From Oscillospiraceae bacterium (lineage in GTDB: Bacteria; Bacillota; Clostridia; Oscillospirales; Acutalibacteraceae): a stretch of 43,419 bases of DNA. Positions within the stretch are counted from its first letter, which is position 1, and every line of letters begins with the position of its first letter. The notes beneath the pieces were generated by a model. That model was given only the letters and a program-made list of their open reading frames with translations, searched no databases and was not told where the DNA came from. The translations under genes and the position numbers were made by a program. Where the stretch lies: NCBI GenBank assembly GCA_015066525.1, contig SVOG01000043.1:1-43419 (forward strand), given 5' to 3'. Below are positions 1-43,419 of this stretch, piece after piece.

Positions 1-408
1 GCGCTCTTCCTTAAGACTGCGGATAACGAAAAGGAACACGCCAAGATGTGGTTCAAGGAGCTCGAGGGCATCGGCGACACGGCGCAGAATTTAGCGGCGG
101 CTGCCGACGGCGAAAACTACGAGTGGACGGATATGTACGAGGGTTTCGCCAAAACGGCGGAGGAGGAAGGCTTCACCGCCCTTGCCGCAAAGTTCCGTAT
201 GGTCGGCGCTATCGAGAAGGAGCACGAAGAGCGTTACAGAAAACTGCTCAGCAATATCGAGGCGCAGCAGGTCTTTGAAAAAAGCGAGGTTAAGGTGTGG
301 GAATGCCGCAACTGCGGCCACATCGTGGTCGGCACCAAGGCGCCCAAGGTTTGCCCCGTTTGCGCTCACCCGCAGGCGTATTTCGAACTCAACGCCAAAA
401 ATTATTAA
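1..408 (+). CDS. rbr: Rubrerythrin, C-terminal part (5' end outside window)
   Basis: The reading frame is open from base 1, so the gene begins upstream; 135 residues are visible. Rubrerythrins are cytoplasmic diiron/rubredoxin proteins that reduce hydrogen peroxide in anaerobes. Two ExxH iron-ligand motifs of the ferritin-like four-helix bundle are visible (EKEH near visible residue 10, and EKEH in [11 protein letters not shown]). They are followed by a C-terminal rubredoxin-like knuckle pair, CRNCGH and CPVCAHP, which would bind one Fe(SCys)4. The end of the protein, YFEL plus a short tail, is normal for the family. The gene is followed by a strong hairpin terminator shared with the convergent gene. 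It fits an obligate anaerobe with oxidative-stress defence. The family call is firm; only the N-terminus is missing. Confidence 0.95.
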
Positions 409-423
409 CAGAAAACAGCAAAC

Positions 424-453
424 AAAAAGGATGGCGTCTGCCATCCTTTTATT
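424..453. terminator. Bidirectional Rho-independent terminator
   Basis: Perfect 11-bp stem AAAAGGATGGC / GCCATCCTTTT (425-435 with 440-450) and loop GTCT. A-rich on the left and T-rich on the right, so it can end both the rubrerythrin gene and the convergent phosphatase gene. Confidence 0.85.
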
Positions 454-457
454 GTAT

Positions 458-1240
458 CTAAAACTTCGGTTTAATAAGCTCGACTTTTTCGAGCAGGTTA
501 ATGCCAATGTCGTCGGTGAGATGCGCCGCCATTTGTTGCACCCCGTCGTCGTACTTAAAGAGCGAGGGCATATGCGCGTCGATGCCGATGACGGCGTCGC
601 AGCCGACCTCTCTCGCAATATGCCAGAAGCGGTCGTTCGGATACCAGCGCTCGTCAATGTAGCCGTAGAAATTGCACTCAATCGGGAGGCGCAGGCGCTT
701 TAACTCAGTGAGCATATCGCCGATTTTGTTTTCGTAGACCTTCTTTCTGCCGACAAAATTGATTAAATCCGGGTGGCAGACATAGGTGAAGAGTCCGCTC
801 CTCGCGCCAGCGAGAAGCTGCTCAATATAGCGGTCGAGCACCTCGGTGCTGCGCGTTCTGGAGCCGGTGTAAATGGAATCGGGCTCAAATTCGTTTTCGG
901 TAAAATGCTGCCCGAGAATGAGATAGTCGATGTCGAGCGTTTTCAGAAATTCCTTCTGCCCCTCGATTAAATCGGGGTACCACTCCATCTCGAATCCGAC
1001 CTTGAGCTGAATCTCGTTTCGGTATTTTTCGCCGAGGTAGCGGATGCTTTCGATATATTCTTCGGCGTCCTCGGGGCGCATACGCATATGGCTGGTATAG
1101 CCCGTGGGGAAGATATACGGCGCGTGGTCGGAAAAGCCGAGTATCTCGTATCCGTTTTCGATGGCGCTCTTAACATATTCCTCATCGCCGCCCTCTGCGT
1201 GGAAGCAGCGGGTGGTGTGGGTGTGGTAATTATACTTCAT
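458..1240 (-). CDS. hisJ: PHP-family phosphatase, HisJ-type histidinol-phosphatase
   Basis: 260 aa. The protein starts with the PHP metal-binding signature HTHTTRC (residues 6-12), followed by GFSDHAP (35-41), a mid-protein GQHF segment and VCHPDLINF. This is the pattern of the trinuclear-metal polymerase-and-histidinol-phosphatase fold. HisJ-type enzymes hydrolyse histidinol phosphate to histidinol in histidine synthesis. No other his genes are nearby, so the substrate is not fixed by context. It begins only 5 nt after the galT stop and has no clear Shine-Dalgarno sequence, so it is probably translated by coupling within a galT-hisJ operon. The family is secure; the exact substrate is an inference. 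Confidence 0.8.
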   Translation of the reverse strand: MKYNYHTHTTRCFHAEGGDEEYVKSAIENGYEILGFSDHAPYIFPTGYTSHMRMRPEDAEEYIESIRYLGEKYRNEIQLKVGFEMEWYPDLIEGQKEFLKTLDIDYLILGQHFTENEFEPDSIYTGSRTRSTEVLDRYIEQLLAGARSGLFTYVCHPDLINFVGRKKVYENKIGDMLTELKRLRLPIECNFYGYIDERWYPNDRFWHIAREVGCDAVIGIDAHMPSLFKYDDGVQQMAAHLTDDIGINLLEKVELIKPKF

Positions 1241-1245
1241 TCGGA

Positions 1246-2730
1246 TTAAACACTTTCAATAAATCGGATGAACTGAGCCTTGCCCGTTTCGTTTCTTTCG
1301 TAAACGCCGCACTGCTCGAGTATCGCGGTGAATACCTTGCCGATTTCCGCCTTGAGAATATCGGTGCAGTTGTCGGCGGTAATGTCGTTTTCTTGCATAA
1401 TCTTCGCTGCCCAGTCAGCGTGCTTTGCGATGCGCTCGTCGGCGGTGATGTCCCTTTCGTTTACCATCGCGTCGGCGAGGACGGAGATTTCCTCCTTCAG
1501 TCGCGAGGGAAGCACCGCCAGTCCCATTACCTCGATGAGACCGATGTTTTCCTTCTTGATATGATGGTATTCGGGGTGCGGGTGGTAGAAGCCGAGCGGG
1601 CACTCCTCGGTGGTGATATTGTTTCTGAGCACGAGGTCAAGCTCGAATTTGCCCTCCCTCATTCTGGCGATGGGGGTGATGGTGTTGTGCGGCTCGCCGT
1701 CGGTCTCGGCATAGATGAATGCCTCCTCGTCGGTGTAGCTGCGCCAGGTGCCGAGCACCTTGTCTGCGAGGTCAACGAGGCGTTCTTTTTTATCGGAGGC
1801 AATACGGATGACGCTCATCGGCCATTTGACGATGCCCGCGTCGACATCCTCGTATCCCTTGAAGGTGACTTTCGTTTCGACGGGTGCCTTTGCCATCGCG
1901 AATTCGTAGTGACCGCCCTGGAAATGCTCGTGGGTCAGGATGGAGCCGCCCACAATCGGCAGGTCGGCGTTGGAGCCGATGAAGTAGTGCGGGAAGCGCT
2001 CTACGAAATCGAGCAGCTTTTGAAACGCCGCCTTGTTGATGACCATCGGGATGTGCTCGCCGTTAAAGACGATGCAGTGCTCGTTGTAGTAAACATAGGG
2101 GGAGTACTGCATAAAGAATTCCTCGCCCGCAAGCGTCGTCGGGATGATGCGGTGATTCTGGCGCGCGGGGTGGTTGATTCTGCCCATATAGCCCTCGTTT
2201 TCCTTGCAGAGCAGGCATTTCGGGTACGAACTCTGCTTCATTTTGAGCGCCGCGGCAATTGCCTTGGGGTCCTTTTCGGGTTTGGAGAGGTTGATGGTGA
2301 TGTCGATGTCGCCGTAGTCGGTGACGGTAATCCATTTCACATCATTCTTGATGCGGTACGCTCTGATATAATCCGACGCCTTGGAGATGGCGTAGTAATA
2401 ATCGGTCGCAGCCTTCGGCGATTCCTCATAAAGTTCGTTGAACTTACGAATGATATCGGAGGGGCGTGGCGTGAGGATGCCCATAATCTTCGTGTCGAAT
2501 AAATCGCGGTATACCACGCTGTTTTCGCACAGTCCGTTCTCGCACGCCCAGTCGAGAATCGCGGCGAGAATTTCCTCGAGGTCGTCGCTCTTTACCGCGC
2601 AGTCCTCGTATGTATCGAGACCGAGCGCCTGGCAGACGGAGTTAATCGCATAGACGCAGTCCTCTTTTTCAATCAGTCCTTTATTTTGCGCGTAGTTGAC
2701 GAGCGCCTTGATTGCTTCATAAATTGTCAT
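1246..2730 (-). CDS. galT: UDP-glucose--hexose-1-phosphate uridylyltransferase (class II GalT)
   Basis: 494 aa. The enzyme exchanges UMP between UDP-glucose and galactose-1-phosphate in the Leloir pathway. The length and the HEHFQGG active-site motif (267-273) are those of the Firmicutes class II GalT family, rather than the roughly 350-aa class I enzymes with HPHxQ. CLLCKENEGYMGR (172-184) is the conserved substrate-binding segment. The frame is open much further upstream (to 3312), but the chosen ATG starts MTIYEAIKAL, has a perfect GGAGG seven bases upstream, and lies just downstream of a good promoter. The longer reading would run through the divergent gene on the other strand. No galK or galE is in the window. 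Confidence 0.93.
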   Translation of the reverse strand: MTIYEAIKALVNYAQNKGLIEKEDCVYAINSVCQALGLDTYEDCAVKSDDLEEILAAILDWACENGLCENSVVYRDLFDTKIMGILTPRPSDIIRKFNELYEESPKAATDYYYAISKASDYIRAYRIKNDVKWITVTDYGDIDITINLSKPEKDPKAIAAALKMKQSSYPKCLLCKENEGYMGRINHPARQNHRIIPTTLAGEEFFMQYSPYVYYNEHCIVFNGEHIPMVINKAAFQKLLDFVERFPHYFIGSNADLPIVGGSILTHEHFQGGHYEFAMAKAPVETKVTFKGYEDVDAGIVKWPMSVIRIASDKKERLVDLADKVLGTWRSYTDEEAFIYAETDGEPHNTITPIARMREGKFELDLVLRNNITTEECPLGFYHPHPEYHHIKKENIGLIEVMGLAVLPSRLKEEISVLADAMVNERDITADERIAKHADWAAKIMQENDITADNCTDILKAEIGKVFTAILEQCGVYERNETGKAQFIRFIESV

Positions 2731-2758
2731 ATCGAAACCTCCGAAACATAATAAGAAT

Positions 2759-2788
2759 ATTATATATGATAGAGGGTGCTTTTTGCAA
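2759..2788 (-). promoter_or_regulatory. Promoter for galT-hisJ
   Basis: On the minus strand TTGCAA (2783-2788), an 18-bp spacer, and TATAAT (2759-2764), ending 28 bases before the galT start. It lies in the divergent gap with the LOG-family gene. No equally good plus-strand promoter was seen; TATTAA at 2826-2831 is a weak candidate. Confidence 0.6.
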
Positions 2789-2862
2789 TAAATTTTTGAA
2801 AATACTTTACTATCGGCAGCAAAAGTATTAAAATAATAACAGACTAACCCTAAGGAGTATCT

Positions 2863-3441
2863 ATGAAAATCTGTGTATTCGGTGCGGCAAGCAAGGAAAT
2901 TGATGATAAATACCTGGAGGCTGTGGAAAATCTGGGCGCGTTTCTCGCTGAGAACGGTCACGACCTCGTGTTCGGCGCGGGCAAAACGGGCAATATGGGC
3001 GCGGTTGCGCGCGGTTTTCGCAAGGGCGGCGGCAAGACGCACGGCGTCATCCCCGAGTTTTTCAGGGAGGACGTGCTGACGGAGTACGTCGATTACAACT
3101 GCGACGAGATGATTTATACCAACTCGATGCGCGAGCGCAAGGCGGTGATGGAGGATATTTCGGACGCGTTTGTGATTACGCCGGGCGGCTGCGGTACCTT
3201 TGAGGAATTCTTTGAGGTCCTGACGCTCAAACAGCTCGGTCGCCACCGCAAGCCGATTGCGATTTATAATATCGACGGTTATTTCGACAGGATGAGCGAG
3301 ATGATGATGCACTCCATCAGCGAGGGATTTATAAAGAAGAACTGCACAGCGCTTTACCGTGTGTTTGACTCGCTTGACGGGATGCTCGCATATCTCGAAA
3401 ATGACGATATGGAGGGGCTCACTCTCCGTGATTTTAAGTAG
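2863..3441 (+). CDS. LOG-family (TIGR00730-type) Rossmann-fold nucleotide phosphoribohydrolase
   Basis: 192 aa. The protein has the two family signatures: SMRERK (88-93) and PGGCGTFEE (107-115). The first corresponds to the catalytic arginine motif and the second to the PGGxGTxxE phosphate-binding/catalytic motif. Plant and some bacterial LOG enzymes release cytokinin bases from riboside 5'-monophosphates; many bacterial members hydrolyse nucleoside monophosphates such as AMP, or have no assigned substrate. An N-terminal KICVFGA strand fits the family start, and AAGGAG lies 8 bases before the ATG. It is followed after 8 bases by a cytidylate-kinase-like gene on the same strand, so the pair may both act on nucleotides. 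The family is sure, the substrate is not. Confidence 0.9.
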   Translation: MKICVFGAASKEIDDKYLEAVENLGAFLAENGHDLVFGAGKTGNMGAVARGFRKGGGKTHGVIPEFFREDVLTEYVDYNCDEMIYTNSMRERKAVMEDISDAFVITPGGCGTFEEFFEVLTLKQLGRHRKPIAIYNIDGYFDRMSEMMMHSISEGFIKKNCTALYRVFDSLDGMLAYLENDDMEGLTLRDFK

Positions 3442-3449
3442 GTGAAAGT

Positions 3450-4052
3450 ATGAAAAAATATGTTATCTGTATCGGCAGACAGTTCTGCTCGGGCGGCAAG
3501 CAGGTTGCCAAACTTCTTGCCGAGCGCCTCGGTGTGGACTTTTACGACGCAGAGCTTCTCAGGCAAAAGGCGAAGGAAATCGGCATCGAGGACGGCATTT
3601 TCGATATGTTTGACGAGAAGCCGACCCGCAGTTTTCTCTTTTCCGTCGTGATGGACCCGTACGCGATTGACAGTGCCGTCAATGAGGGCAAGGTCATTGA
3701 GGCGCAGCGCAGGGTGATGGCGCAGGCAGCGGACAAGGGTCCCTGCGTTATCGTCGGCAGACGGGCGGATAAAATTCTCGAGAATGACTACAACGTCGTC
3801 AGTATCTTTATCGGTGCGGATATGGACTGGCGTGTGGCGCGTTTTCTCGAGCGCGAGAGTATGAACGAGAAGGCGGCGCGCCGCTTCATTGAGCGCAAGG
3901 ACAGGGAGCGCGCTTCCTATTATAACTATGTCGGCGACGGCAAGTGGAGCCGCGCGGATAACTACGCGATGTGCTTTAATACCTCCAAGATGGAGAAAGA
4001 AAAAATTGTCGACATCATCGTCGACTATATCCGCGAAGAATTTGCAGATTGA
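3450..4052 (+). CDS. Cytidylate kinase-like family protein
   Basis: 200 aa, predicted cytoplasmic. The N-terminus KYVICIGRQFCSGGKQVAK matches the cytidylate-kinase-like family: a beta strand, then GRQFCSGGKQ (9-18) in place of a classical GxxGxGK P-loop, then 'LAERLGVDFYD'. Further family traits are CVIVGRRAD in the middle and an RxxRASYYNY segment near the C-terminus. True Cmk phosphorylates CMP/dCMP; members of this shorter family are common in Clostridia and largely uncharacterised. The SD AGGTGAAAGT precedes the ATG. It is probably co-transcribed with the LOG-family gene and ends in a strong terminator. Confidence 0.8.
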   Translation: MKKYVICIGRQFCSGGKQVAKLLAERLGVDFYDAELLRQKAKEIGIEDGIFDMFDEKPTRSFLFSVVMDPYAIDSAVNEGKVIEAQRRVMAQAADKGPCVIVGRRADKILENDYNVVSIFIGADMDWRVARFLERESMNEKAARRFIERKDRERASYYNYVGDGKWSRADNYAMCFNTSKMEKEKIVDIIVDYIREEFAD

Positions 4053-4053
4053 A

Positions 4054-4077
4054 AAAAGCTCCCTTCGGGAGCTTTTC
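4054..4077. terminator. Bidirectional Rho-independent terminator
   Basis: AAAAGCTCCC / GGGAGCTTTT with a TTC loop (4054-4063 and 4067-4076), a 10-bp perfect stem. It lies between two convergent genes and abuts the stop codon of the minus-strand MmcQ gene. Confidence 0.85.
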
Positions 4078-4436
4078 TATTTTTTGTCGATGATATCGTA
4101 GCTTAAGTGAATCAGGTCTATCATTTCGCCTTCTGCGACGCTGCCGTCGAGCAGGACGGTAATCCAGTTCTTTTTACTCATATGATACGCGGGGAGATAC
4201 CCCTTGTTATGCAGCAGCGAGCCGATGAGAATCGGGTCGCATCTGATGACGAGGATATCCGCCTTGCCGTGTCCGCTAAGCCCGAGCTTTGCCTTTTCGA
4301 TATCCATGATAATGCCGAACCATTTTTTGTTTCTTCTGTTGCGAAACACGACATAGTTCGGAAAATTTGCCCAGAGTTGTTCGGACTTGACGGCGAAGGT
4401 GTCGTCGATATACTTTTCTACTTCAAATCGGTTCAT
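4077..4436 (-). CDS. MmcQ/YjbR family protein
   Basis: 119 aa, single domain. The pattern is that of the MmcQ/YjbR (CyaY-like fold) family: N-terminal 'VEKYIDDTFAVKSEQLW', central 'FRNRRNKKWFGII', 'LVIRCDP', 'GYLPAYHMSKKNWITVLLDG' and a C-terminal 'IDLIHLSYDII'. These residues form the conserved W/H/K-rich surface of the family. Members have been called DNA-binding proteins on structural grounds, but the cellular role is unknown. It lies 48 bp downstream of the potassium-channel regulator gene on the same strand and may share its transcript. No clear SD is seen. Confidence 0.85.
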   Translation of the reverse strand: MNRFEVEKYIDDTFAVKSEQLWANFPNYVVFRNRRNKKWFGIIMDIEKAKLGLSGHGKADILVIRCDPILIGSLLHNKGYLPAYHMSKKNWITVLLDGSVAEGEMIDLIHLSYDIIDKK

Positions 4437-4484
4437 ATGTATTCTCGTTTTACTGTGTATTCGGAATTCGTCATTCGAAGCGTT

Positions 4485-5135
4485 TTATTTATCCTTCGTG
4501 AGTTTGCGGATATTGTCCTTGTTGCCCATAATAATGATGTGCTCATCGGGGTTAAAGATGTAATCCGCGGAGTTGATGGCAGTGATTTTATCATCGGGGC
4601 TCTTGCTCGCGATGACGGTGACGCCGTGCGTCTTGCGGACGTTGAGGTTGACGAGGCTCTTGCCAATCCACGACGCGGGCACGTCAATCTCGTAGATACC
4701 CGACTCGTCGTTGAGTTTGATGAAGTCGTAGATATTGCGGTTGGAGTATTCCACCGCCGTGGTAAAGGCGCTGTCACGCTCGGGATAGATAATCTCGTCC
4801 GCGCCCGCCATCTTGAGAAAGCGCTCGTGTACGGACGAGGACGCCTTGGCGAGAATCTTCTGCGCGCCGAGACGCCTCAGGTGGTCAACGATGACGAGAC
4901 TCTCCTGGAATTTTCCGATGCAAACGAAGATGTAGTCGTAATCCTCGACGCCGAGCGCCTGGAGGTTGCTGTAAAGGGTGTAGTCGCCGATTTCGGCAGC
5001 GGTCACTCTGTGGGCGAGTTCGTCGATGAGCTGCTCGTTGCGGTCGACGAGCATTACCTCATTGCCCATTTTGCACAGCTCGAGCGCGAGGTGCTTGCCG
5101 AATCTGCCGGCGCCGATTACAAGTGTTGTTTTCAT
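4485..5135 (-). CDS. ktrA: Potassium uptake regulatory subunit, TrkA/KtrA family
   Basis: 216 aa: one RCK_N (TrkA-N) Rossmann domain and one TrkA-C domain, the KtrA layout rather than the duplicated E. coli TrkA. The nucleotide-binding motif GAGRFG is at residues 8-13, followed by 'LVDRNE' with the acidic ribose-binding residue. The C-terminal half (from about 135) starts 'IYEIDVPASWIGKSLVNLN', typical of TrkA-C, which senses c-di-AMP in Firmicutes homologues. KtrA forms an octameric ring that gates the membrane subunit KtrB. AGGAG lies 6 bases before the ATG, and the gene follows the channel subunit by 8 bp, so the two are an operon. Confidence 0.93.
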   Translation of the reverse strand: MKTTLVIGAGRFGKHLALELCKMGNEVMLVDRNEQLIDELAHRVTAAEIGDYTLYSNLQALGVEDYDYIFVCIGKFQESLVIVDHLRRLGAQKILAKASSSVHERFLKMAGADEIIYPERDSAFTTAVEYSNRNIYDFIKLNDESGIYEIDVPASWIGKSLVNLNVRKTHGVTVIASKSPDDKITAINSADYIFNPDEHIIIMGNKDNIRKLTKDK

Positions 5136-5143
5136 AGTTTCTC

Positions 5144-6511
5144 CTATCCTACCATGATATTACATTTCGGTTTTTTCGAATTCGTTTTTGGTTTCGTGTG
5201 GACGAAGGACATCGCGAGGATTAAACTCGTCAGTCGTCCGATATACATCAGTAGCGCGATTGTTAATTTTGCCGCGGTGCCAAGCTGCGGCGTGATGCCC
5301 GTCGTCATACCGACCGTGCCGAGTGCCGAGGAGCATTCAAAGATGACGTCCGTCAGCGTCAGCTCGGGCTGGACGAAAGAAATGACAACCGTGCCGATGA
5401 CAATCAGAAAGAAGTTAATCGAGATGATGGAAATCGCCTTTCTGACGGTGTCGGACGTGATGCGCTTGTCAAATACGGTGACGCTGTCCTTGCCGCGTGC
5501 ACTGGCAACGAGGCAGAGGATGATGACCGCCACGGTCGTGGTCTTGATACCGCCCGCCGTCGAGCCGGTCGAGCCGCCGATAAACATCAGGAGTATCGTC
5601 GCCATCCTCGACTGCGGCGTCATTGCCGCGATGTCGACGCTGTTGAATCCCGCCGTTCGCGGCGTCACGCTGCAGAAGAAGGCATTGAGTATCTTCTGCG
5701 GCAGCGGCATATCGGCGAGCGTTTGGTTGTATTCAAAAATGAGGAAGAATACCGTGCCCCCGAGGAGCAGGATTCCCGTGGTGATGAGCGTTAGTTTCGT
5801 ATGCACGGCGAGTGCCGAGAATTTGAGTTTTCTGCGTTTAATATCTTCCCATACGATGAAACCGAGACCGCCGAAGATAATCAGAAGGGATATCGTCAGC
5901 AGCACGATATAGTCGCCGTTTACCGTGGTGAGCGACGAGGACGGAGCGTACTGTCCCATCAAATCGAATCCCGCGTTGCAGTAAGCGGAGATACTCGTAA
6001 AAATGCCCATATAGATGCCGCGTCTGAGTCCCGCGAGGGGGACGAATCTCAGCGAGAGCAGTACCGCGCCCGCGCCTTCGCACAGCGCAGTGAAGAGTAC
6101 GACGGATTTGACGAGCTCCTTCGCGTCGCCGAGCGTCAGCGAGCCGATGCTCTCTTTCAGCAGCATTTTCTGCTTGAGGCTGAACTTGAAGCCGAGCAGT
6201 TTAATCGCCGCGGCGAGCAGGGTGATGAAGCCGAGACCGCCCGTCTGTATCAGCACGATAATCACAATCTGACCGAAAACGCTCCAGTTTGTGAAGGTGT
6301 CAAACGGCACAAGTCCCGTGATACAACCCGCCGAGGTAGCAGTAAACAGTGCATCAATAAATGATGCACTGCCGTGTTTGGAACTGATGGGCAGCATCAG
6401 CAGACCCGTTCCCGCGAGAATCAGCAGGAAGAAGCCTACGGCTGTCATTTTGGGATAAGTGAGTGATTGATTAAGCGTTTTCATTCTGTGTCGGATGGTA
6501 GTTTGGGACAT
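5144..6511 (-). CDS. ktrB: Potassium channel subunit, TrkH/KtrB family
   Basis: 455 aa integral membrane protein. It has the four pore-loop repeats of the Trk/Ktr/HKT superfamily: TATSAGCITGL (57-67), then SAYCNAGF, SVTPRTAGF and SALGTVGMTTG. Each contributes a selectivity-filter glycine. It would pass K+ (with Na+ or H+ dependence in some homologues) under control of the neighbouring KtrA. The start is uncertain: the first ATG overlaps the upstream dehydratase gene by 41 bases, while an internal ATG at 6484 (MKTLNQSL) overlaps by only 14. Neither has a good SD, so translational coupling to the upstream gene is likely. Confidence 0.92.
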   Translation of the reverse strand: MSQTTIRHRMKTLNQSLTYPKMTAVGFFLLILAGTGLLMLPISSKHGSASFIDALFTATSAGCITGLVPFDTFTNWSVFGQIVIIVLIQTGGLGFITLLAAAIKLLGFKFSLKQKMLLKESIGSLTLGDAKELVKSVVLFTALCEGAGAVLLSLRFVPLAGLRRGIYMGIFTSISAYCNAGFDLMGQYAPSSSLTTVNGDYIVLLTISLLIIFGGLGFIVWEDIKRRKLKFSALAVHTKLTLITTGILLLGGTVFFLIFEYNQTLADMPLPQKILNAFFCSVTPRTAGFNSVDIAAMTPQSRMATILLMFIGGSTGSTAGGIKTTTVAVIILCLVASARGKDSVTVFDKRITSDTVRKAISIISINFFLIVIGTVVISFVQPELTLTDVIFECSSALGTVGMTTGITPQLGTAAKLTIALLMYIGRLTSLILAMSFVHTKPKTNSKKPKCNIMVG

Positions 6512-8393
6512 ACTTCATCAGGACGTCCCTGACGTTTTCATTATTGATGGATGCGAGGTCCGCCAGCATAGCGCCGAACTTCTCTTTGTCGATTTTCATC
6601 GGCTGGGTGACGTAGATTTTTTCATTCGCCGTCTTTTCTCTCGTGGACATTTCGCTCTCCATCGCGAGTTCCTCGTAGAGTTTCTCGCCGGGGCGCAGAC
6701 CGATGATTTCGATACCGATTTCATCGACGGTGTAGCCCGAGAGTTTAATCAGATTTTCCGCCAGCGTCATAATCTTCACCGGCTCACCCATATCGAGCAC
6801 GAACACCTCGCCGCCTTTTGCCAGACCGCCCGCCTGGCACACGAGCTGCGCCGCCTCGGGGATGGTCATAAAGTAGCGGGTGATGTCGGGGTGGGTAACC
6901 TTGACGGGACCGCCGTTTTCAATTTGCTTTTTGAATATCGGGATAACCGAACCGTGGGAGCCGAGCACGTTGCCGAAACGCACTGCCGCGTACTCCGTAT
7001 TTTCGCTTACCTCGTTCATATATTGAACGATGATTTCGGTAATTCTCTTCGTGCAGCCCATGACATTTGTTGGGTTGACCGCCTTGTCGGTGGAGAGAAT
7101 GACCATCTTCGGTACCTTGAACTCGTTTGCCGCGAGGGCGACGTTGTAGGTGCCGAATACATTATTCTTGACCGCCTCGCACGGGCTGTCCTCCATCAGG
7201 GGAACATGCTTGTGCGCCGCCGCGTGAAAGACGACGTCGGGGTGGAATTCCTCGAATACTTCGTGCAGCCTGTCCGTGTCGCGCACGGAGCCGATGCGCA
7301 CGCTGATGTCGATAACGCCGTCGTATTTTTCCTTCAGTTCGTTCTGCAACTCAAAGGCGCAGTTTTCGTAAATGTCAAAGATGACAATCGCCTTCGGGTC
7401 GTAGCGTGCGACCTGGTTACAGATTTCCGCGCCGATGGAGCCGCCGCCGCCCGTGACAAGCACGGTTTTGCCGATGAGATAGCGGCACACCTTCTTGTCG
7501 AGTTTGACCTCGGGGCGTGAGAGCAGGTCGGCAATGTCGACGTTTCTGACCTTCTTTTCGCCGCGTGTTTCGAGCATTTCGGTGATGGAAGGGCTGATTT
7601 TTACCTTGGCACCTGTTGACATCGCAAGGTCGAGCAGCTCCTTCTGTCGCGCCTCGGTAGCGGAGGGCAGGGAGAGGATAATCTGGTCGATTTTGTATCG
7701 TTCGGCGAGCTCGGGTATCTGGTTACAGGTACCGACTACCTTGACGCCGTTAATGACTTTCTTGTATTTCGAGGGGTTATCGTCGACTGCGATAACGGGC
7801 TTGCCGCCCTTGTAGGCGTCGTTGCGCAGGGTTTCGATGACGAAATTGCCCATAAATCCGGCGCCGACAATCATCACGCGGTCGTGGTCGCTCTTCATAT
7901 CAATTCTTCTGAAATGCAGCATACGGCGCATAATGCGAAAAGTAAGTCGCTGACCGACAACGAACGCCGTGTTGACGATAAAGCCGAATATGTAACGCCA
8001 GAAGGGAAGATGCGCCTGATGTCCGAGGATGCCTTCGAATATGAGCCTGTCCACAAACATCAGCATACCCATATCCAGCGCTGCCGCCGCAACGCCGCGG
8101 ATAATCTCATCCGTGCCGGCAAAACTCCACACACTGCGGTACAGCCCGAAGAGGTAGTGGATGGCAAGCATCAGCACGCTGACAATCAGAAAATGACTGT
8201 ACGAGAGTACCAGACGCGAGTATTCGGTTGCGATAAACGCTTTGGATTCCGTTGCCGAGATAATCAGGTTTGCTACAAAGAATAGCCCCACGTCAAAGAA
8301 GGCAATCAGCGTTCTTTTCAGATGGGAGGTCACTGCCTTATCGTGCAGTGCGACGGTTTCCTCATTTTTTTCTTTTTTGTTTTTCTCGCTCAT
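6471..8393 (-). CDS. Membrane nucleotide-sugar 4,6-dehydratase (PglF/WbpM/CapD-like)
   Basis: 640 aa. Four hydrophobic segments (about 30-46, 62-84, 100-117 and 132-150) are followed by a first Rossmann domain (VMIVGAGFMGNF, 173-184) and a second, catalytic SDR domain starting TGGGGSIG (314-321). The active site reads S434...M445xxxK449 (MGCTK). This is the Met-for-Tyr triad known from WbpM-type long dehydratases. Such enzymes convert UDP-GlcNAc to the 4-keto-6-deoxy sugar at the membrane, the first step to modified sugars for capsule or glycoprotein glycans. No other glycan genes are adjacent, and it heads a transcript with the potassium channel genes. SD GGTGATAA; promoter just upstream. 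Confidence 0.9.
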   Translation of the reverse strand: MSEKNKKEKNEETVALHDKAVTSHLKRTLIAFFDVGLFFVANLIISATESKAFIATEYSRLVLSYSHFLIVSVLMLAIHYLFGLYRSVWSFAGTDEIIRGVAAAALDMGMLMFVDRLIFEGILGHQAHLPFWRYIFGFIVNTAFVVGQRLTFRIMRRMLHFRRIDMKSDHDRVMIVGAGFMGNFVIETLRNDAYKGGKPVIAVDDNPSKYKKVINGVKVVGTCNQIPELAERYKIDQIILSLPSATEARQKELLDLAMSTGAKVKISPSITEMLETRGEKKVRNVDIADLLSRPEVKLDKKVCRYLIGKTVLVTGGGGSIGAEICNQVARYDPKAIVIFDIYENCAFELQNELKEKYDGVIDISVRIGSVRDTDRLHEVFEEFHPDVVFHAAAHKHVPLMEDSPCEAVKNNVFGTYNVALAANEFKVPKMVILSTDKAVNPTNVMGCTKRITEIIVQYMNEVSENTEYAAVRFGNVLGSHGSVIPIFKKQIENGGPVKVTHPDITRYFMTIPEAAQLVCQAGGLAKGGEVFVLDMGEPVKIMTLAENLIKLSGYTVDEIGIEIIGLRPGEKLYEELAMESEMSTREKTANEKIYVTQPMKIDKEKFGAMLADLASINNENVRDVLMKYVPNYHPTQNENA

Positions 8394-8420
8394 TTTATCA
8401 CCAAATATTGAAGTAATCTC

Positions 8421-8449
8421 ATTATAATATAAATATTAAAATAAAGCAA
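8421..8449 (-). promoter_or_regulatory. Promoter for the dehydratase-ktrB-ktrA transcript
   Basis: Minus strand TTGCTT (8444-8449), a 17-bp spacer, and TATAAT (8421-8426), 28 bases before the dehydratase ATG. Confidence 0.65.
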
Positions 8450-8457
8450 CTACAATA

Positions 8458-9738
8458 TTATTCTTTCTCTTCCTTCTTTTTCCGGATGGCGGAGGCGATG
8501 GTTTTGACGATGCCGATAATGCCCGCGAGCACCGCCGTTGCGCCGATGATGGCAGCGGGGTAAATGAAATTCTCTGCGTGCTGCATCAGCTTTTCGGCAT
8601 TGATGCCGATGTCGCTGAGTTTCTGATTCAGCGTCTTGTCGCGCAGGGGCTCGGTCGTGTCGGGCTCGATGAATTGCGGCGTGTGGCGGGTGACCTTGGC
8701 GCTTGCTTCGGTGACAGTAAAGTCGCACTGCCTGTAGATTTCATCGTTGGCGCAGACGACGACGGTCGCCTTGCCCTCGCCCGTGGCGGTAATAACGCCG
8801 CCCTGCGAGATTTCGATGACGTTCTCCTCGTCGCAGAAATAGCCGACCACCGCTTGCGCGCCCTTCGGCTTTATCGTGTAGTTGAGGCTGACGCTGTCGC
8901 CGATTTCAAGCTCCGTCGTAGCGGCATAGATGTCCATACTCTTTGCCACTGCCTTTTGCTTTTTTGTCGTGGTCGGCTTGGTTGTGGTTTCTTTTTTGGT
9001 CGTCGACTGTCCGGCCGACGCTTTTTTCGTAGTGGATTTCTTCGTCGTCTTTTTCTTGGAGGACTTCTTTTTCGCCGATTTCTTGCTCTTTTTGGTCGTT
9101 GATTTCTTGGTGGTTGTTGCCTTTTTCGTGGTCTGCCTGGTCTCTTTCTCGCCCTTGCCGTCGGAGACGGCGTCCCAGTTCGGCGAGCCGTAGCCCATAA
9201 TCGAGCTTGTGCTTGCATAGGGCTTGCTGCCCGACGGGGTGTAGGACTTCGCCTTTACCTTGCCCGAGCAGTTACCCTCGATGGTGTGAATCGTGCTGCC
9301 CGATACATAGTGCACCAGTCCCACATGCTGCGACGAGCCGTTGCCGCTCCAGTCAAAGAAGATGAGGTCGCCCTTCTTCGGCGTGTAGCCCGAGGAGCGG
9401 GTGTGGTAGCGTCCCTTATTCTGATACCAGCTAATCATCGAGTTGCAGTTGCCGCCGCTCGGCACAATTTTGCCGTAGAGTTTGACGTCGAGCTTGACAC
9501 CCGTCTGATAGTAGCACCAGAGCACGAAGGTCGTGCACCACGCGCCCTGATAGCCGTACCATTCGCCGTACTTGGAGTAGGAGCCGGTACCCGTGTAGCC
9601 GACTTCGTTTTCGGCGATGGAGAGCAGGGTGGATTTCATTTTCGATTCGCTCGCGGCGTAAACCGTCATCGAGACGGGGGTTATCATCATGACGACACTC
9701 AGCAGTATCGCGAGTGTTTTTCTTGCTATGTACTTCAT
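8458..9738 (-). CDS. Secreted CHAP-domain peptidoglycan hydrolase-like protein with Lys/Thr linker and C-terminal membrane anchor
   Basis: 426 aa. A signal peptide (1-28, ending VYA) precedes a CHAP domain at about 35-185 with Cys68 (GAWCTTF), His138 (SSQHVGLV) and Glu154 (HTIEGN). This is the triad of cysteine amidases/endopeptidases that cut peptidoglycan peptides. Residues about 200-265 are a repetitive Lys/Thr/Ser linker built on TTKK units. It is followed by a small Ig-like/BIG2-like domain (about 268-345, with 'GVITATGEGKATVVV'). A C-terminal hydrophobic segment (about 393-414) then ends in a charged tail, RKKKEEKE. The protein is probably exported, bound to wall polymers by the basic linker and held in the membrane by its C-terminus. 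It has its own promoter. Confidence 0.85.
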   Translation of the reverse strand: MKYIARKTLAILLSVVMMITPVSMTVYAASESKMKSTLLSIAENEVGYTGTGSYSKYGEWYGYQGAWCTTFVLWCYYQTGVKLDVKLYGKIVPSGGNCNSMISWYQNKGRYHTRSSGYTPKKGDLIFFDWSGNGSSQHVGLVHYVSGSTIHTIEGNCSGKVKAKSYTPSGSKPYASTSSIMGYGSPNWDAVSDGKGEKETRQTTKKATTTKKSTTKKSKKSAKKKSSKKKTTKKSTTKKASAGQSTTKKETTTKPTTTKKQKAVAKSMDIYAATTELEIGDSVSLNYTIKPKGAQAVVGYFCDEENVIEISQGGVITATGEGKATVVVCANDEIYRQCDFTVTEASAKVTRHTPQFIEPDTTEPLRDKTLNQKLSDIGINAEKLMQHAENFIYPAAIIGATAVLAGIIGIVKTIASAIRKKKEEKE

Positions 9739-9798
9739 AGGAACTTCCTCAAATTATTACACATTCATTTCAAAAGTTACAATATTATTACAATTTAC

Positions 9799-9826
9799 AT
9801 TATACACTAATTATAATAAAAATCAA
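9799..9826 (-). promoter_or_regulatory. Promoter for the CHAP-domain gene
   Basis: Minus strand TTGATT (9821-9826), a 16-bp spacer, and TATAAT (9799-9804), about 60 bases before the start codon in an AT-rich divergent gap. Confidence 0.55.
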
Positions 9827-9871
9827 GAATTATATTTTTTGTGACATATGTTTATATTTGTAAATATTTCC

Positions 9872-9900
9872 TTGCGCTGTATTTTCGTTTATGATATAAA
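9872..9900 (+). promoter_or_regulatory. Candidate promoter for the serine hydrolase gene
   Basis: TTGCGC (9872-9877), a 17-bp spacer, and TATAAA (9895-9900), 20 bases before the ATG. The match is moderate. Confidence 0.45.
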
Positions 9901-9920
9901 TTAAAATGAGGTGAAATAGA

Positions 9921-11504
9921 ATGCTCAAAGATACCACATTAAAGCACTGCACCCCCGAAGAGGTGGATGTTGACAGCAGTGCGATAACCGCGTTTCTGAA
10001 TGAGATTACGGATAAAAATTTAGGACTCCAGAGTTTTACCGTGGTGCGCCACGACAAGGTCTGCGCCCAGGGCTTTTTTGCTCCTTATGCGGCTGAATAT
10101 CCGCATGTTATGTATTCGATGAGCAAGTCCCTGACTTCGACGGCAGTCGGTTTTGCGGTATATGAGGGACTCATCAAACTTGATGACAAGGTGGTCGATT
10201 TCTTCCCCGAGTACAAACTCCTGACGAAATCGCCCCATAATAAGCAGCTCACGGTGAAGATGCTGCTGACGATGCGCAGCGATAAACTGATTACCCCGTT
10301 TGAGGAGAAGGGCAAGACCGACTGGATTCGCCTCTTCTTCGCAGCGCCGTATATGATGAAACCCGACACCAAGTTCAACTATGTCTCCGAGAACACCTTT
10401 ATGCTCTCAGCGATTGTGAAGAAGGTGACGGGCAAAAGCGCGCTCGATTATCTCGACGAAAAGATGTTCCGCCCCCTCGGCATTGATAAGCCGTTCTGGG
10501 AAGCGGACGGCAAGGGCAACAGCGCCGGCGGCTGGGGCTGCTATATGAAGAGCGAGGACCTCGCCAAATTCTTTTTGCCGTATATCCACGGCGGCAAGTG
10601 GCTCGACGGCACGCAGCTCATTCCCGCCTACTGGGTACGGGAGGCGCTGAAGAAGCAGACCGACTCCGTCCACGACGGCACCCCCGACATCATCAACGGC
10701 TACGGCTATCAGTTCTGGAAGAATCCCGTCCCCAACTCGTTCAGAGCCGACGGACTGTTCGGCCAGCGCTGCTTTATGTTCCCCGAGTATGACGCGCTCG
10801 TCGTGCTCAACTGCGGCGAGGCAGAGGACTATAAGGTGATGCAGGTATTCTGGAAATATTTCCCGCAGTGCTTCAAGAGTGAGAAACTCGAGCCGAATCA
10901 GGACGCTGCCAAGGCGCTGACGGATAAGATTGCCACTCTCTCGATGCCGAAGCTCGAGGTCAAGCCGCGCAATAACGCGATGGAAGCGATTATTGACGGG
11001 CGCAAGATTACCTGCAGGACGAATGAGTACACCTCGGTCGTCACGATTACGACGACGCAGATGCTCTTTAATAAGCCGGGCAAACTCAGCGAGATGAAGT
11101 TCTCCTTCGGCGAGAATTCGCTGAAATTTACCTGGAAGGAAAAGACATATACGAACACCATTGAAGCGGGACTTGACGGCACGCTGAGAATGAGCGAAAT
11201 CCAGCTTGCCGACCTGCATTACCACGCATTTTCGCAGGCGGCGTGGCAGGAGGACGGCTCGCTGAAACTGTGGATTCGTCCCGTCGAGAGCGCCCACGAG
11301 AGACGCTTCACCTTCTATTTCTCGGGCGACGCGGTGCGGGTGGTCAACGAGGCGTTCCCGACCTTCCCGGACCTGACGGTTTACTATTTCAACTTTATGG
11401 GTATGCCGCTTAAGACGCACCTCGGCGAAGCCGGTGTGAGAAGAACGGTCTCCGACGTCGGCGGACTCTTCATCGAACCCGATTTTACCGGCACCTTTGT
11501 ATAA
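9921..11504 (+). CDS. Serine hydrolase, beta-lactamase/PBP fold (class C-like)
   Basis: 527 aa. The catalytic SxxK motif is SMSK (66-69). The second motif reads YVS within FNYVSEN (154-156), as in esterase-like members of this superfamily rather than the YxN of true beta-lactamases. The third region reads DGLFGQRCF. The catalytic domain covers about 20-330; the remaining 200 residues form a beta-rich C-terminal domain. No signal peptide is seen, so a cytoplasmic location is expected, which argues against resistance to beta-lactams. The substrate could be an ester, a D-amino-acid peptide or a small amide. It stands alone, with SD GAGGTG before the ATG and a strong terminator after it. Confidence 0.85.
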   Translation: MLKDTTLKHCTPEEVDVDSSAITAFLNEITDKNLGLQSFTVVRHDKVCAQGFFAPYAAEYPHVMYSMSKSLTSTAVGFAVYEGLIKLDDKVVDFFPEYKLLTKSPHNKQLTVKMLLTMRSDKLITPFEEKGKTDWIRLFFAAPYMMKPDTKFNYVSENTFMLSAIVKKVTGKSALDYLDEKMFRPLGIDKPFWEADGKGNSAGGWGCYMKSEDLAKFFLPYIHGGKWLDGTQLIPAYWVREALKKQTDSVHDGTPDIINGYGYQFWKNPVPNSFRADGLFGQRCFMFPEYDALVVLNCGEAEDYKVMQVFWKYFPQCFKSEKLEPNQDAAKALTDKIATLSMPKLEVKPRNNAMEAIIDGRKITCRTNEYTSVVTITTTQMLFNKPGKLSEMKFSFGENSLKFTWKEKTYTNTIEAGLDGTLRMSEIQLADLHYHAFSQAAWQEDGSLKLWIRPVESAHERRFTFYFSGDAVRVVNEAFPTFPDLTVYYFNFMGMPLKTHLGEAGVRRTVSDVGGLFIEPDFTGTFV

Positions 11505-11505
11505 A

Positions 11506-11545
11506 TGAAACGGAGCAGTTACATCTTCGTAACTGCTCCGTTTTT
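11506..11545. terminator. Bidirectional Rho-independent terminator overlapping the apbE 3' end
   Basis: 15-bp stem (11508-11522 with 11529-11543) around loop ATCTTC, followed by T5. The minus-strand stop codon of apbE (11519-11521) lies inside the stem. Confidence 0.85.
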
Positions 11546-12511
11546 GTCTGCCCAGACCGCTTTTACGCCGAGGCGGTCCGCTATTTTTTTGCCCTCGTCG
11601 AGGGGGAGGATGAAGAGTGCGGTGGACAGCGCGTCCGCCAGCGCCGCGTCCTCGCAGATGATACTGACCGAGGTGAAATGCTCCGCCGGCAGCAGCGTTT
11701 GCGGGTCGATAATGTGGCAGTAGCGCTTGCCGTTCACTTCGTAGTAGCGCTGATAATCGCCGCTCGTGACGACTGCCGTGTCGGTGACGGAGAGGGTGTC
11801 GAGCGCCGCGCCGCCGCGCGGGTTTTCAATCTGTACATTCCATTTCGTGCCGTCGGGTTTCAGCCCGCTCGTGCTGATATTGCCGCCGAGATTCAGGAGC
11901 ATACTGTCCCAGCCGAAACGCTCCCCGGCGATTTTCATCATCTGCTGCGCCGCATAGCCCTTGGCAATCGCCCCGACGTCCAGACTCATTTCACTGTCCT
12001 TGAAAAAAACGGTGGCGTTTTCGCTGTCGAGTATCATATCGTCGATGTCGCAGTGCTTTGCTGCCTCACGCAGCAGCGCCTCGTCGGGCAGGCGCGTGCC
12101 TTCCTCGCGGTAAGTGTGCCATACCGCGAGCACGCTGCCCATACAGATGTTGACCGCGCCGTTTGTGAGCGTGTACACCTCTTTGCCGTATGCGAGCAGT
12201 CTGAACAGAGACGCGTCCACCTTGACGGGGGCGCGCGCCGCTCTTTCGTTGACGTCCTTGAGCGATACCATCCCGTCGTGCGACGCGTAGATGTCAAAGA
12301 GATTGTGGTAGCGCATCAGCATATTGTGAAAGACGGTGTAATGCTTTTCAAAAGACTGCGCGTCCGTGTCGTACGCGATGACGGTGGACGCCGTGTCGAA
12401 CACGTCGAGGAAGCTTTTTTCAAAGCGTTTTAACCCTCTGCCGCAGGAGCAGAGGGTTAGTGTTAATGATATGCAGATTATGATTGAAATTAATCGTTTC
12501 ATAGTCATCAT
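11519..12511 (-). CDS. apbE: FAD:protein FMN transferase (ApbE), lipoprotein
   Basis: 330 aa. ApbE cleaves FAD and attaches FMN by a phosphoester bond to threonine in Dxx(S/T)GAT-type sites of exported flavoproteins. Visible family motifs are LDVGAIAKGYAAQ (177-189), LLNLGGNIS (205-213) and HIIDPQT (266-272) with its metal-binding aspartate. The N-terminus is a lipoprotein signal with Cys21/Cys23 at a lipobox (LCSC), placing the enzyme on the outer face of the membrane, where RnfG and the RnfD flavin site are reached. It is the last gene of the rnf operon, 42 bp after rnfB. That gap contains a heptamer repeat and a hairpin. No good SD precedes the MMTMKR start; an internal Met at 12502 is possible. 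Confidence 0.92.
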   Translation of the reverse strand: MMTMKRLISIIICISLTLTLCSCGRGLKRFEKSFLDVFDTASTVIAYDTDAQSFEKHYTVFHNMLMRYHNLFDIYASHDGMVSLKDVNERAARAPVKVDASLFRLLAYGKEVYTLTNGAVNICMGSVLAVWHTYREEGTRLPDEALLREAAKHCDIDDMILDSENATVFFKDSEMSLDVGAIAKGYAAQQMMKIAGERFGWDSMLLNLGGNISTSGLKPDGTKWNVQIENPRGGAALDTLSVTDTAVVTSGDYQRYYEVNGKRYCHIIDPQTLLPAEHFTSVSIICEDAALADALSTALFILPLDEGKKIADRLGVKAVWADKNGAVTKM

Positions 12512-12513
12512 CT

Positions 12514-12541
12514 TCAGCTATTAGCTCTTAGCTCTTAGCTG
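12514..12541. repeat. Tandem heptamer repeat (TTAGCTC)n between rnfB and apbE
   Basis: TTAGCTC at 12521-12527 and 12528-12534, then TTAGCTG at 12535-12541, preceded by a degenerate TCAGCTA unit. Period 7. It ends 3 bases before the apbE start, where a ribosome-binding site would be expected. Confidence 0.8.
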
Positions 12542-12543
12542 AC

Positions 12544-12569
12544 AATCAAAAAGTCAATACTTTTTGATT
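12544..12569 (-). terminator. Hairpin at the end of rnfB
   Basis: 11-bp perfect stem AATCAAAAAGT / ACTTTTTGATT (12544-12554 and 12559-12569), loop CAAT. The rnfB stop codon (12554-12556) sits at the loop. It could be an attenuator or mRNA-processing hairpin that lowers apbE expression relative to rnf. It is not GC-rich, so termination would be weak. Confidence 0.5.
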
Positions 12570-13351
12570 ATCTTAACCGGGCATTTTTCCGCGCAGAGTC
12601 CGCAGGCGGTGCACTTGCTCTGGTCGATGCGGGCGATGTTATTCTCAAACACAATCGCGTCGCTCGGGCAGTTTCGCGCACACATACCGCAGCCGATACA
12701 ACCCGCTGTGCAGGCGTTCTTAACGTCCTTGCCGCGTGAGCAGGACGAGCACTGTACACGGTACTTTGACTTTGCGGGGATGAGTTCGATGAGGTCGTGC
12801 GGACAAGCCTTGAGACATTTGCCGCAGGCGATACATAAATCCTCGTCGACCACCGCTTTTTTATTGATAATACGGATGGCGTTCTGGTCGCAGACCTTGA
12901 CGCAGGAGCCGAATCCCATACATCCGTATTTGCACGAATAGGGGCTCGAACCCGGCATCTTTGACGCGTGGATACAACTGTCGAGACCGAAGTAGTTATA
13001 ATCGCTCTCGCGCTTTTCGCTCGTGCCGTCGCATTTGACGTACGCGACCTTGCGCTCCATTTCGCCGACTTCCTGTCCCATAATTTCAGCCACCTTCTGT
13101 GCCACGGGCATACCGCCGACGGGGCAGGCGCTGACCGCCGCTTTGCCTTCGGCAATCGCCTTGGCGCACGCGTCGCAGCCGGCATAGCCGCAGCCGCCGC
13201 AGTTCGAGCCGGGCAGTTCGTCACGGATGGCAAGTTCTTTCTCGTCCACTTCTACGTGGAATACCTTTTCAGCGATGCTGAGCACCACGCCGATGATGAC
13301 GGCGATGATACACAGAGCAACGACGGCGGTAATAATTTCTGTTACATTCAT
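12554..13351 (-). CDS. rnfB: Ion-translocating Rnf complex subunit B, ferredoxin-like
   Basis: 265 aa. An N-terminal membrane helix (about 7-28) is followed by the CGGCGYAGCDACA...C cluster domain. Several bacterial-ferredoxin cluster motifs come after it: CIACGKCLKACP, CSSC...C, CIGCGMCARNCP and CTACGLCAEKCP. RnfB is the electron entry subunit, accepting electrons from reduced ferredoxin on the cytoplasmic side and passing them into the Rnf complex (ferredoxin:NAD+ oxidoreductase coupled to Na+ or H+ export). It is the last rnf gene, 12 bp after rnfA, with a hairpin over its stop codon. The extra C-terminal clusters are typical of clostridial RnfB. Confidence 0.95.
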   Translation of the reverse strand: MNVTEIITAVVALCIIAVIIGVVLSIAEKVFHVEVDEKELAIRDELPGSNCGGCGYAGCDACAKAIAEGKAAVSACPVGGMPVAQKVAEIMGQEVGEMERKVAYVKCDGTSEKRESDYNYFGLDSCIHASKMPGSSPYSCKYGCMGFGSCVKVCDQNAIRIINKKAVVDEDLCIACGKCLKACPHDLIELIPAKSKYRVQCSSCSRGKDVKNACTAGCIGCGMCARNCPSDAIVFENNIARIDQSKCTACGLCAEKCPVKIIKKY

Positions 13352-13363
13352 TTCATTACCTCC

Positions 13364-13942
13364 TTATGCCAATGCGCTGAAGCCGTAGAAGGCGATAGAC
13401 ATCAGACACGCAGTCAGCAGCACTGCCGGCGTGCCCTTAAACGACTGGGGAAAATCGTTGAGTTCCGTTCTCTCGCGGATACCCGCCATAATGACGATGG
13501 CAATCATAAACCCGACCGCCGTGCCGAAGCCGGAGACGACGCTTGTCAGAAAATCGTACTCGCTTTGTACGTTCGTGAGCGCGACGCCGAGAACGGCGCA
13601 ATTCGTGGTAATCAGCGGGAGATAGACGCCGAGTGCCTTATAAAGCGACGGCGATGATTTTTTGAGGAATAACTCAACGAGCTGTACGAGGAATGCGATG
13701 ACCATAATGAACGCAATCGTTTTCAGATAGGTCAGACCGAATTTCTCGAGCACGTGGGTGTAAAGCAGGCTGGATACCGCGGACGCGATGGTGATAACGA
13801 AGATGACCGCGCCGCCCATACCTGCAGCGGTTTTTACATTTCTCGAAACGCCGAGGAACGGACAGATGCCGAGGAACTGACTGAGCACGACATTGTTAAT
13901 CAGTGCGGTGGTGATAAGAACTAAGAATAAAGTATTAGCCAT
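13364..13942 (-). CDS. rnfA: Rnf complex subunit A
   Basis: 192 aa, six predicted membrane helices. The start 'LVLITTALINNVVLSQFLGICPFLGVSR' and the repeated 'TNCAVLGVAL' are the RnfA/NqrE signature. RnfA and RnfE are inverted homologous membrane subunits that share an intramembrane Fe-S cluster, carried by the conserved cysteines in ICPFLG and TNCAVLG. It overlaps the end of rnfE by 8 bases, which indicates coupled translation. Confidence 0.96.
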   Translation of the reverse strand: MANTLFLVLITTALINNVVLSQFLGICPFLGVSRNVKTAAGMGGAVIFVITIASAVSSLLYTHVLEKFGLTYLKTIAFIMVIAFLVQLVELFLKKSSPSLYKALGVYLPLITTNCAVLGVALTNVQSEYDFLTSVVSGFGTAVGFMIAIVIMAGIRERTELNDFPQSFKGTPAVLLTACLMSIAFYGFSALA

Positions 13943-14573
13943 TATGCTCCACCTCCTTGTCGCCCTTCACATGGCGGTTTGCGCCCTTGAGTTTCAGCTT
14001 GTTCTGAACGGCGCAGAGCAGTGCGAGAATGAAGAACGCACCGGGTGCCATAACGAAGATGGAAATCGGCTCATACGCCTTGGGCATAATCTGCGCGCCG
14101 AATACGGTGCCGTTGCCGATGAGTTCGCGGATGATACCGATGATGGTCAGACCGAAGGTAAAGCCGAGTCCGATACCGATACCGTCGAATATCGAGAGGA
14201 CGGGTCCGTTTTTGGACGCGTAGGACTCCGCTCTGCCGAGGATGATACAGTTTACGACAATCAGCGGAATATAGATGCCGAGACTCTCGTAAAGTGAGTT
14301 GACGTAGGCGTGCATCAGCATCTCAACGATAGTGACGAAGGATGCGATGATGATAATATAAATCGGCACTCTGACACTGTCGGGAATGACTTTTCTCAGC
14401 AGTGAAATCAAGAGATTCGACATAATGAGTACGACCATTGTCGCCAGTCCCATACCGAGACCGTTCTTCGCACTTGTGGTAACCGCAAGCGTCGGGCACA
14501 TACCGAGCATCAGAACGAAGGTCGGGTTTTCCTTGATGACGCCGTTGTAGATTCTTTCAATAGCTCCCTTCAT
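13935..14573 (-). CDS. rnfE: Rnf complex subunit E
   Basis: 212 aa, six membrane helices. 'LMLGMCPTLAVTTSAKNGLGMGLAT' near the start and 'VNCIILGRAESYASKNG' in the middle match RnfE/NqrD, the partner of RnfA. The conserved cysteines in MCPTLA and VNCIILG would ligate the shared Fe-S centre within the membrane. The gene starts 5 bases after rnfG ends. Confidence 0.96.
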   Translation of the reverse strand: MKGAIERIYNGVIKENPTFVLMLGMCPTLAVTTSAKNGLGMGLATMVVLIMSNLLISLLRKVIPDSVRVPIYIIIIASFVTIVEMLMHAYVNSLYESLGIYIPLIVVNCIILGRAESYASKNGPVLSIFDGIGIGLGFTFGLTIIGIIRELIGNGTVFGAQIMPKAYEPISIFVMAPGAFFILALLCAVQNKLKLKGANRHVKGDKEVEHNG

Positions 14574-14577
14574 TCTC

Positions 14578-15204
14578 TCACTCTCCCTTCAGACATGCAT
14601 TGTAAAATGCGATGGCGGCGTTCGTCGCCTCGGTTACTGCGTTTGTGGTGATGGTGGCGCCGCTGAGCGCGTCAATCTGCTGACCGGTTGCGCCGCCGCC
14701 CTTGACATATTCAATCGGCGTGTCCGTTGCCTTTCCTTCAAATTGTGCGGCAAAGCTCGGGTCGTCCTTCGCCTTGGCGCCGAGACCTGCTGTCTCGCTG
14801 TGCTTGATGACGTTGAAGCCTGTGATGGTGCCGTTCATATCAATGCCGATTGCGACCTGAACGTCACCGCCGTAGCCGTTCTTTGAGGTGGCGGCAATGA
14901 CATAGCCGAGCTTTTCGTCGCCGCGTAATGCCGCCATAGCGTGGTTGATTTCGCAGGAGGAAATACCGGCGTCTGTGAGCGCCTTTTCGCCTTTTTCGGC
15001 GATTTCTTCCTCGGTCATAATTTCGCCGAAGCCGGTTGCTTCGCTCATAACAGTTTTGTAAACTTCGTTTCTCGCATTGATTTCCGCGAGCGCAATCGGG
15101 TCCCTGGTGACCTGATTGACCACTGCGAGCAGCAGCACGGCAATCAGCGTAATCACAAAGATGGAAATGACATTTTTCATCATACCTGATTTTTGCTTAC
15201 TCAT
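14578..15204 (-). CDS. rnfG: Rnf complex subunit G, covalent-FMN protein
   Basis: 208 aa. A single N-terminal helix (about 11-30) is followed by an extracytoplasmic FMN-binding domain. The flavinylation site is DALSGAT (178-184), with Thr184 as the predicted acceptor of FMN from ApbE; the canonical motif is fully conserved. The frame stays open upstream to 15333, but the ATG at 15204 is chosen. It gives MSKQKSG before the membrane helix, has an AAAGGGGG SD, and overlaps rnfD by only 8 bases. The extra upstream residues would be an Arg/Ser-rich shadow of rnfD. Confidence 0.95.
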   Translation of the reverse strand: MSKQKSGMMKNVISIFVITLIAVLLLAVVNQVTRDPIALAEINARNEVYKTVMSEATGFGEIMTEEEIAEKGEKALTDAGISSCEINHAMAALRGDEKLGYVIAATSKNGYGGDVQVAIGIDMNGTITGFNVIKHSETAGLGAKAKDDPSFAAQFEGKATDTPIEYVKGGGATGQQIDALSGATITTNAVTEATNAAIAFYNACLKGE

Positions 15205-16213
15205 CTGCTGCGCCCCCTTTCTTCTTCGGGCTGAACGGGAGGAAGGGCGAGATGCTCTTCTCTCCGCCGAACGGACGGGGGAAGGAGATTCTCTTCTCGC
15301 CGCCGAACGGATGCGGCACGGTGAATTTCTCAATCAGCGGAACGAGCAGGTTGCTGATGATAATGGCGTAGGATACACCCTCCGCTGTCGAGCCGAGCGT
15401 TCTGAAGAGCGCCGTGAGCAGACCGAGGATGACGCCGAATACAACCTTGCCGCGCTGGGTAATCGGGCTTGTCGCATAGTCGGTTGCCATAAATACCGCA
15501 CCGGCGAGCAGACCGCCCGAAAGCACCTGACCGAGCAGGTATTCCGCTGTCACGCCGTCGTGGGAAATCAGACGGATAACCGTGATGAATACGATGGTCG
15601 ATACCACATAGGTGCAGGGGATGGACGTGGTGATGACCTTGCGCGCCACGAGATAGATAAAGCCTATCAGAATCGCCGCTGCCGAAACCTCGCCGATACA
15701 TCCCGGATGGGTGCCGATGAACAGGCTCCAGAGGTCGACGCTGCCGCCGTCCTTGAGCACGGCAAGCGGTGTCGCGGCGGAAACGCCGTCCACGGCGAAG
15801 TCGGTCATTCTTCCCGTGAAGGAAATCATCAAAAAGCAACGGCCTGCAAGTGCCGGGTTCATAAAGTTCTGTCCGAGTCCGCCAAAGAGCAACTTGACTG
15901 CCACAATGGCAAATACGCTGCCGAGCACTGCCATCCACCAGGTCGCGGTGGAGGGAAGATTCAGCGCGAGAATCAGACCGGTGACAACGGCACTGTAATC
16001 TCTTACGGTAATCGGCTTTTTGCACGCGCGTTCAAAGAGTGCCTCGCTCGCGACGCAGGAAGCGACGCAGACTGCGATGAGCATCAGCGCTCTCCAGCCG
16101 AAATAGTAGACGCCGAATGCGAGGGTGGGAACCAGTGCGATTGCCACGTCGCGCATCACGGTTTTGGTGTTTGTTTTCGCCCTGACGTGAGGGGAAACCG
16201 ATACATTATACAT
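15197..16213 (-). CDS. rnfD: Rnf complex subunit D, membrane flavoprotein
   Basis: 338 aa, multiple membrane helices. The family motifs GGLGQNFMNPALAGRCFL (about 111-128) and the periplasm-facing flavin site DGVSAATPLA (142-151, acceptor Thr148) are present. The site differs from the usual (S/T)GAT by Ala for Gly, so flavinylation there is likely but less certain than in RnfG. RnfD is homologous to NqrB and is a main part of the ion path. The C-terminus has an unusual extension after residue 300 with two copies of PFGGEK and a basic end, KKKGGAADE. It follows rnfC by 12 bp. Confidence 0.95.
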   Translation of the reverse strand: MYNVSVSPHVRAKTNTKTVMRDVAIALVPTLAFGVYYFGWRALMLIAVCVASCVASEALFERACKKPITVRDYSAVVTGLILALNLPSTATWWMAVLGSVFAIVAVKLLFGGLGQNFMNPALAGRCFLMISFTGRMTDFAVDGVSAATPLAVLKDGGSVDLWSLFIGTHPGCIGEVSAAAILIGFIYLVARKVITTSIPCTYVVSTIVFITVIRLISHDGVTAEYLLGQVLSGGLLAGAVFMATDYATSPITQRGKVVFGVILGLLTALFRTLGSTAEGVSYAIIISNLLVPLIEKFTVPHPFGGEKRISFPRPFGGEKSISPFLPFSPKKKGGAADE

Positions 16214-16225
16214 ATTCTCCCCTCC

Positions 16226-17563
16226 TTACTTCTTTTCCTTGGCAGCAGCCTCACGCAGCTGCGCCTTGCCGAGTTTGAATAACTGAGTGAGCGGTATTTT
16301 TGCGGGGCAGATAAAGGAGCAGCAACCGCATTCGATACATTCCATACCGTTGATTTTGCCGAAGCGCTCATAGTCGCCCGCCTTGATACTTCTGCCCATC
16401 ATCTGGGGCACGAGCGTCTGCGGACAGACTGCCACGCAGCGGCCGCAGTGGATGCAGGCGGTTTCAATCTTCGCCGCCTTTTCGACGTCGTCCTCGCTCA
16501 TCGCAAGGATGGAGGAGGAAGTCTTGACAACGGGCACGTCGAGGGTGCTCATCGCCATACCCATCATCGGACCGCCCGAGATGAATTTGACAACGCTGTC
16601 CTTCGCGCCGCCGCACTGCTCGAGAAGATAGGAGTGGCTGATGCCCAGCGGCACGTCCACGTTCTGCGGCTCGTTGACCGCGTCGCCCGTGATGGTCATC
16701 ACTTTATGTATCAGCGGCATATTGCGGTATACCGCCTCGTAAATCGCGTAGCAGCTCGCGGTGTTGACAACGACCACGCCCTTATCGGCGGGCAGCATCT
16801 TGGAATTAATCTTTCTGCCCGTGATGGCGTAGATGAGCTGGCGCTCGCCGCCCTGCGGATACTTCGTCTTGAGTTTGCAGGTATCGATTCTGTCGTCGAT
16901 GCGCGCCATACGCTCCATCACGTCGAGCGCGTCGGATTTGTTATCCTCGATACCGATGATGGCGTGTGCCTTCGGCAGTACCTTGAGCAGCGCCTGGATA
17001 CCGCGGATAATCTCCTCGGGGCGCTCCATCATCAGCCGGTAGTCCGAGGTGAGATACGGCTCGCACTCCGCACCGTTGATGATGAGGTAGTCGATATCCT
17101 CCGCGTTCTTCGGCGAAATCTTGACGCCTGTCGGGAATCCCGCACCGCCGAGACCGACGATACCTGCGGTCTTGATAATGCCGACCACTTCGTCAGCGGT
17201 CATTGCATCGACATCGTTTTCATAGCCGAAATGCTCGGTGGTTTCGTACGTACCGTCGTTTTCGACAATAATGCTGTCCACCTGCGCTCCGTTTACGAGG
17301 AGTCGTTTCTCGATACCCGTTACGGTACCCGAAACGGAGGCGTAAACCGGCACGGAAATAAATCCGCCCGCCTCAGCAATCATCTGTCCCTTGAGCACCC
17401 GGTCGCCCTTTTGTACGAGCGGTTTTGCCGGAGCGCCGATATGCTGCGACAGGGGATAGACCATGACATCCTCGGCGTCAATGGTACGAATCGGCACATT
17501 AGCCGAGAATTCCTTGCCGCCCTTGGGATGCACGCCTCTTCTAAATGTTTTTCTGACACCCAT
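16226..17563 (-). CDS. rnfC: Rnf complex subunit C, NADH-site flavoprotein
   Basis: 445 aa, peripheral membrane subunit. The N-terminal barrel is followed by the glycine-rich nucleotide/FMN segment GLGGAGFPTGVK (about 127-138), an SLBB region, and two [4Fe-4S] motifs, CIHCGRCVAVCP (370-381) and CIECGCCSFICP (409-420). RnfC is the site where NAD+ is reduced. It is the first gene of the rnf operon, directly after a consensus promoter with an overlapping palindrome. GGGAGAG precedes the ATG. Confidence 0.96.
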   Translation of the reverse strand: MGVRKTFRRGVHPKGGKEFSANVPIRTIDAEDVMVYPLSQHIGAPAKPLVQKGDRVLKGQMIAEAGGFISVPVYASVSGTVTGIEKRLLVNGAQVDSIIVENDGTYETTEHFGYENDVDAMTADEVVGIIKTAGIVGLGGAGFPTGVKISPKNAEDIDYLIINGAECEPYLTSDYRLMMERPEEIIRGIQALLKVLPKAHAIIGIEDNKSDALDVMERMARIDDRIDTCKLKTKYPQGGERQLIYAITGRKINSKMLPADKGVVVVNTASCYAIYEAVYRNMPLIHKVMTITGDAVNEPQNVDVPLGISHSYLLEQCGGAKDSVVKFISGGPMMGMAMSTLDVPVVKTSSSILAMSEDDVEKAAKIETACIHCGRCVAVCPQTLVPQMMGRSIKAGDYERFGKINGMECIECGCCSFICPAKIPLTQLFKLGKAQLREAAAKEKK

Positions 17564-17607
17564 GAGAGTCTCTCCCTTTTCATAAAAATGTTTTTAATCC
17601 ATAACAG

Positions 17608-17640
17608 ACATATTATAACATAATATGTGCCGGTAGGCAA
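17608..17640 (-). promoter_or_regulatory. Promoter of the rnf operon with palindrome over the -10 box
   Basis: Minus strand TTGCCT (17635-17640), exactly 17 bp, and TATAAT (17612-17617). A perfect 9-bp inverted repeat ACATATTAT-AAC-ATAATATGT (17608-17616 and 17620-17628) covers the -10 element and could be an operator. It does not match the Rex consensus. Confidence 0.65.
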
Positions 17641-17649
17641 GTGATACTA

Positions 17650-17680
17650 TTTTAACAAAGTTCGATGAACTTTGTTAAAA
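17650..17680. repeat. Perfect 14-bp inverted repeat upstream of rnfC
   Basis: TTTTAACAAAGTTC / GAACTTTGTTAAAA around GAT (17650-17663 and 17667-17680). The right arm is part of the first 83-bp repeat unit; copies 2 and 3 keep the right arm and only 4 bases (GTTC) of the left arm. It may be a remnant terminator, because the T-rich arm follows on either strand. Confidence 0.75.
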
Positions 17681-17908
17681 AGGCTCAAGGCTCAAGGATT
17701 GCCCTGCAGGCAAAAGGCTCAAGAAAAAAGAAGCTTCACCGAGTTCGATGAACTTTGTTAAAAAGGCTCAAGGCTCAAGGATTGCCCTGCAGGCAAAAGG
17801 CTCAAGAAAAAAGAGGCTTCACCGAGTTCGATGAACTTTGTTAAAAAGGCTCAAGGCTCAAGGATTGCCCTGCAGGCAAAAGGCTCAAGAAAAAAGAGGC
17901 TTCACCGA
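17661..17908. repeat. Three tandem copies of an 83-bp non-coding unit
   Basis: Copies start at 17661, 17744 and 17827, each 83 bp; copies 2 and 3 appear identical, and copy 1 has GAAGCTTC where they have GAGGCTTC. Each unit holds GAACTTTGTTAAAA, two and a half AAGGCTC heptamers, a TTGCCCTGCAGGCAA hairpin, another AAGGCTC, and A6GAGGCTTCACCGA. That last part equals the left arm and loop of the GNAT terminator. With the promoter, this array accounts for the whole 338-bp stretch between rnfC and the GNAT gene. No open reading frame of interest is seen in it. Confidence 0.92.
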
Positions 17909-17918
17909 AGCCTCTTTT
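17889..17918 (-). terminator. Terminator of the PAP2-DUF1858-GNAT operon
   Basis: 12-bp stem (17892-17903 with 17907-17918) with loop ACC, and a T-tract on the minus strand. The GNAT stop codon (17902-17904) lies at the loop. Confidence 0.8.
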
Positions 17919-18324
17919 CCATCGCGATATGCGGGCAGTACTGGTCGTAGTATTCCTCGCCATAGGGCGTGTAGCCGATTGCCTTGTAGAATCCGCTCGC
18001 ACGTACCTGCGCCGAGAGAGTGACGCGACCGACGCCCTGTTTTCTGAGCGCGTCCTCTGCAAAAAGCATGATTTCTTCGCCGAGGTGTTTGCCGCGGTAT
18101 TCCTTCATGATTGCCACTCTGCCGATGTGCCACGCGTCCTCGTTTTCATCAAAAAACGCCCTGGCGCAGCCGACGGGTTTGTCGCCGTCGAACATCACGA
18201 AATGCGTTGCCGCATCGTCGGTTTCGTCGAATTCATCGACGAATTTCTGCTCGTCGACGAATACCGTCTTGCGGATATGTGCCGCCTCGGCAGGGCAGCC
18301 GTTTCGGTAGATTTTAATCTCCAT
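17902..18324 (-). CDS. GNAT family N-acetyltransferase (ElaA/YjdJ-like)
   Basis: 140 aa single-domain acetyltransferase. The acetyl-CoA pyrophosphate-binding motif is seen as VAIMKEYRGKHLGEEIM (R/QxxGxG/A type: YRGKHLG). Downstream is the typical 'ASGFYKAIGYTPYGEEY' segment; the C-terminal 'CPHIAMEKRL' resembles ElaA-like members ('gipH..M.k.l'). The substrate is unknown. The frame is open further upstream, but the ATG at 18324 has AAAGGAG at ideal distance and overlaps the DUF1858 gene by 11 bases. The stop codon lies inside the terminator hairpin. Confidence 0.88.
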   Translation of the reverse strand: MEIKIYRNGCPAEAAHIRKTVFVDEQKFVDEFDETDDAATHFVMFDGDKPVGCARAFFDENEDAWHIGRVAIMKEYRGKHLGEEIMLFAEDALRKQGVGRVTLSAQVRASGFYKAIGYTPYGEEYYDQYCPHIAMEKRLR

Positions 18325-18628
18325 TTTTCTGCTCCTTTCGCGCCATAAAATCATTGACAGCAAAGAGGATTTCGTCGAGGTCGAGGTTGTGCACGGTGCA
18401 CGCCTGCTCGAGCGTTTCGCTCACTGCCGACGGGCAGCCGATGCAGTGCATCCCGTGAACGGCAAGAATGTCCGCAATGCCCTCATCGAGCGCCAGAACG
18501 TCGCGTACCGTCGTGTCCTTCGTGGCGTAGGCGGTGTCGCTCTTTCCCTGCCCTGCGCGCGTGCCCATCCAGTTTGCGATGAACACAATCGCCAGAATAA
18601 TCAGTATCAGTACGAGGTATTTTATCAT
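18314..18628 (-). CDS. Membrane-anchored DUF1858 domain protein
   Basis: 104 aa. A single N-terminal membrane helix (about 3-20) and a polar linker precede a DUF1858 domain (about 36-98). It has 'TTVRDVLALDEGIADILAVHGMHCIGCPSAVSETLEQA' as its core pattern; the CxxC (CIGC, about residues 62-65) is the hallmark pair. DUF1858 domains are often fused to or located near redox proteins such as the hybrid-cluster protein; a redox-disulfide role is proposed but not shown. A membrane anchor on this domain is not usual, since most stand-alone members are about 65-75 aa and soluble. SD AAAGGAGTG; it lies 4 bases after the PAP2 gene. Confidence 0.85.
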   Translation of the reverse strand: MIKYLVLILIILAIVFIANWMGTRAGQGKSDTAYATKDTTVRDVLALDEGIADILAVHGMHCIGCPSAVSETLEQACTVHNLDLDEILFAVNDFMARKEQKNGD

Positions 18629-18632
18629 AGTA

Positions 18633-19706
18633 TCACTCCTTTCGGTGCGCGTTTGCGTACCGTTCTATGCGGTTCATAATCGCCATTATAACCGCCAGTA
18701 TGAGAAACATTATCATCGCGCCCGCCGCGATGTCGGTCATATAGTGCGCGCCTCTGACGAGACGGGTGATACCCATCGTCAGCGTGTAGCCGAACGTGAG
18801 CAGAAATGCCGGAATAAACCACTGTTTTGCTCTCTTCGTCTTTGTCACAAGGGCGGGGAGCAGGAGGGTGTATGCCGCCGCTGCCGTGTGCCCCGACGGG
18901 AAGGAATTCGGCTCGCTGAACACGCCGTAATCGTTGCCGATTTTGTACCATGGGGTGAAGGCGGAATAATCCGAATTTGCTGCCCACTCCCGCGGTAAAT
19001 CTTCGCTGCCCCGACAGGTCATTCCGTATGCGTCGACGAGCCCGTGCGAGTAGGCAATCATCTCCCGAAAGCGCACCCGGTGAAAATGTTCCTTCAGCGC
19101 ACCGATGATGTTGCCGCCCTCGTACATCAGCAGCCCGGCGATTGCCATAAATTCGAGCGCTTGCAGCGTGTCCTTGTCCACCCTGCGGCATAGCAGAATT
19201 ACGAGGATTTCGAGCGCGATGCGCGCCGCCGTCCAAACCGCGACGGCAGCGGGTTTCGTCCATCCGCCGAGCATCAGCAAATCCTGCAGATTGCCTCCCG
19301 TAGCTCCTCTGAGCAGAAATTCGAGCAAATCATTGCTGCCCCAAAACGCGCCGTAGAGAAAGGCGAGGTAGAGCAGGTGGTAGAGGACGGTCAGGATGAT
19401 TCGTATCGGCTTTATCCCGCGCAGCTTTGCCGTAAACGGCAGCAGGGACTGCGCAATGTCGAGCGCGTCGTCGATTTTGCAATAGGATACAAAGAGCACC
19501 GAATAAGCGAAGAGCTTTATCGCAAATTCGGGCAGCATCCCGTATTTTTCCATAAAGTACGCAAAGGCATTCTGATAGTGAAAGAGCGCTTTGTCGATTG
19601 CAAGGTCGCGGAATGTTCCGACGACCATCATCACGCCGAAGGTCAGAAAAAACAGTGCGTACATCACGGTCTTTTGTGTCATAAGTATATTCTTTTGCCG
19701 CGTCAT
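18633..19706 (-). CDS. PAP2-family membrane phosphatase
   Basis: 357 aa with about six or seven hydrophobic segments. The phosphatase motifs are PSGHT (270-274, His273 as acid) and TRLVRGAHYMTD (314-325, with Arg317, His321 nucleophile and Asp325). These match signatures 2 and 3 of the PAP2/lipid phosphate phosphatase superfamily. It would dephosphorylate a lipid phosphate (phosphatidic acid, phosphatidylglycerol phosphate or undecaprenyl diphosphate) at the outer face. At 357 aa it is longer than a bare PAP2 domain (about 200 aa); the first 200 residues are extra membrane sequence. The start at 19706 (MTRQKN) is chosen because it follows the promoter and GGTGATAA; the in-frame ATG at 19784 lies upstream of the -35 box. 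Confidence 0.88.
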   Translation of the reverse strand: MTRQKNILMTQKTVMYALFFLTFGVMMVVGTFRDLAIDKALFHYQNAFAYFMEKYGMLPEFAIKLFAYSVLFVSYCKIDDALDIAQSLLPFTAKLRGIKPIRIILTVLYHLLYLAFLYGAFWGSNDLLEFLLRGATGGNLQDLLMLGGWTKPAAVAVWTAARIALEILVILLCRRVDKDTLQALEFMAIAGLLMYEGGNIIGALKEHFHRVRFREMIAYSHGLVDAYGMTCRGSEDLPREWAANSDYSAFTPWYKIGNDYGVFSEPNSFPSGHTAAAAYTLLLPALVTKTKRAKQWFIPAFLLTFGYTLTMGITRLVRGAHYMTDIAAGAMIMFLILAVIMAIMNRIERYANAHRKE

Positions 19707-19722
19707 TTTATCACCGCTCTGT

Positions 19723-19751
19723 ATTATAACATTAATTAAGTACCAAATCAA
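19723..19751 (-). promoter_or_regulatory. Promoter for the PAP2-DUF1858-GNAT operon
   Basis: Minus strand TTGATT (19746-19751), a 17-bp spacer, and TATAAT (19723-19728). Its -35 hexamer directly abuts that of the divergent promoter. Confidence 0.75.
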
Positions 19752-19780
19752 TTGCAAGAATGCGCCGTTTGTGTTATAAT
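19752..19780 (+). promoter_or_regulatory. Promoter for the methyltransferase gene
   Basis: TTGCAA (19752-19757), a 17-bp spacer, and TATAAT (19775-19780), 29 bases before the ATG. Confidence 0.75.
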
Positions 19781-19809
19781 ACATTCAGAATTTTTTAGGA
19801 GAACGCACT

Positions 19810-20958
19810 ATGATTGCTTACGAACAGGTAGAGAATTATATGAAGGAAGTCGGACTTAAGTATATTAAGAATCCGAACGATTTTATCGCGGGGCTCGCGT
19901 TCAGAACGGATAAGCAGTACGCCCAGGATATGGCGGCAGAACTGAATGCGCGCGGCGAGGGCGCCCCCGTCGATAACGCACATTTTTACGAATTGAAGAA
20001 CAGGTCGCTCGACGGTTCCATTTATGTTTCCGCTGCGTTTGACGGCGGCGTGTTCCGTCATATCGGCAATCTCGTCATCGACAATGCCGACCTCTTTCAC
20101 GGCAGCGTGCTCGATTTGTGCTGCGACTGCGGTATCGTGACCTGCTTTATGGCGCGTCAGTACCCCGCGGTGCAGTTTACGGGCGTGGATATTAATGAGG
20201 GCGCTGTGAATAATGCGAAACAGCTCGCCGAAAAACTCGGCGTGACAAATGCCGCGTTTATCACCGCCGATGTGCTTGCACTCGAACTCGGCAAAAAGTT
20301 TGACTGCATCACCTCCTTCCGCTCGCTGCTCGATGCCTGCGAGCTCAAAACGCAGGGGCTGAATTTCGTCGGCGCGCGCGATGAGAGGGAAGCAAGTTAC
20401 CATGACGCGTTCCTCGACTTTGCGGGGGCGGTTGCCGCGCATCTTGCCGACAAAGGCGCCTTCATCAGCGTGGAGCGCTATACGGCGGAGTACGGTTGGC
20501 TCGGCTGGATGCAGGCGCTCGAAGCGTGCGGACTGAAGATGAACGCCGACAAATGCTGCGAAATGCAGGCGATGGATATTTCAAATACGAAGCAGTATTC
20601 CGTCACCTTTGCCGGCGCGGACGGTGCAAACGGTGCACTCGACACCTTCAACGCCGTGCTCTCCCGCAATTTTAAGAGCGGCACGGGCTACGACGGCGGC
20701 ATGGCGGAGTTTGCGCTCTACTACGACAGCGAGGGCGCAATCGAGTTTACCGACGTGATGAAGGGCAGGCGCACGATTCACCAGTACGCCTTTGCCACGG
20801 CGAAGAGCGGCAAGCGGATGTACTTTGACGCGGCAAACAATAACCGAAGAGTTAAATATTATAATGAAAAGAAAGAGGCAAAAATGCGCGCCGATTTCGA
20901 AGCGAAACTGAAACTGTACGATACGAACCAATTTGAAATCAGAAAATATACGAAGTAA
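19810..20958 (+). CDS. Class I SAM-dependent methyltransferase, unknown substrate
   Basis: 382 aa. The SAM-binding motif I is VLDLCCDCGIVTC (100-112), followed by motif II FTGVDIN with the ribose-binding Asp and a motif III-like AAFITADVL. The Cys-rich motif I (CCDCG rather than the usual GxGxG) is unusual but keeps the fold pattern. N-terminal (1-90) and C-terminal (about 240-382) extensions are present; the latter ends with a basic/aromatic stretch. The substrate could not be recognised. It is a single gene with its own promoter and SD AGGAG; no terminator hairpin was seen after it. Confidence 0.8.
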   Translation: MIAYEQVENYMKEVGLKYIKNPNDFIAGLAFRTDKQYAQDMAAELNARGEGAPVDNAHFYELKNRSLDGSIYVSAAFDGGVFRHIGNLVIDNADLFHGSVLDLCCDCGIVTCFMARQYPAVQFTGVDINEGAVNNAKQLAEKLGVTNAAFITADVLALELGKKFDCITSFRSLLDACELKTQGLNFVGARDEREASYHDAFLDFAGAVAAHLADKGAFISVERYTAEYGWLGWMQALEACGLKMNADKCCEMQAMDISNTKQYSVTFAGADGANGALDTFNAVLSRNFKSGTGYDGGMAEFALYYDSEGAIEFTDVMKGRRTIHQYAFATAKSGKRMYFDAANNNRRVKYYNEKKEAKMRADFEAKLKLYDTNQFEIRKYTK

Positions 20959-21017
20959 GTTCTATTCGGCACTTATACGACATATATATCCACTAAAGAC
21001 GATTTTCTTAAAATATA

Positions 21018-21029
21018 AATGTAAACATT
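21018..21029. promoter_or_regulatory. Distal copy of the palindrome AATGTAAACATT
   Basis: Identical 12-mer to that at 21166-21177, 148 bp upstream of it. The pair may be two operators of one regulator. Confidence 0.4.
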
Positions 21030-21133
21030 TTGTAAATAATAGTTTTGCACCGCATAATTTGGCATAACTCACAAAAAGGCTATTCACAATTTGTTAAAAA
21101 CTAACGAAAATCATCACATTTTTGATATTTGTA

Positions 21134-21162
21134 TTGTATTCAGTGGCAATAATTGCTATAAT
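21134..21162 (+). promoter_or_regulatory. Promoter of the Tad pilus operon
   Basis: TTGTAT (21134-21139), a 17-bp spacer, and TATAAT (21157-21162). Predicted transcription start is near 21169, inside the operator-like palindrome. Confidence 0.65.
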
Positions 21163-21165
21163 GCG

Positions 21166-21200
21166 AATGTAAACATTAATTATATTTAGTTAATGTTTAC
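21166..21200. promoter_or_regulatory. Candidate operator: AATGTAAACATT plus inverted copy
   Basis: AATGTAAACATT (21166-21177) starts 4 bases after the -10 box. GTAAACATTAA (21169-21179) and TTAATGTTTAC (21190-21200) form an 11-bp inverted repeat with a 10-bp gap. The position at the start site suggests repression; the regulator is unknown. Confidence 0.5.
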
Positions 21201-21222
21201 AATTCGAGCGACAGGAGCAAGT

Positions 21223-21924
21223 ATGGAATCAGCGAGTGTGATATTGAAAATTATCATATCGGTAGTCTTTGGCGTTGCGCTGGGATTTGTTACGATTCCG
21301 CTTGCTAAGAAACTTGCCCTGTCGAGAGCGGAAGACCCCGCAGAGGTCGCTCCGCTGAACAAACCGCTTGTGAAAGCTTCGTCAGTGGTGCTGGCGCTTG
21401 CCGGTGCATTCGGAGTTGTATTTACGGCGGAGACGCCGGAATTATTAATTAGAAATCTATTATTTCTGATTCCGGTATTTGCCCTCTCTTATGTGGATGC
21501 GGTAGTGCGCAAGATTCCGAATTCCTGCCTGCTTTCCATCCTCGTGGTCGAAGCGGTGTACGCAATATACTATAGTGTACATTATCAGACACTGGACATT
21601 ATTCCCAAGATGTTTGTCGGCATCTTGCTCGGAACGGTGGTTTGCATCATTCCCGGTTTTCTGAAGATTCCGATGGGGGCGGGCGATGTCAAGTATAACG
21701 GCGTTATCGGTATTTGTCTGTACGCAGTCGGCTACTTCCAGTCGATGATACTGATGGCACTCTTTATCGGTATATTTGCCATCTACCTTAAAATCACAAA
21801 AAAAGGCGGACTTAAGACAATGGCTCCTATGGGACCGTTTCTGTCAGCCGGCATGGTAATATCAATGTGTGTCTCCTTTGTGAGTATGATTGATAAAGGA
21901 TTAATTTTTGGTACACTGTTATGA
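21223..21924 (+). CDS. tadV: Tad prepilin peptidase (A24 family, TadV/CpaA-like)
   Basis: 233 aa, about six to seven membrane helices. Aspartyl protease residues of the A24 family are seen as Asp92 in YVDAVVRKIPN and Asp155 in GAGDVK (152-157). It would cut Flp and pseudopilin leaders on the cytoplasmic face after glycine. It lacks the N-terminal methylase domain of PilD, as TadV does. The frame opens at an ATG at 21193, but that lies in the operator palindrome; the ATG at 21223 has AGGAG 7 bases upstream. It is the first gene of the Tad operon, and its stop overlaps the first flp gene (ATGA). Confidence 0.93.
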   Translation: MESASVILKIIISVVFGVALGFVTIPLAKKLALSRAEDPAEVAPLNKPLVKASSVVLALAGAFGVVFTAETPELLIRNLLFLIPVFALSYVDAVVRKIPNSCLLSILVVEAVYAIYYSVHYQTLDIIPKMFVGILLGTVVCIIPGFLKIPMGAGDVKYNGVIGICLYAVGYFQSMILMALFIGIFAIYLKITKKGGLKTMAPMGPFLSAGMVISMCVSFVSMIDKGLIFGTLL

Positions 21925-22091
21925 GATTTCTGAAAGATGAAAACGGCCAGGGTCTGGTCGAATACGGTATGATTTTAGGTCTGATTGCGGTATTAACAGT
22001 GGCGATTATCGTGGTGCTCGGCAAGAGAACGAAGGGTTCGTTCAAATCATCCGACGACGCACTTGCAAACGCCGACATACCCGCTGAATAA
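21921..22091 (+). CDS. flp1: Flp pilin 1
   Basis: 56 aa, starting MRFLKDENGQGLVEYG. The Flp/Fap pilin pattern is clear: short charged leader, cleavage predicted after Gly9 (NG/QGLVEY, with Glu at +5 and Tyr at +6), then a single hydrophobic helix (about 16-33) and GKRTKGSF. It overlaps the tadV stop by 4 bases and has no SD of its own, so translation depends on coupling. About 66% of its first 41 residues match Flp2. It is likely a minor pilin because of the weak initiation signal; that is an inference. Confidence 0.92.
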   Translation: MRFLKDENGQGLVEYGMILGLIAVLTVAIIVVLGKRTKGSFKSSDDALANADIPAE

Positions 22092-22097
22092 CTGCGT

Positions 22098-22125
22098 AAT
22101 TATTTACTTAATTAAATAAATAATT
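22098..22125 (+). other. AT-rich hairpin between the two flp genes
   Basis: AATTATTTA / TAAATAATT (22098-22106 and 22117-22125) around a CTTAATTAAA loop. Possibly an mRNA 5' stabiliser or processing site ahead of flp2. Confidence 0.4.
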
Positions 22126-22151
22126 AAAAATCTAAAAAGGAGGAAAAAAAC

Positions 22152-22319
22152 ATGACATTTCTTAAGGACGAAAACGGTCAGGGCATGGTTGAGTACGGTC
22201 TCATCCTTGGTCTCATCGCGGTAGTTGCAATTGCACTTATCGTAGTTGTAGGCAAGAGAGTTAAGGGCTCATTCCAGAGTGCTAACGAAAACATGTCTGA
22301 TGTACCGGCAGCTGACTAA
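22152..22319 (+). CDS. flp2: Flp pilin 2 (probable major pilin)
   Basis: 55 aa, starting MTFLKDENGQGMVEYG. Predicted cleavage is after Gly9, giving QGMVEY with Glu +5 and Tyr +6. A hydrophobic helix covers about 16-34. It carries a strong AAAGGAGG SD, unlike flp1, and a GC-rich hairpin with a short T-run follows it. High translation and a partial terminator are what one would expect for the structural subunit of the pilus fibre. Confidence 0.94.
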   Translation: MTFLKDENGQGMVEYGLILGLIAVVAIALIVVVGKRVKGSFQSANENMSDVPAAD

Positions 22320-22339
22320 TTTTTAACACAAAGAAGGTG

Positions 22340-22365
22340 GGGGCAGGTTTCCTGCCCCTATTTTC
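22340..22365 (+). terminator. Partial terminator/attenuator after flp2
   Basis: 8-bp stem GGGGCAGG / CCTGCCCC with loop TTT (22340-22347 and 22351-22358), then TATTTTC. Downstream genes of the operon lack a consensus promoter nearby, so read-through is expected and the hairpin would favour pilin mRNA. Confidence 0.7.
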
Positions 22366-22396
22366 GACAAACCATCTGTAAGAGGTTGGTGATATT

Positions 22397-22981
22397 TTGA
22401 AACACCGAAACAAGAAGAAAAGAGAATCCGGTCAGGCTATGGTGGAGTTCGCTCTGGTATTGCCGCTATTTTTATTGCTGGTCATGGGCATCATTGACTT
22501 CGGCTTTCTTTTCTATAATTATATCTCAATGGAAAACGCCGCGCGAAATGCGGCGCGTGTAGCGTGCGTTGAGTATAAAAAAATCGGGTACGATGTGGAA
22601 CGGGATGTCCCCTTAACTCCCAGAGTACTGAAATTACCCGACGGCGACGCAACACTGCTCGAGTCCTATACCGGCGACGAATACGAGGATTATCGAACGA
22701 ATGAAATTGAACTCTGCCGCCATGTGGCGCGCTCGCTGGAGCATACAGGCATTGATGACGAAGGCAGAACCGTGACGGTTACCTATACATATGATGACAG
22801 TCCCCACTCGGAATCCGAGGGTTGGGAGGTCAAAGACCGCCATCAGGGTGACGTCATTGTAAAAGTGGAAGGGAAGGCACATGTGCTTACCCCTGTTTTA
22901 GGCGTTTCCGCGGATCATATGCTCAAGCCGCTGACCTCATCATCGGTTTATAAGGTCGAGCGGCAATATGAGTCTAATTAA
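22397..22981 (+). CDS. tadE: TadE-like pseudopilin
   Basis: 194 aa, beginning with a TTG codon. A basic leader ends SG, followed by QAMVEFALVLPLFLLLVMG: prepilin-like cleavage after Gly12 with Glu at +5 and Phe at +6, then a membrane helix. The rest is an extracellular domain with 'YISMENAARNAARVACVEY', the typical TadE/F segment after the helix. TadE is a pseudopilin processed by TadV and needed for pilus assembly. AGAGGTTGGTGA lies upstream of the TTG; no ATG or GTG gives a better start. Confidence 0.92.
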   Translation: MKHRNKKKRESGQAMVEFALVLPLFLLLVMGIIDFGFLFYNYISMENAARNAARVACVEYKKIGYDVERDVPLTPRVLKLPDGDATLLESYTGDEYEDYRTNEIELCRHVARSLEHTGIDDEGRTVTVTYTYDDSPHSESEGWEVKDRHQGDVIVKVEGKAHVLTPVLGVSADHMLKPLTSSSVYKVERQYESN

Positions 22982-22995
22982 CTGAAGCAAATAAC

Positions 22996-23021
22996 AGATT
23001 CCAAACGCGAGTGCGGAATCT
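22996..23021 (+). other. Hairpin between tadE and cpaB
   Basis: AGATTCC / GGAATCT (22996-23002 and 23015-23021) with a 12-base loop, then AT-rich sequence including TATAAT at 23022-23027. It may be a weak internal terminator or promoter; nothing firmer is seen. Confidence 0.3.
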
Positions 23022-23082
23022 TATAATATATATTAAAAAATTTAAATCCTGAAAGGATAATATTTTAAGGAAGGTAAGATTT

Positions 23083-23760
23083 ATGAAAAAAGTTTATTTA
23101 ATCGCAGTTGTTTTCGCACTGCTCTCGATGTTTGCAACCTTTATGTTTGCAAATCAGCTCGACAAGAAAACCACCATTAAGGACACGCAGGTCGTTTACG
23201 CTGCTGCTCAGGAAATTGCGGACAACACCAAGATTACTGAGGAAATGATTGCGGAGGACGCAGGATACTTCAAGCCGGTTAATATGATTGAGAGCACACT
23301 CAACGATTCGATGATTACCGACCTCACCGCCATCGTAGATAAAGTAACCGTCGACAAGATTTATCCCGACGAACTGCTCAACACCAACAGACTTGTTGAC
23401 GCTGACTCCGACCAGGTCGGTCTTTCCCAGAAGCTGGCACCCGGTCATGTGGCTTACTCCTTCAGCGCAGGCTCGGTTAACGGCGTAGACGGTTATATCA
23501 GAGTGGGCGATACGGTTGACGTTATCGTATACGAGAAGAACACAAACGGCAAGACCGTGACAAGAGTAGCATATAAGGACCTCAAGATTCTCAGAGTTTC
23601 CAACGCGTCCGCTGATGCAACCGCAAACGAGAGCGGCTCCACGATTCGCGACTACGGCACACTGACCGTTGAAGTTACCGAGAAGCAGGCGCTTCAGCTC
23701 TATGAAATCGAGAGCGACTACACCTTTAAGCTCGTACTTAACCCACGCAATAAAAAATAA
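23083..23760 (+). CDS. cpaB: CpaB/RcpC-like SAF-domain pilus assembly protein
   Basis: 225 aa. An N-terminal signal-anchor helix (about 4-23) is followed by an SAF-like region (about 36-105, 'VVYAAAQEIADNTKITEEMI') and an RcpC/CpaB domain with 'GHVAYSFSAGSVNGVDGYIRVGD TVDVIVYE'. In Gram-negative Tad systems RcpC/CpaB lies in the periplasm next to the secretin. Monoderm systems keep it without the secretin, presumably outside the membrane around the fibre exit. SD AAGGAAGG. It is 26 bp ahead of tadZ. Confidence 0.9.
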   Translation: MKKVYLIAVVFALLSMFATFMFANQLDKKTTIKDTQVVYAAAQEIADNTKITEEMIAEDAGYFKPVNMIESTLNDSMITDLTAIVDKVTVDKIYPDELLNTNRLVDADSDQVGLSQKLAPGHVAYSFSAGSVNGVDGYIRVGDTVDVIVYEKNTNGKTVTRVAYKDLKILRVSNASADATANESGSTIRDYGTLTVEVTEKQALQLYEIESDYTFKLVLNPRNKK

Positions 23761-23785
23761 TTTTTGAAAATCGGAGAGTAAGTTT

Positions 23786-24973
23786 ATGGAAAAGATTAAT
23801 ATAGTTGTTTGTTCAAACGATACCGAATACAAGGTAGCCCTCAAGAACAAACTGGTAGATGATAATTTAGCAATTATCGGCTATGCCGATATCGAACCGA
23901 ATGCCAAAGTAAGAGTGCAGGGATTTGTACCTGATATTGTTACCTTCCTGGTTGACAGTATGGATATCAATCCTCAGTTTGTGGATTACATAGAGGAAAT
24001 GAGCCTTGCGTCAATCGGTGCAATCCCCGTCATTCTCACCGATAAGGTTACGGTTGATATTGTCAATATGGCTGCGCAGGCAGGCGTAAAGCAGGTGCTC
24101 GACATCAATGTGGACGGCAAGGAGTTCTGCGACAGCATGGAGCGCCTTGTTGCCAGAGAGAGAAGATTCAATACCGACAGCACCGTTGAAAAGAAAACCC
24201 GTTCCACCGTTTACGGCTTCTTCAGCGGTAAGGGCGGTGTCGGCAAGACGACGATTGCTGCCAACGCAGCCGTAGAACTTGCTTCGAGAGGAAAGAAAAC
24301 ATTACTGATTGACCTCGACCTTCAGTTCGGCGATGCCGATATGGCGCTCGACCTCACACCGACGGAGACCATTGTTGACCTGTCGAGAGACGGCAACGGG
24401 GTTTCCATCGACAATCTGACCACCTGTTGCACCTCACACCCGTCGGGACTTTCCCTTCTTGCTTCGCCGCCGTCACCGGAACTTGCCGAGTATGTCAGTT
24501 CTGCGTCGGTGAAGTCCATCATTGATGTAGCAAGAAACTATTTTGAGTACATACTGATTGACTGTGGCTGTGCGCTGACCGACCCGGTTATTACCGCTAT
24601 TGAGGGTGCGGACATTATCTTTATGGTAAACGACGTCAATATTCTCTCTCTTAAGAGAGCAAAGGTTTGCCTCAACGTTATTCAGCAGCTCAATCAGAAG
24701 GATAAGGCAAGACTCCTCATCAACAAGAATGTGAAGAAGAATAACGTCACAATTGACGATTTTGAGAATCTGCTCGGCATTCCGGCGTACGCTGTTATCT
24801 CCAGTGACTTTAAGACCGTTAACTCCTCACTGAATAACGGTCAGCCCGTTACGACCTATAAACCCCGCTCGCCGATTGCGCGCGATATTGTAAATCTTGT
24901 AGACAAGCTTGTCCTTGAAAGAGAAGGCAAGGTTGACTCCGGCAAGAAAACAAGAAGGATAGGTGCTAAATAA
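23786..24973 (+). CDS. tadZ: TadZ/CpaE-like polar-localisation ATPase
   Basis: 395 aa. The N-terminal receiver-like domain (1-125) lacks an evident phosphorylation site. The ParA/MinD-type ATPase domain (about 140-375) has a deviant Walker A, GKGGVGKTT (148-156), and LIDLDLQFGDADMALDL as Walker A'/switch. TadZ proteins mark the pole and recruit the Tad machine. SD GGAGAGTAAG. The stop codon shares a base with the tadA start (TAATG). Confidence 0.93.
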   Translation: MEKINIVVCSNDTEYKVALKNKLVDDNLAIIGYADIEPNAKVRVQGFVPDIVTFLVDSMDINPQFVDYIEEMSLASIGAIPVILTDKVTVDIVNMAAQAGVKQVLDINVDGKEFCDSMERLVARERRFNTDSTVEKKTRSTVYGFFSGKGGVGKTTIAANAAVELASRGKKTLLIDLDLQFGDADMALDLTPTETIVDLSRDGNGVSIDNLTTCCTSHPSGLSLLASPPSPELAEYVSSASVKSIIDVARNYFEYILIDCGCALTDPVITAIEGADIIFMVNDVNILSLKRAKVCLNVIQQLNQKDKARLLINKNVKKNNVTIDDFENLLGIPAYAVISSDFKTVNSSLNNGQPVTTYKPRSPIARDIVNLVDKLVLEREGKVDSGKKTRRIGAK

Positions 24974-26328
24974 TGGGACTTCTTGACAGATACGGAACAA
25001 TAGAAGAGGCAAATGCCCCTGCTCAGCCCGCTGAGGAAGAGGAGCGCAGAGGCGCGGTTAGAGCGACCAGATTGCAGAGCGACGACCCGTTTGCTGATAC
25101 AAAAACAGCGATTCACAATGCCATTGTTGAGAAGCAAATCAGTGAATCTGCCAATGTTACCGAGGAGGGTATGCGCGCCCTCATCAAAGAATATGTTGAA
25201 AAGCCCGAATACGGTATTCCGCGTATCGACAGAACCGTTGTCGCCGAAGAGCTTTACGACGACATTATGGGTTACGGTCCGATTCAGCCGCTTGTCAATA
25301 GCGATGAATACAGTGAAATCATGGTAAACGGACCCTACCAGGTATATGCCGAGAAAAAGGGTAAGATTGTCCTGACGGATATTCAGTTCAAGGACACCGC
25401 GCACCTGATGCAGATTATCGACCGTATTGTTACCAAGGTCGGCCGTCACGTCGACGAGGCAAGCCCGATGGTCGACGCACGTCTTCCCGACGGCTCCCGT
25501 GTTAACGTTATTATTCCGCCGGTATCCCTTGTCGGTCCGGTGCTTACCATCCGCAAGTTCAGCAAGAAACTCATTACGGCGCAGACGCTTATCGCGCTCG
25601 GTTCTGCCAACCATAAGATGCTGGCGTTCCTCGAGGCGGCGGTTAAGGGCAAGCTCAATATTATCGTATCCGGCGGTACCGGCTCCGGTAAGACAACGCT
25701 GCTCAATATTCTCTCTGCGTACATCCCCGATGACGAGCGTATCGTTACCATCGAGGACTCCGCCGAGGTACAGCTCAAGCAGGAGCACGTTATCACACTC
25801 GAGAGCCGTCCTGCCAACATGGAAGGTCAGGGTAGAATCAGTATCCGCGACCTCGTTGTCAACGCACTTCGTATGAGACCCGACCGTATCATCGTCGGTG
25901 AGGTTCGTTCCGACGAAACCCTCGATATGCTCCAGGCAATGAATACCGGTCACGACGGCTCGCTTACCACCATCCACGCAAACTCGCCGCGCGATTCCAT
26001 CTCCCGTATTGAGACGATGGTTATGATGTCCGGTTCCGAACTTCCGTCCAAGGCGATTCGTGACCAGGTAGCGTCCGCGATTAACCTCATCGTGCAGCAG
26101 GCGCGTCTGCGTGACGGTACGAGAAAGATTGTCTCCATTTCCGAGATTGTCGGAATGGAGGGCGACGTCATCCGTATGCAGGAAATTTTCGCTTACGAAA
26201 CCACGGGTGAAATGGATACCGACGGTAAGTTTAAGGGCGAATTCAAGGCGACGGGTATTGTGCCCAAGTGTATTGATAAAATTAAAGAGAACGGAGTGAT
26301 TGTAAGCAATGACTGGTTCACTTCTTAA
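24973..26328 (+). CDS. tadA: Tad secretion ATPase TadA (CpaF)
   Basis: 451 aa, cytoplasmic hexameric ATPase of the type II/IV secretion family that drives pilus polymerisation (and retraction in some Tad systems). Motifs: Walker [10 protein letters not shown] (234-242), Asp box IEDSAEVQL (260-268), Walker B RIIVGEVR (305-312), and His box [13 protein letters not shown] (326-338). The N-terminal 50 residues are acidic and variable. It overlaps tadB by 20 bases. Confidence 0.97.
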
Positions 26329-27301
26329 TATTATAATAATTGCCGGCTTGTCGCTGACCTTCGCTGCTCTGACTTTTTTCCTGGTCTATATTATTGCTTC
26401 TGCAGTAGCAGCCGATAAAATCGCTGCCGAGAAACGACTGGAAGAACTGAATAAAGCAGAGGGCGACGGCGAATTGGTTGCTCTTGTCAAGAATGAGAGC
26501 AAGACGCGCGCGAACAAAAGAACGCGCCAGAGACAGCATAGCCGTTTTGACGAAAAGGTCGGTAATGCGATTTACCGCCAGTTGCAGTCCGCGGATATCA
26601 AGATGCGTCCCGAGGAATTTCTGATAGTATGGCTGATTATTGCCTTTTTCCCCGGCGCCTTGGTGGTTGTGTTCACACGTAATGTGATTCTGACGCTCGT
26701 GCTGATTGCTGTTGGCGCCGTACTGCCGATTATATATGTTAAGAGCAAGCAAAAATCACGCGTTAAAAAATTCGAAGAGCAGCTCAGCGATGCGCTGATG
26801 ATTTGCATCAGCTGTCTGCGCTCCGGTCTCAGCTTCAATCAGGCGATGGAAACCATTGCCAAGGATATGGACGCGCCGATTTCCGTGGAATTCTCTACGG
26901 TTGTCCGAGAAGTCAATATGGGTTACTCGATGGATGAGGCACTCGAAAACCTCGGCGACAGAATTAAGAGTAAGTACGTTGACCTGATGGTATCCGCTGT
27001 GCTCGTACAGCGCCAGACCGGTGGTAATCTCTCGAAGATTCTGCAGAGTATTTCCGACACCATCCGTGAACGAATGAAACTCAAGAGACAGCTTAAAACC
27101 TCTGTTGCCTCCGGTAAGATGTCCGGTATTATCGTTGGCATGCTTCCGGTTGTCGTTCTCGGATTATTTACACTTATCGCCAGAGATTTTGTCAGTGTTC
27201 TTTTTACAGATACGCGCGGTCATCTGTTGCTCCTTGGAGCGGCAGGTCTCGAGGCAATTGCTTTTGTGGTTATAAAGAGAATCACAACCGTCAAGATGTA
27301 A
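26309..27301 (+). CDS. tadB: Tad membrane platform protein TadB
   Basis: 330 aa, T2SSF-domain integral membrane protein. An N-terminal helix (about 7-33), a central pair (about 106-147) and a C-terminal pair (about 275-325) flank the GspF-like cytoplasmic domain with 'CISCLRSGLSFNQAMETIAKDM'. TadB and TadC form the inner-membrane platform on which TadA acts. The start overlaps tadA by 20 bases. Confidence 0.95.
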   Translation: MTGSLLNIIIIAGLSLTFAALTFFLVYIIASAVAADKIAAEKRLEELNKAEGDGELVALVKNESKTRANKRTRQRQHSRFDEKVGNAIYRQLQSADIKMRPEEFLIVWLIIAFFPGALVVVFTRNVILTLVLIAVGAVLPIIYVKSKQKSRVKKFEEQLSDALMICISCLRSGLSFNQAMETIAKDMDAPISVEFSTVVREVNMGYSMDEALENLGDRIKSKYVDLMVSAVLVQRQTGGNLSKILQSISDTIRERMKLKRQLKTSVASGKMSGIIVGMLPVVVLGLFTLIARDFVSVLFTDTRGHLLLLGAAGLEAIAFVVIKRITTVKM

Positions 27302-27314
27302 GGAGGGTATACAG

Positions 27315-28271
27315 ATGAAATTTTGGATTCCTGCATTAGTTATTTCCTATGCGATGTTCGCGTTCGGTCTTGTCATCATTCTTTTGACCAAACGAGGCGA
27401 GGAAGAGGATAATAATTTCCGCCGTAAGAAGGCACTCGGCAAAGAAACGGTTAAGGCGGATTATAAAAATGTGGACACCACATTCTATGACCGTGTCGTG
27501 AAGCCGATGCTTGATAAAATCAATAACACGGAGCGTTACGGTGAAAACGCGACAAAGAGTGAAAGACAGAAGAAAAACCGAGAGCTTTTAGCCGCTAAAC
27601 TCAGAAAAGCCGGTATGCATATCTCGGTATCGAACTACACATTCTTCAAGACTGCGTTTTCGGCGGTTGTCATTGTACTGTCCATCGGTATCAGCCTGAT
27701 TCTGTTTATCTACGGTATGATTAAGCCCGCGCTGTTTGTCGTAATCGTCGGTATTCTCTTTGGCATTCTGGCGCCCGACCTCTATCTGTCACTGAAGGTG
27801 AAAAAACACCAGGAAGCGATTAAAATGCAGCTTGCCGATACCATTGACCTGCTCAGCGTTTGTATGGAAGCGGGTCTGAGCTTTGACGCATCACTTGTTA
27901 AGGTGGCGGAGCGTATGGACGGTCCGCTGATTGACGAGTTAATGACGGTGTTCCGTCAGATTCAGCTCGGTAAGAACAGAAACGACGCGCTGAAATCCAT
28001 CGCCGATGCCTCCGACGTTAAGGAACTCAAGACCTTCGTGTCGGCGGTAACGCAGGCGGGACAGCTCGGTATTCCGATTACCAATGTACTCCAGGCACAG
28101 GCGGAGCAGCTTCGTCTTGACAAGAGCGAGGAAATCAAGGAGGTTGCCTCCAAGGTACCGACCAAGATGACAATTCCCACGGTTATTTTTATTCTGCCTG
28201 CATTTGTTCTGGTCATTATCGGACCGGTTATCATTCAGGTAATTGATGTTGTTAAAGAATCATTCGGATGA
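27315..28271 (+). CDS. tadC: Tad membrane platform protein TadC
   Basis: 318 aa, T2SSF domain, same topology as TadB: an N-terminal helix (about 4-24), central helices (about 112-155) and C-terminal helices (about 288-312). 'LLSVCMEAGLSFDASLVKVAERM' is the GspF-like core signature. AGGAGGG SD 7 bases before ATG. The stop codon overlaps the start of the DUF192 gene. Confidence 0.95.
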   Translation: MKFWIPALVISYAMFAFGLVIILLTKRGEEEDNNFRRKKALGKETVKADYKNVDTTFYDRVVKPMLDKINNTERYGENATKSERQKKNRELLAAKLRKAGMHISVSNYTFFKTAFSAVVIVLSIGISLILFIYGMIKPALFVVIVGILFGILAPDLYLSLKVKKHQEAIKMQLADTIDLLSVCMEAGLSFDASLVKVAERMDGPLIDELMTVFRQIQLGKNRNDALKSIADASDVKELKTFVSAVTQAGQLGIPITNVLQAQAEQLRLDKSEEIKEVASKVPTKMTIPTVIFILPAFVLVIIGPVIIQVIDVVKESFG

Positions 28272-28621
28272 TGAAAAAATTACTGAAACTTAAGAAAAAC
28301 GGCGAAATTTTACTGAGTGAAATTGAGGACGCGTCCTCCTTCTTTAAGCGGTTTATGGGACTGATGTACCGCCGCGAAATGGGGGAGGAGCACGGACTCC
28401 TGCTCACGCCGTGTAATGAAATTCATACCTTCGGTATGCGATTCGATATCGATACGATTGCGATGTCGAAGGAGGGCGAGGTCCTCTTTATCGACAGAGC
28501 CGTTCCGCCCCGTAAGGCGCGCAAGAAAGTCAAGGGCGGCTATATGATGCTTGAGCTGTGCTCCGGCGTCAGCGATAAGCTCGGAATTTCAGTCGGCGAC
28601 AAACTGGAATTTTGCGAGTAG
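28268..28621 (+). CDS. DUF192 domain protein in the Tad operon
   Basis: 117 aa, one DUF192 domain. The family pattern is seen: 'FFKRFMGLMYRREMGEEHGLLL' start, then 'IHTFGMRFDIDTIAMSKEGEVLFI', 'PPRKA' and a C-terminal 'MLELCSGVSDKLGISVGDKLEF'. No signal peptide is present, whereas many DUF192 proteins are exported. Function is unknown for the family. Translational overlap with tadC (ATGATGA) and position between tadC and the DivIVA-like gene make it a real operon member, which suggests a role in pilus assembly or localisation. Confidence 0.88.
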   Translation: MMKKLLKLKKNGEILLSEIEDASSFFKRFMGLMYRREMGEEHGLLLTPCNEIHTFGMRFDIDTIAMSKEGEVLFIDRAVPPRKARKKVKGGYMMLELCSGVSDKLGISVGDKLEFCE

Positions 28622-28645
28622 CAAAAATTTGAAAGGATAATTTTT

Positions 28646-29308
28646 ATGGCAGACGAAATCAAGAGAGAAGACATATTAGGCTCAACTAATAAGTCTTATA
28701 GTTTCGATAAGGTGCTCCGCGGATATGACCCGAAGCAGGTTGACGAGGTGCTCGCAAATTTGCAAAAGGCAAATAAGAGCGCTACGGAAATCTTTGACCA
28801 GCGAGTCGTTGACTTAAAGAACAAAAACGAGATGCTCACTTACGAACTCGAGCAGGCGAAGCAGGAAGCGGACAGAATGAGAAACCTCTTCAATCAGTGT
28901 AAGGAAGAGCGCGACGCCCTTGCGGCAAAACTGCAAAAGGCGGACCGCAAGGCGGCAATCAGCGCGCCCGTGGATAATTCCGCTGAACTTAAGGAGCTCG
29001 ACGATAAACTCCAGAAGGCACTCACTAAGAACAGACTTCTCCAGGATGAGAATAAGAAACTCGAGGACCAGAACAGGGACCTTCAGCGCGATGTAGCACA
29101 TCTGACGAAAAAAGTGGACAAAAACAGAAGCAAGATTAACGACCTCGAAGGTCAGGCACAGCAGGGAATGGCGGATGAAGACGCTAAGAAATTCTCCGAG
29201 GTTGCCCAGATTTACGAGAGTGCCATCGACAAGGCTGAAGATTTGATTTACAGACTCCAGACCGAATTTTCCCTCGCGCACTCCAAAGCAGAGGATATTA
29301 AGAAATAA
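28646..29308 (+). CDS. DivIVA-like coiled-coil protein in the Tad operon
   Basis: 220 aa. The N-terminal SYSFDKVLRGYDPKQVDEVL (17-36) matches the DivIVA/GpsB membrane-binding motif (F..vlrGYd..qVd.fl). The rest is coiled coil (about 40-175, heptads of L/I with E/K/Q/R) and a helical C-terminus. DivIVA proteins bind negatively curved membranes at poles and septa and recruit partners. In this operon it may help TadZ place the pilus machine; that is inferred from position only. SD GAAAGGATAA. Confidence 0.85.
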   Translation: MADEIKREDILGSTNKSYSFDKVLRGYDPKQVDEVLANLQKANKSATEIFDQRVVDLKNKNEMLTYELEQAKQEADRMRNLFNQCKEERDALAAKLQKADRKAAISAPVDNSAELKELDDKLQKALTKNRLLQDENKKLEDQNRDLQRDVAHLTKKVDKNRSKINDLEGQAQQGMADEDAKKFSEVAQIYESAIDKAEDLIYRLQTEFSLAHSKAEDIKK

Positions 29309-29368
29309 TACACCACTATATTATAGTATTAATTAATATATTATTATATAGACAAGGGGGCATACACC

Positions 29369-32300
29369 TTGAAACAGTTACATAAAATCAGGAAAGAGAG
29401 AGGCGCCATAATGGTAATGACGGCACTGATGCTGACCGTCCTGCTTGGCTTTACTGCGCTGAGCATCGACATCGGCATGCACCATTACCTCGGAGCAAAG
29501 CTGCAGAATGCGGCGGATGCTGCGGCATTAGCTGCGGGTACGATGCTCGACGCCGATGAAAGTGAGCGCTATAACGCGGCTTACGATTATCTCGAGAAAA
29601 ACGGATATGACAGGGATGAGGTCACTGTTAAGATTGACTATAAGGGCGTTGCGCCCGAAGCAGCGGACACTTCCGTTCATGAATACGACGAATATATTTC
29701 CAAGGGGTATATGCGCGTTTCTGTAGACGCGTCGGACGATACCCTTTTTGGTAATGCGCTCGGTATCCGTTCTCTCCATCTTCATAAGGAGTCATATGTA
29801 CTGATTCAGCCTAACTATGAAGGTATGCCCGAGGCGTTGAAGTACAGTATTTTTGCCGGCGCAAGACTGGGTGATTATAACGAAAAGGATGCCCAGGGAA
29901 ATATCACCTCCTATATTGATAAGGACAATCCGGCGATGGATATCCAGGGCTCCACCGGCGCAGGTTCGGGAGAAACCGCCTTTTCATCCGTTGTTGCGGT
30001 GGCGGAGAATACGATTAACGGTGTCAACGATTTTGTCCAGAATTTCAAGGGCTGGATGAACAGCACCTTCGGTACTTCTTTTACGCAGGATTATAATAAA
30101 CTCGTTAATATCAATGTGTCGGAAGCCGTGATGAATAACGACTCCCACTCCAACTCCAACATTTTAATCGGTGTGCAGGCGCTGAACGTTGCCCGCACCA
30201 AGGATAACGACTATACCGGTGCATCACCGGCTGACGATACGGATTCTAACTACGCATTCAATCAAAACGACGAATATAACGGCCATACCGACGCCGAGGA
30301 TTACGGCGCGGTACACTTTACCGCCGTGGAGGGTCGCGACCCTAACGATGCGACGAAATACGGTATTAAATTCGGCTATTCCCTCTATGCGGAGCAGAGA
30401 GCCTCTAACTTCATCAGCCAGGCTCTCGTCAACTATCTGAATACCCAGTCGGACAAAGCGCGTGTCTATACGCAGAATATGATTAACGTCCAGGCGATTC
30501 AGCATACGATTAATATCCTCAACGAAATGGACCTCGACAACTGCCACGACGGTACCTTTGCGGGTACGTACGGTGACGGCGAAGGCGAATTTGAAAAAGC
30601 GGCAATTAAATATTTTGAAGTAAACAGCAAGGTTTCGGATGCTATCAAGACCCGCGTATTCCAGCTTGAGCCCGACCTCACCTTCCATTCGGCGGATAAT
30701 ACGGTGACGCTCGATAATCAGGAAGCAATCGTTTACCGCGTCAGCCAGAAAGAGGCGACGGATTATCTCAACCAGTATTCGAGTATTGCCGTTGACAGGG
30801 ACTCCAAGATTGAGGAACAGCGTCTCAGCCGTCTGGAGCAGATGACTGCTTTATTTCAGTCGGAAGGTTATGATAAAGTCTATCGCGATAATTCTTCCGA
30901 GAACGGACTCCTCTATGCCGGCTATGCCGATAAGGACGGCGGCAATATCGACCATGAAAAGATTGTCCTCGAGCGCTATGAGGATAAGAACGGCAATCAC
31001 GCCGATAAGGAGGATGATGGCGCCCGGCTGAAGTATACCTATACCCTGACGATTAACGGCACCAAGGTAAACCGTAATCTGGGTAATATGGAAGAATACA
31101 TCGGCTCCTTTAACTGGAGCAACGCGCTGAATGACGTCAAGGCGACCCGCCTCGGCGCTTACCATTCGGTAACGCGTACCTTTATTGAAAACAGCGATTA
31201 CATCAGTATGCCGAACCTCAGACCGTACTTCGTGCGCCAGATTAATCAGTCCGTGCGCGATGCAACGAAGAAGCGCGGTCAGTTAGGCGACGGCACCACC
31301 ACGGGCGACAAGAGCGTCGTTCTGGCAGTTCAGTCCGCACAAAACGGTCTGAACGAAGTTACGAATGAAGTAAATTACACGGATTCCACCTATGAGGATC
31401 TGGATGAATATACCAACGGCGGCACGACGGGCTATGCCAAGAAGCTGCTCTTTAACGATTTCAAGGCGAATGCCGACTCCGGACTGACCCAGCTAACCTC
31501 GGCTGAGCAGACGCTTGGCGGCGTTTCGATGTCGAACGATTCGTTTAAGGGGTTTGACCTTTACGATAATAATAACAAACTCAAGACGGCGAGCGACTTC
31601 GTCGAAGAGTATGATGATGAACACGGCGCCGAATTCGGTCATACCGCTGTCAACGCGTATGCCAACAAGCAGACGCACGCCGGCGGCAAGGAAGAGACGG
31701 CAGTCGCAAATAAGAAAACGCAGATTTATAATACCTACGGCTCCGCCGTATCCGGCAACAGCGGTTATGCTACGAAGAAGGTAGGGGTTGAAGACGCAAT
31801 CAACGCTTTGACGAAACCCGTCATTCCCGATATTAACGGCGCGACCGAGGAAGAACAGCAGCAAATGAATGCGGACCGCGGTGTCGAGATTGCGACCCCG
31901 ACCAATCCGCTTGCTACCATGCCCGACCAGATTTTCCTCGGCGGCAACGGCGCAGGCAGAAACGGTCTCGTTGTCGGTGCCGGCACGGGCACGAAGCGCG
32001 CTGAGTTCAACACGGCGATTATCAATAATCAGTCCGTCGGCGCTGACGATTTCAACGCCGTATCGGTCAATACTTCTCAGTTTAATTCGGGTTACACCGC
32101 AGCAACTGTCACCTTCCCGGAGGATTACACCACGGCAATTTCGTCTATTCCCGGCACTGATGCTTTTTCGTTGCCTGTTGAAAACCAAAACGGTTGGAAA
32201 TGGGAAGCATGGGTTAACAGTGACAGTTCTAACTGGGAATTACAAAATAAAAAGATTTACGGTATTGCCAGTGACCGAAAGATTAAAAAGAGTTTGTATG

Positions 32301-35300
32301 TAAAGAGCGGTAATACATCCTATATCTTTGGTTATATGGACATTAACGCCAATGGTAAGAGCTTGGATCTCGGTCAGGATGGCGGCTCCAATGCGACGCT
32401 CTATGTTGATGGCGATATTGATATCCGAAGCGGTCAGACAGGACATATCGACTTCAGAACCGGCTGTAAACTGTACACCACCGGATTTATCTGGGTACAG
32501 AGCGGTTCCTCTTGGCAACAGAGGCAGCTCAAAAAGGGCGCCTATGTTCAGGTCGGCAAATTCTATAGATCCGGCGCCGGTCTTGACATCGGTGAAGAAA
32601 ACGCTACGGCTTCCGAAAAAGCAACGATGATTTGTAGCGGTGAAGAAAAATTAAATCTCACCATCGATGGAGTTAACTATAATTGCGGCTATGCTATTTC
32701 CGGTACTACCACCGTATGGCAGAACAGCGAACTCTATGTCAACGGCGATATGGTTAACGAGTCCGATTCCGGTTATCTGTTGCTGAAGTCCAACTCCAAA
32801 GCAGTCATCAACGGCGACTTACTTGTCAGAAAAGGCGAAAGCAGCAAAGGCATCTATGTTGAGCCCGGTGCAACCCTTTATGTTGCCGGTGACATCACTC
32901 TGTGGGAACAGAAGATTGAAAACTACGGCACAATTGTGTGTGGCGGTAAAATTGATTCGCGAAAAGGCGATATCGTTAATAACGGCACGATTTATGCCGG
33001 CAGCGTATCCGTCGGCAGCGGCACCACCCGTTGGCTGTATAATAACGGTACCTTCAAAACAACGGGCGATGTCTGGGTTAACGGTCAGTTCCTGAATAAC
33101 AATTCCCAGAGTGACATTACAGTTGAGGCGGTTATCGGCGGAAATCTGACAACTAAGAGTACAATCTCTAATTACCCCGGCAAACACACCGGATTTGATG
33201 CTACTCTTCGCGTAAACGGTACGATTGATACCAACGGAAACGCCATTTATAATAACTTTGACAACAATGTAAGCGGTTCTACCGCACGCCTCTATGTCAA
33301 TGCCATCAGCGATGCCTGCGGTGCACTGTATAACTATCAGCCCGGCGTTGTCCTCGGCGGCAGCGGCGCGCTCAAGCCCACGAATATTTACAATAAGGAA
33401 AACTGTGTTATCAAGACGAACGGCTCCATTGATACCACTACGATTACGAATAGCAGCGGCGCCATCTGCTCTGCGGTAGGCGATTTGAAGGCGTCCACGG
33501 TCACCAGCAGCGGCGCGTTCGGCTGCGGCGGTATTCTGAAGATTTCCAACTCGCTGAACGCTTCGCACGGCATCACGGTCGGCGATGAAATTCAGGGCAC
33601 GGGCGACTTTACCTGCGCGGGTATCACTTGTGTGAATAAGATTACCGCCAAGTCCATTAACACTTCCGGTAACGTCCGTACCAACGGTGATATTGCACTC
33701 ACCGGTGATTTGACCATCGGAAACGGTGTCAGCGTCACAACGACGAACGGTGATTTGACAGCGGTTAATATTACGAATAATAACTCGCTTCTCGTTCACG
33801 GTAAAATCAAGGCAACCGGCAAGCTGACGAATAAGAATTACGTCCTTTGTCTCGGTAACGTGGAGACGACCGGCGACCTGGATAACGGTACCACGGATGC
33901 CAGAAGCACCAATTTCCACTGCTTCGGCAATATGACGGTCGGCGCTCATCTCGATAACTACGGTAATCTCTATCTCGGTTATGATGATAACGGCACGATG
34001 AAGAACGGTGCCCTTACCGTAAACGGCAATAACGGCACGCACTCAATTTCAAGCTTCGGCAGCATTTATGCCTGCGGCAATATCAACACGAATTACGAGA
34101 ACTATCTCAGCGGCACGGATATTTACACCATCGGCGATTTCATCGCCTGCAAGACGGGCGGCACCAATCTGATGGAAATGCTCGGCACCTGCCATGTCTA
34201 TATCCGCGGTATGCTCACCACCGCTTCCTCGCAGGCGGCGGATAAGCATATCTGGATGCACGACGGCTCCAACACCGTGCTCAGCGTTCTCGGTAACGGC
34301 GCGGCAGCCAATGTGGACTGCTTCGGCAACAAGCTCGACGAGCTCTGCAATCAGCACGCGGGCAGCAATATCTACCTCGGTACGAATCTGTATCTCGCCG
34401 GTACCGGCTCCTATACGGATGAGAGCACCAGAAGCGATAAGCTCGTCAACGCCGGCAGACTCTATGTCAACGGCAGCATCGTTGCGCCGAATGCGAAGAG
34501 TATTTCGCTTTACGGCAGCGCGGGCTCGTATAACACGGAGAAGGATCTTCCCTCCGATAATGCGAAAAACAACGCGAAGTATTCCTACGGCGGTATTACG
34601 TACTGTAAGGATGAATTCAACGCGCCGAATGCAACGGTGATTCTGGCGGACGACCATCTGCTTTATGTAGAAGATACCTATGACGCTGACGCAAAACCGG
34701 GCAAGTGCAATATCCTTGTCAAGAGCGTCATTATGAAGAATAACTCCGTTTTGTTCTCGCCGAACACGGCGTCCATCACGGGTGATATGGTTCTCAGAAA
34801 TAATGCGGTTGTCAATATCCGCAAGAAGATTGAGACGACGCCGCGTTATTCGGATGATTTCTCGGGTGCTGTCTATGCGCCGATTACGGTTGATTTGACC
34901 GGTGCACCGCTGATGAATATTACGACGAATATCGTATTCAATACGGGTAAGACCGCCGGTAACCTCAGGGGTACGAATGTACGCATTAAGGTAAACGGCA
35001 ACCTGACCATCAACGGCGAAATCAATCTGAAGAACTCCGTCCTGATTGTCACGGGTAATCTGATTTGCCGCACCCTCACGATGGATAATTCCAATCTGTG
35101 GGTACAGGGCACGACGCTGATTACCAATAACAGCACCACGAGCGGCACGGGCGGCGCAGTCGATATTTCAAACGGCTCGCTTGTGCGCCTCGACGATTCC
35201 CTGATAAAAGCGGGTTCCCTCACGATTGATAAGTCCACTGTATTTGCGACAGAGGGTATCGCCTCGGCAACGACGCTGTCGCTTGACCATAAGGGTCAGC

Positions 35301-38300
35301 TCTTCAGCAGGGATGACAACGCAAACAAACACGATGACAACGTCATCCTTTCGGGCGATACGACTGTAAAAGGTCAGTCCAAGGTTTATGTGGACGGCGA
35401 CCTCAGAACCACGTCGCTGACGGTTGACGATGCGTCCGAGGTACTCGGTTATACCGGTATCGTATTCCCGAACGGCGGCACGGCTGCCATCACCATCGAC
35501 CGCACGACGCACGGCGCGAATAACAGCCTTGTATTCTGCGGCGAGAATATGACGGATACGGTTTACTATAACTGGCAGATTGACGGTACGCTGTACCTGC
35601 CGGGCGGCAAGCATTTCGGCAATACCGCAAGCACCTATCCCACCGTCTACGTTCATAACACGGGTATCGTAATTTGTGACTCGGCGATTACTTCCACCTG
35701 GGTACAGGTCGGCGATGATGCTTCGGCGAACGGCAAGGCAACGCTTTACTGCGCTGAAAAAATCACGCTCAAGGATAACGCTACCTATACGAACTACGGC
35801 AAGCTCTATGCTTACGGCGGTACGGATATTGCAAACGCGCGCAAGGCGGGCGGTAATAACGATTACGATTTCAACCTGCTCCAAAACGGCAGCGAGACCT
35901 TCCTCGGCAGTATTTATAACGGCGGCGTTTCCCCGGTATCAACTTATACCACTGCCGGATACTATACCTGCCGCGGTACCGTCTATATCGACGCAAGCCT
36001 GAACGTGACGGGTAAGACGACGGATGGCAACCTCAAGCTTGGTGGTAACCGTGATGTCGGTCTCTATATGCCTGAGGGCGCAGTGACCTATGTATCGGGT
36101 AACGCGACCTTCGGCACGGGTAATGCCACGAGGATTGAGCGCGGCGGCGGATTCATCACCGGCGGTGATTTGAATGTAAGCTCAACCATCTGGAACTTCG
36201 GCAAGCTCCATATCTACGGTGCGTTCAATCTGGATAATAATAACGAGTGGATTACCGATAATAAGAATTCGAAAAATGAGCCATACAAGGGCTGGTCGCT
36301 CCAGAACGGCTGGAACCAGGATAACGGCGGCGCAGGTGCATCCTTCCTCGCCTATAACCACGGTGATGTCGGCACGATGATGACCTTTAAGGGCTACGTC
36401 AAGAACAGCGGTAACATCCATATGAACTACGGTCTGAGCGTGGAGGGATTCGCGACTCACGACGGTGTGCGCGGCGACTACGCATTCGTGAACTACGTCG
36501 GTTCAAACGCTCAGTTCGCCGGTGAATTCCGTTGTAACGGTAACCGTTTCTTCAACAAATGGAACACTTCGTTCGGTTGCGACGGCAGATTTACCTATTC
36601 GGAAATAGCCTATAACTGCGGCAAGATGTATGTTGGCGGCGACATGATTGACGGCGGTATTGAAAACGACAATTACCAGTCGTTCTCCTGCCGTAAGGGT
36701 AAGGACGTTCGCGATAACGAAGTCGGTTGGTTTAATATCAACGGTTCACCGTCACGTTCATTCTCGTTTATGAACGGCACGTATAAGGTTACGGAAGATA
36801 CAACCAAACGTACATCCGAATTTACTTGGCCCGAAGCAACGCTGTTCGTTGGCGGCAATATGCAGATTGGCGACTACGAATCACAAAAGAAGGCGGGTAC
36901 CGTTCTTAACCTCGGTGATATGTACACCGGCGGTAGTCTCAAAGTGTATTCCTGGGGTGGTAACGAGACGAACGATACCGGACCGGCTTTCTATCAAACA
37001 TCGTTAATGGCGTTCAATGATTCCAATACTTTTGTTGGTGGCGAATGCTATTCCGGTTCCGCAGCAGTAACGGGTAAAAACTCCATCTTTATGTGCGACG
37101 GCGACCTGCGCGTCAGACGACCGCTGAAGGTGAATATGTGGTTTAAGTTCTACAACAACGGCGGTAGTGCAGGCGATGTCATTTCGTATTTTGAAGACGG
37201 ACAGTATAAGGGTAAGGGCTGGCTCGGCTCCAACGATGACGGCTTCAGAGCATGCTATATGCGCGTCGGCGGCAGTGTTTACGCGAATGTAGAAGGACGC
37301 GACCTTGAAAACTTCCTGTTTACAGGCTTACTTGGTGATATTGTACCGTATGACCACTCGCGTGATATTGATATCCAGGCGAATGCCAATATTATGATTG
37401 GCGGCGGCTTCTACTGTCCGCAAAAGCTTTACTTGAAGCAGAATGTCAATATGACTATCTGTAACGAGGAGGGCAAGGGTCTTTACGACAGTAACGGCAA
37501 CCTCAACTGGAAGGCGCGCGGTCTGGATGAATTGGCAAGTCAAAGCAATAAGGATAATCCTCTTGTTTACGGTCCGGGTGTTACAAGTACCTTGACAAAT
37601 AACGTAAACAGTATTCTGGACTGGATTTCGAACAAGAAGCCCGGCGAGGAATGTGCCCTGTTTGCGTATATGCTCCTGGATATGAATATTTGCTCACAAC
37701 TTGTGGTACACGGCAATACCTTTGTTCGCGATACCTGCAAGATACGCGATATGACAAAGACTTATATCTACGGAGATATGATTGCCAAGAATTACCTCGA
37801 AATCGGTAAATCACTTAACGATAGTAACGAGGACGCAACCGAGGCACGGCTTGAGAAATACAGGGCGCCCGGCGAGAACGATACGAAGTACGTATTCTCC
37901 AATGCCGGATATATGTATGTTTCAGGCAATATGCAAAGCACCAAGTACTCCAAGATTTACGCCTCCACCACGGTGAAGGTCGGCGGCGATATGAGAGCGG
38001 GCGACTGGACCCAGGTTCTCGGCAATCCCTATATTACCCTGCGTCACGACGCGCGGCTCTTTGTCGGCGGTAATATGACTGCTTATTCGTCCATCGACTG
38101 CGGCGCTTACTCCGAACTCTATGTCCGCGGCAACTGTACGGCGTATACGCAGAATATTAAACTGCGCGACCAGATGGCTTGCTACATCGGCGGCGATATG
38201 GCTGCGGCGACCTATATCGAGCTCGGTAAGTACGATACGAACTTCTATCGCGGCGTGAAGTCGCAGCGCGTTCAGCAGTATCTGGATGCGGCGGATGACG

Positions 38301-39670
38301 ACGCGAACCGACCGGAAAACGACGGCTCGAATAACGACGTTTCCGACGGCGGTGAGTTCGCTTATAACGGCGACGAGCATGAGGTCGGCAATAACGATAA
38401 CGCGACCGAGGCGGGTAACGATAACCAGTCTGAAACCGGTCAGGAGACCCAGGGAGATACCAACTCCTATACCAATAAAGAAAATGAGATTATGAAGGAG
38501 GAGACCGAGCTCGGTAAGGACGACACCGACCTTTCGGTAGGTAGTGAGTACTATATCGGCGGTAACATCATCTCCTTCACGAAGTACATCCGTGAGTATG
38601 CTTACTCGCGTGTTGTATCGGGCGGTTATGTGATGGCAGTTCAGCATGTTACCCTGCGTCATAACGCCGATTTGTGGGTGCTTCCCGAAGTATTCGGCAA
38701 GACAACCTACCACACCACCGTATATCAGCACCAGCCTGACTGGGATGCGAATTTGTGGAACCGAATTAAGGATAAGGTGGCGCAGATTGCCCACGATGTC
38801 AAGGAGGACTTTGAGCCTAAGGCGGGTAGCGTATATTCGCTCGGACAGCTGACGCTGAATAAGAATGCCTCCATCTTCGGTACTTATGACACGATGGTAT
38901 TCGGTCAGACCGTACTGCGTAAGGCGTCGCTCATCTATATGGGTCACGACTTCGACTGCTGGGCACCGATTTATAACCTCCAGTCCGATTTCAGTTCGTT
39001 TGACGGATTTATGAATAGTATGAAGGCAAACCTCGGACTCAGCACGAGCAAGAGCTATAAGGGCTTCGACTCCTATGACGAAACGCAGAATGACGAGGTC
39101 ATCCCGAAACCGATTGTGGTTTACGCAAATAACGAAATTAACGTCTCGACGACGGCGCGTATCCGTTCGACGTACTTCGTCGCAAACCGGGGCAATGTCA
39201 ACTTCACGAATCTGAACTTCATTTCAGAAACGTCCGAGACAACGCCGAGCGACGCGATTAATCTCCCGAATGCGTTTGCTTCCTATCAGGGCGATGTCAA
39301 CTTCTATGCGCTGCGCGGCTCGCTCGGTGCACTGATGTATGCGCCCGTAGGTAATGTCGACCTTGACGGATTTGCGTATAACTTCTACGGCAGTATCGTC
39401 GGTCACACGGTGGACATCAATACCTTCTATATCAATGTACACCGTTTCAATAACTGGCGCTCGATGGACCTCCATATCGCCACCTCCAAGAATGTCTACC
39501 TGATACCGCAGGAGGAATACGATACGGCGAAGGATAATGTCGACGACCTCTATCTGTACGGCTACGAGACAAATCCGGATACCAGCCTCAACGAATGGGC
39601 ACAGCCCTTCTTCCCGGGACTGAAGAATACGGATACCTCGGGCGACCAGTTAGAAGGCGGCTCCGACTAA
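29369..39670 (+). CDS. Giant TadG-like pilus-associated protein with beta-helical repeats (3433 aa)
   Basis: Starts with TTG (SD AAGGGGG). Residues 13-35 are a membrane helix after a short basic leader ending RG, followed by LQNAADAAALAAG (45-57). This matches the TadG/Flp-assembly N-terminal domain. Position +5 after Gly12 is Met, not Glu, so cleavage by TadV is doubtful. Residues about 60-955 are mixed, with no vWA MIDAS motif seen. From about 960 to 2970 short repeats of the type 'xYVxGG(D/N)M' with rungs of about 20-28 residues recur, rich in Gly/Asn/Thr, as in beta-helices and bactofilin-like repeats. Residues about 2974-3060 form an acidic Asn/Asp/Glu linker. The C-terminus (about 3288-3361, with GALMYAPVGNVDLDGFAYNF and YGSIVG) resembles PilX/DUF7305 pilin-accessory regions. 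No LPxTG sorting motif is present. It is the last gene of the operon; an adhesive or structural pilus protein is inferred. Confidence 0.9.
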   Translation: MKQLHKIRKERGAIMVMTALMLTVLLGFTALSIDIGMHHYLGAKLQNAADAAALAAGTMLDADESERYNAAYDYLEKNGYDRDEVTVKIDYKGVAPEAADTSVHEYDEYISKGYMRVSVDASDDTLFGNALGIRSLHLHKESYVLIQPNYEGMPEALKYSIFAGARLGDYNEKDAQGNITSYIDKDNPAMDIQGSTGAGSGETAFSSVVAVAENTINGVNDFVQNFKGWMNSTFGTSFTQDYNKLVNINVSEAVMNNDSHSNSNILIGVQALNVARTKDNDYTGASPADDTDSNYAFNQNDEYNGHTDAEDYGAVHFTAVEGRDPNDATKYGIKFGYSLYAEQRASNFISQALVNYLNTQSDKARVYTQNMINVQAIQHTINILNEMDLDNCHDGTFAGTYGDGEGEFEKAAIKYFEVNSKVSDAIKTRVFQLEPDLTFHSADNTVTLDNQEAIVYRVSQKEATDYLNQYSSIAVDRDSKIEEQRLSRLEQMTALFQSEGYDKVYRDNSSENGLLYAGYADKDGGNIDHEKIVLERYEDKNGNHADKEDDGARLKYTYTLTINGTKVNRNLGNMEEYIGSFNWSNALNDVKATRLGAYHSVTRTFIENSDYISMPNLRPYFVRQINQSVRDATKKRGQLGDGTTTGDKSVVLAVQSAQNGLNEVTNEVNYTDSTYEDLDEYTNGGTTGYAKKLLFNDFKANADSGLTQLTSAEQTLGGVSMSNDSFKGFDLYDNNNKLKTASDFVEEYDDEHGAEFGHTAVNAYANKQTHAGGKEETAVANKKTQIYNTYGSAVSGNSGYATKKVGVEDAINALTKPVIPDINGATEEEQQQMNADRGVEIATPTNPLATMPDQIFLGGNGAGRNGLVVGAGTGTKRAEFNTAIINNQSVGADDFNAVSVNTSQFNSGYTAATVTFPEDYTTAISSIPGTDAFSLPVENQNGWKWEAWVNSDSSNWELQNKKIYGIASDRKIKKSLYVKSGNTSYIFGYMDINANGKSLDLGQDGGSNATLYVDGDIDIRSGQTGHIDFRTGCKLYTTGFIWVQSGSSWQQRQLKKGAYVQVGKFYRSGAGLDIGEENATASEKATMICSGEEKLNLTIDGVNYNCGYAISGTTTVWQNSELYVNGDMVNESDSGYLLLKSNSKAVINGDLLVRKGESSKGIYVEPGATLYVAGDITLWEQKIENYGTIVCGGKIDSRKGDIVNNGTIYAGSVSVGSGTTRWLYNNGTFKTTGDVWVNGQFLNNNSQSDITVEAVIGGNLTTKSTISNYPGKHTGFDATLRVNGTIDTNGNAIYNNFDNNVSGSTARLYVNAISDACGALYNYQPGVVLGGSGALKPTNIYNKENCVIKTNGSIDTTTITNSSGAICSAVGDLKASTVTSSGAFGCGGILKISNSLNASHGITVGDEIQGTGDFTCAGITCVNKITAKSINTSGNVRTNGDIALTGDLTIGNGVSVTTTNGDLTAVNITNNNSLLVHGKIKATGKLTNKNYVLCLGNVETTGDLDNGTTDARSTNFHCFGNMTVGAHLDNYGNLYLGYDDNGTMKNGALTVNGNNGTHSISSFGSIYACGNINTNYENYLSGTDIYTIGDFIACKTGGTNLMEMLGTCHVYIRGMLTTASSQAADKHIWMHDGSNTVLSVLGNGAAANVDCFGNKLDELCNQHAGSNIYLGTNLYLAGTGSYTDESTRSDKLVNAGRLYVNGSIVAPNAKSISLYGSAGSYNTEKDLPSDNAKNNAKYSYGGITYCKDEFNAPNATVILADDHLLYVEDTYDADAKPGKCNILVKSVIMKNNSVLFSPNTASITGDMVLRNNAVVNIRKKIETTPRYSDDFSGAVYAPITVDLTGAPLMNITTNIVFNTGKTAGNLRGTNVRIKVNGNLTINGEINLKNSVLIVTGNLICRTLTMDNSNLWVQGTTLITNNSTTSGTGGAVDISNGSLVRLDDSLIKAGSLTIDKSTVFATEGIASATTLSLDHKGQLFSRDDNANKHDDNVILSGDTTVKGQSKVYVDGDLRTTSLTVDDASEVLGYTGIVFPNGGTAAITIDRTTHGANNSLVFCGENMTDTVYYNWQIDGTLYLPGGKHFGNTASTYPTVYVHNTGIVICDSAITSTWVQVGDDASANGKATLYCAEKITLKDNATYTNYGKLYAYGGTDIANARKAGGNNDYDFNLLQNGSETFLGSIYNGGVSPVSTYTTAGYYTCRGTVYIDASLNVTGKTTDGNLKLGGNRDVGLYMPEGAVTYVSGNATFGTGNATRIERGGGFITGGDLNVSSTIWNFGKLHIYGAFNLDNNNEWITDNKNSKNEPYKGWSLQNGWNQDNGGAGASFLAYNHGDVGTMMTFKGYVKNSGNIHMNYGLSVEGFATHDGVRGDYAFVNYVGSNAQFAGEFRCNGNRFFNKWNTSFGCDGRFTYSEIAYNCGKMYVGGDMIDGGIENDNYQSFSCRKGKDVRDNEVGWFNINGSPSRSFSFMNGTYKVTEDTTKRTSEFTWPEATLFVGGNMQIGDYESQKKAGTVLNLGDMYTGGSLKVYSWGGNETNDTGPAFYQTSLMAFNDSNTFVGGECYSGSAAVTGKNSIFMCDGDLRVRRPLKVNMWFKFYNNGGSAGDVISYFEDGQYKGKGWLGSNDDGFRACYMRVGGSVYANVEGRDLENFLFTGLLGDIVPYDHSRDIDIQANANIMIGGGFYCPQKLYLKQNVNMTICNEEGKGLYDSNGNLNWKARGLDELASQSNKDNPLVYGPGVTSTLTNNVNSILDWISNKKPGEECALFAYMLLDMNICSQLVVHGNTFVRDTCKIRDMTKTYIYGDMIAKNYLEIGKSLNDSNEDATEARLEKYRAPGENDTKYVFSNAGYMYVSGNMQSTKYSKIYASTTVKVGGDMRAGDWTQVLGNPYITLRHDARLFVGGNMTAYSSIDCGAYSELYVRGNCTAYTQNIKLRDQMACYIGGDMAAATYIELGKYDTNFYRGVKSQRVQQYLDAADDDANRPENDGSNNDVSDGGEFAYNGDEHEVGNNDNATEAGNDNQSETGQETQGDTNSYTNKENEIMKEETELGKDDTDLSVGSEYYIGGNIISFTKYIREYAYSRVVSGGYVMAVQHVTLRHNADLWVLPEVFGKTTYHTTVYQHQPDWDANLWNRIKDKVAQIAHDVKEDFEPKAGSVYSLGQLTLNKNASIFGTYDTMVFGQTVLRKASLIYMGHDFDCWAPIYNLQSDFSSFDGFMNSMKANLGLSTSKSYKGFDSYDETQNDEVIPKPIVVYANNEINVSTTARIRSTYFVANRGNVNFTNLNFISETSETTPSDAINLPNAFASYQGDVNFYALRGSLGALMYAPVGNVDLDGFAYNFYGSIVGHTVDINTFYINVHRFNNWRSMDLHIATSKNVYLIPQEEYDTAKDNVDDLYLYGYETNPDTSLNEWAQPFFPGLKNTDTSGDQLEGGSD

Positions 39671-39686
39671 ACCCAATTAAAATAAA

Positions 39687-39731
39687 TAAAACGCGTAGCA
39701 GGGGGCACCCTGACTACGCGTTTTGTTTTTG
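39687..39731 (+). terminator. Terminator of the Tad operon
   Basis: 11-bp stem AAAACGCGTAG / CTACGCGTTTT (39688-39698 and 39714-39724) enclosing CAGGG-GGCA-CCCTG with one bulged A, then GTTTTTG. Confidence 0.88.
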
Positions 39732-39743
39732 TATACGCATCAT

Positions 39744-39773
39744 AAAAACGGGGACAGGATTTACCTGCCCCCG
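39744..39773 (-). terminator. Terminator of the glgC-D-A operon
   Basis: Stem CGGGGGCAGG / CCTGTCCCCG on the minus strand with a TAAAT loop, then T5. One position is a G-U pair on the minus strand but an A-C mismatch on the plus strand, so it is strand-specific. Confidence 0.82.
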
Positions 39774-39806
39774 CTCTTATTGGGTTGGAGTCATAAATGA
39801 CATTTC

Positions 39807-41237
39807 TTACTCTTTCATCAGTGCCTTGTACATCTTGATGTACTCGTTGGCACTCTTGCCCCAGGACATATCGCATTCGAGCGCGCGCTTTACCAGCGCA
39901 CTCCAGATACCCTTGTCGCCGTAGTAAGCGTCTACGCCTCTGTAAATCGCGCCGAGCATATCGTATGCGTCGTATGTCTGGAAGGTGAAGCCGTTGCCTT
40001 CACCGTCGCCGCAGTCCGTGATGGAGTCCTTGAGACCGCCCGTTTCGCGGACAATCGGCAGGGTGCCGTAGCGAAGCGCCACCATCTGCGAAAGTCCGCA
40101 GGGTTCGCTCTTACTCGGCATTAAGAAGAGGTCTGCACCCGCATAAATCTTGCGAGCAAGCTCGGGAACGAAGCCGATGCAGATACCGACCTTGTCCGGA
40201 TATTTGTCGTGCAGCTCTCTGAAGAAGCTCTCGTACTGCCACTCGCCGGAGCCGAGGACGACGTACTGCACGTCGCGTTCCCAGAGACTCTTTTCGAGTA
40301 CTTCCTTCATTAAATCGAAGCCCTTGTGGCCGGCAAGACGGCTGACGATACCGATGAGCGGTACGTCGGGACGAACTGCCATTCCCATCTGCTCCTGCAG
40401 TGCCTTCTTATTGATTGCCTTTTCCTTCTCGTAATGCTTCGCATTATAGTTTGCCTCAATATTCGGGTCGGTTTCGGGATTGTAGTTGTCGGTGTCGATA
40501 CCGTTGAGAATACCGCAGAGTTTCCAGCTTCTCTGATTCAATATCGGGTCGAGTCCGTGGCTGAACCACGGGTCGAGGATTTCTTTTGCATAGGTCGGGG
40601 ATACGGTGGTGACGCGGTTCGCGCACTCGATGCCCGCCTTCATAAAGTTGACGAGTCCGTCATAGAGAATCAGGTTATTGTGTTCGGGCGCAATACCGAG
40701 CACGTCGTTTAAGAGCTCGTCGCCGTACTTGCCCTGATACTGAATATTGTGAATGGTGAATACGGTCTTGATGTTTTCCCAGCCGATTTGATTTGCGTAG
40801 TAGCAACTGTAATACAGCGGGGTGAGCGCGCTCTGCCAGTCGTTGCAGTGGATGATATCCGGCTTCCATCCGAGATGGGGGATAATCTCCAGCACGGCGC
40901 GGGCAAAGAATGCGAATCTCTCCGCGTCGTCGTAGTGACCGTAAATGCCGTCACGCTTGAAATAATACTGATTGTCGAGGAAGTAATAGATTACTCCGTT
41001 GTGCTTTGCTTCGAAAATACCGCAGTACTGGCGTCTCCACGAAACGGGTACGGAAATCGAGGTGATGAACTTCATCTGGTCCTTGTATTCCTGCTTGATG
41101 GAATCGTAGAGCGGCATCACAACACGGCAGCCGATGAGACGCTTTCTCAGAGCAACGGGGAGGGAGCCGGCTACGTCGCCGAGTCCGCCTGACGCCATGA
41201 ACGGAAGCGCTTCGGAAGCAACATATAATACCTTCAT
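39807..41237 (-). CDS. glgA: Glycogen synthase (ADP-glucose dependent)
   Basis: 476 aa GT5 glycosyltransferase that extends alpha-1,4-glucan from ADP-glucose. The N-terminal nucleotide-binding loop reads MASGGLGDVAG. The Lys of the classical K(T/S)GGL motif is Ala here, a substitution I believe is common in Clostridia. The central 'HNIQYQGKY' and 'VSRLAGHKGFDL' are typical. The C-terminal donor site reads MPSKSEPCGLSQMVALRYGTLPIVRETGGL, with the conserved E-x7-E type region. AAGGAGA precedes the ATG. It is separated from glgD by 144 bp holding a heptamer-repeat element. Confidence 0.96.
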   Translation of the reverse strand: MKVLYVASEALPFMASGGLGDVAGSLPVALRKRLIGCRVVMPLYDSIKQEYKDQMKFITSISVPVSWRRQYCGIFEAKHNGVIYYFLDNQYYFKRDGIYGHYDDAERFAFFARAVLEIIPHLGWKPDIIHCNDWQSALTPLYYSCYYANQIGWENIKTVFTIHNIQYQGKYGDELLNDVLGIAPEHNNLILYDGLVNFMKAGIECANRVTTVSPTYAKEILDPWFSHGLDPILNQRSWKLCGILNGIDTDNYNPETDPNIEANYNAKHYEKEKAINKKALQEQMGMAVRPDVPLIGIVSRLAGHKGFDLMKEVLEKSLWERDVQYVVLGSGEWQYESFFRELHDKYPDKVGICIGFVPELARKIYAGADLFLMPSKSEPCGLSQMVALRYGTLPIVRETGGLKDSITDCGDGEGNGFTFQTYDAYDMLGAIYRGVDAYYGDKGIWSALVKRALECDMSWGKSANEYIKMYKALMKE

Positions 41238-41253
41238 AATAATCTCCTTTTTA

Positions 41254-41380
41254 GAATGGAGAATGTAGAATGGAGAATGGAGAATTCAGGGTGGGCGCTG
41301 CCCACACCCAATTATAGTATAATCGGGTACGGGCGTAGCCCGTCATTCATTCTCAATTCTCAATTTTCAATTCTCAATTT
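41254..41380. repeat. Heptamer-armed palindromic element between glgD and glgA
   Basis: Left arm: GAATGGA units at 41254-41260, 41268-41274 and 41275-41281, with GAATGTA at 41261-41267. Centre: GTGGGC-GCT-GCCCAC hairpin (41291-41305) and ACGGGC-GTA-GCCCGT hairpin (41329-41343). Right arm: ATTCTCA units at 41349-41355, 41356-41362 and 41370-41376, with ATTTTCA at 41363-41369. The arms are near-inverted copies (GAATGGA versus GAATTGA read back). Confidence 0.85.
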
Positions 41381-41381
41381 G

Positions 41382-42506
41382 CTAAATGCGTGTGTCCTTG
41401 CTGAGGCTGACGGGGTAATTCTCTGCGCCCGAAAGTTCAACGCCTGATTTAATATTGACATTCTTGTCGGCGATAATGTAGTTCACCTTGGTGTTTTCGC
41501 CGATGACGGTGTCCTGCATCAGGATGGAATTCTTGACCACTGCGCCTTCCTCCACCTTAACGCCCTTGAAGAGGATACTGTTCTCGACCGTACCCTTGAT
41601 TTCGCAGCCGTCGGCAATGAGGGTGTTCTTCACCTCAGCGTCCTTGCCGTAGAGCGTCGGCATATCGTCGCGCTCTTTGGTGTAAATCGGTCTGTCGTGG
41701 ACAAAGAGCTTGCGCTTAATGTCCTTATTCAGCAGGCTCATCGAAATATCGTAGTAGCTCTGTACGCTGTCGATGGTGCCGATGAAGCAGTCGGTAGCGT
41801 CATAAGCGTATGCCTTGCCGGAATTAATGCAGTTCATCAGAATGCTTCTCTGGAAGGATACTTCATTCTTGGAATGAGCCGTTGTAATCAGCGTCTGCAA
41901 GAGATACTTCTTAATCAGAATGATATTGCAGGAGTAGAATACCTCGCCGTCCGTGTCGGGGTCGATAACGGCGGAGTTAATCTTGCCGTCCGCCGCGACG
42001 TCGTCCATCACGAGAACGCTGCTCATATTAGCGGGTTTCTTGCCTCTTACGCCGACGATGGTAACCGCAGCGTCCTTCGCCTCGTGCGCGTCGAATACGT
42101 CCTCGAAATCAATGTTCATCACATTGTAGCAGTCGCTCATCAGTACCCATTCCTGGTTGGACTGGTCGAGGAAATTCATATTGCCGTAAATCGCGTCAAT
42201 TCTGTTGCCCCACATCGTGGTGTTGCTGAGTGAATACGGCGGCAACAGATAGAGACCGTCCGTCTTTCTCGACAAATCCCACGGTTTGCCGGTGCCGACG
42301 TGGTCCATCAGTGAATTAAAGTTGGAGTTGGTGACAACGCCAACATTGGAAATCTGGCTTTCTACCATATTGGAGAGAGGGAAGTCGATTAAACGATAGC
42401 GCGAACAAAACGGAACCGAGCCCATTGTTCTCATATCGGTGAGCGACTCGAGTGCCTCCTCGTGAATATTGGCGAAAATTAAACCAAGAACTTTCTTTCC
42501 GTTCAT
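41382..42506 (-). CDS. glgD: Glucose-1-phosphate adenylyltransferase subunit GlgD
   Basis: 374 aa. Nucleotidyltransferase fold with 'PFCSRYRLIDFPLSNMV' near the N-terminus and a left-handed beta-helix of hexapeptides at the C-terminus ('NTLIADGCEIKG', 'SILFKGVKVEEGAVVKN'). GlgD is the regulatory paralogue that pairs with GlgC in Firmicutes. It lacks the GlgC GGxGTRL catalytic loop, and 'KVLGLIFANIHEE' stands in that place. The start at 42506 (MNGKKVLG) follows GGAGG; an upstream in-frame ATG at 42533 would overlap glgC. It lies 4 bp after glgC. Confidence 0.94.
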   Translation of the reverse strand: MNGKKVLGLIFANIHEEALESLTDMRTMGSVPFCSRYRLIDFPLSNMVESQISNVGVVTNSNFNSLMDHVGTGKPWDLSRKTDGLYLLPPYSLSNTTMWGNRIDAIYGNMNFLDQSNQEWVLMSDCYNVMNIDFEDVFDAHEAKDAAVTIVGVRGKKPANMSSVLVMDDVAADGKINSAVIDPDTDGEVFYSCNIILIKKYLLQTLITTAHSKNEVSFQRSILMNCINSGKAYAYDATDCFIGTIDSVQSYYDISMSLLNKDIKRKLFVHDRPIYTKERDDMPTLYGKDAEVKNTLIADGCEIKGTVENSILFKGVKVEEGAVVKNSILMQDTVIGENTKVNYIIADKNVNIKSGVELSGAENYPVSLSKDTRI

Positions 42507-42510
42507 ATTC

Positions 42511-43419
42511 TTATACCTCCTCTCCTGATGCAATCATTTCTTTGGGAGCAATCTTCTTGCCCTCGGTGATGGTAGCGCCCGAACCGATGACGGCAATGCC
42601 CCAGTCCTCGCTGTTTTCGAGGTGTTCGGGGATTTCGCCAATCTGGGCATTCTTTTCAATCACGGCATCTTCTGCAATGATGGAATAGTAAACTTTTGCG
42701 CCTTCTTTGACAGTAGCGCCGGGCATGATGACGGAGTACTTAACCTCCGCGCCCTTCTCGATGACAACGTCGGGGGATACCACCGAGTAGTCAACATAGC
42801 CGTCGATTTCACAGCCTTCGCCGATGGAGGAGTTCTCCACGTCAGCGTCGGGGCCGATATAGTGCGGCGGCGACATCGGATTGCGCGAGTAAACCTTCCA
42901 TGTCTTGTCCGAGAGGTCGAGGTCGACGTTCGGATTGATGATGTCGAGGTTTGCTTCCCAGAGGGAGTCGATGGTGCCGACGTCCTTCCAGTAACCCTTG
43001 AACGGGAAGGCGAACATTCTCTGACCGTCGGCGAGCATCGTCGGGATGATGTTCTTACCGAAGTCGTTGGAGGAGTTCGGGTCTGCCTCGTCCTGCGTGA
43101 GGTATTTGCGGAGTTTGTCCCAGGAGAATACGTACACACCCATCGAAGCCTTGTTGGACTTCGGCTCGGCGGGTTTCTCCGCAAATTCGTAAATCTTGTT
43201 GTTTTCGTCCGTTGCGAGGATACCGAAACGGGATGCCTCTTCCCACGGAACTTCGAGCACTGCGATGGTGCAGTCCGCGTTGTTCTTCTTGTGGAAATCA
43301 ATCATCTTAGCGTAATTCATCTTGTAGATATGGTCGCCCGAGAGGATGACAACGTACTCGGGGTCGTATTTCTCGATGAATGCGATATTCTGATAAATGG
43401 CGTTTGCCGTACCCTTGTA
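42511..43419 (-). CDS. glgC: Glucose-1-phosphate adenylyltransferase GlgC (N-terminus outside window)
   Basis: 302 residues are visible; about 80-100 N-terminal residues lie beyond the window edge, since the frame is open to base 43419. It makes ADP-glucose from ATP and glucose-1-phosphate, the committed step of glycogen synthesis. Visible motifs are [11 protein letters not shown] and [10 protein letters not shown] (just inside the edge), FAEKP (activator/substrate region) and [14 protein letters not shown]. The C-terminal left-handed helix has hexapeptide repeats ('[17 protein letters not shown]'). Operon order glgC-glgD-glgA. Confidence 0.95.

Follow-up and report, generated by a model that had tools for sequence, protein, structure and literature searches.

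A 3433-residue TadG homolog with a predicted beta-solenoid at the end of a clostridial tad operon

The tad operon and its neighbourhood

The window analysed here, a 43,419-nucleotide contig stretch from an Oscillospiraceae draft genome, carries a tad operon on the forward strand, in which a single gene cluster encodes TadA, TadB, TadC, TadE, CpaB, TadZ, a prepilin peptidase, Flp pilins and a final protein of 3433 residues (hereafter, the giant; Table 1). The gene that follows the giant, for a glycogen synthase, lies on the opposite strand. The first-pass annotation, which had the giant reading frame closing a Tad operon, was exact in its coordinates, strand and length, and the arrangement of the flanking genes agrees with it. 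No secretin gene was found among the scanned genes of this operon or among the tabulated operon genes of its relatives. A DivIVA-like tad-operon gene lies immediately 5' of the giant in all 24 distinct loci that cover the giant's 5' end (the window included; four more of the fetched pieces start within the giant).

Several other features of the region deserve mention. The two Flp pilin genes stand in tandem and are alike in sequence. The DivIVA-domain gene could set the pilus machine at the pole or the septum; coiled-coil-like genes occupy a similar place at loci L060 (judged by eye) and L087, and a DUF192 gene is also present in the tad operons of L060, L087 and L062, three relatives with short TadGs. 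A methyltransferase gene (19810-20958) lies 5' of the peptidase gene, and the operon at L048 is likewise preceded by a methyltransferase. Positions 17659-17908 hold a tandem array of three copies of an 83-base unit that are 99% alike, and the interval between glgA and glgD has two more short arrays (41253-41285 and 41349-41379), whose 7-base units, AGAATGG and ATTCTCA, are partly complementary in sense. Among the relatives, TadZ of L067 (13837-14972) and TadC of L069 (6436-7370) are each split in two frames, owing either to a gene break or to an assembly break.

Table 1. Genes of the tad operon and segments of the giant TadG in the window (aa, residues of the giant)
Feature	Position	Strand	Evidence and remarks
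Prepilin peptidase (A24; TadV/CpaA)	21193..21924	+	PF01478, E 2e-8
Flp-type major pilin 1	21921..22091	+	56 aa, DENGQGLVEYGMILGLIAV
Flp-type major pilin 2	22152..22319	+	55 aa, DENGQGMVEYGLILGLIAV
TadE minor pilin	22397..22981	+	PF07811, E 8.9e-20
CpaB/RcpC	23083..23760	+	PF16976, E 1.4e-16; TIGR03177
CpaE/TadZ-type ATPase	23786..24973	+	PF13614, E 2.1e-16; named from operon position
TadA/CpaF motor ATPase	24973..26328	+	PF00437, E 4.7e-65
TadB platform protein	26309..27301	+	PF00482
TadC platform protein	27315..28271	+	PF00482
DUF192 protein, conserved operon member	28268..28621	+	PF02643, E 2.6e-18; conserved position
DivIVA-like coiled-coil protein, adjoining the giant's 5' side	28646..29308	+	TIGR03544, E 9.5e-6, above cut-off
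Giant TadG, final gene of the tad operon	29369..39670	+	3433 aa, 373 kDa
Putative pilin-like N-terminus, aa 1-150: long hydrophobic helix, then strands	29369..29818	+	PF13400; AF2 (low to moderate confidence)
Conserved N-terminal block, aa 151-860: mixed helix/strand	29819..31948	+	No solenoid periodicity
HSNSN motif, aa 260-264	30146..30160	+	Common to short TadGs; closes the N-terminal aligned part
Predicted beta-solenoid, aa 950-3380: 20-residue rungs, ~70 detected	32216..39508	+	Periodicity, rung model, AF2
Most conserved solenoid end, aa 3041-3380	38489..39508	+	~aa 3193-3379 homologous to the DUF7305-type end of short TadGs

The N-terminal region of the giant

The giant is encoded by an uninterrupted frame of 3433 codons with a TTG start, which aligns with the ATG of the homologs; a ribosome-binding-like AAGGGGG ends 8 nt upstream of it. 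Residues 12-57 match the Pfam family Tad (PF13400, E 3e-8, 34.3 bits against a cut-off of 22.3), which bears out the TadG-type N-terminus of the first-pass annotation. This was the sole Pfam family above its cut-off, and nothing exceeded the threshold in NCBIfam, PHROGs or the PDB sequences. The AF2 model has a helix at residues 2-57 and strands at 84-145, in blocks with pLDDT mostly 58-74 and weak stretches between them.

A conserved E-x-G-A precedes the hydrophobic stretch, and there is no Glu at position +5. Counted from the conserved Gly, this position is hydrophobic in all 16 complete giants (M, I or W by pattern in 15 of them, V by eye in L069) and likewise hydrophobic, without Glu, in the six short TadGs considered below. 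Glu occupies +5 in 25 of the 32 TadE rows, the other seven having been missed by the pattern, partial or unclear, and it is present, by reading, in both Flp pilins of the window.

A predicted beta-solenoid of some 70 detectable rungs

The annotation had described about 2000 residues of 'xYVxGG(D/N)M' repeats, in rungs of 20-28 residues, and predicted from them a giant beta-helix. In its literal form the motif is rare in the giant as a whole (YV.G[GD] occurs five times and GG[DN][MIL] nine times), whereas a relaxed version, G[DN][MLI], turns up 33 times in residues 901-3000; 1000 shuffled sequences averaged 6.1 and never exceeded 14. The repeat part is longer than described, at ~2400 residues instead of ~2000, and rungs of 20 residues, the lower limit of the stated range, are the most frequent. 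The consensus learned for the rung reads approximately N-[SAG]-x-[LI]-Y-V-G-G-[ND]-[LI]-T, and 20 residues is the most common spacing. Autocorrelation of V, I, L and M over residues 950-2980 gave lags of 6, 8, 12, 14 and 20, that is, a 6+6+8 pattern; the signal starts near residues 950-1050, continues to about residue 3400 and is absent in residues 1-850.

A rung weight matrix found 988 instances in the 16 giants, or 2.89 per 100 residues compared with 0.74 in shuffled sequences; the respective figures for the N-terminal part were 0.65 and 0.55. With the window protein and the three relatives nearest to it left out of training, and with 50 shuffles for comparison, the model detected 71 rungs in residues 950-3400 of the window protein (shuffled mean 17.5, maximum 25) and four in residues 1-850 (shuffled mean 5.6). 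The same held-out model found 53 rungs in L069, 37 in L047 and 14 in L061 (shuffled maxima of 22, 15 and 6, respectively). The 552 residues of the partial giant L059 showed no excess (4 rungs, shuffled mean 3.3, maximum 7).

Structure prediction in pieces pointed the same way. The AF2 model of residues 2234-3433 supports a solenoid there (mean pLDDT 60.9, pTM 0.58, 540 of 1200 residues at 70 or above): it contains 86 short strands, with three-strand steps of 20-21 residues in 31 of 83 cases and of 18-22 residues in 39 of 83, along with one implausible strand of 49 residues near the C-terminus. The model of residues 2-1196 (mean pLDDT 48.2, pTM 0.37) shows a mixed domain at ~340-605 and strands from residue 954, and weakly suggests that the solenoid begins there. 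The input alignments were shallow, with 7 and 12 sequences, respectively, and model confidence is modest. Across residues 1197-2233, the predicted solenoid rests on sequence periodicity. Taken together, the periodicity, the held-out rungs and the AF2 models uphold the predicted giant solenoid, and the middle of the giant is very probably folded in this way. There is no tandem DNA array within 29369-39670; a recent tandem duplication was therefore rejected as the source of the rungs, which must be old or diverged.

Both ends of the giant match short TadGs

The two ends of the giant match, in the same order, the two ends of ordinary TadGs of 344-399 aa. The six short TadGs used in these comparisons were picked for the HSN motif: a pattern drew eight TadG-like proteins from 25 loci, of which five had the motif, and L062 was added by hand. 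The motif is missing from the short TadGs of L086, L092, L101 and L107, so that the DUF7305 type discussed here is only one of several short TadG forms.

At the N-terminus, hhalign comparison of the first 420 residues of the 16 giants with the six short TadGs gave P 1.4e-24, the alignment reaching the HSNSN motif. When an HMM of the short TadGs was run on 317 segments of the giants, the N-terminal segments ranked first (best E 1.7e-27), and the first others among the best 40 of the 317 were C-terminal (E 1.5e-12 and 3.3e-12). The C-terminal residues 3134-3433 matched the short TadGs in hhalign with a score of 73.7 (P 9e-10), and realignment carried the match to the short protein's final residues. 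In sliding hhalign comparisons the two ends scored best, segments from the middle reaching at most 49.5 (P 4e-6); in the control, 200 shuffles of the match columns gave at most 24.7. When all columns were shuffled, two of 100 shuffles beat the real value, with scores of 139.2 (14 columns) and 132.8 (5 columns). These look like an artefact of gap columns, although this is unproved, and HMMER tests that are independent of the hhalign control were therefore added.

For the latter, an HMM built from the C-terminal 330 residues of 15 giants (L069 was left out) was run on 1924 frames of at least 100 aa. All six short TadGs ranked first among the frames shorter than 1000 aa, with E values of 4e-8 (L087), 4.3e-4 (L089), 6e-4 (L063), 1.7e-3 (L090), 2.6e-3 (L060) and 0.73 (L062); the next frame, at E 1.0, was noise. 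In L063, L090 and L060 it is the end of the short TadG that is matched; in L087 and L089 the best-listed stretch lies earlier, with a negative per-domain score, and the per-domain scores are individually weak. A profile of residues 2234-3433, searched against 295 genomes of the order, had two matches only: the gene of the giant itself and, at E 1.8e-6, the end of the short TadG of L087. The held-out rung model detected 8, 8, 5, 8, 7 and 7 rungs in the six short TadGs, above all 50 shuffles in four of them.

The short TadGs of L060, L087 and L062 are encoded at or near the giant's place in the operon, after TadC and DUF192. The C-terminal part of the short relatives is DUF7305 (PF23981), above the Pfam cut-off in three of the five proteins scored. 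The DUF7305 HMM had no match on the C-terminal 395 residues of the giant and none above cut-off on the giant C-termini from 60 genomes, and the DUF7305 homology of the giants runs through the short TadGs alone.

We conclude that homology of both ends of the giant to short TadGs is well supported by these profile comparisons, and that the giant is almost certainly a TadG homolog. With its ends homologous to those of a short TadG and its length gained between them, it is the TadG of the operon and not the undescribed class of Tad-associated protein that had been suggested. The contrast drawn earlier with vWA-type TadGs also needs revision, given that the short relatives end in DUF7305. Profile checks for bactofilin, pectate-lyase and DUF7305 families, run with Pfam, gave nothing above cut-off on the giant. 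A vWA-type TadG/CpaL was rejected, no vWA family having been found in scans of the whole giant or of four pieces; bactofilin (PF04519) was missing from the matches of the giant at E 1 or below and of the pieces at E 5 or below; and no pectate-lyase family matched the pieces at E 5 or below.

Distribution and origin of the giants

Searched against 60 genomes, the first 3000 residues of the giant matched its own genome and 14 of 36 others of the same genus, compared with none of 23 from other genera. In a wider search of 98 genomes, a PF13400 gene was present in 22 of 60 from the genus. Fifteen of these 22 frames are complete, at 2318-3671 aa, and the other seven, of which at least 483 to 2099 aa remain, run off the end of their contig; none of the 22 is a complete short gene. 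A scan of named genomes with one pattern (34 stretches at 15 loci, not an exhaustive census) added the complete giant of L058 (2549 aa), bringing the complete homologs to 16. Several relatives are recorded from rumen-type habitats, goat rumen and red deer among them, and are filed as Eubacterium or Ruminococcaceae.

PF13400 was also found in 21 genomes of other genera among 394 sampled in the order, in 56 among 391 in the class and in at least 150 other genomes of 299 in the phylum sample, the three draws overlapping. Outside the genus, no PF13400 frame exceeded 1492 aa among the matches listed from these samples. A profile of residues 2234-3433 matched the giant's own gene alone in 245 genomes of the class, and the C-terminal 1200 residues had no match in plasmids. 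The first-pass annotation would have been contradicted by relatives of this size encoded away from Tad genes; we found none in these searches, and the homologue search it had suggested set complete genus giants of 2318-3671 aa against 1492 aa or less elsewhere, among the matches listed. In the searches made here, the giant-TadG family was seen in one rumen clostridial genus only.

On the TadA tree (34 rows) the giants have a single origin: a branch with 100/100 support sets the 22 giant loci apart from the rest (long-branch warnings were raised for L062, L060 and L084). The TadG-like proteins of intermediate size (complete frames of 874-1491 aa, L076-L085) resemble the giant in having a PF13400 N-terminus and a Tad-like locus but fall in a separate TadA clade (9 of 9), and the three sequences that were read look helical and lack the rung motif. 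Owing to the separate clade, they were ruled out as intermediates.

Length and sequence variation

Among the giants, length varies most in the middle. The aligned middle (residues 861-3040 of the window protein) ranges from 1237 to 2449 residues in the 16 giants (CV 21%), compared with 727-924 residues for the N-terminal block (residues 1-860; CV 6.5%) and 351-473 for the C-terminal block (CV 9.1%). In 14 close pairs of giants, the C-terminal block was the most conserved in all 14 and the middle the least conserved in 13. Against the relative at L032, identity is 93% for TadA, 56% for the N-terminal part of the giant and 40% for its middle. Gaps of 18-26 residues recur, by inspection, in the solenoid alignments of the relatives. 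The giants of L038, L052, L057, L067 and L071 carry zinc-ribbon-like pairs of CxxC in loops at about residues 3005 and 3240 of the window protein, which itself lacks them.

Discussion

A real, well-bounded and unusual gene thus closes this tad operon, and its parts suggest a history. The product would serve as TadG minor pilin in a Tad (type IVc) pilus of the Gram-positive type. It may have arisen from a DUF7305-type TadG (344-399 aa, 5-8 detectable rungs), whose small beta-solenoid would have lengthened in the ancestor of a single rumen clostridial genus as ~20-residue rungs were gained between the conserved N- and C-terminal parts, to between 70 and about 120 rungs. The N-terminal helix would hold the protein in the membrane and later, together with TadE, cap the growing Flp filament, from which the solenoid would jut out as a stiff rod. 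Beta-solenoids rise 0.48 nm per rung, so that 70 to about 120 rungs would make a rod of ~35-60 nm. Its conserved C-terminal end and variable sides might then contact the substrate, the host or neighbouring cells.

Rung amplification inside TadG, yielding a solenoid rod at the pilus tip that serves contact, is in our opinion the best explanation of the whole and somewhat better than an even bet. The tip position is probable; we infer it from the missing Glu5, a recognised feature of the tip pseudopilin GspK, and from published models. In those models, TadG, CpaL or KilN forms the backbone of the Tad tip and bears a C-terminal module (PMC12075869, PMC12607857, PMC13170226). With no secretin gene in the operon of the window, no outer-membrane pore would limit the size of such a tip. 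Given a tip location, adhesion or contact sensing would be a likely role, one inferred more weakly than the location. Bolder, and in our estimate falling a little short of even odds, is the proposal that each Tad filament ends in one single-chain solenoid rod of 35-60 nm, amplified once at the base of the genus and tuned in length rung by rung between species as a contact antenna or ruler.

The tip reading has to be weighed against one in which the giant never enters the pilus and, as a membrane-anchored solenoid of 35-60 nm, crosses the thick Gram-positive wall, where it would guide or gate the Flp filament or sense surface contact. The monoderm wall is of the same order of thickness as the rod, another conduit could be useful where the operons hold no secretin gene, and the giants lack the +5 Glu that may aid entry into the filament. 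However, the short TadGs, too small to span a wall, are equally devoid of Glu at +5, and TadG/CpaL has been modelled as a tip subunit, Aggregatibacter TadG having been reported from pilus preparations (PMC12607857). We therefore consider a wall-spanning base rod unlikely. A receptor for DNA uptake is less likely again. Such a role would have a counterpart in ComZ of Thermus thermophilus, a DNA-binding solenoid tip pilin (PMC6561018), and in Liberibacter a Tad pilus has been associated with DNA uptake (PMC8513845), but the solenoid segment is acidic in all 16 giants (pI 4.5-5.7), even if ComZ, too, is described as lacking a positive patch (PMC6561018).

The solenoid could also be an enzyme, bearing polysaccharide-cleaving sites like those of pectate-lyase-type helices and acting on plant fibre. 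Carbohydrate-active enzymes are common among solenoid proteins and several of the relatives come from the rumen; nevertheless, no pectate-lyase or glycosidase family of Pfam rose above cut-off on the giant or its pieces, no PDB sequence matched, and we hold a catalytic rod to be very doubtful. As for a chance open frame, a misassembly or a phage or mobile insert, the window does come from a draft genome (66 contigs, 73.86% complete), but the 16 complete homologs of 2318-3671 aa from independent assemblies, with conserved synteny, rule out a chance frame, and the lack of PHROG matches and of plasmid matches to the C-terminal 1200 residues speaks against an insert, leaving an artefact of any of these kinds a negligible prospect.

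We therefore return to a solenoid rod at the pilus tip and to the known systems closest to it. The short DUF7305-type TadGs (L060, Marseille-P2935, 399 aa; L087, 364 aa; L062, 344 aa), from related Clostridia, share with the giant the Tad-type N-terminus, the HSN motif, a solenoid-type C-terminus with a YAP-G...G ending and, at least approximately, the position in an operon with the same gene order, but are about one-tenth of its length, with 5-8 detectable rungs versus at least 70. ComZ, for which a position at the pilus tip has been argued, is a type IV pilin-like subunit with a large beta-solenoid of triangular shape; that solenoid, of ~380 residues, belongs to a competence pilus and separates the final two strands of the pilin sheet (PMC6561018), whereas that of the giant would comprise ~2400 residues in a Tad pilus. 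The solenoid part of this likeness is borne out in the giant by periodicity, rungs and AF2. CpaL/TadG and KilN are, like the giant, TadG-type minor pilins with a C-terminal module, modelled as customised Tad tips; CpaL has a vWA domain and KilN another fold, and in the portions of these papers that were available neither is described as a giant solenoid (PMC12607857, PMC12075869, PMC13170226). PilB of Streptococcus sanguinis similarly has a functional module grafted onto a small pilin module and is likely tip-exposed; of the multi-domain cases mentioned in the available part of that paper, the most extreme has 860 residues, and these modular type IV pilins are not of the Tad type (PMC8179133). 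In a subset of PubMed Central we found no title or abstract describing a giant or solenoid TadG, which does not prove its absence from print, nor was the term DUF7305 found in the literature searched there. The giant is best read as a new, extreme variant of the modular tip pilins.

If this reading is right, the giant would be by far the largest TadG across the 1000-odd related genomes sampled, and a small pilin-borne solenoid would be expandable about tenfold while the surrounding pilus machine stays conserved. A monoderm Tad pilus that carries a giant rod without a secretin pore would become testable, and the many relatives of differing length would allow rod length to be compared with function. 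The giant family may be of importance for rumen attachment.
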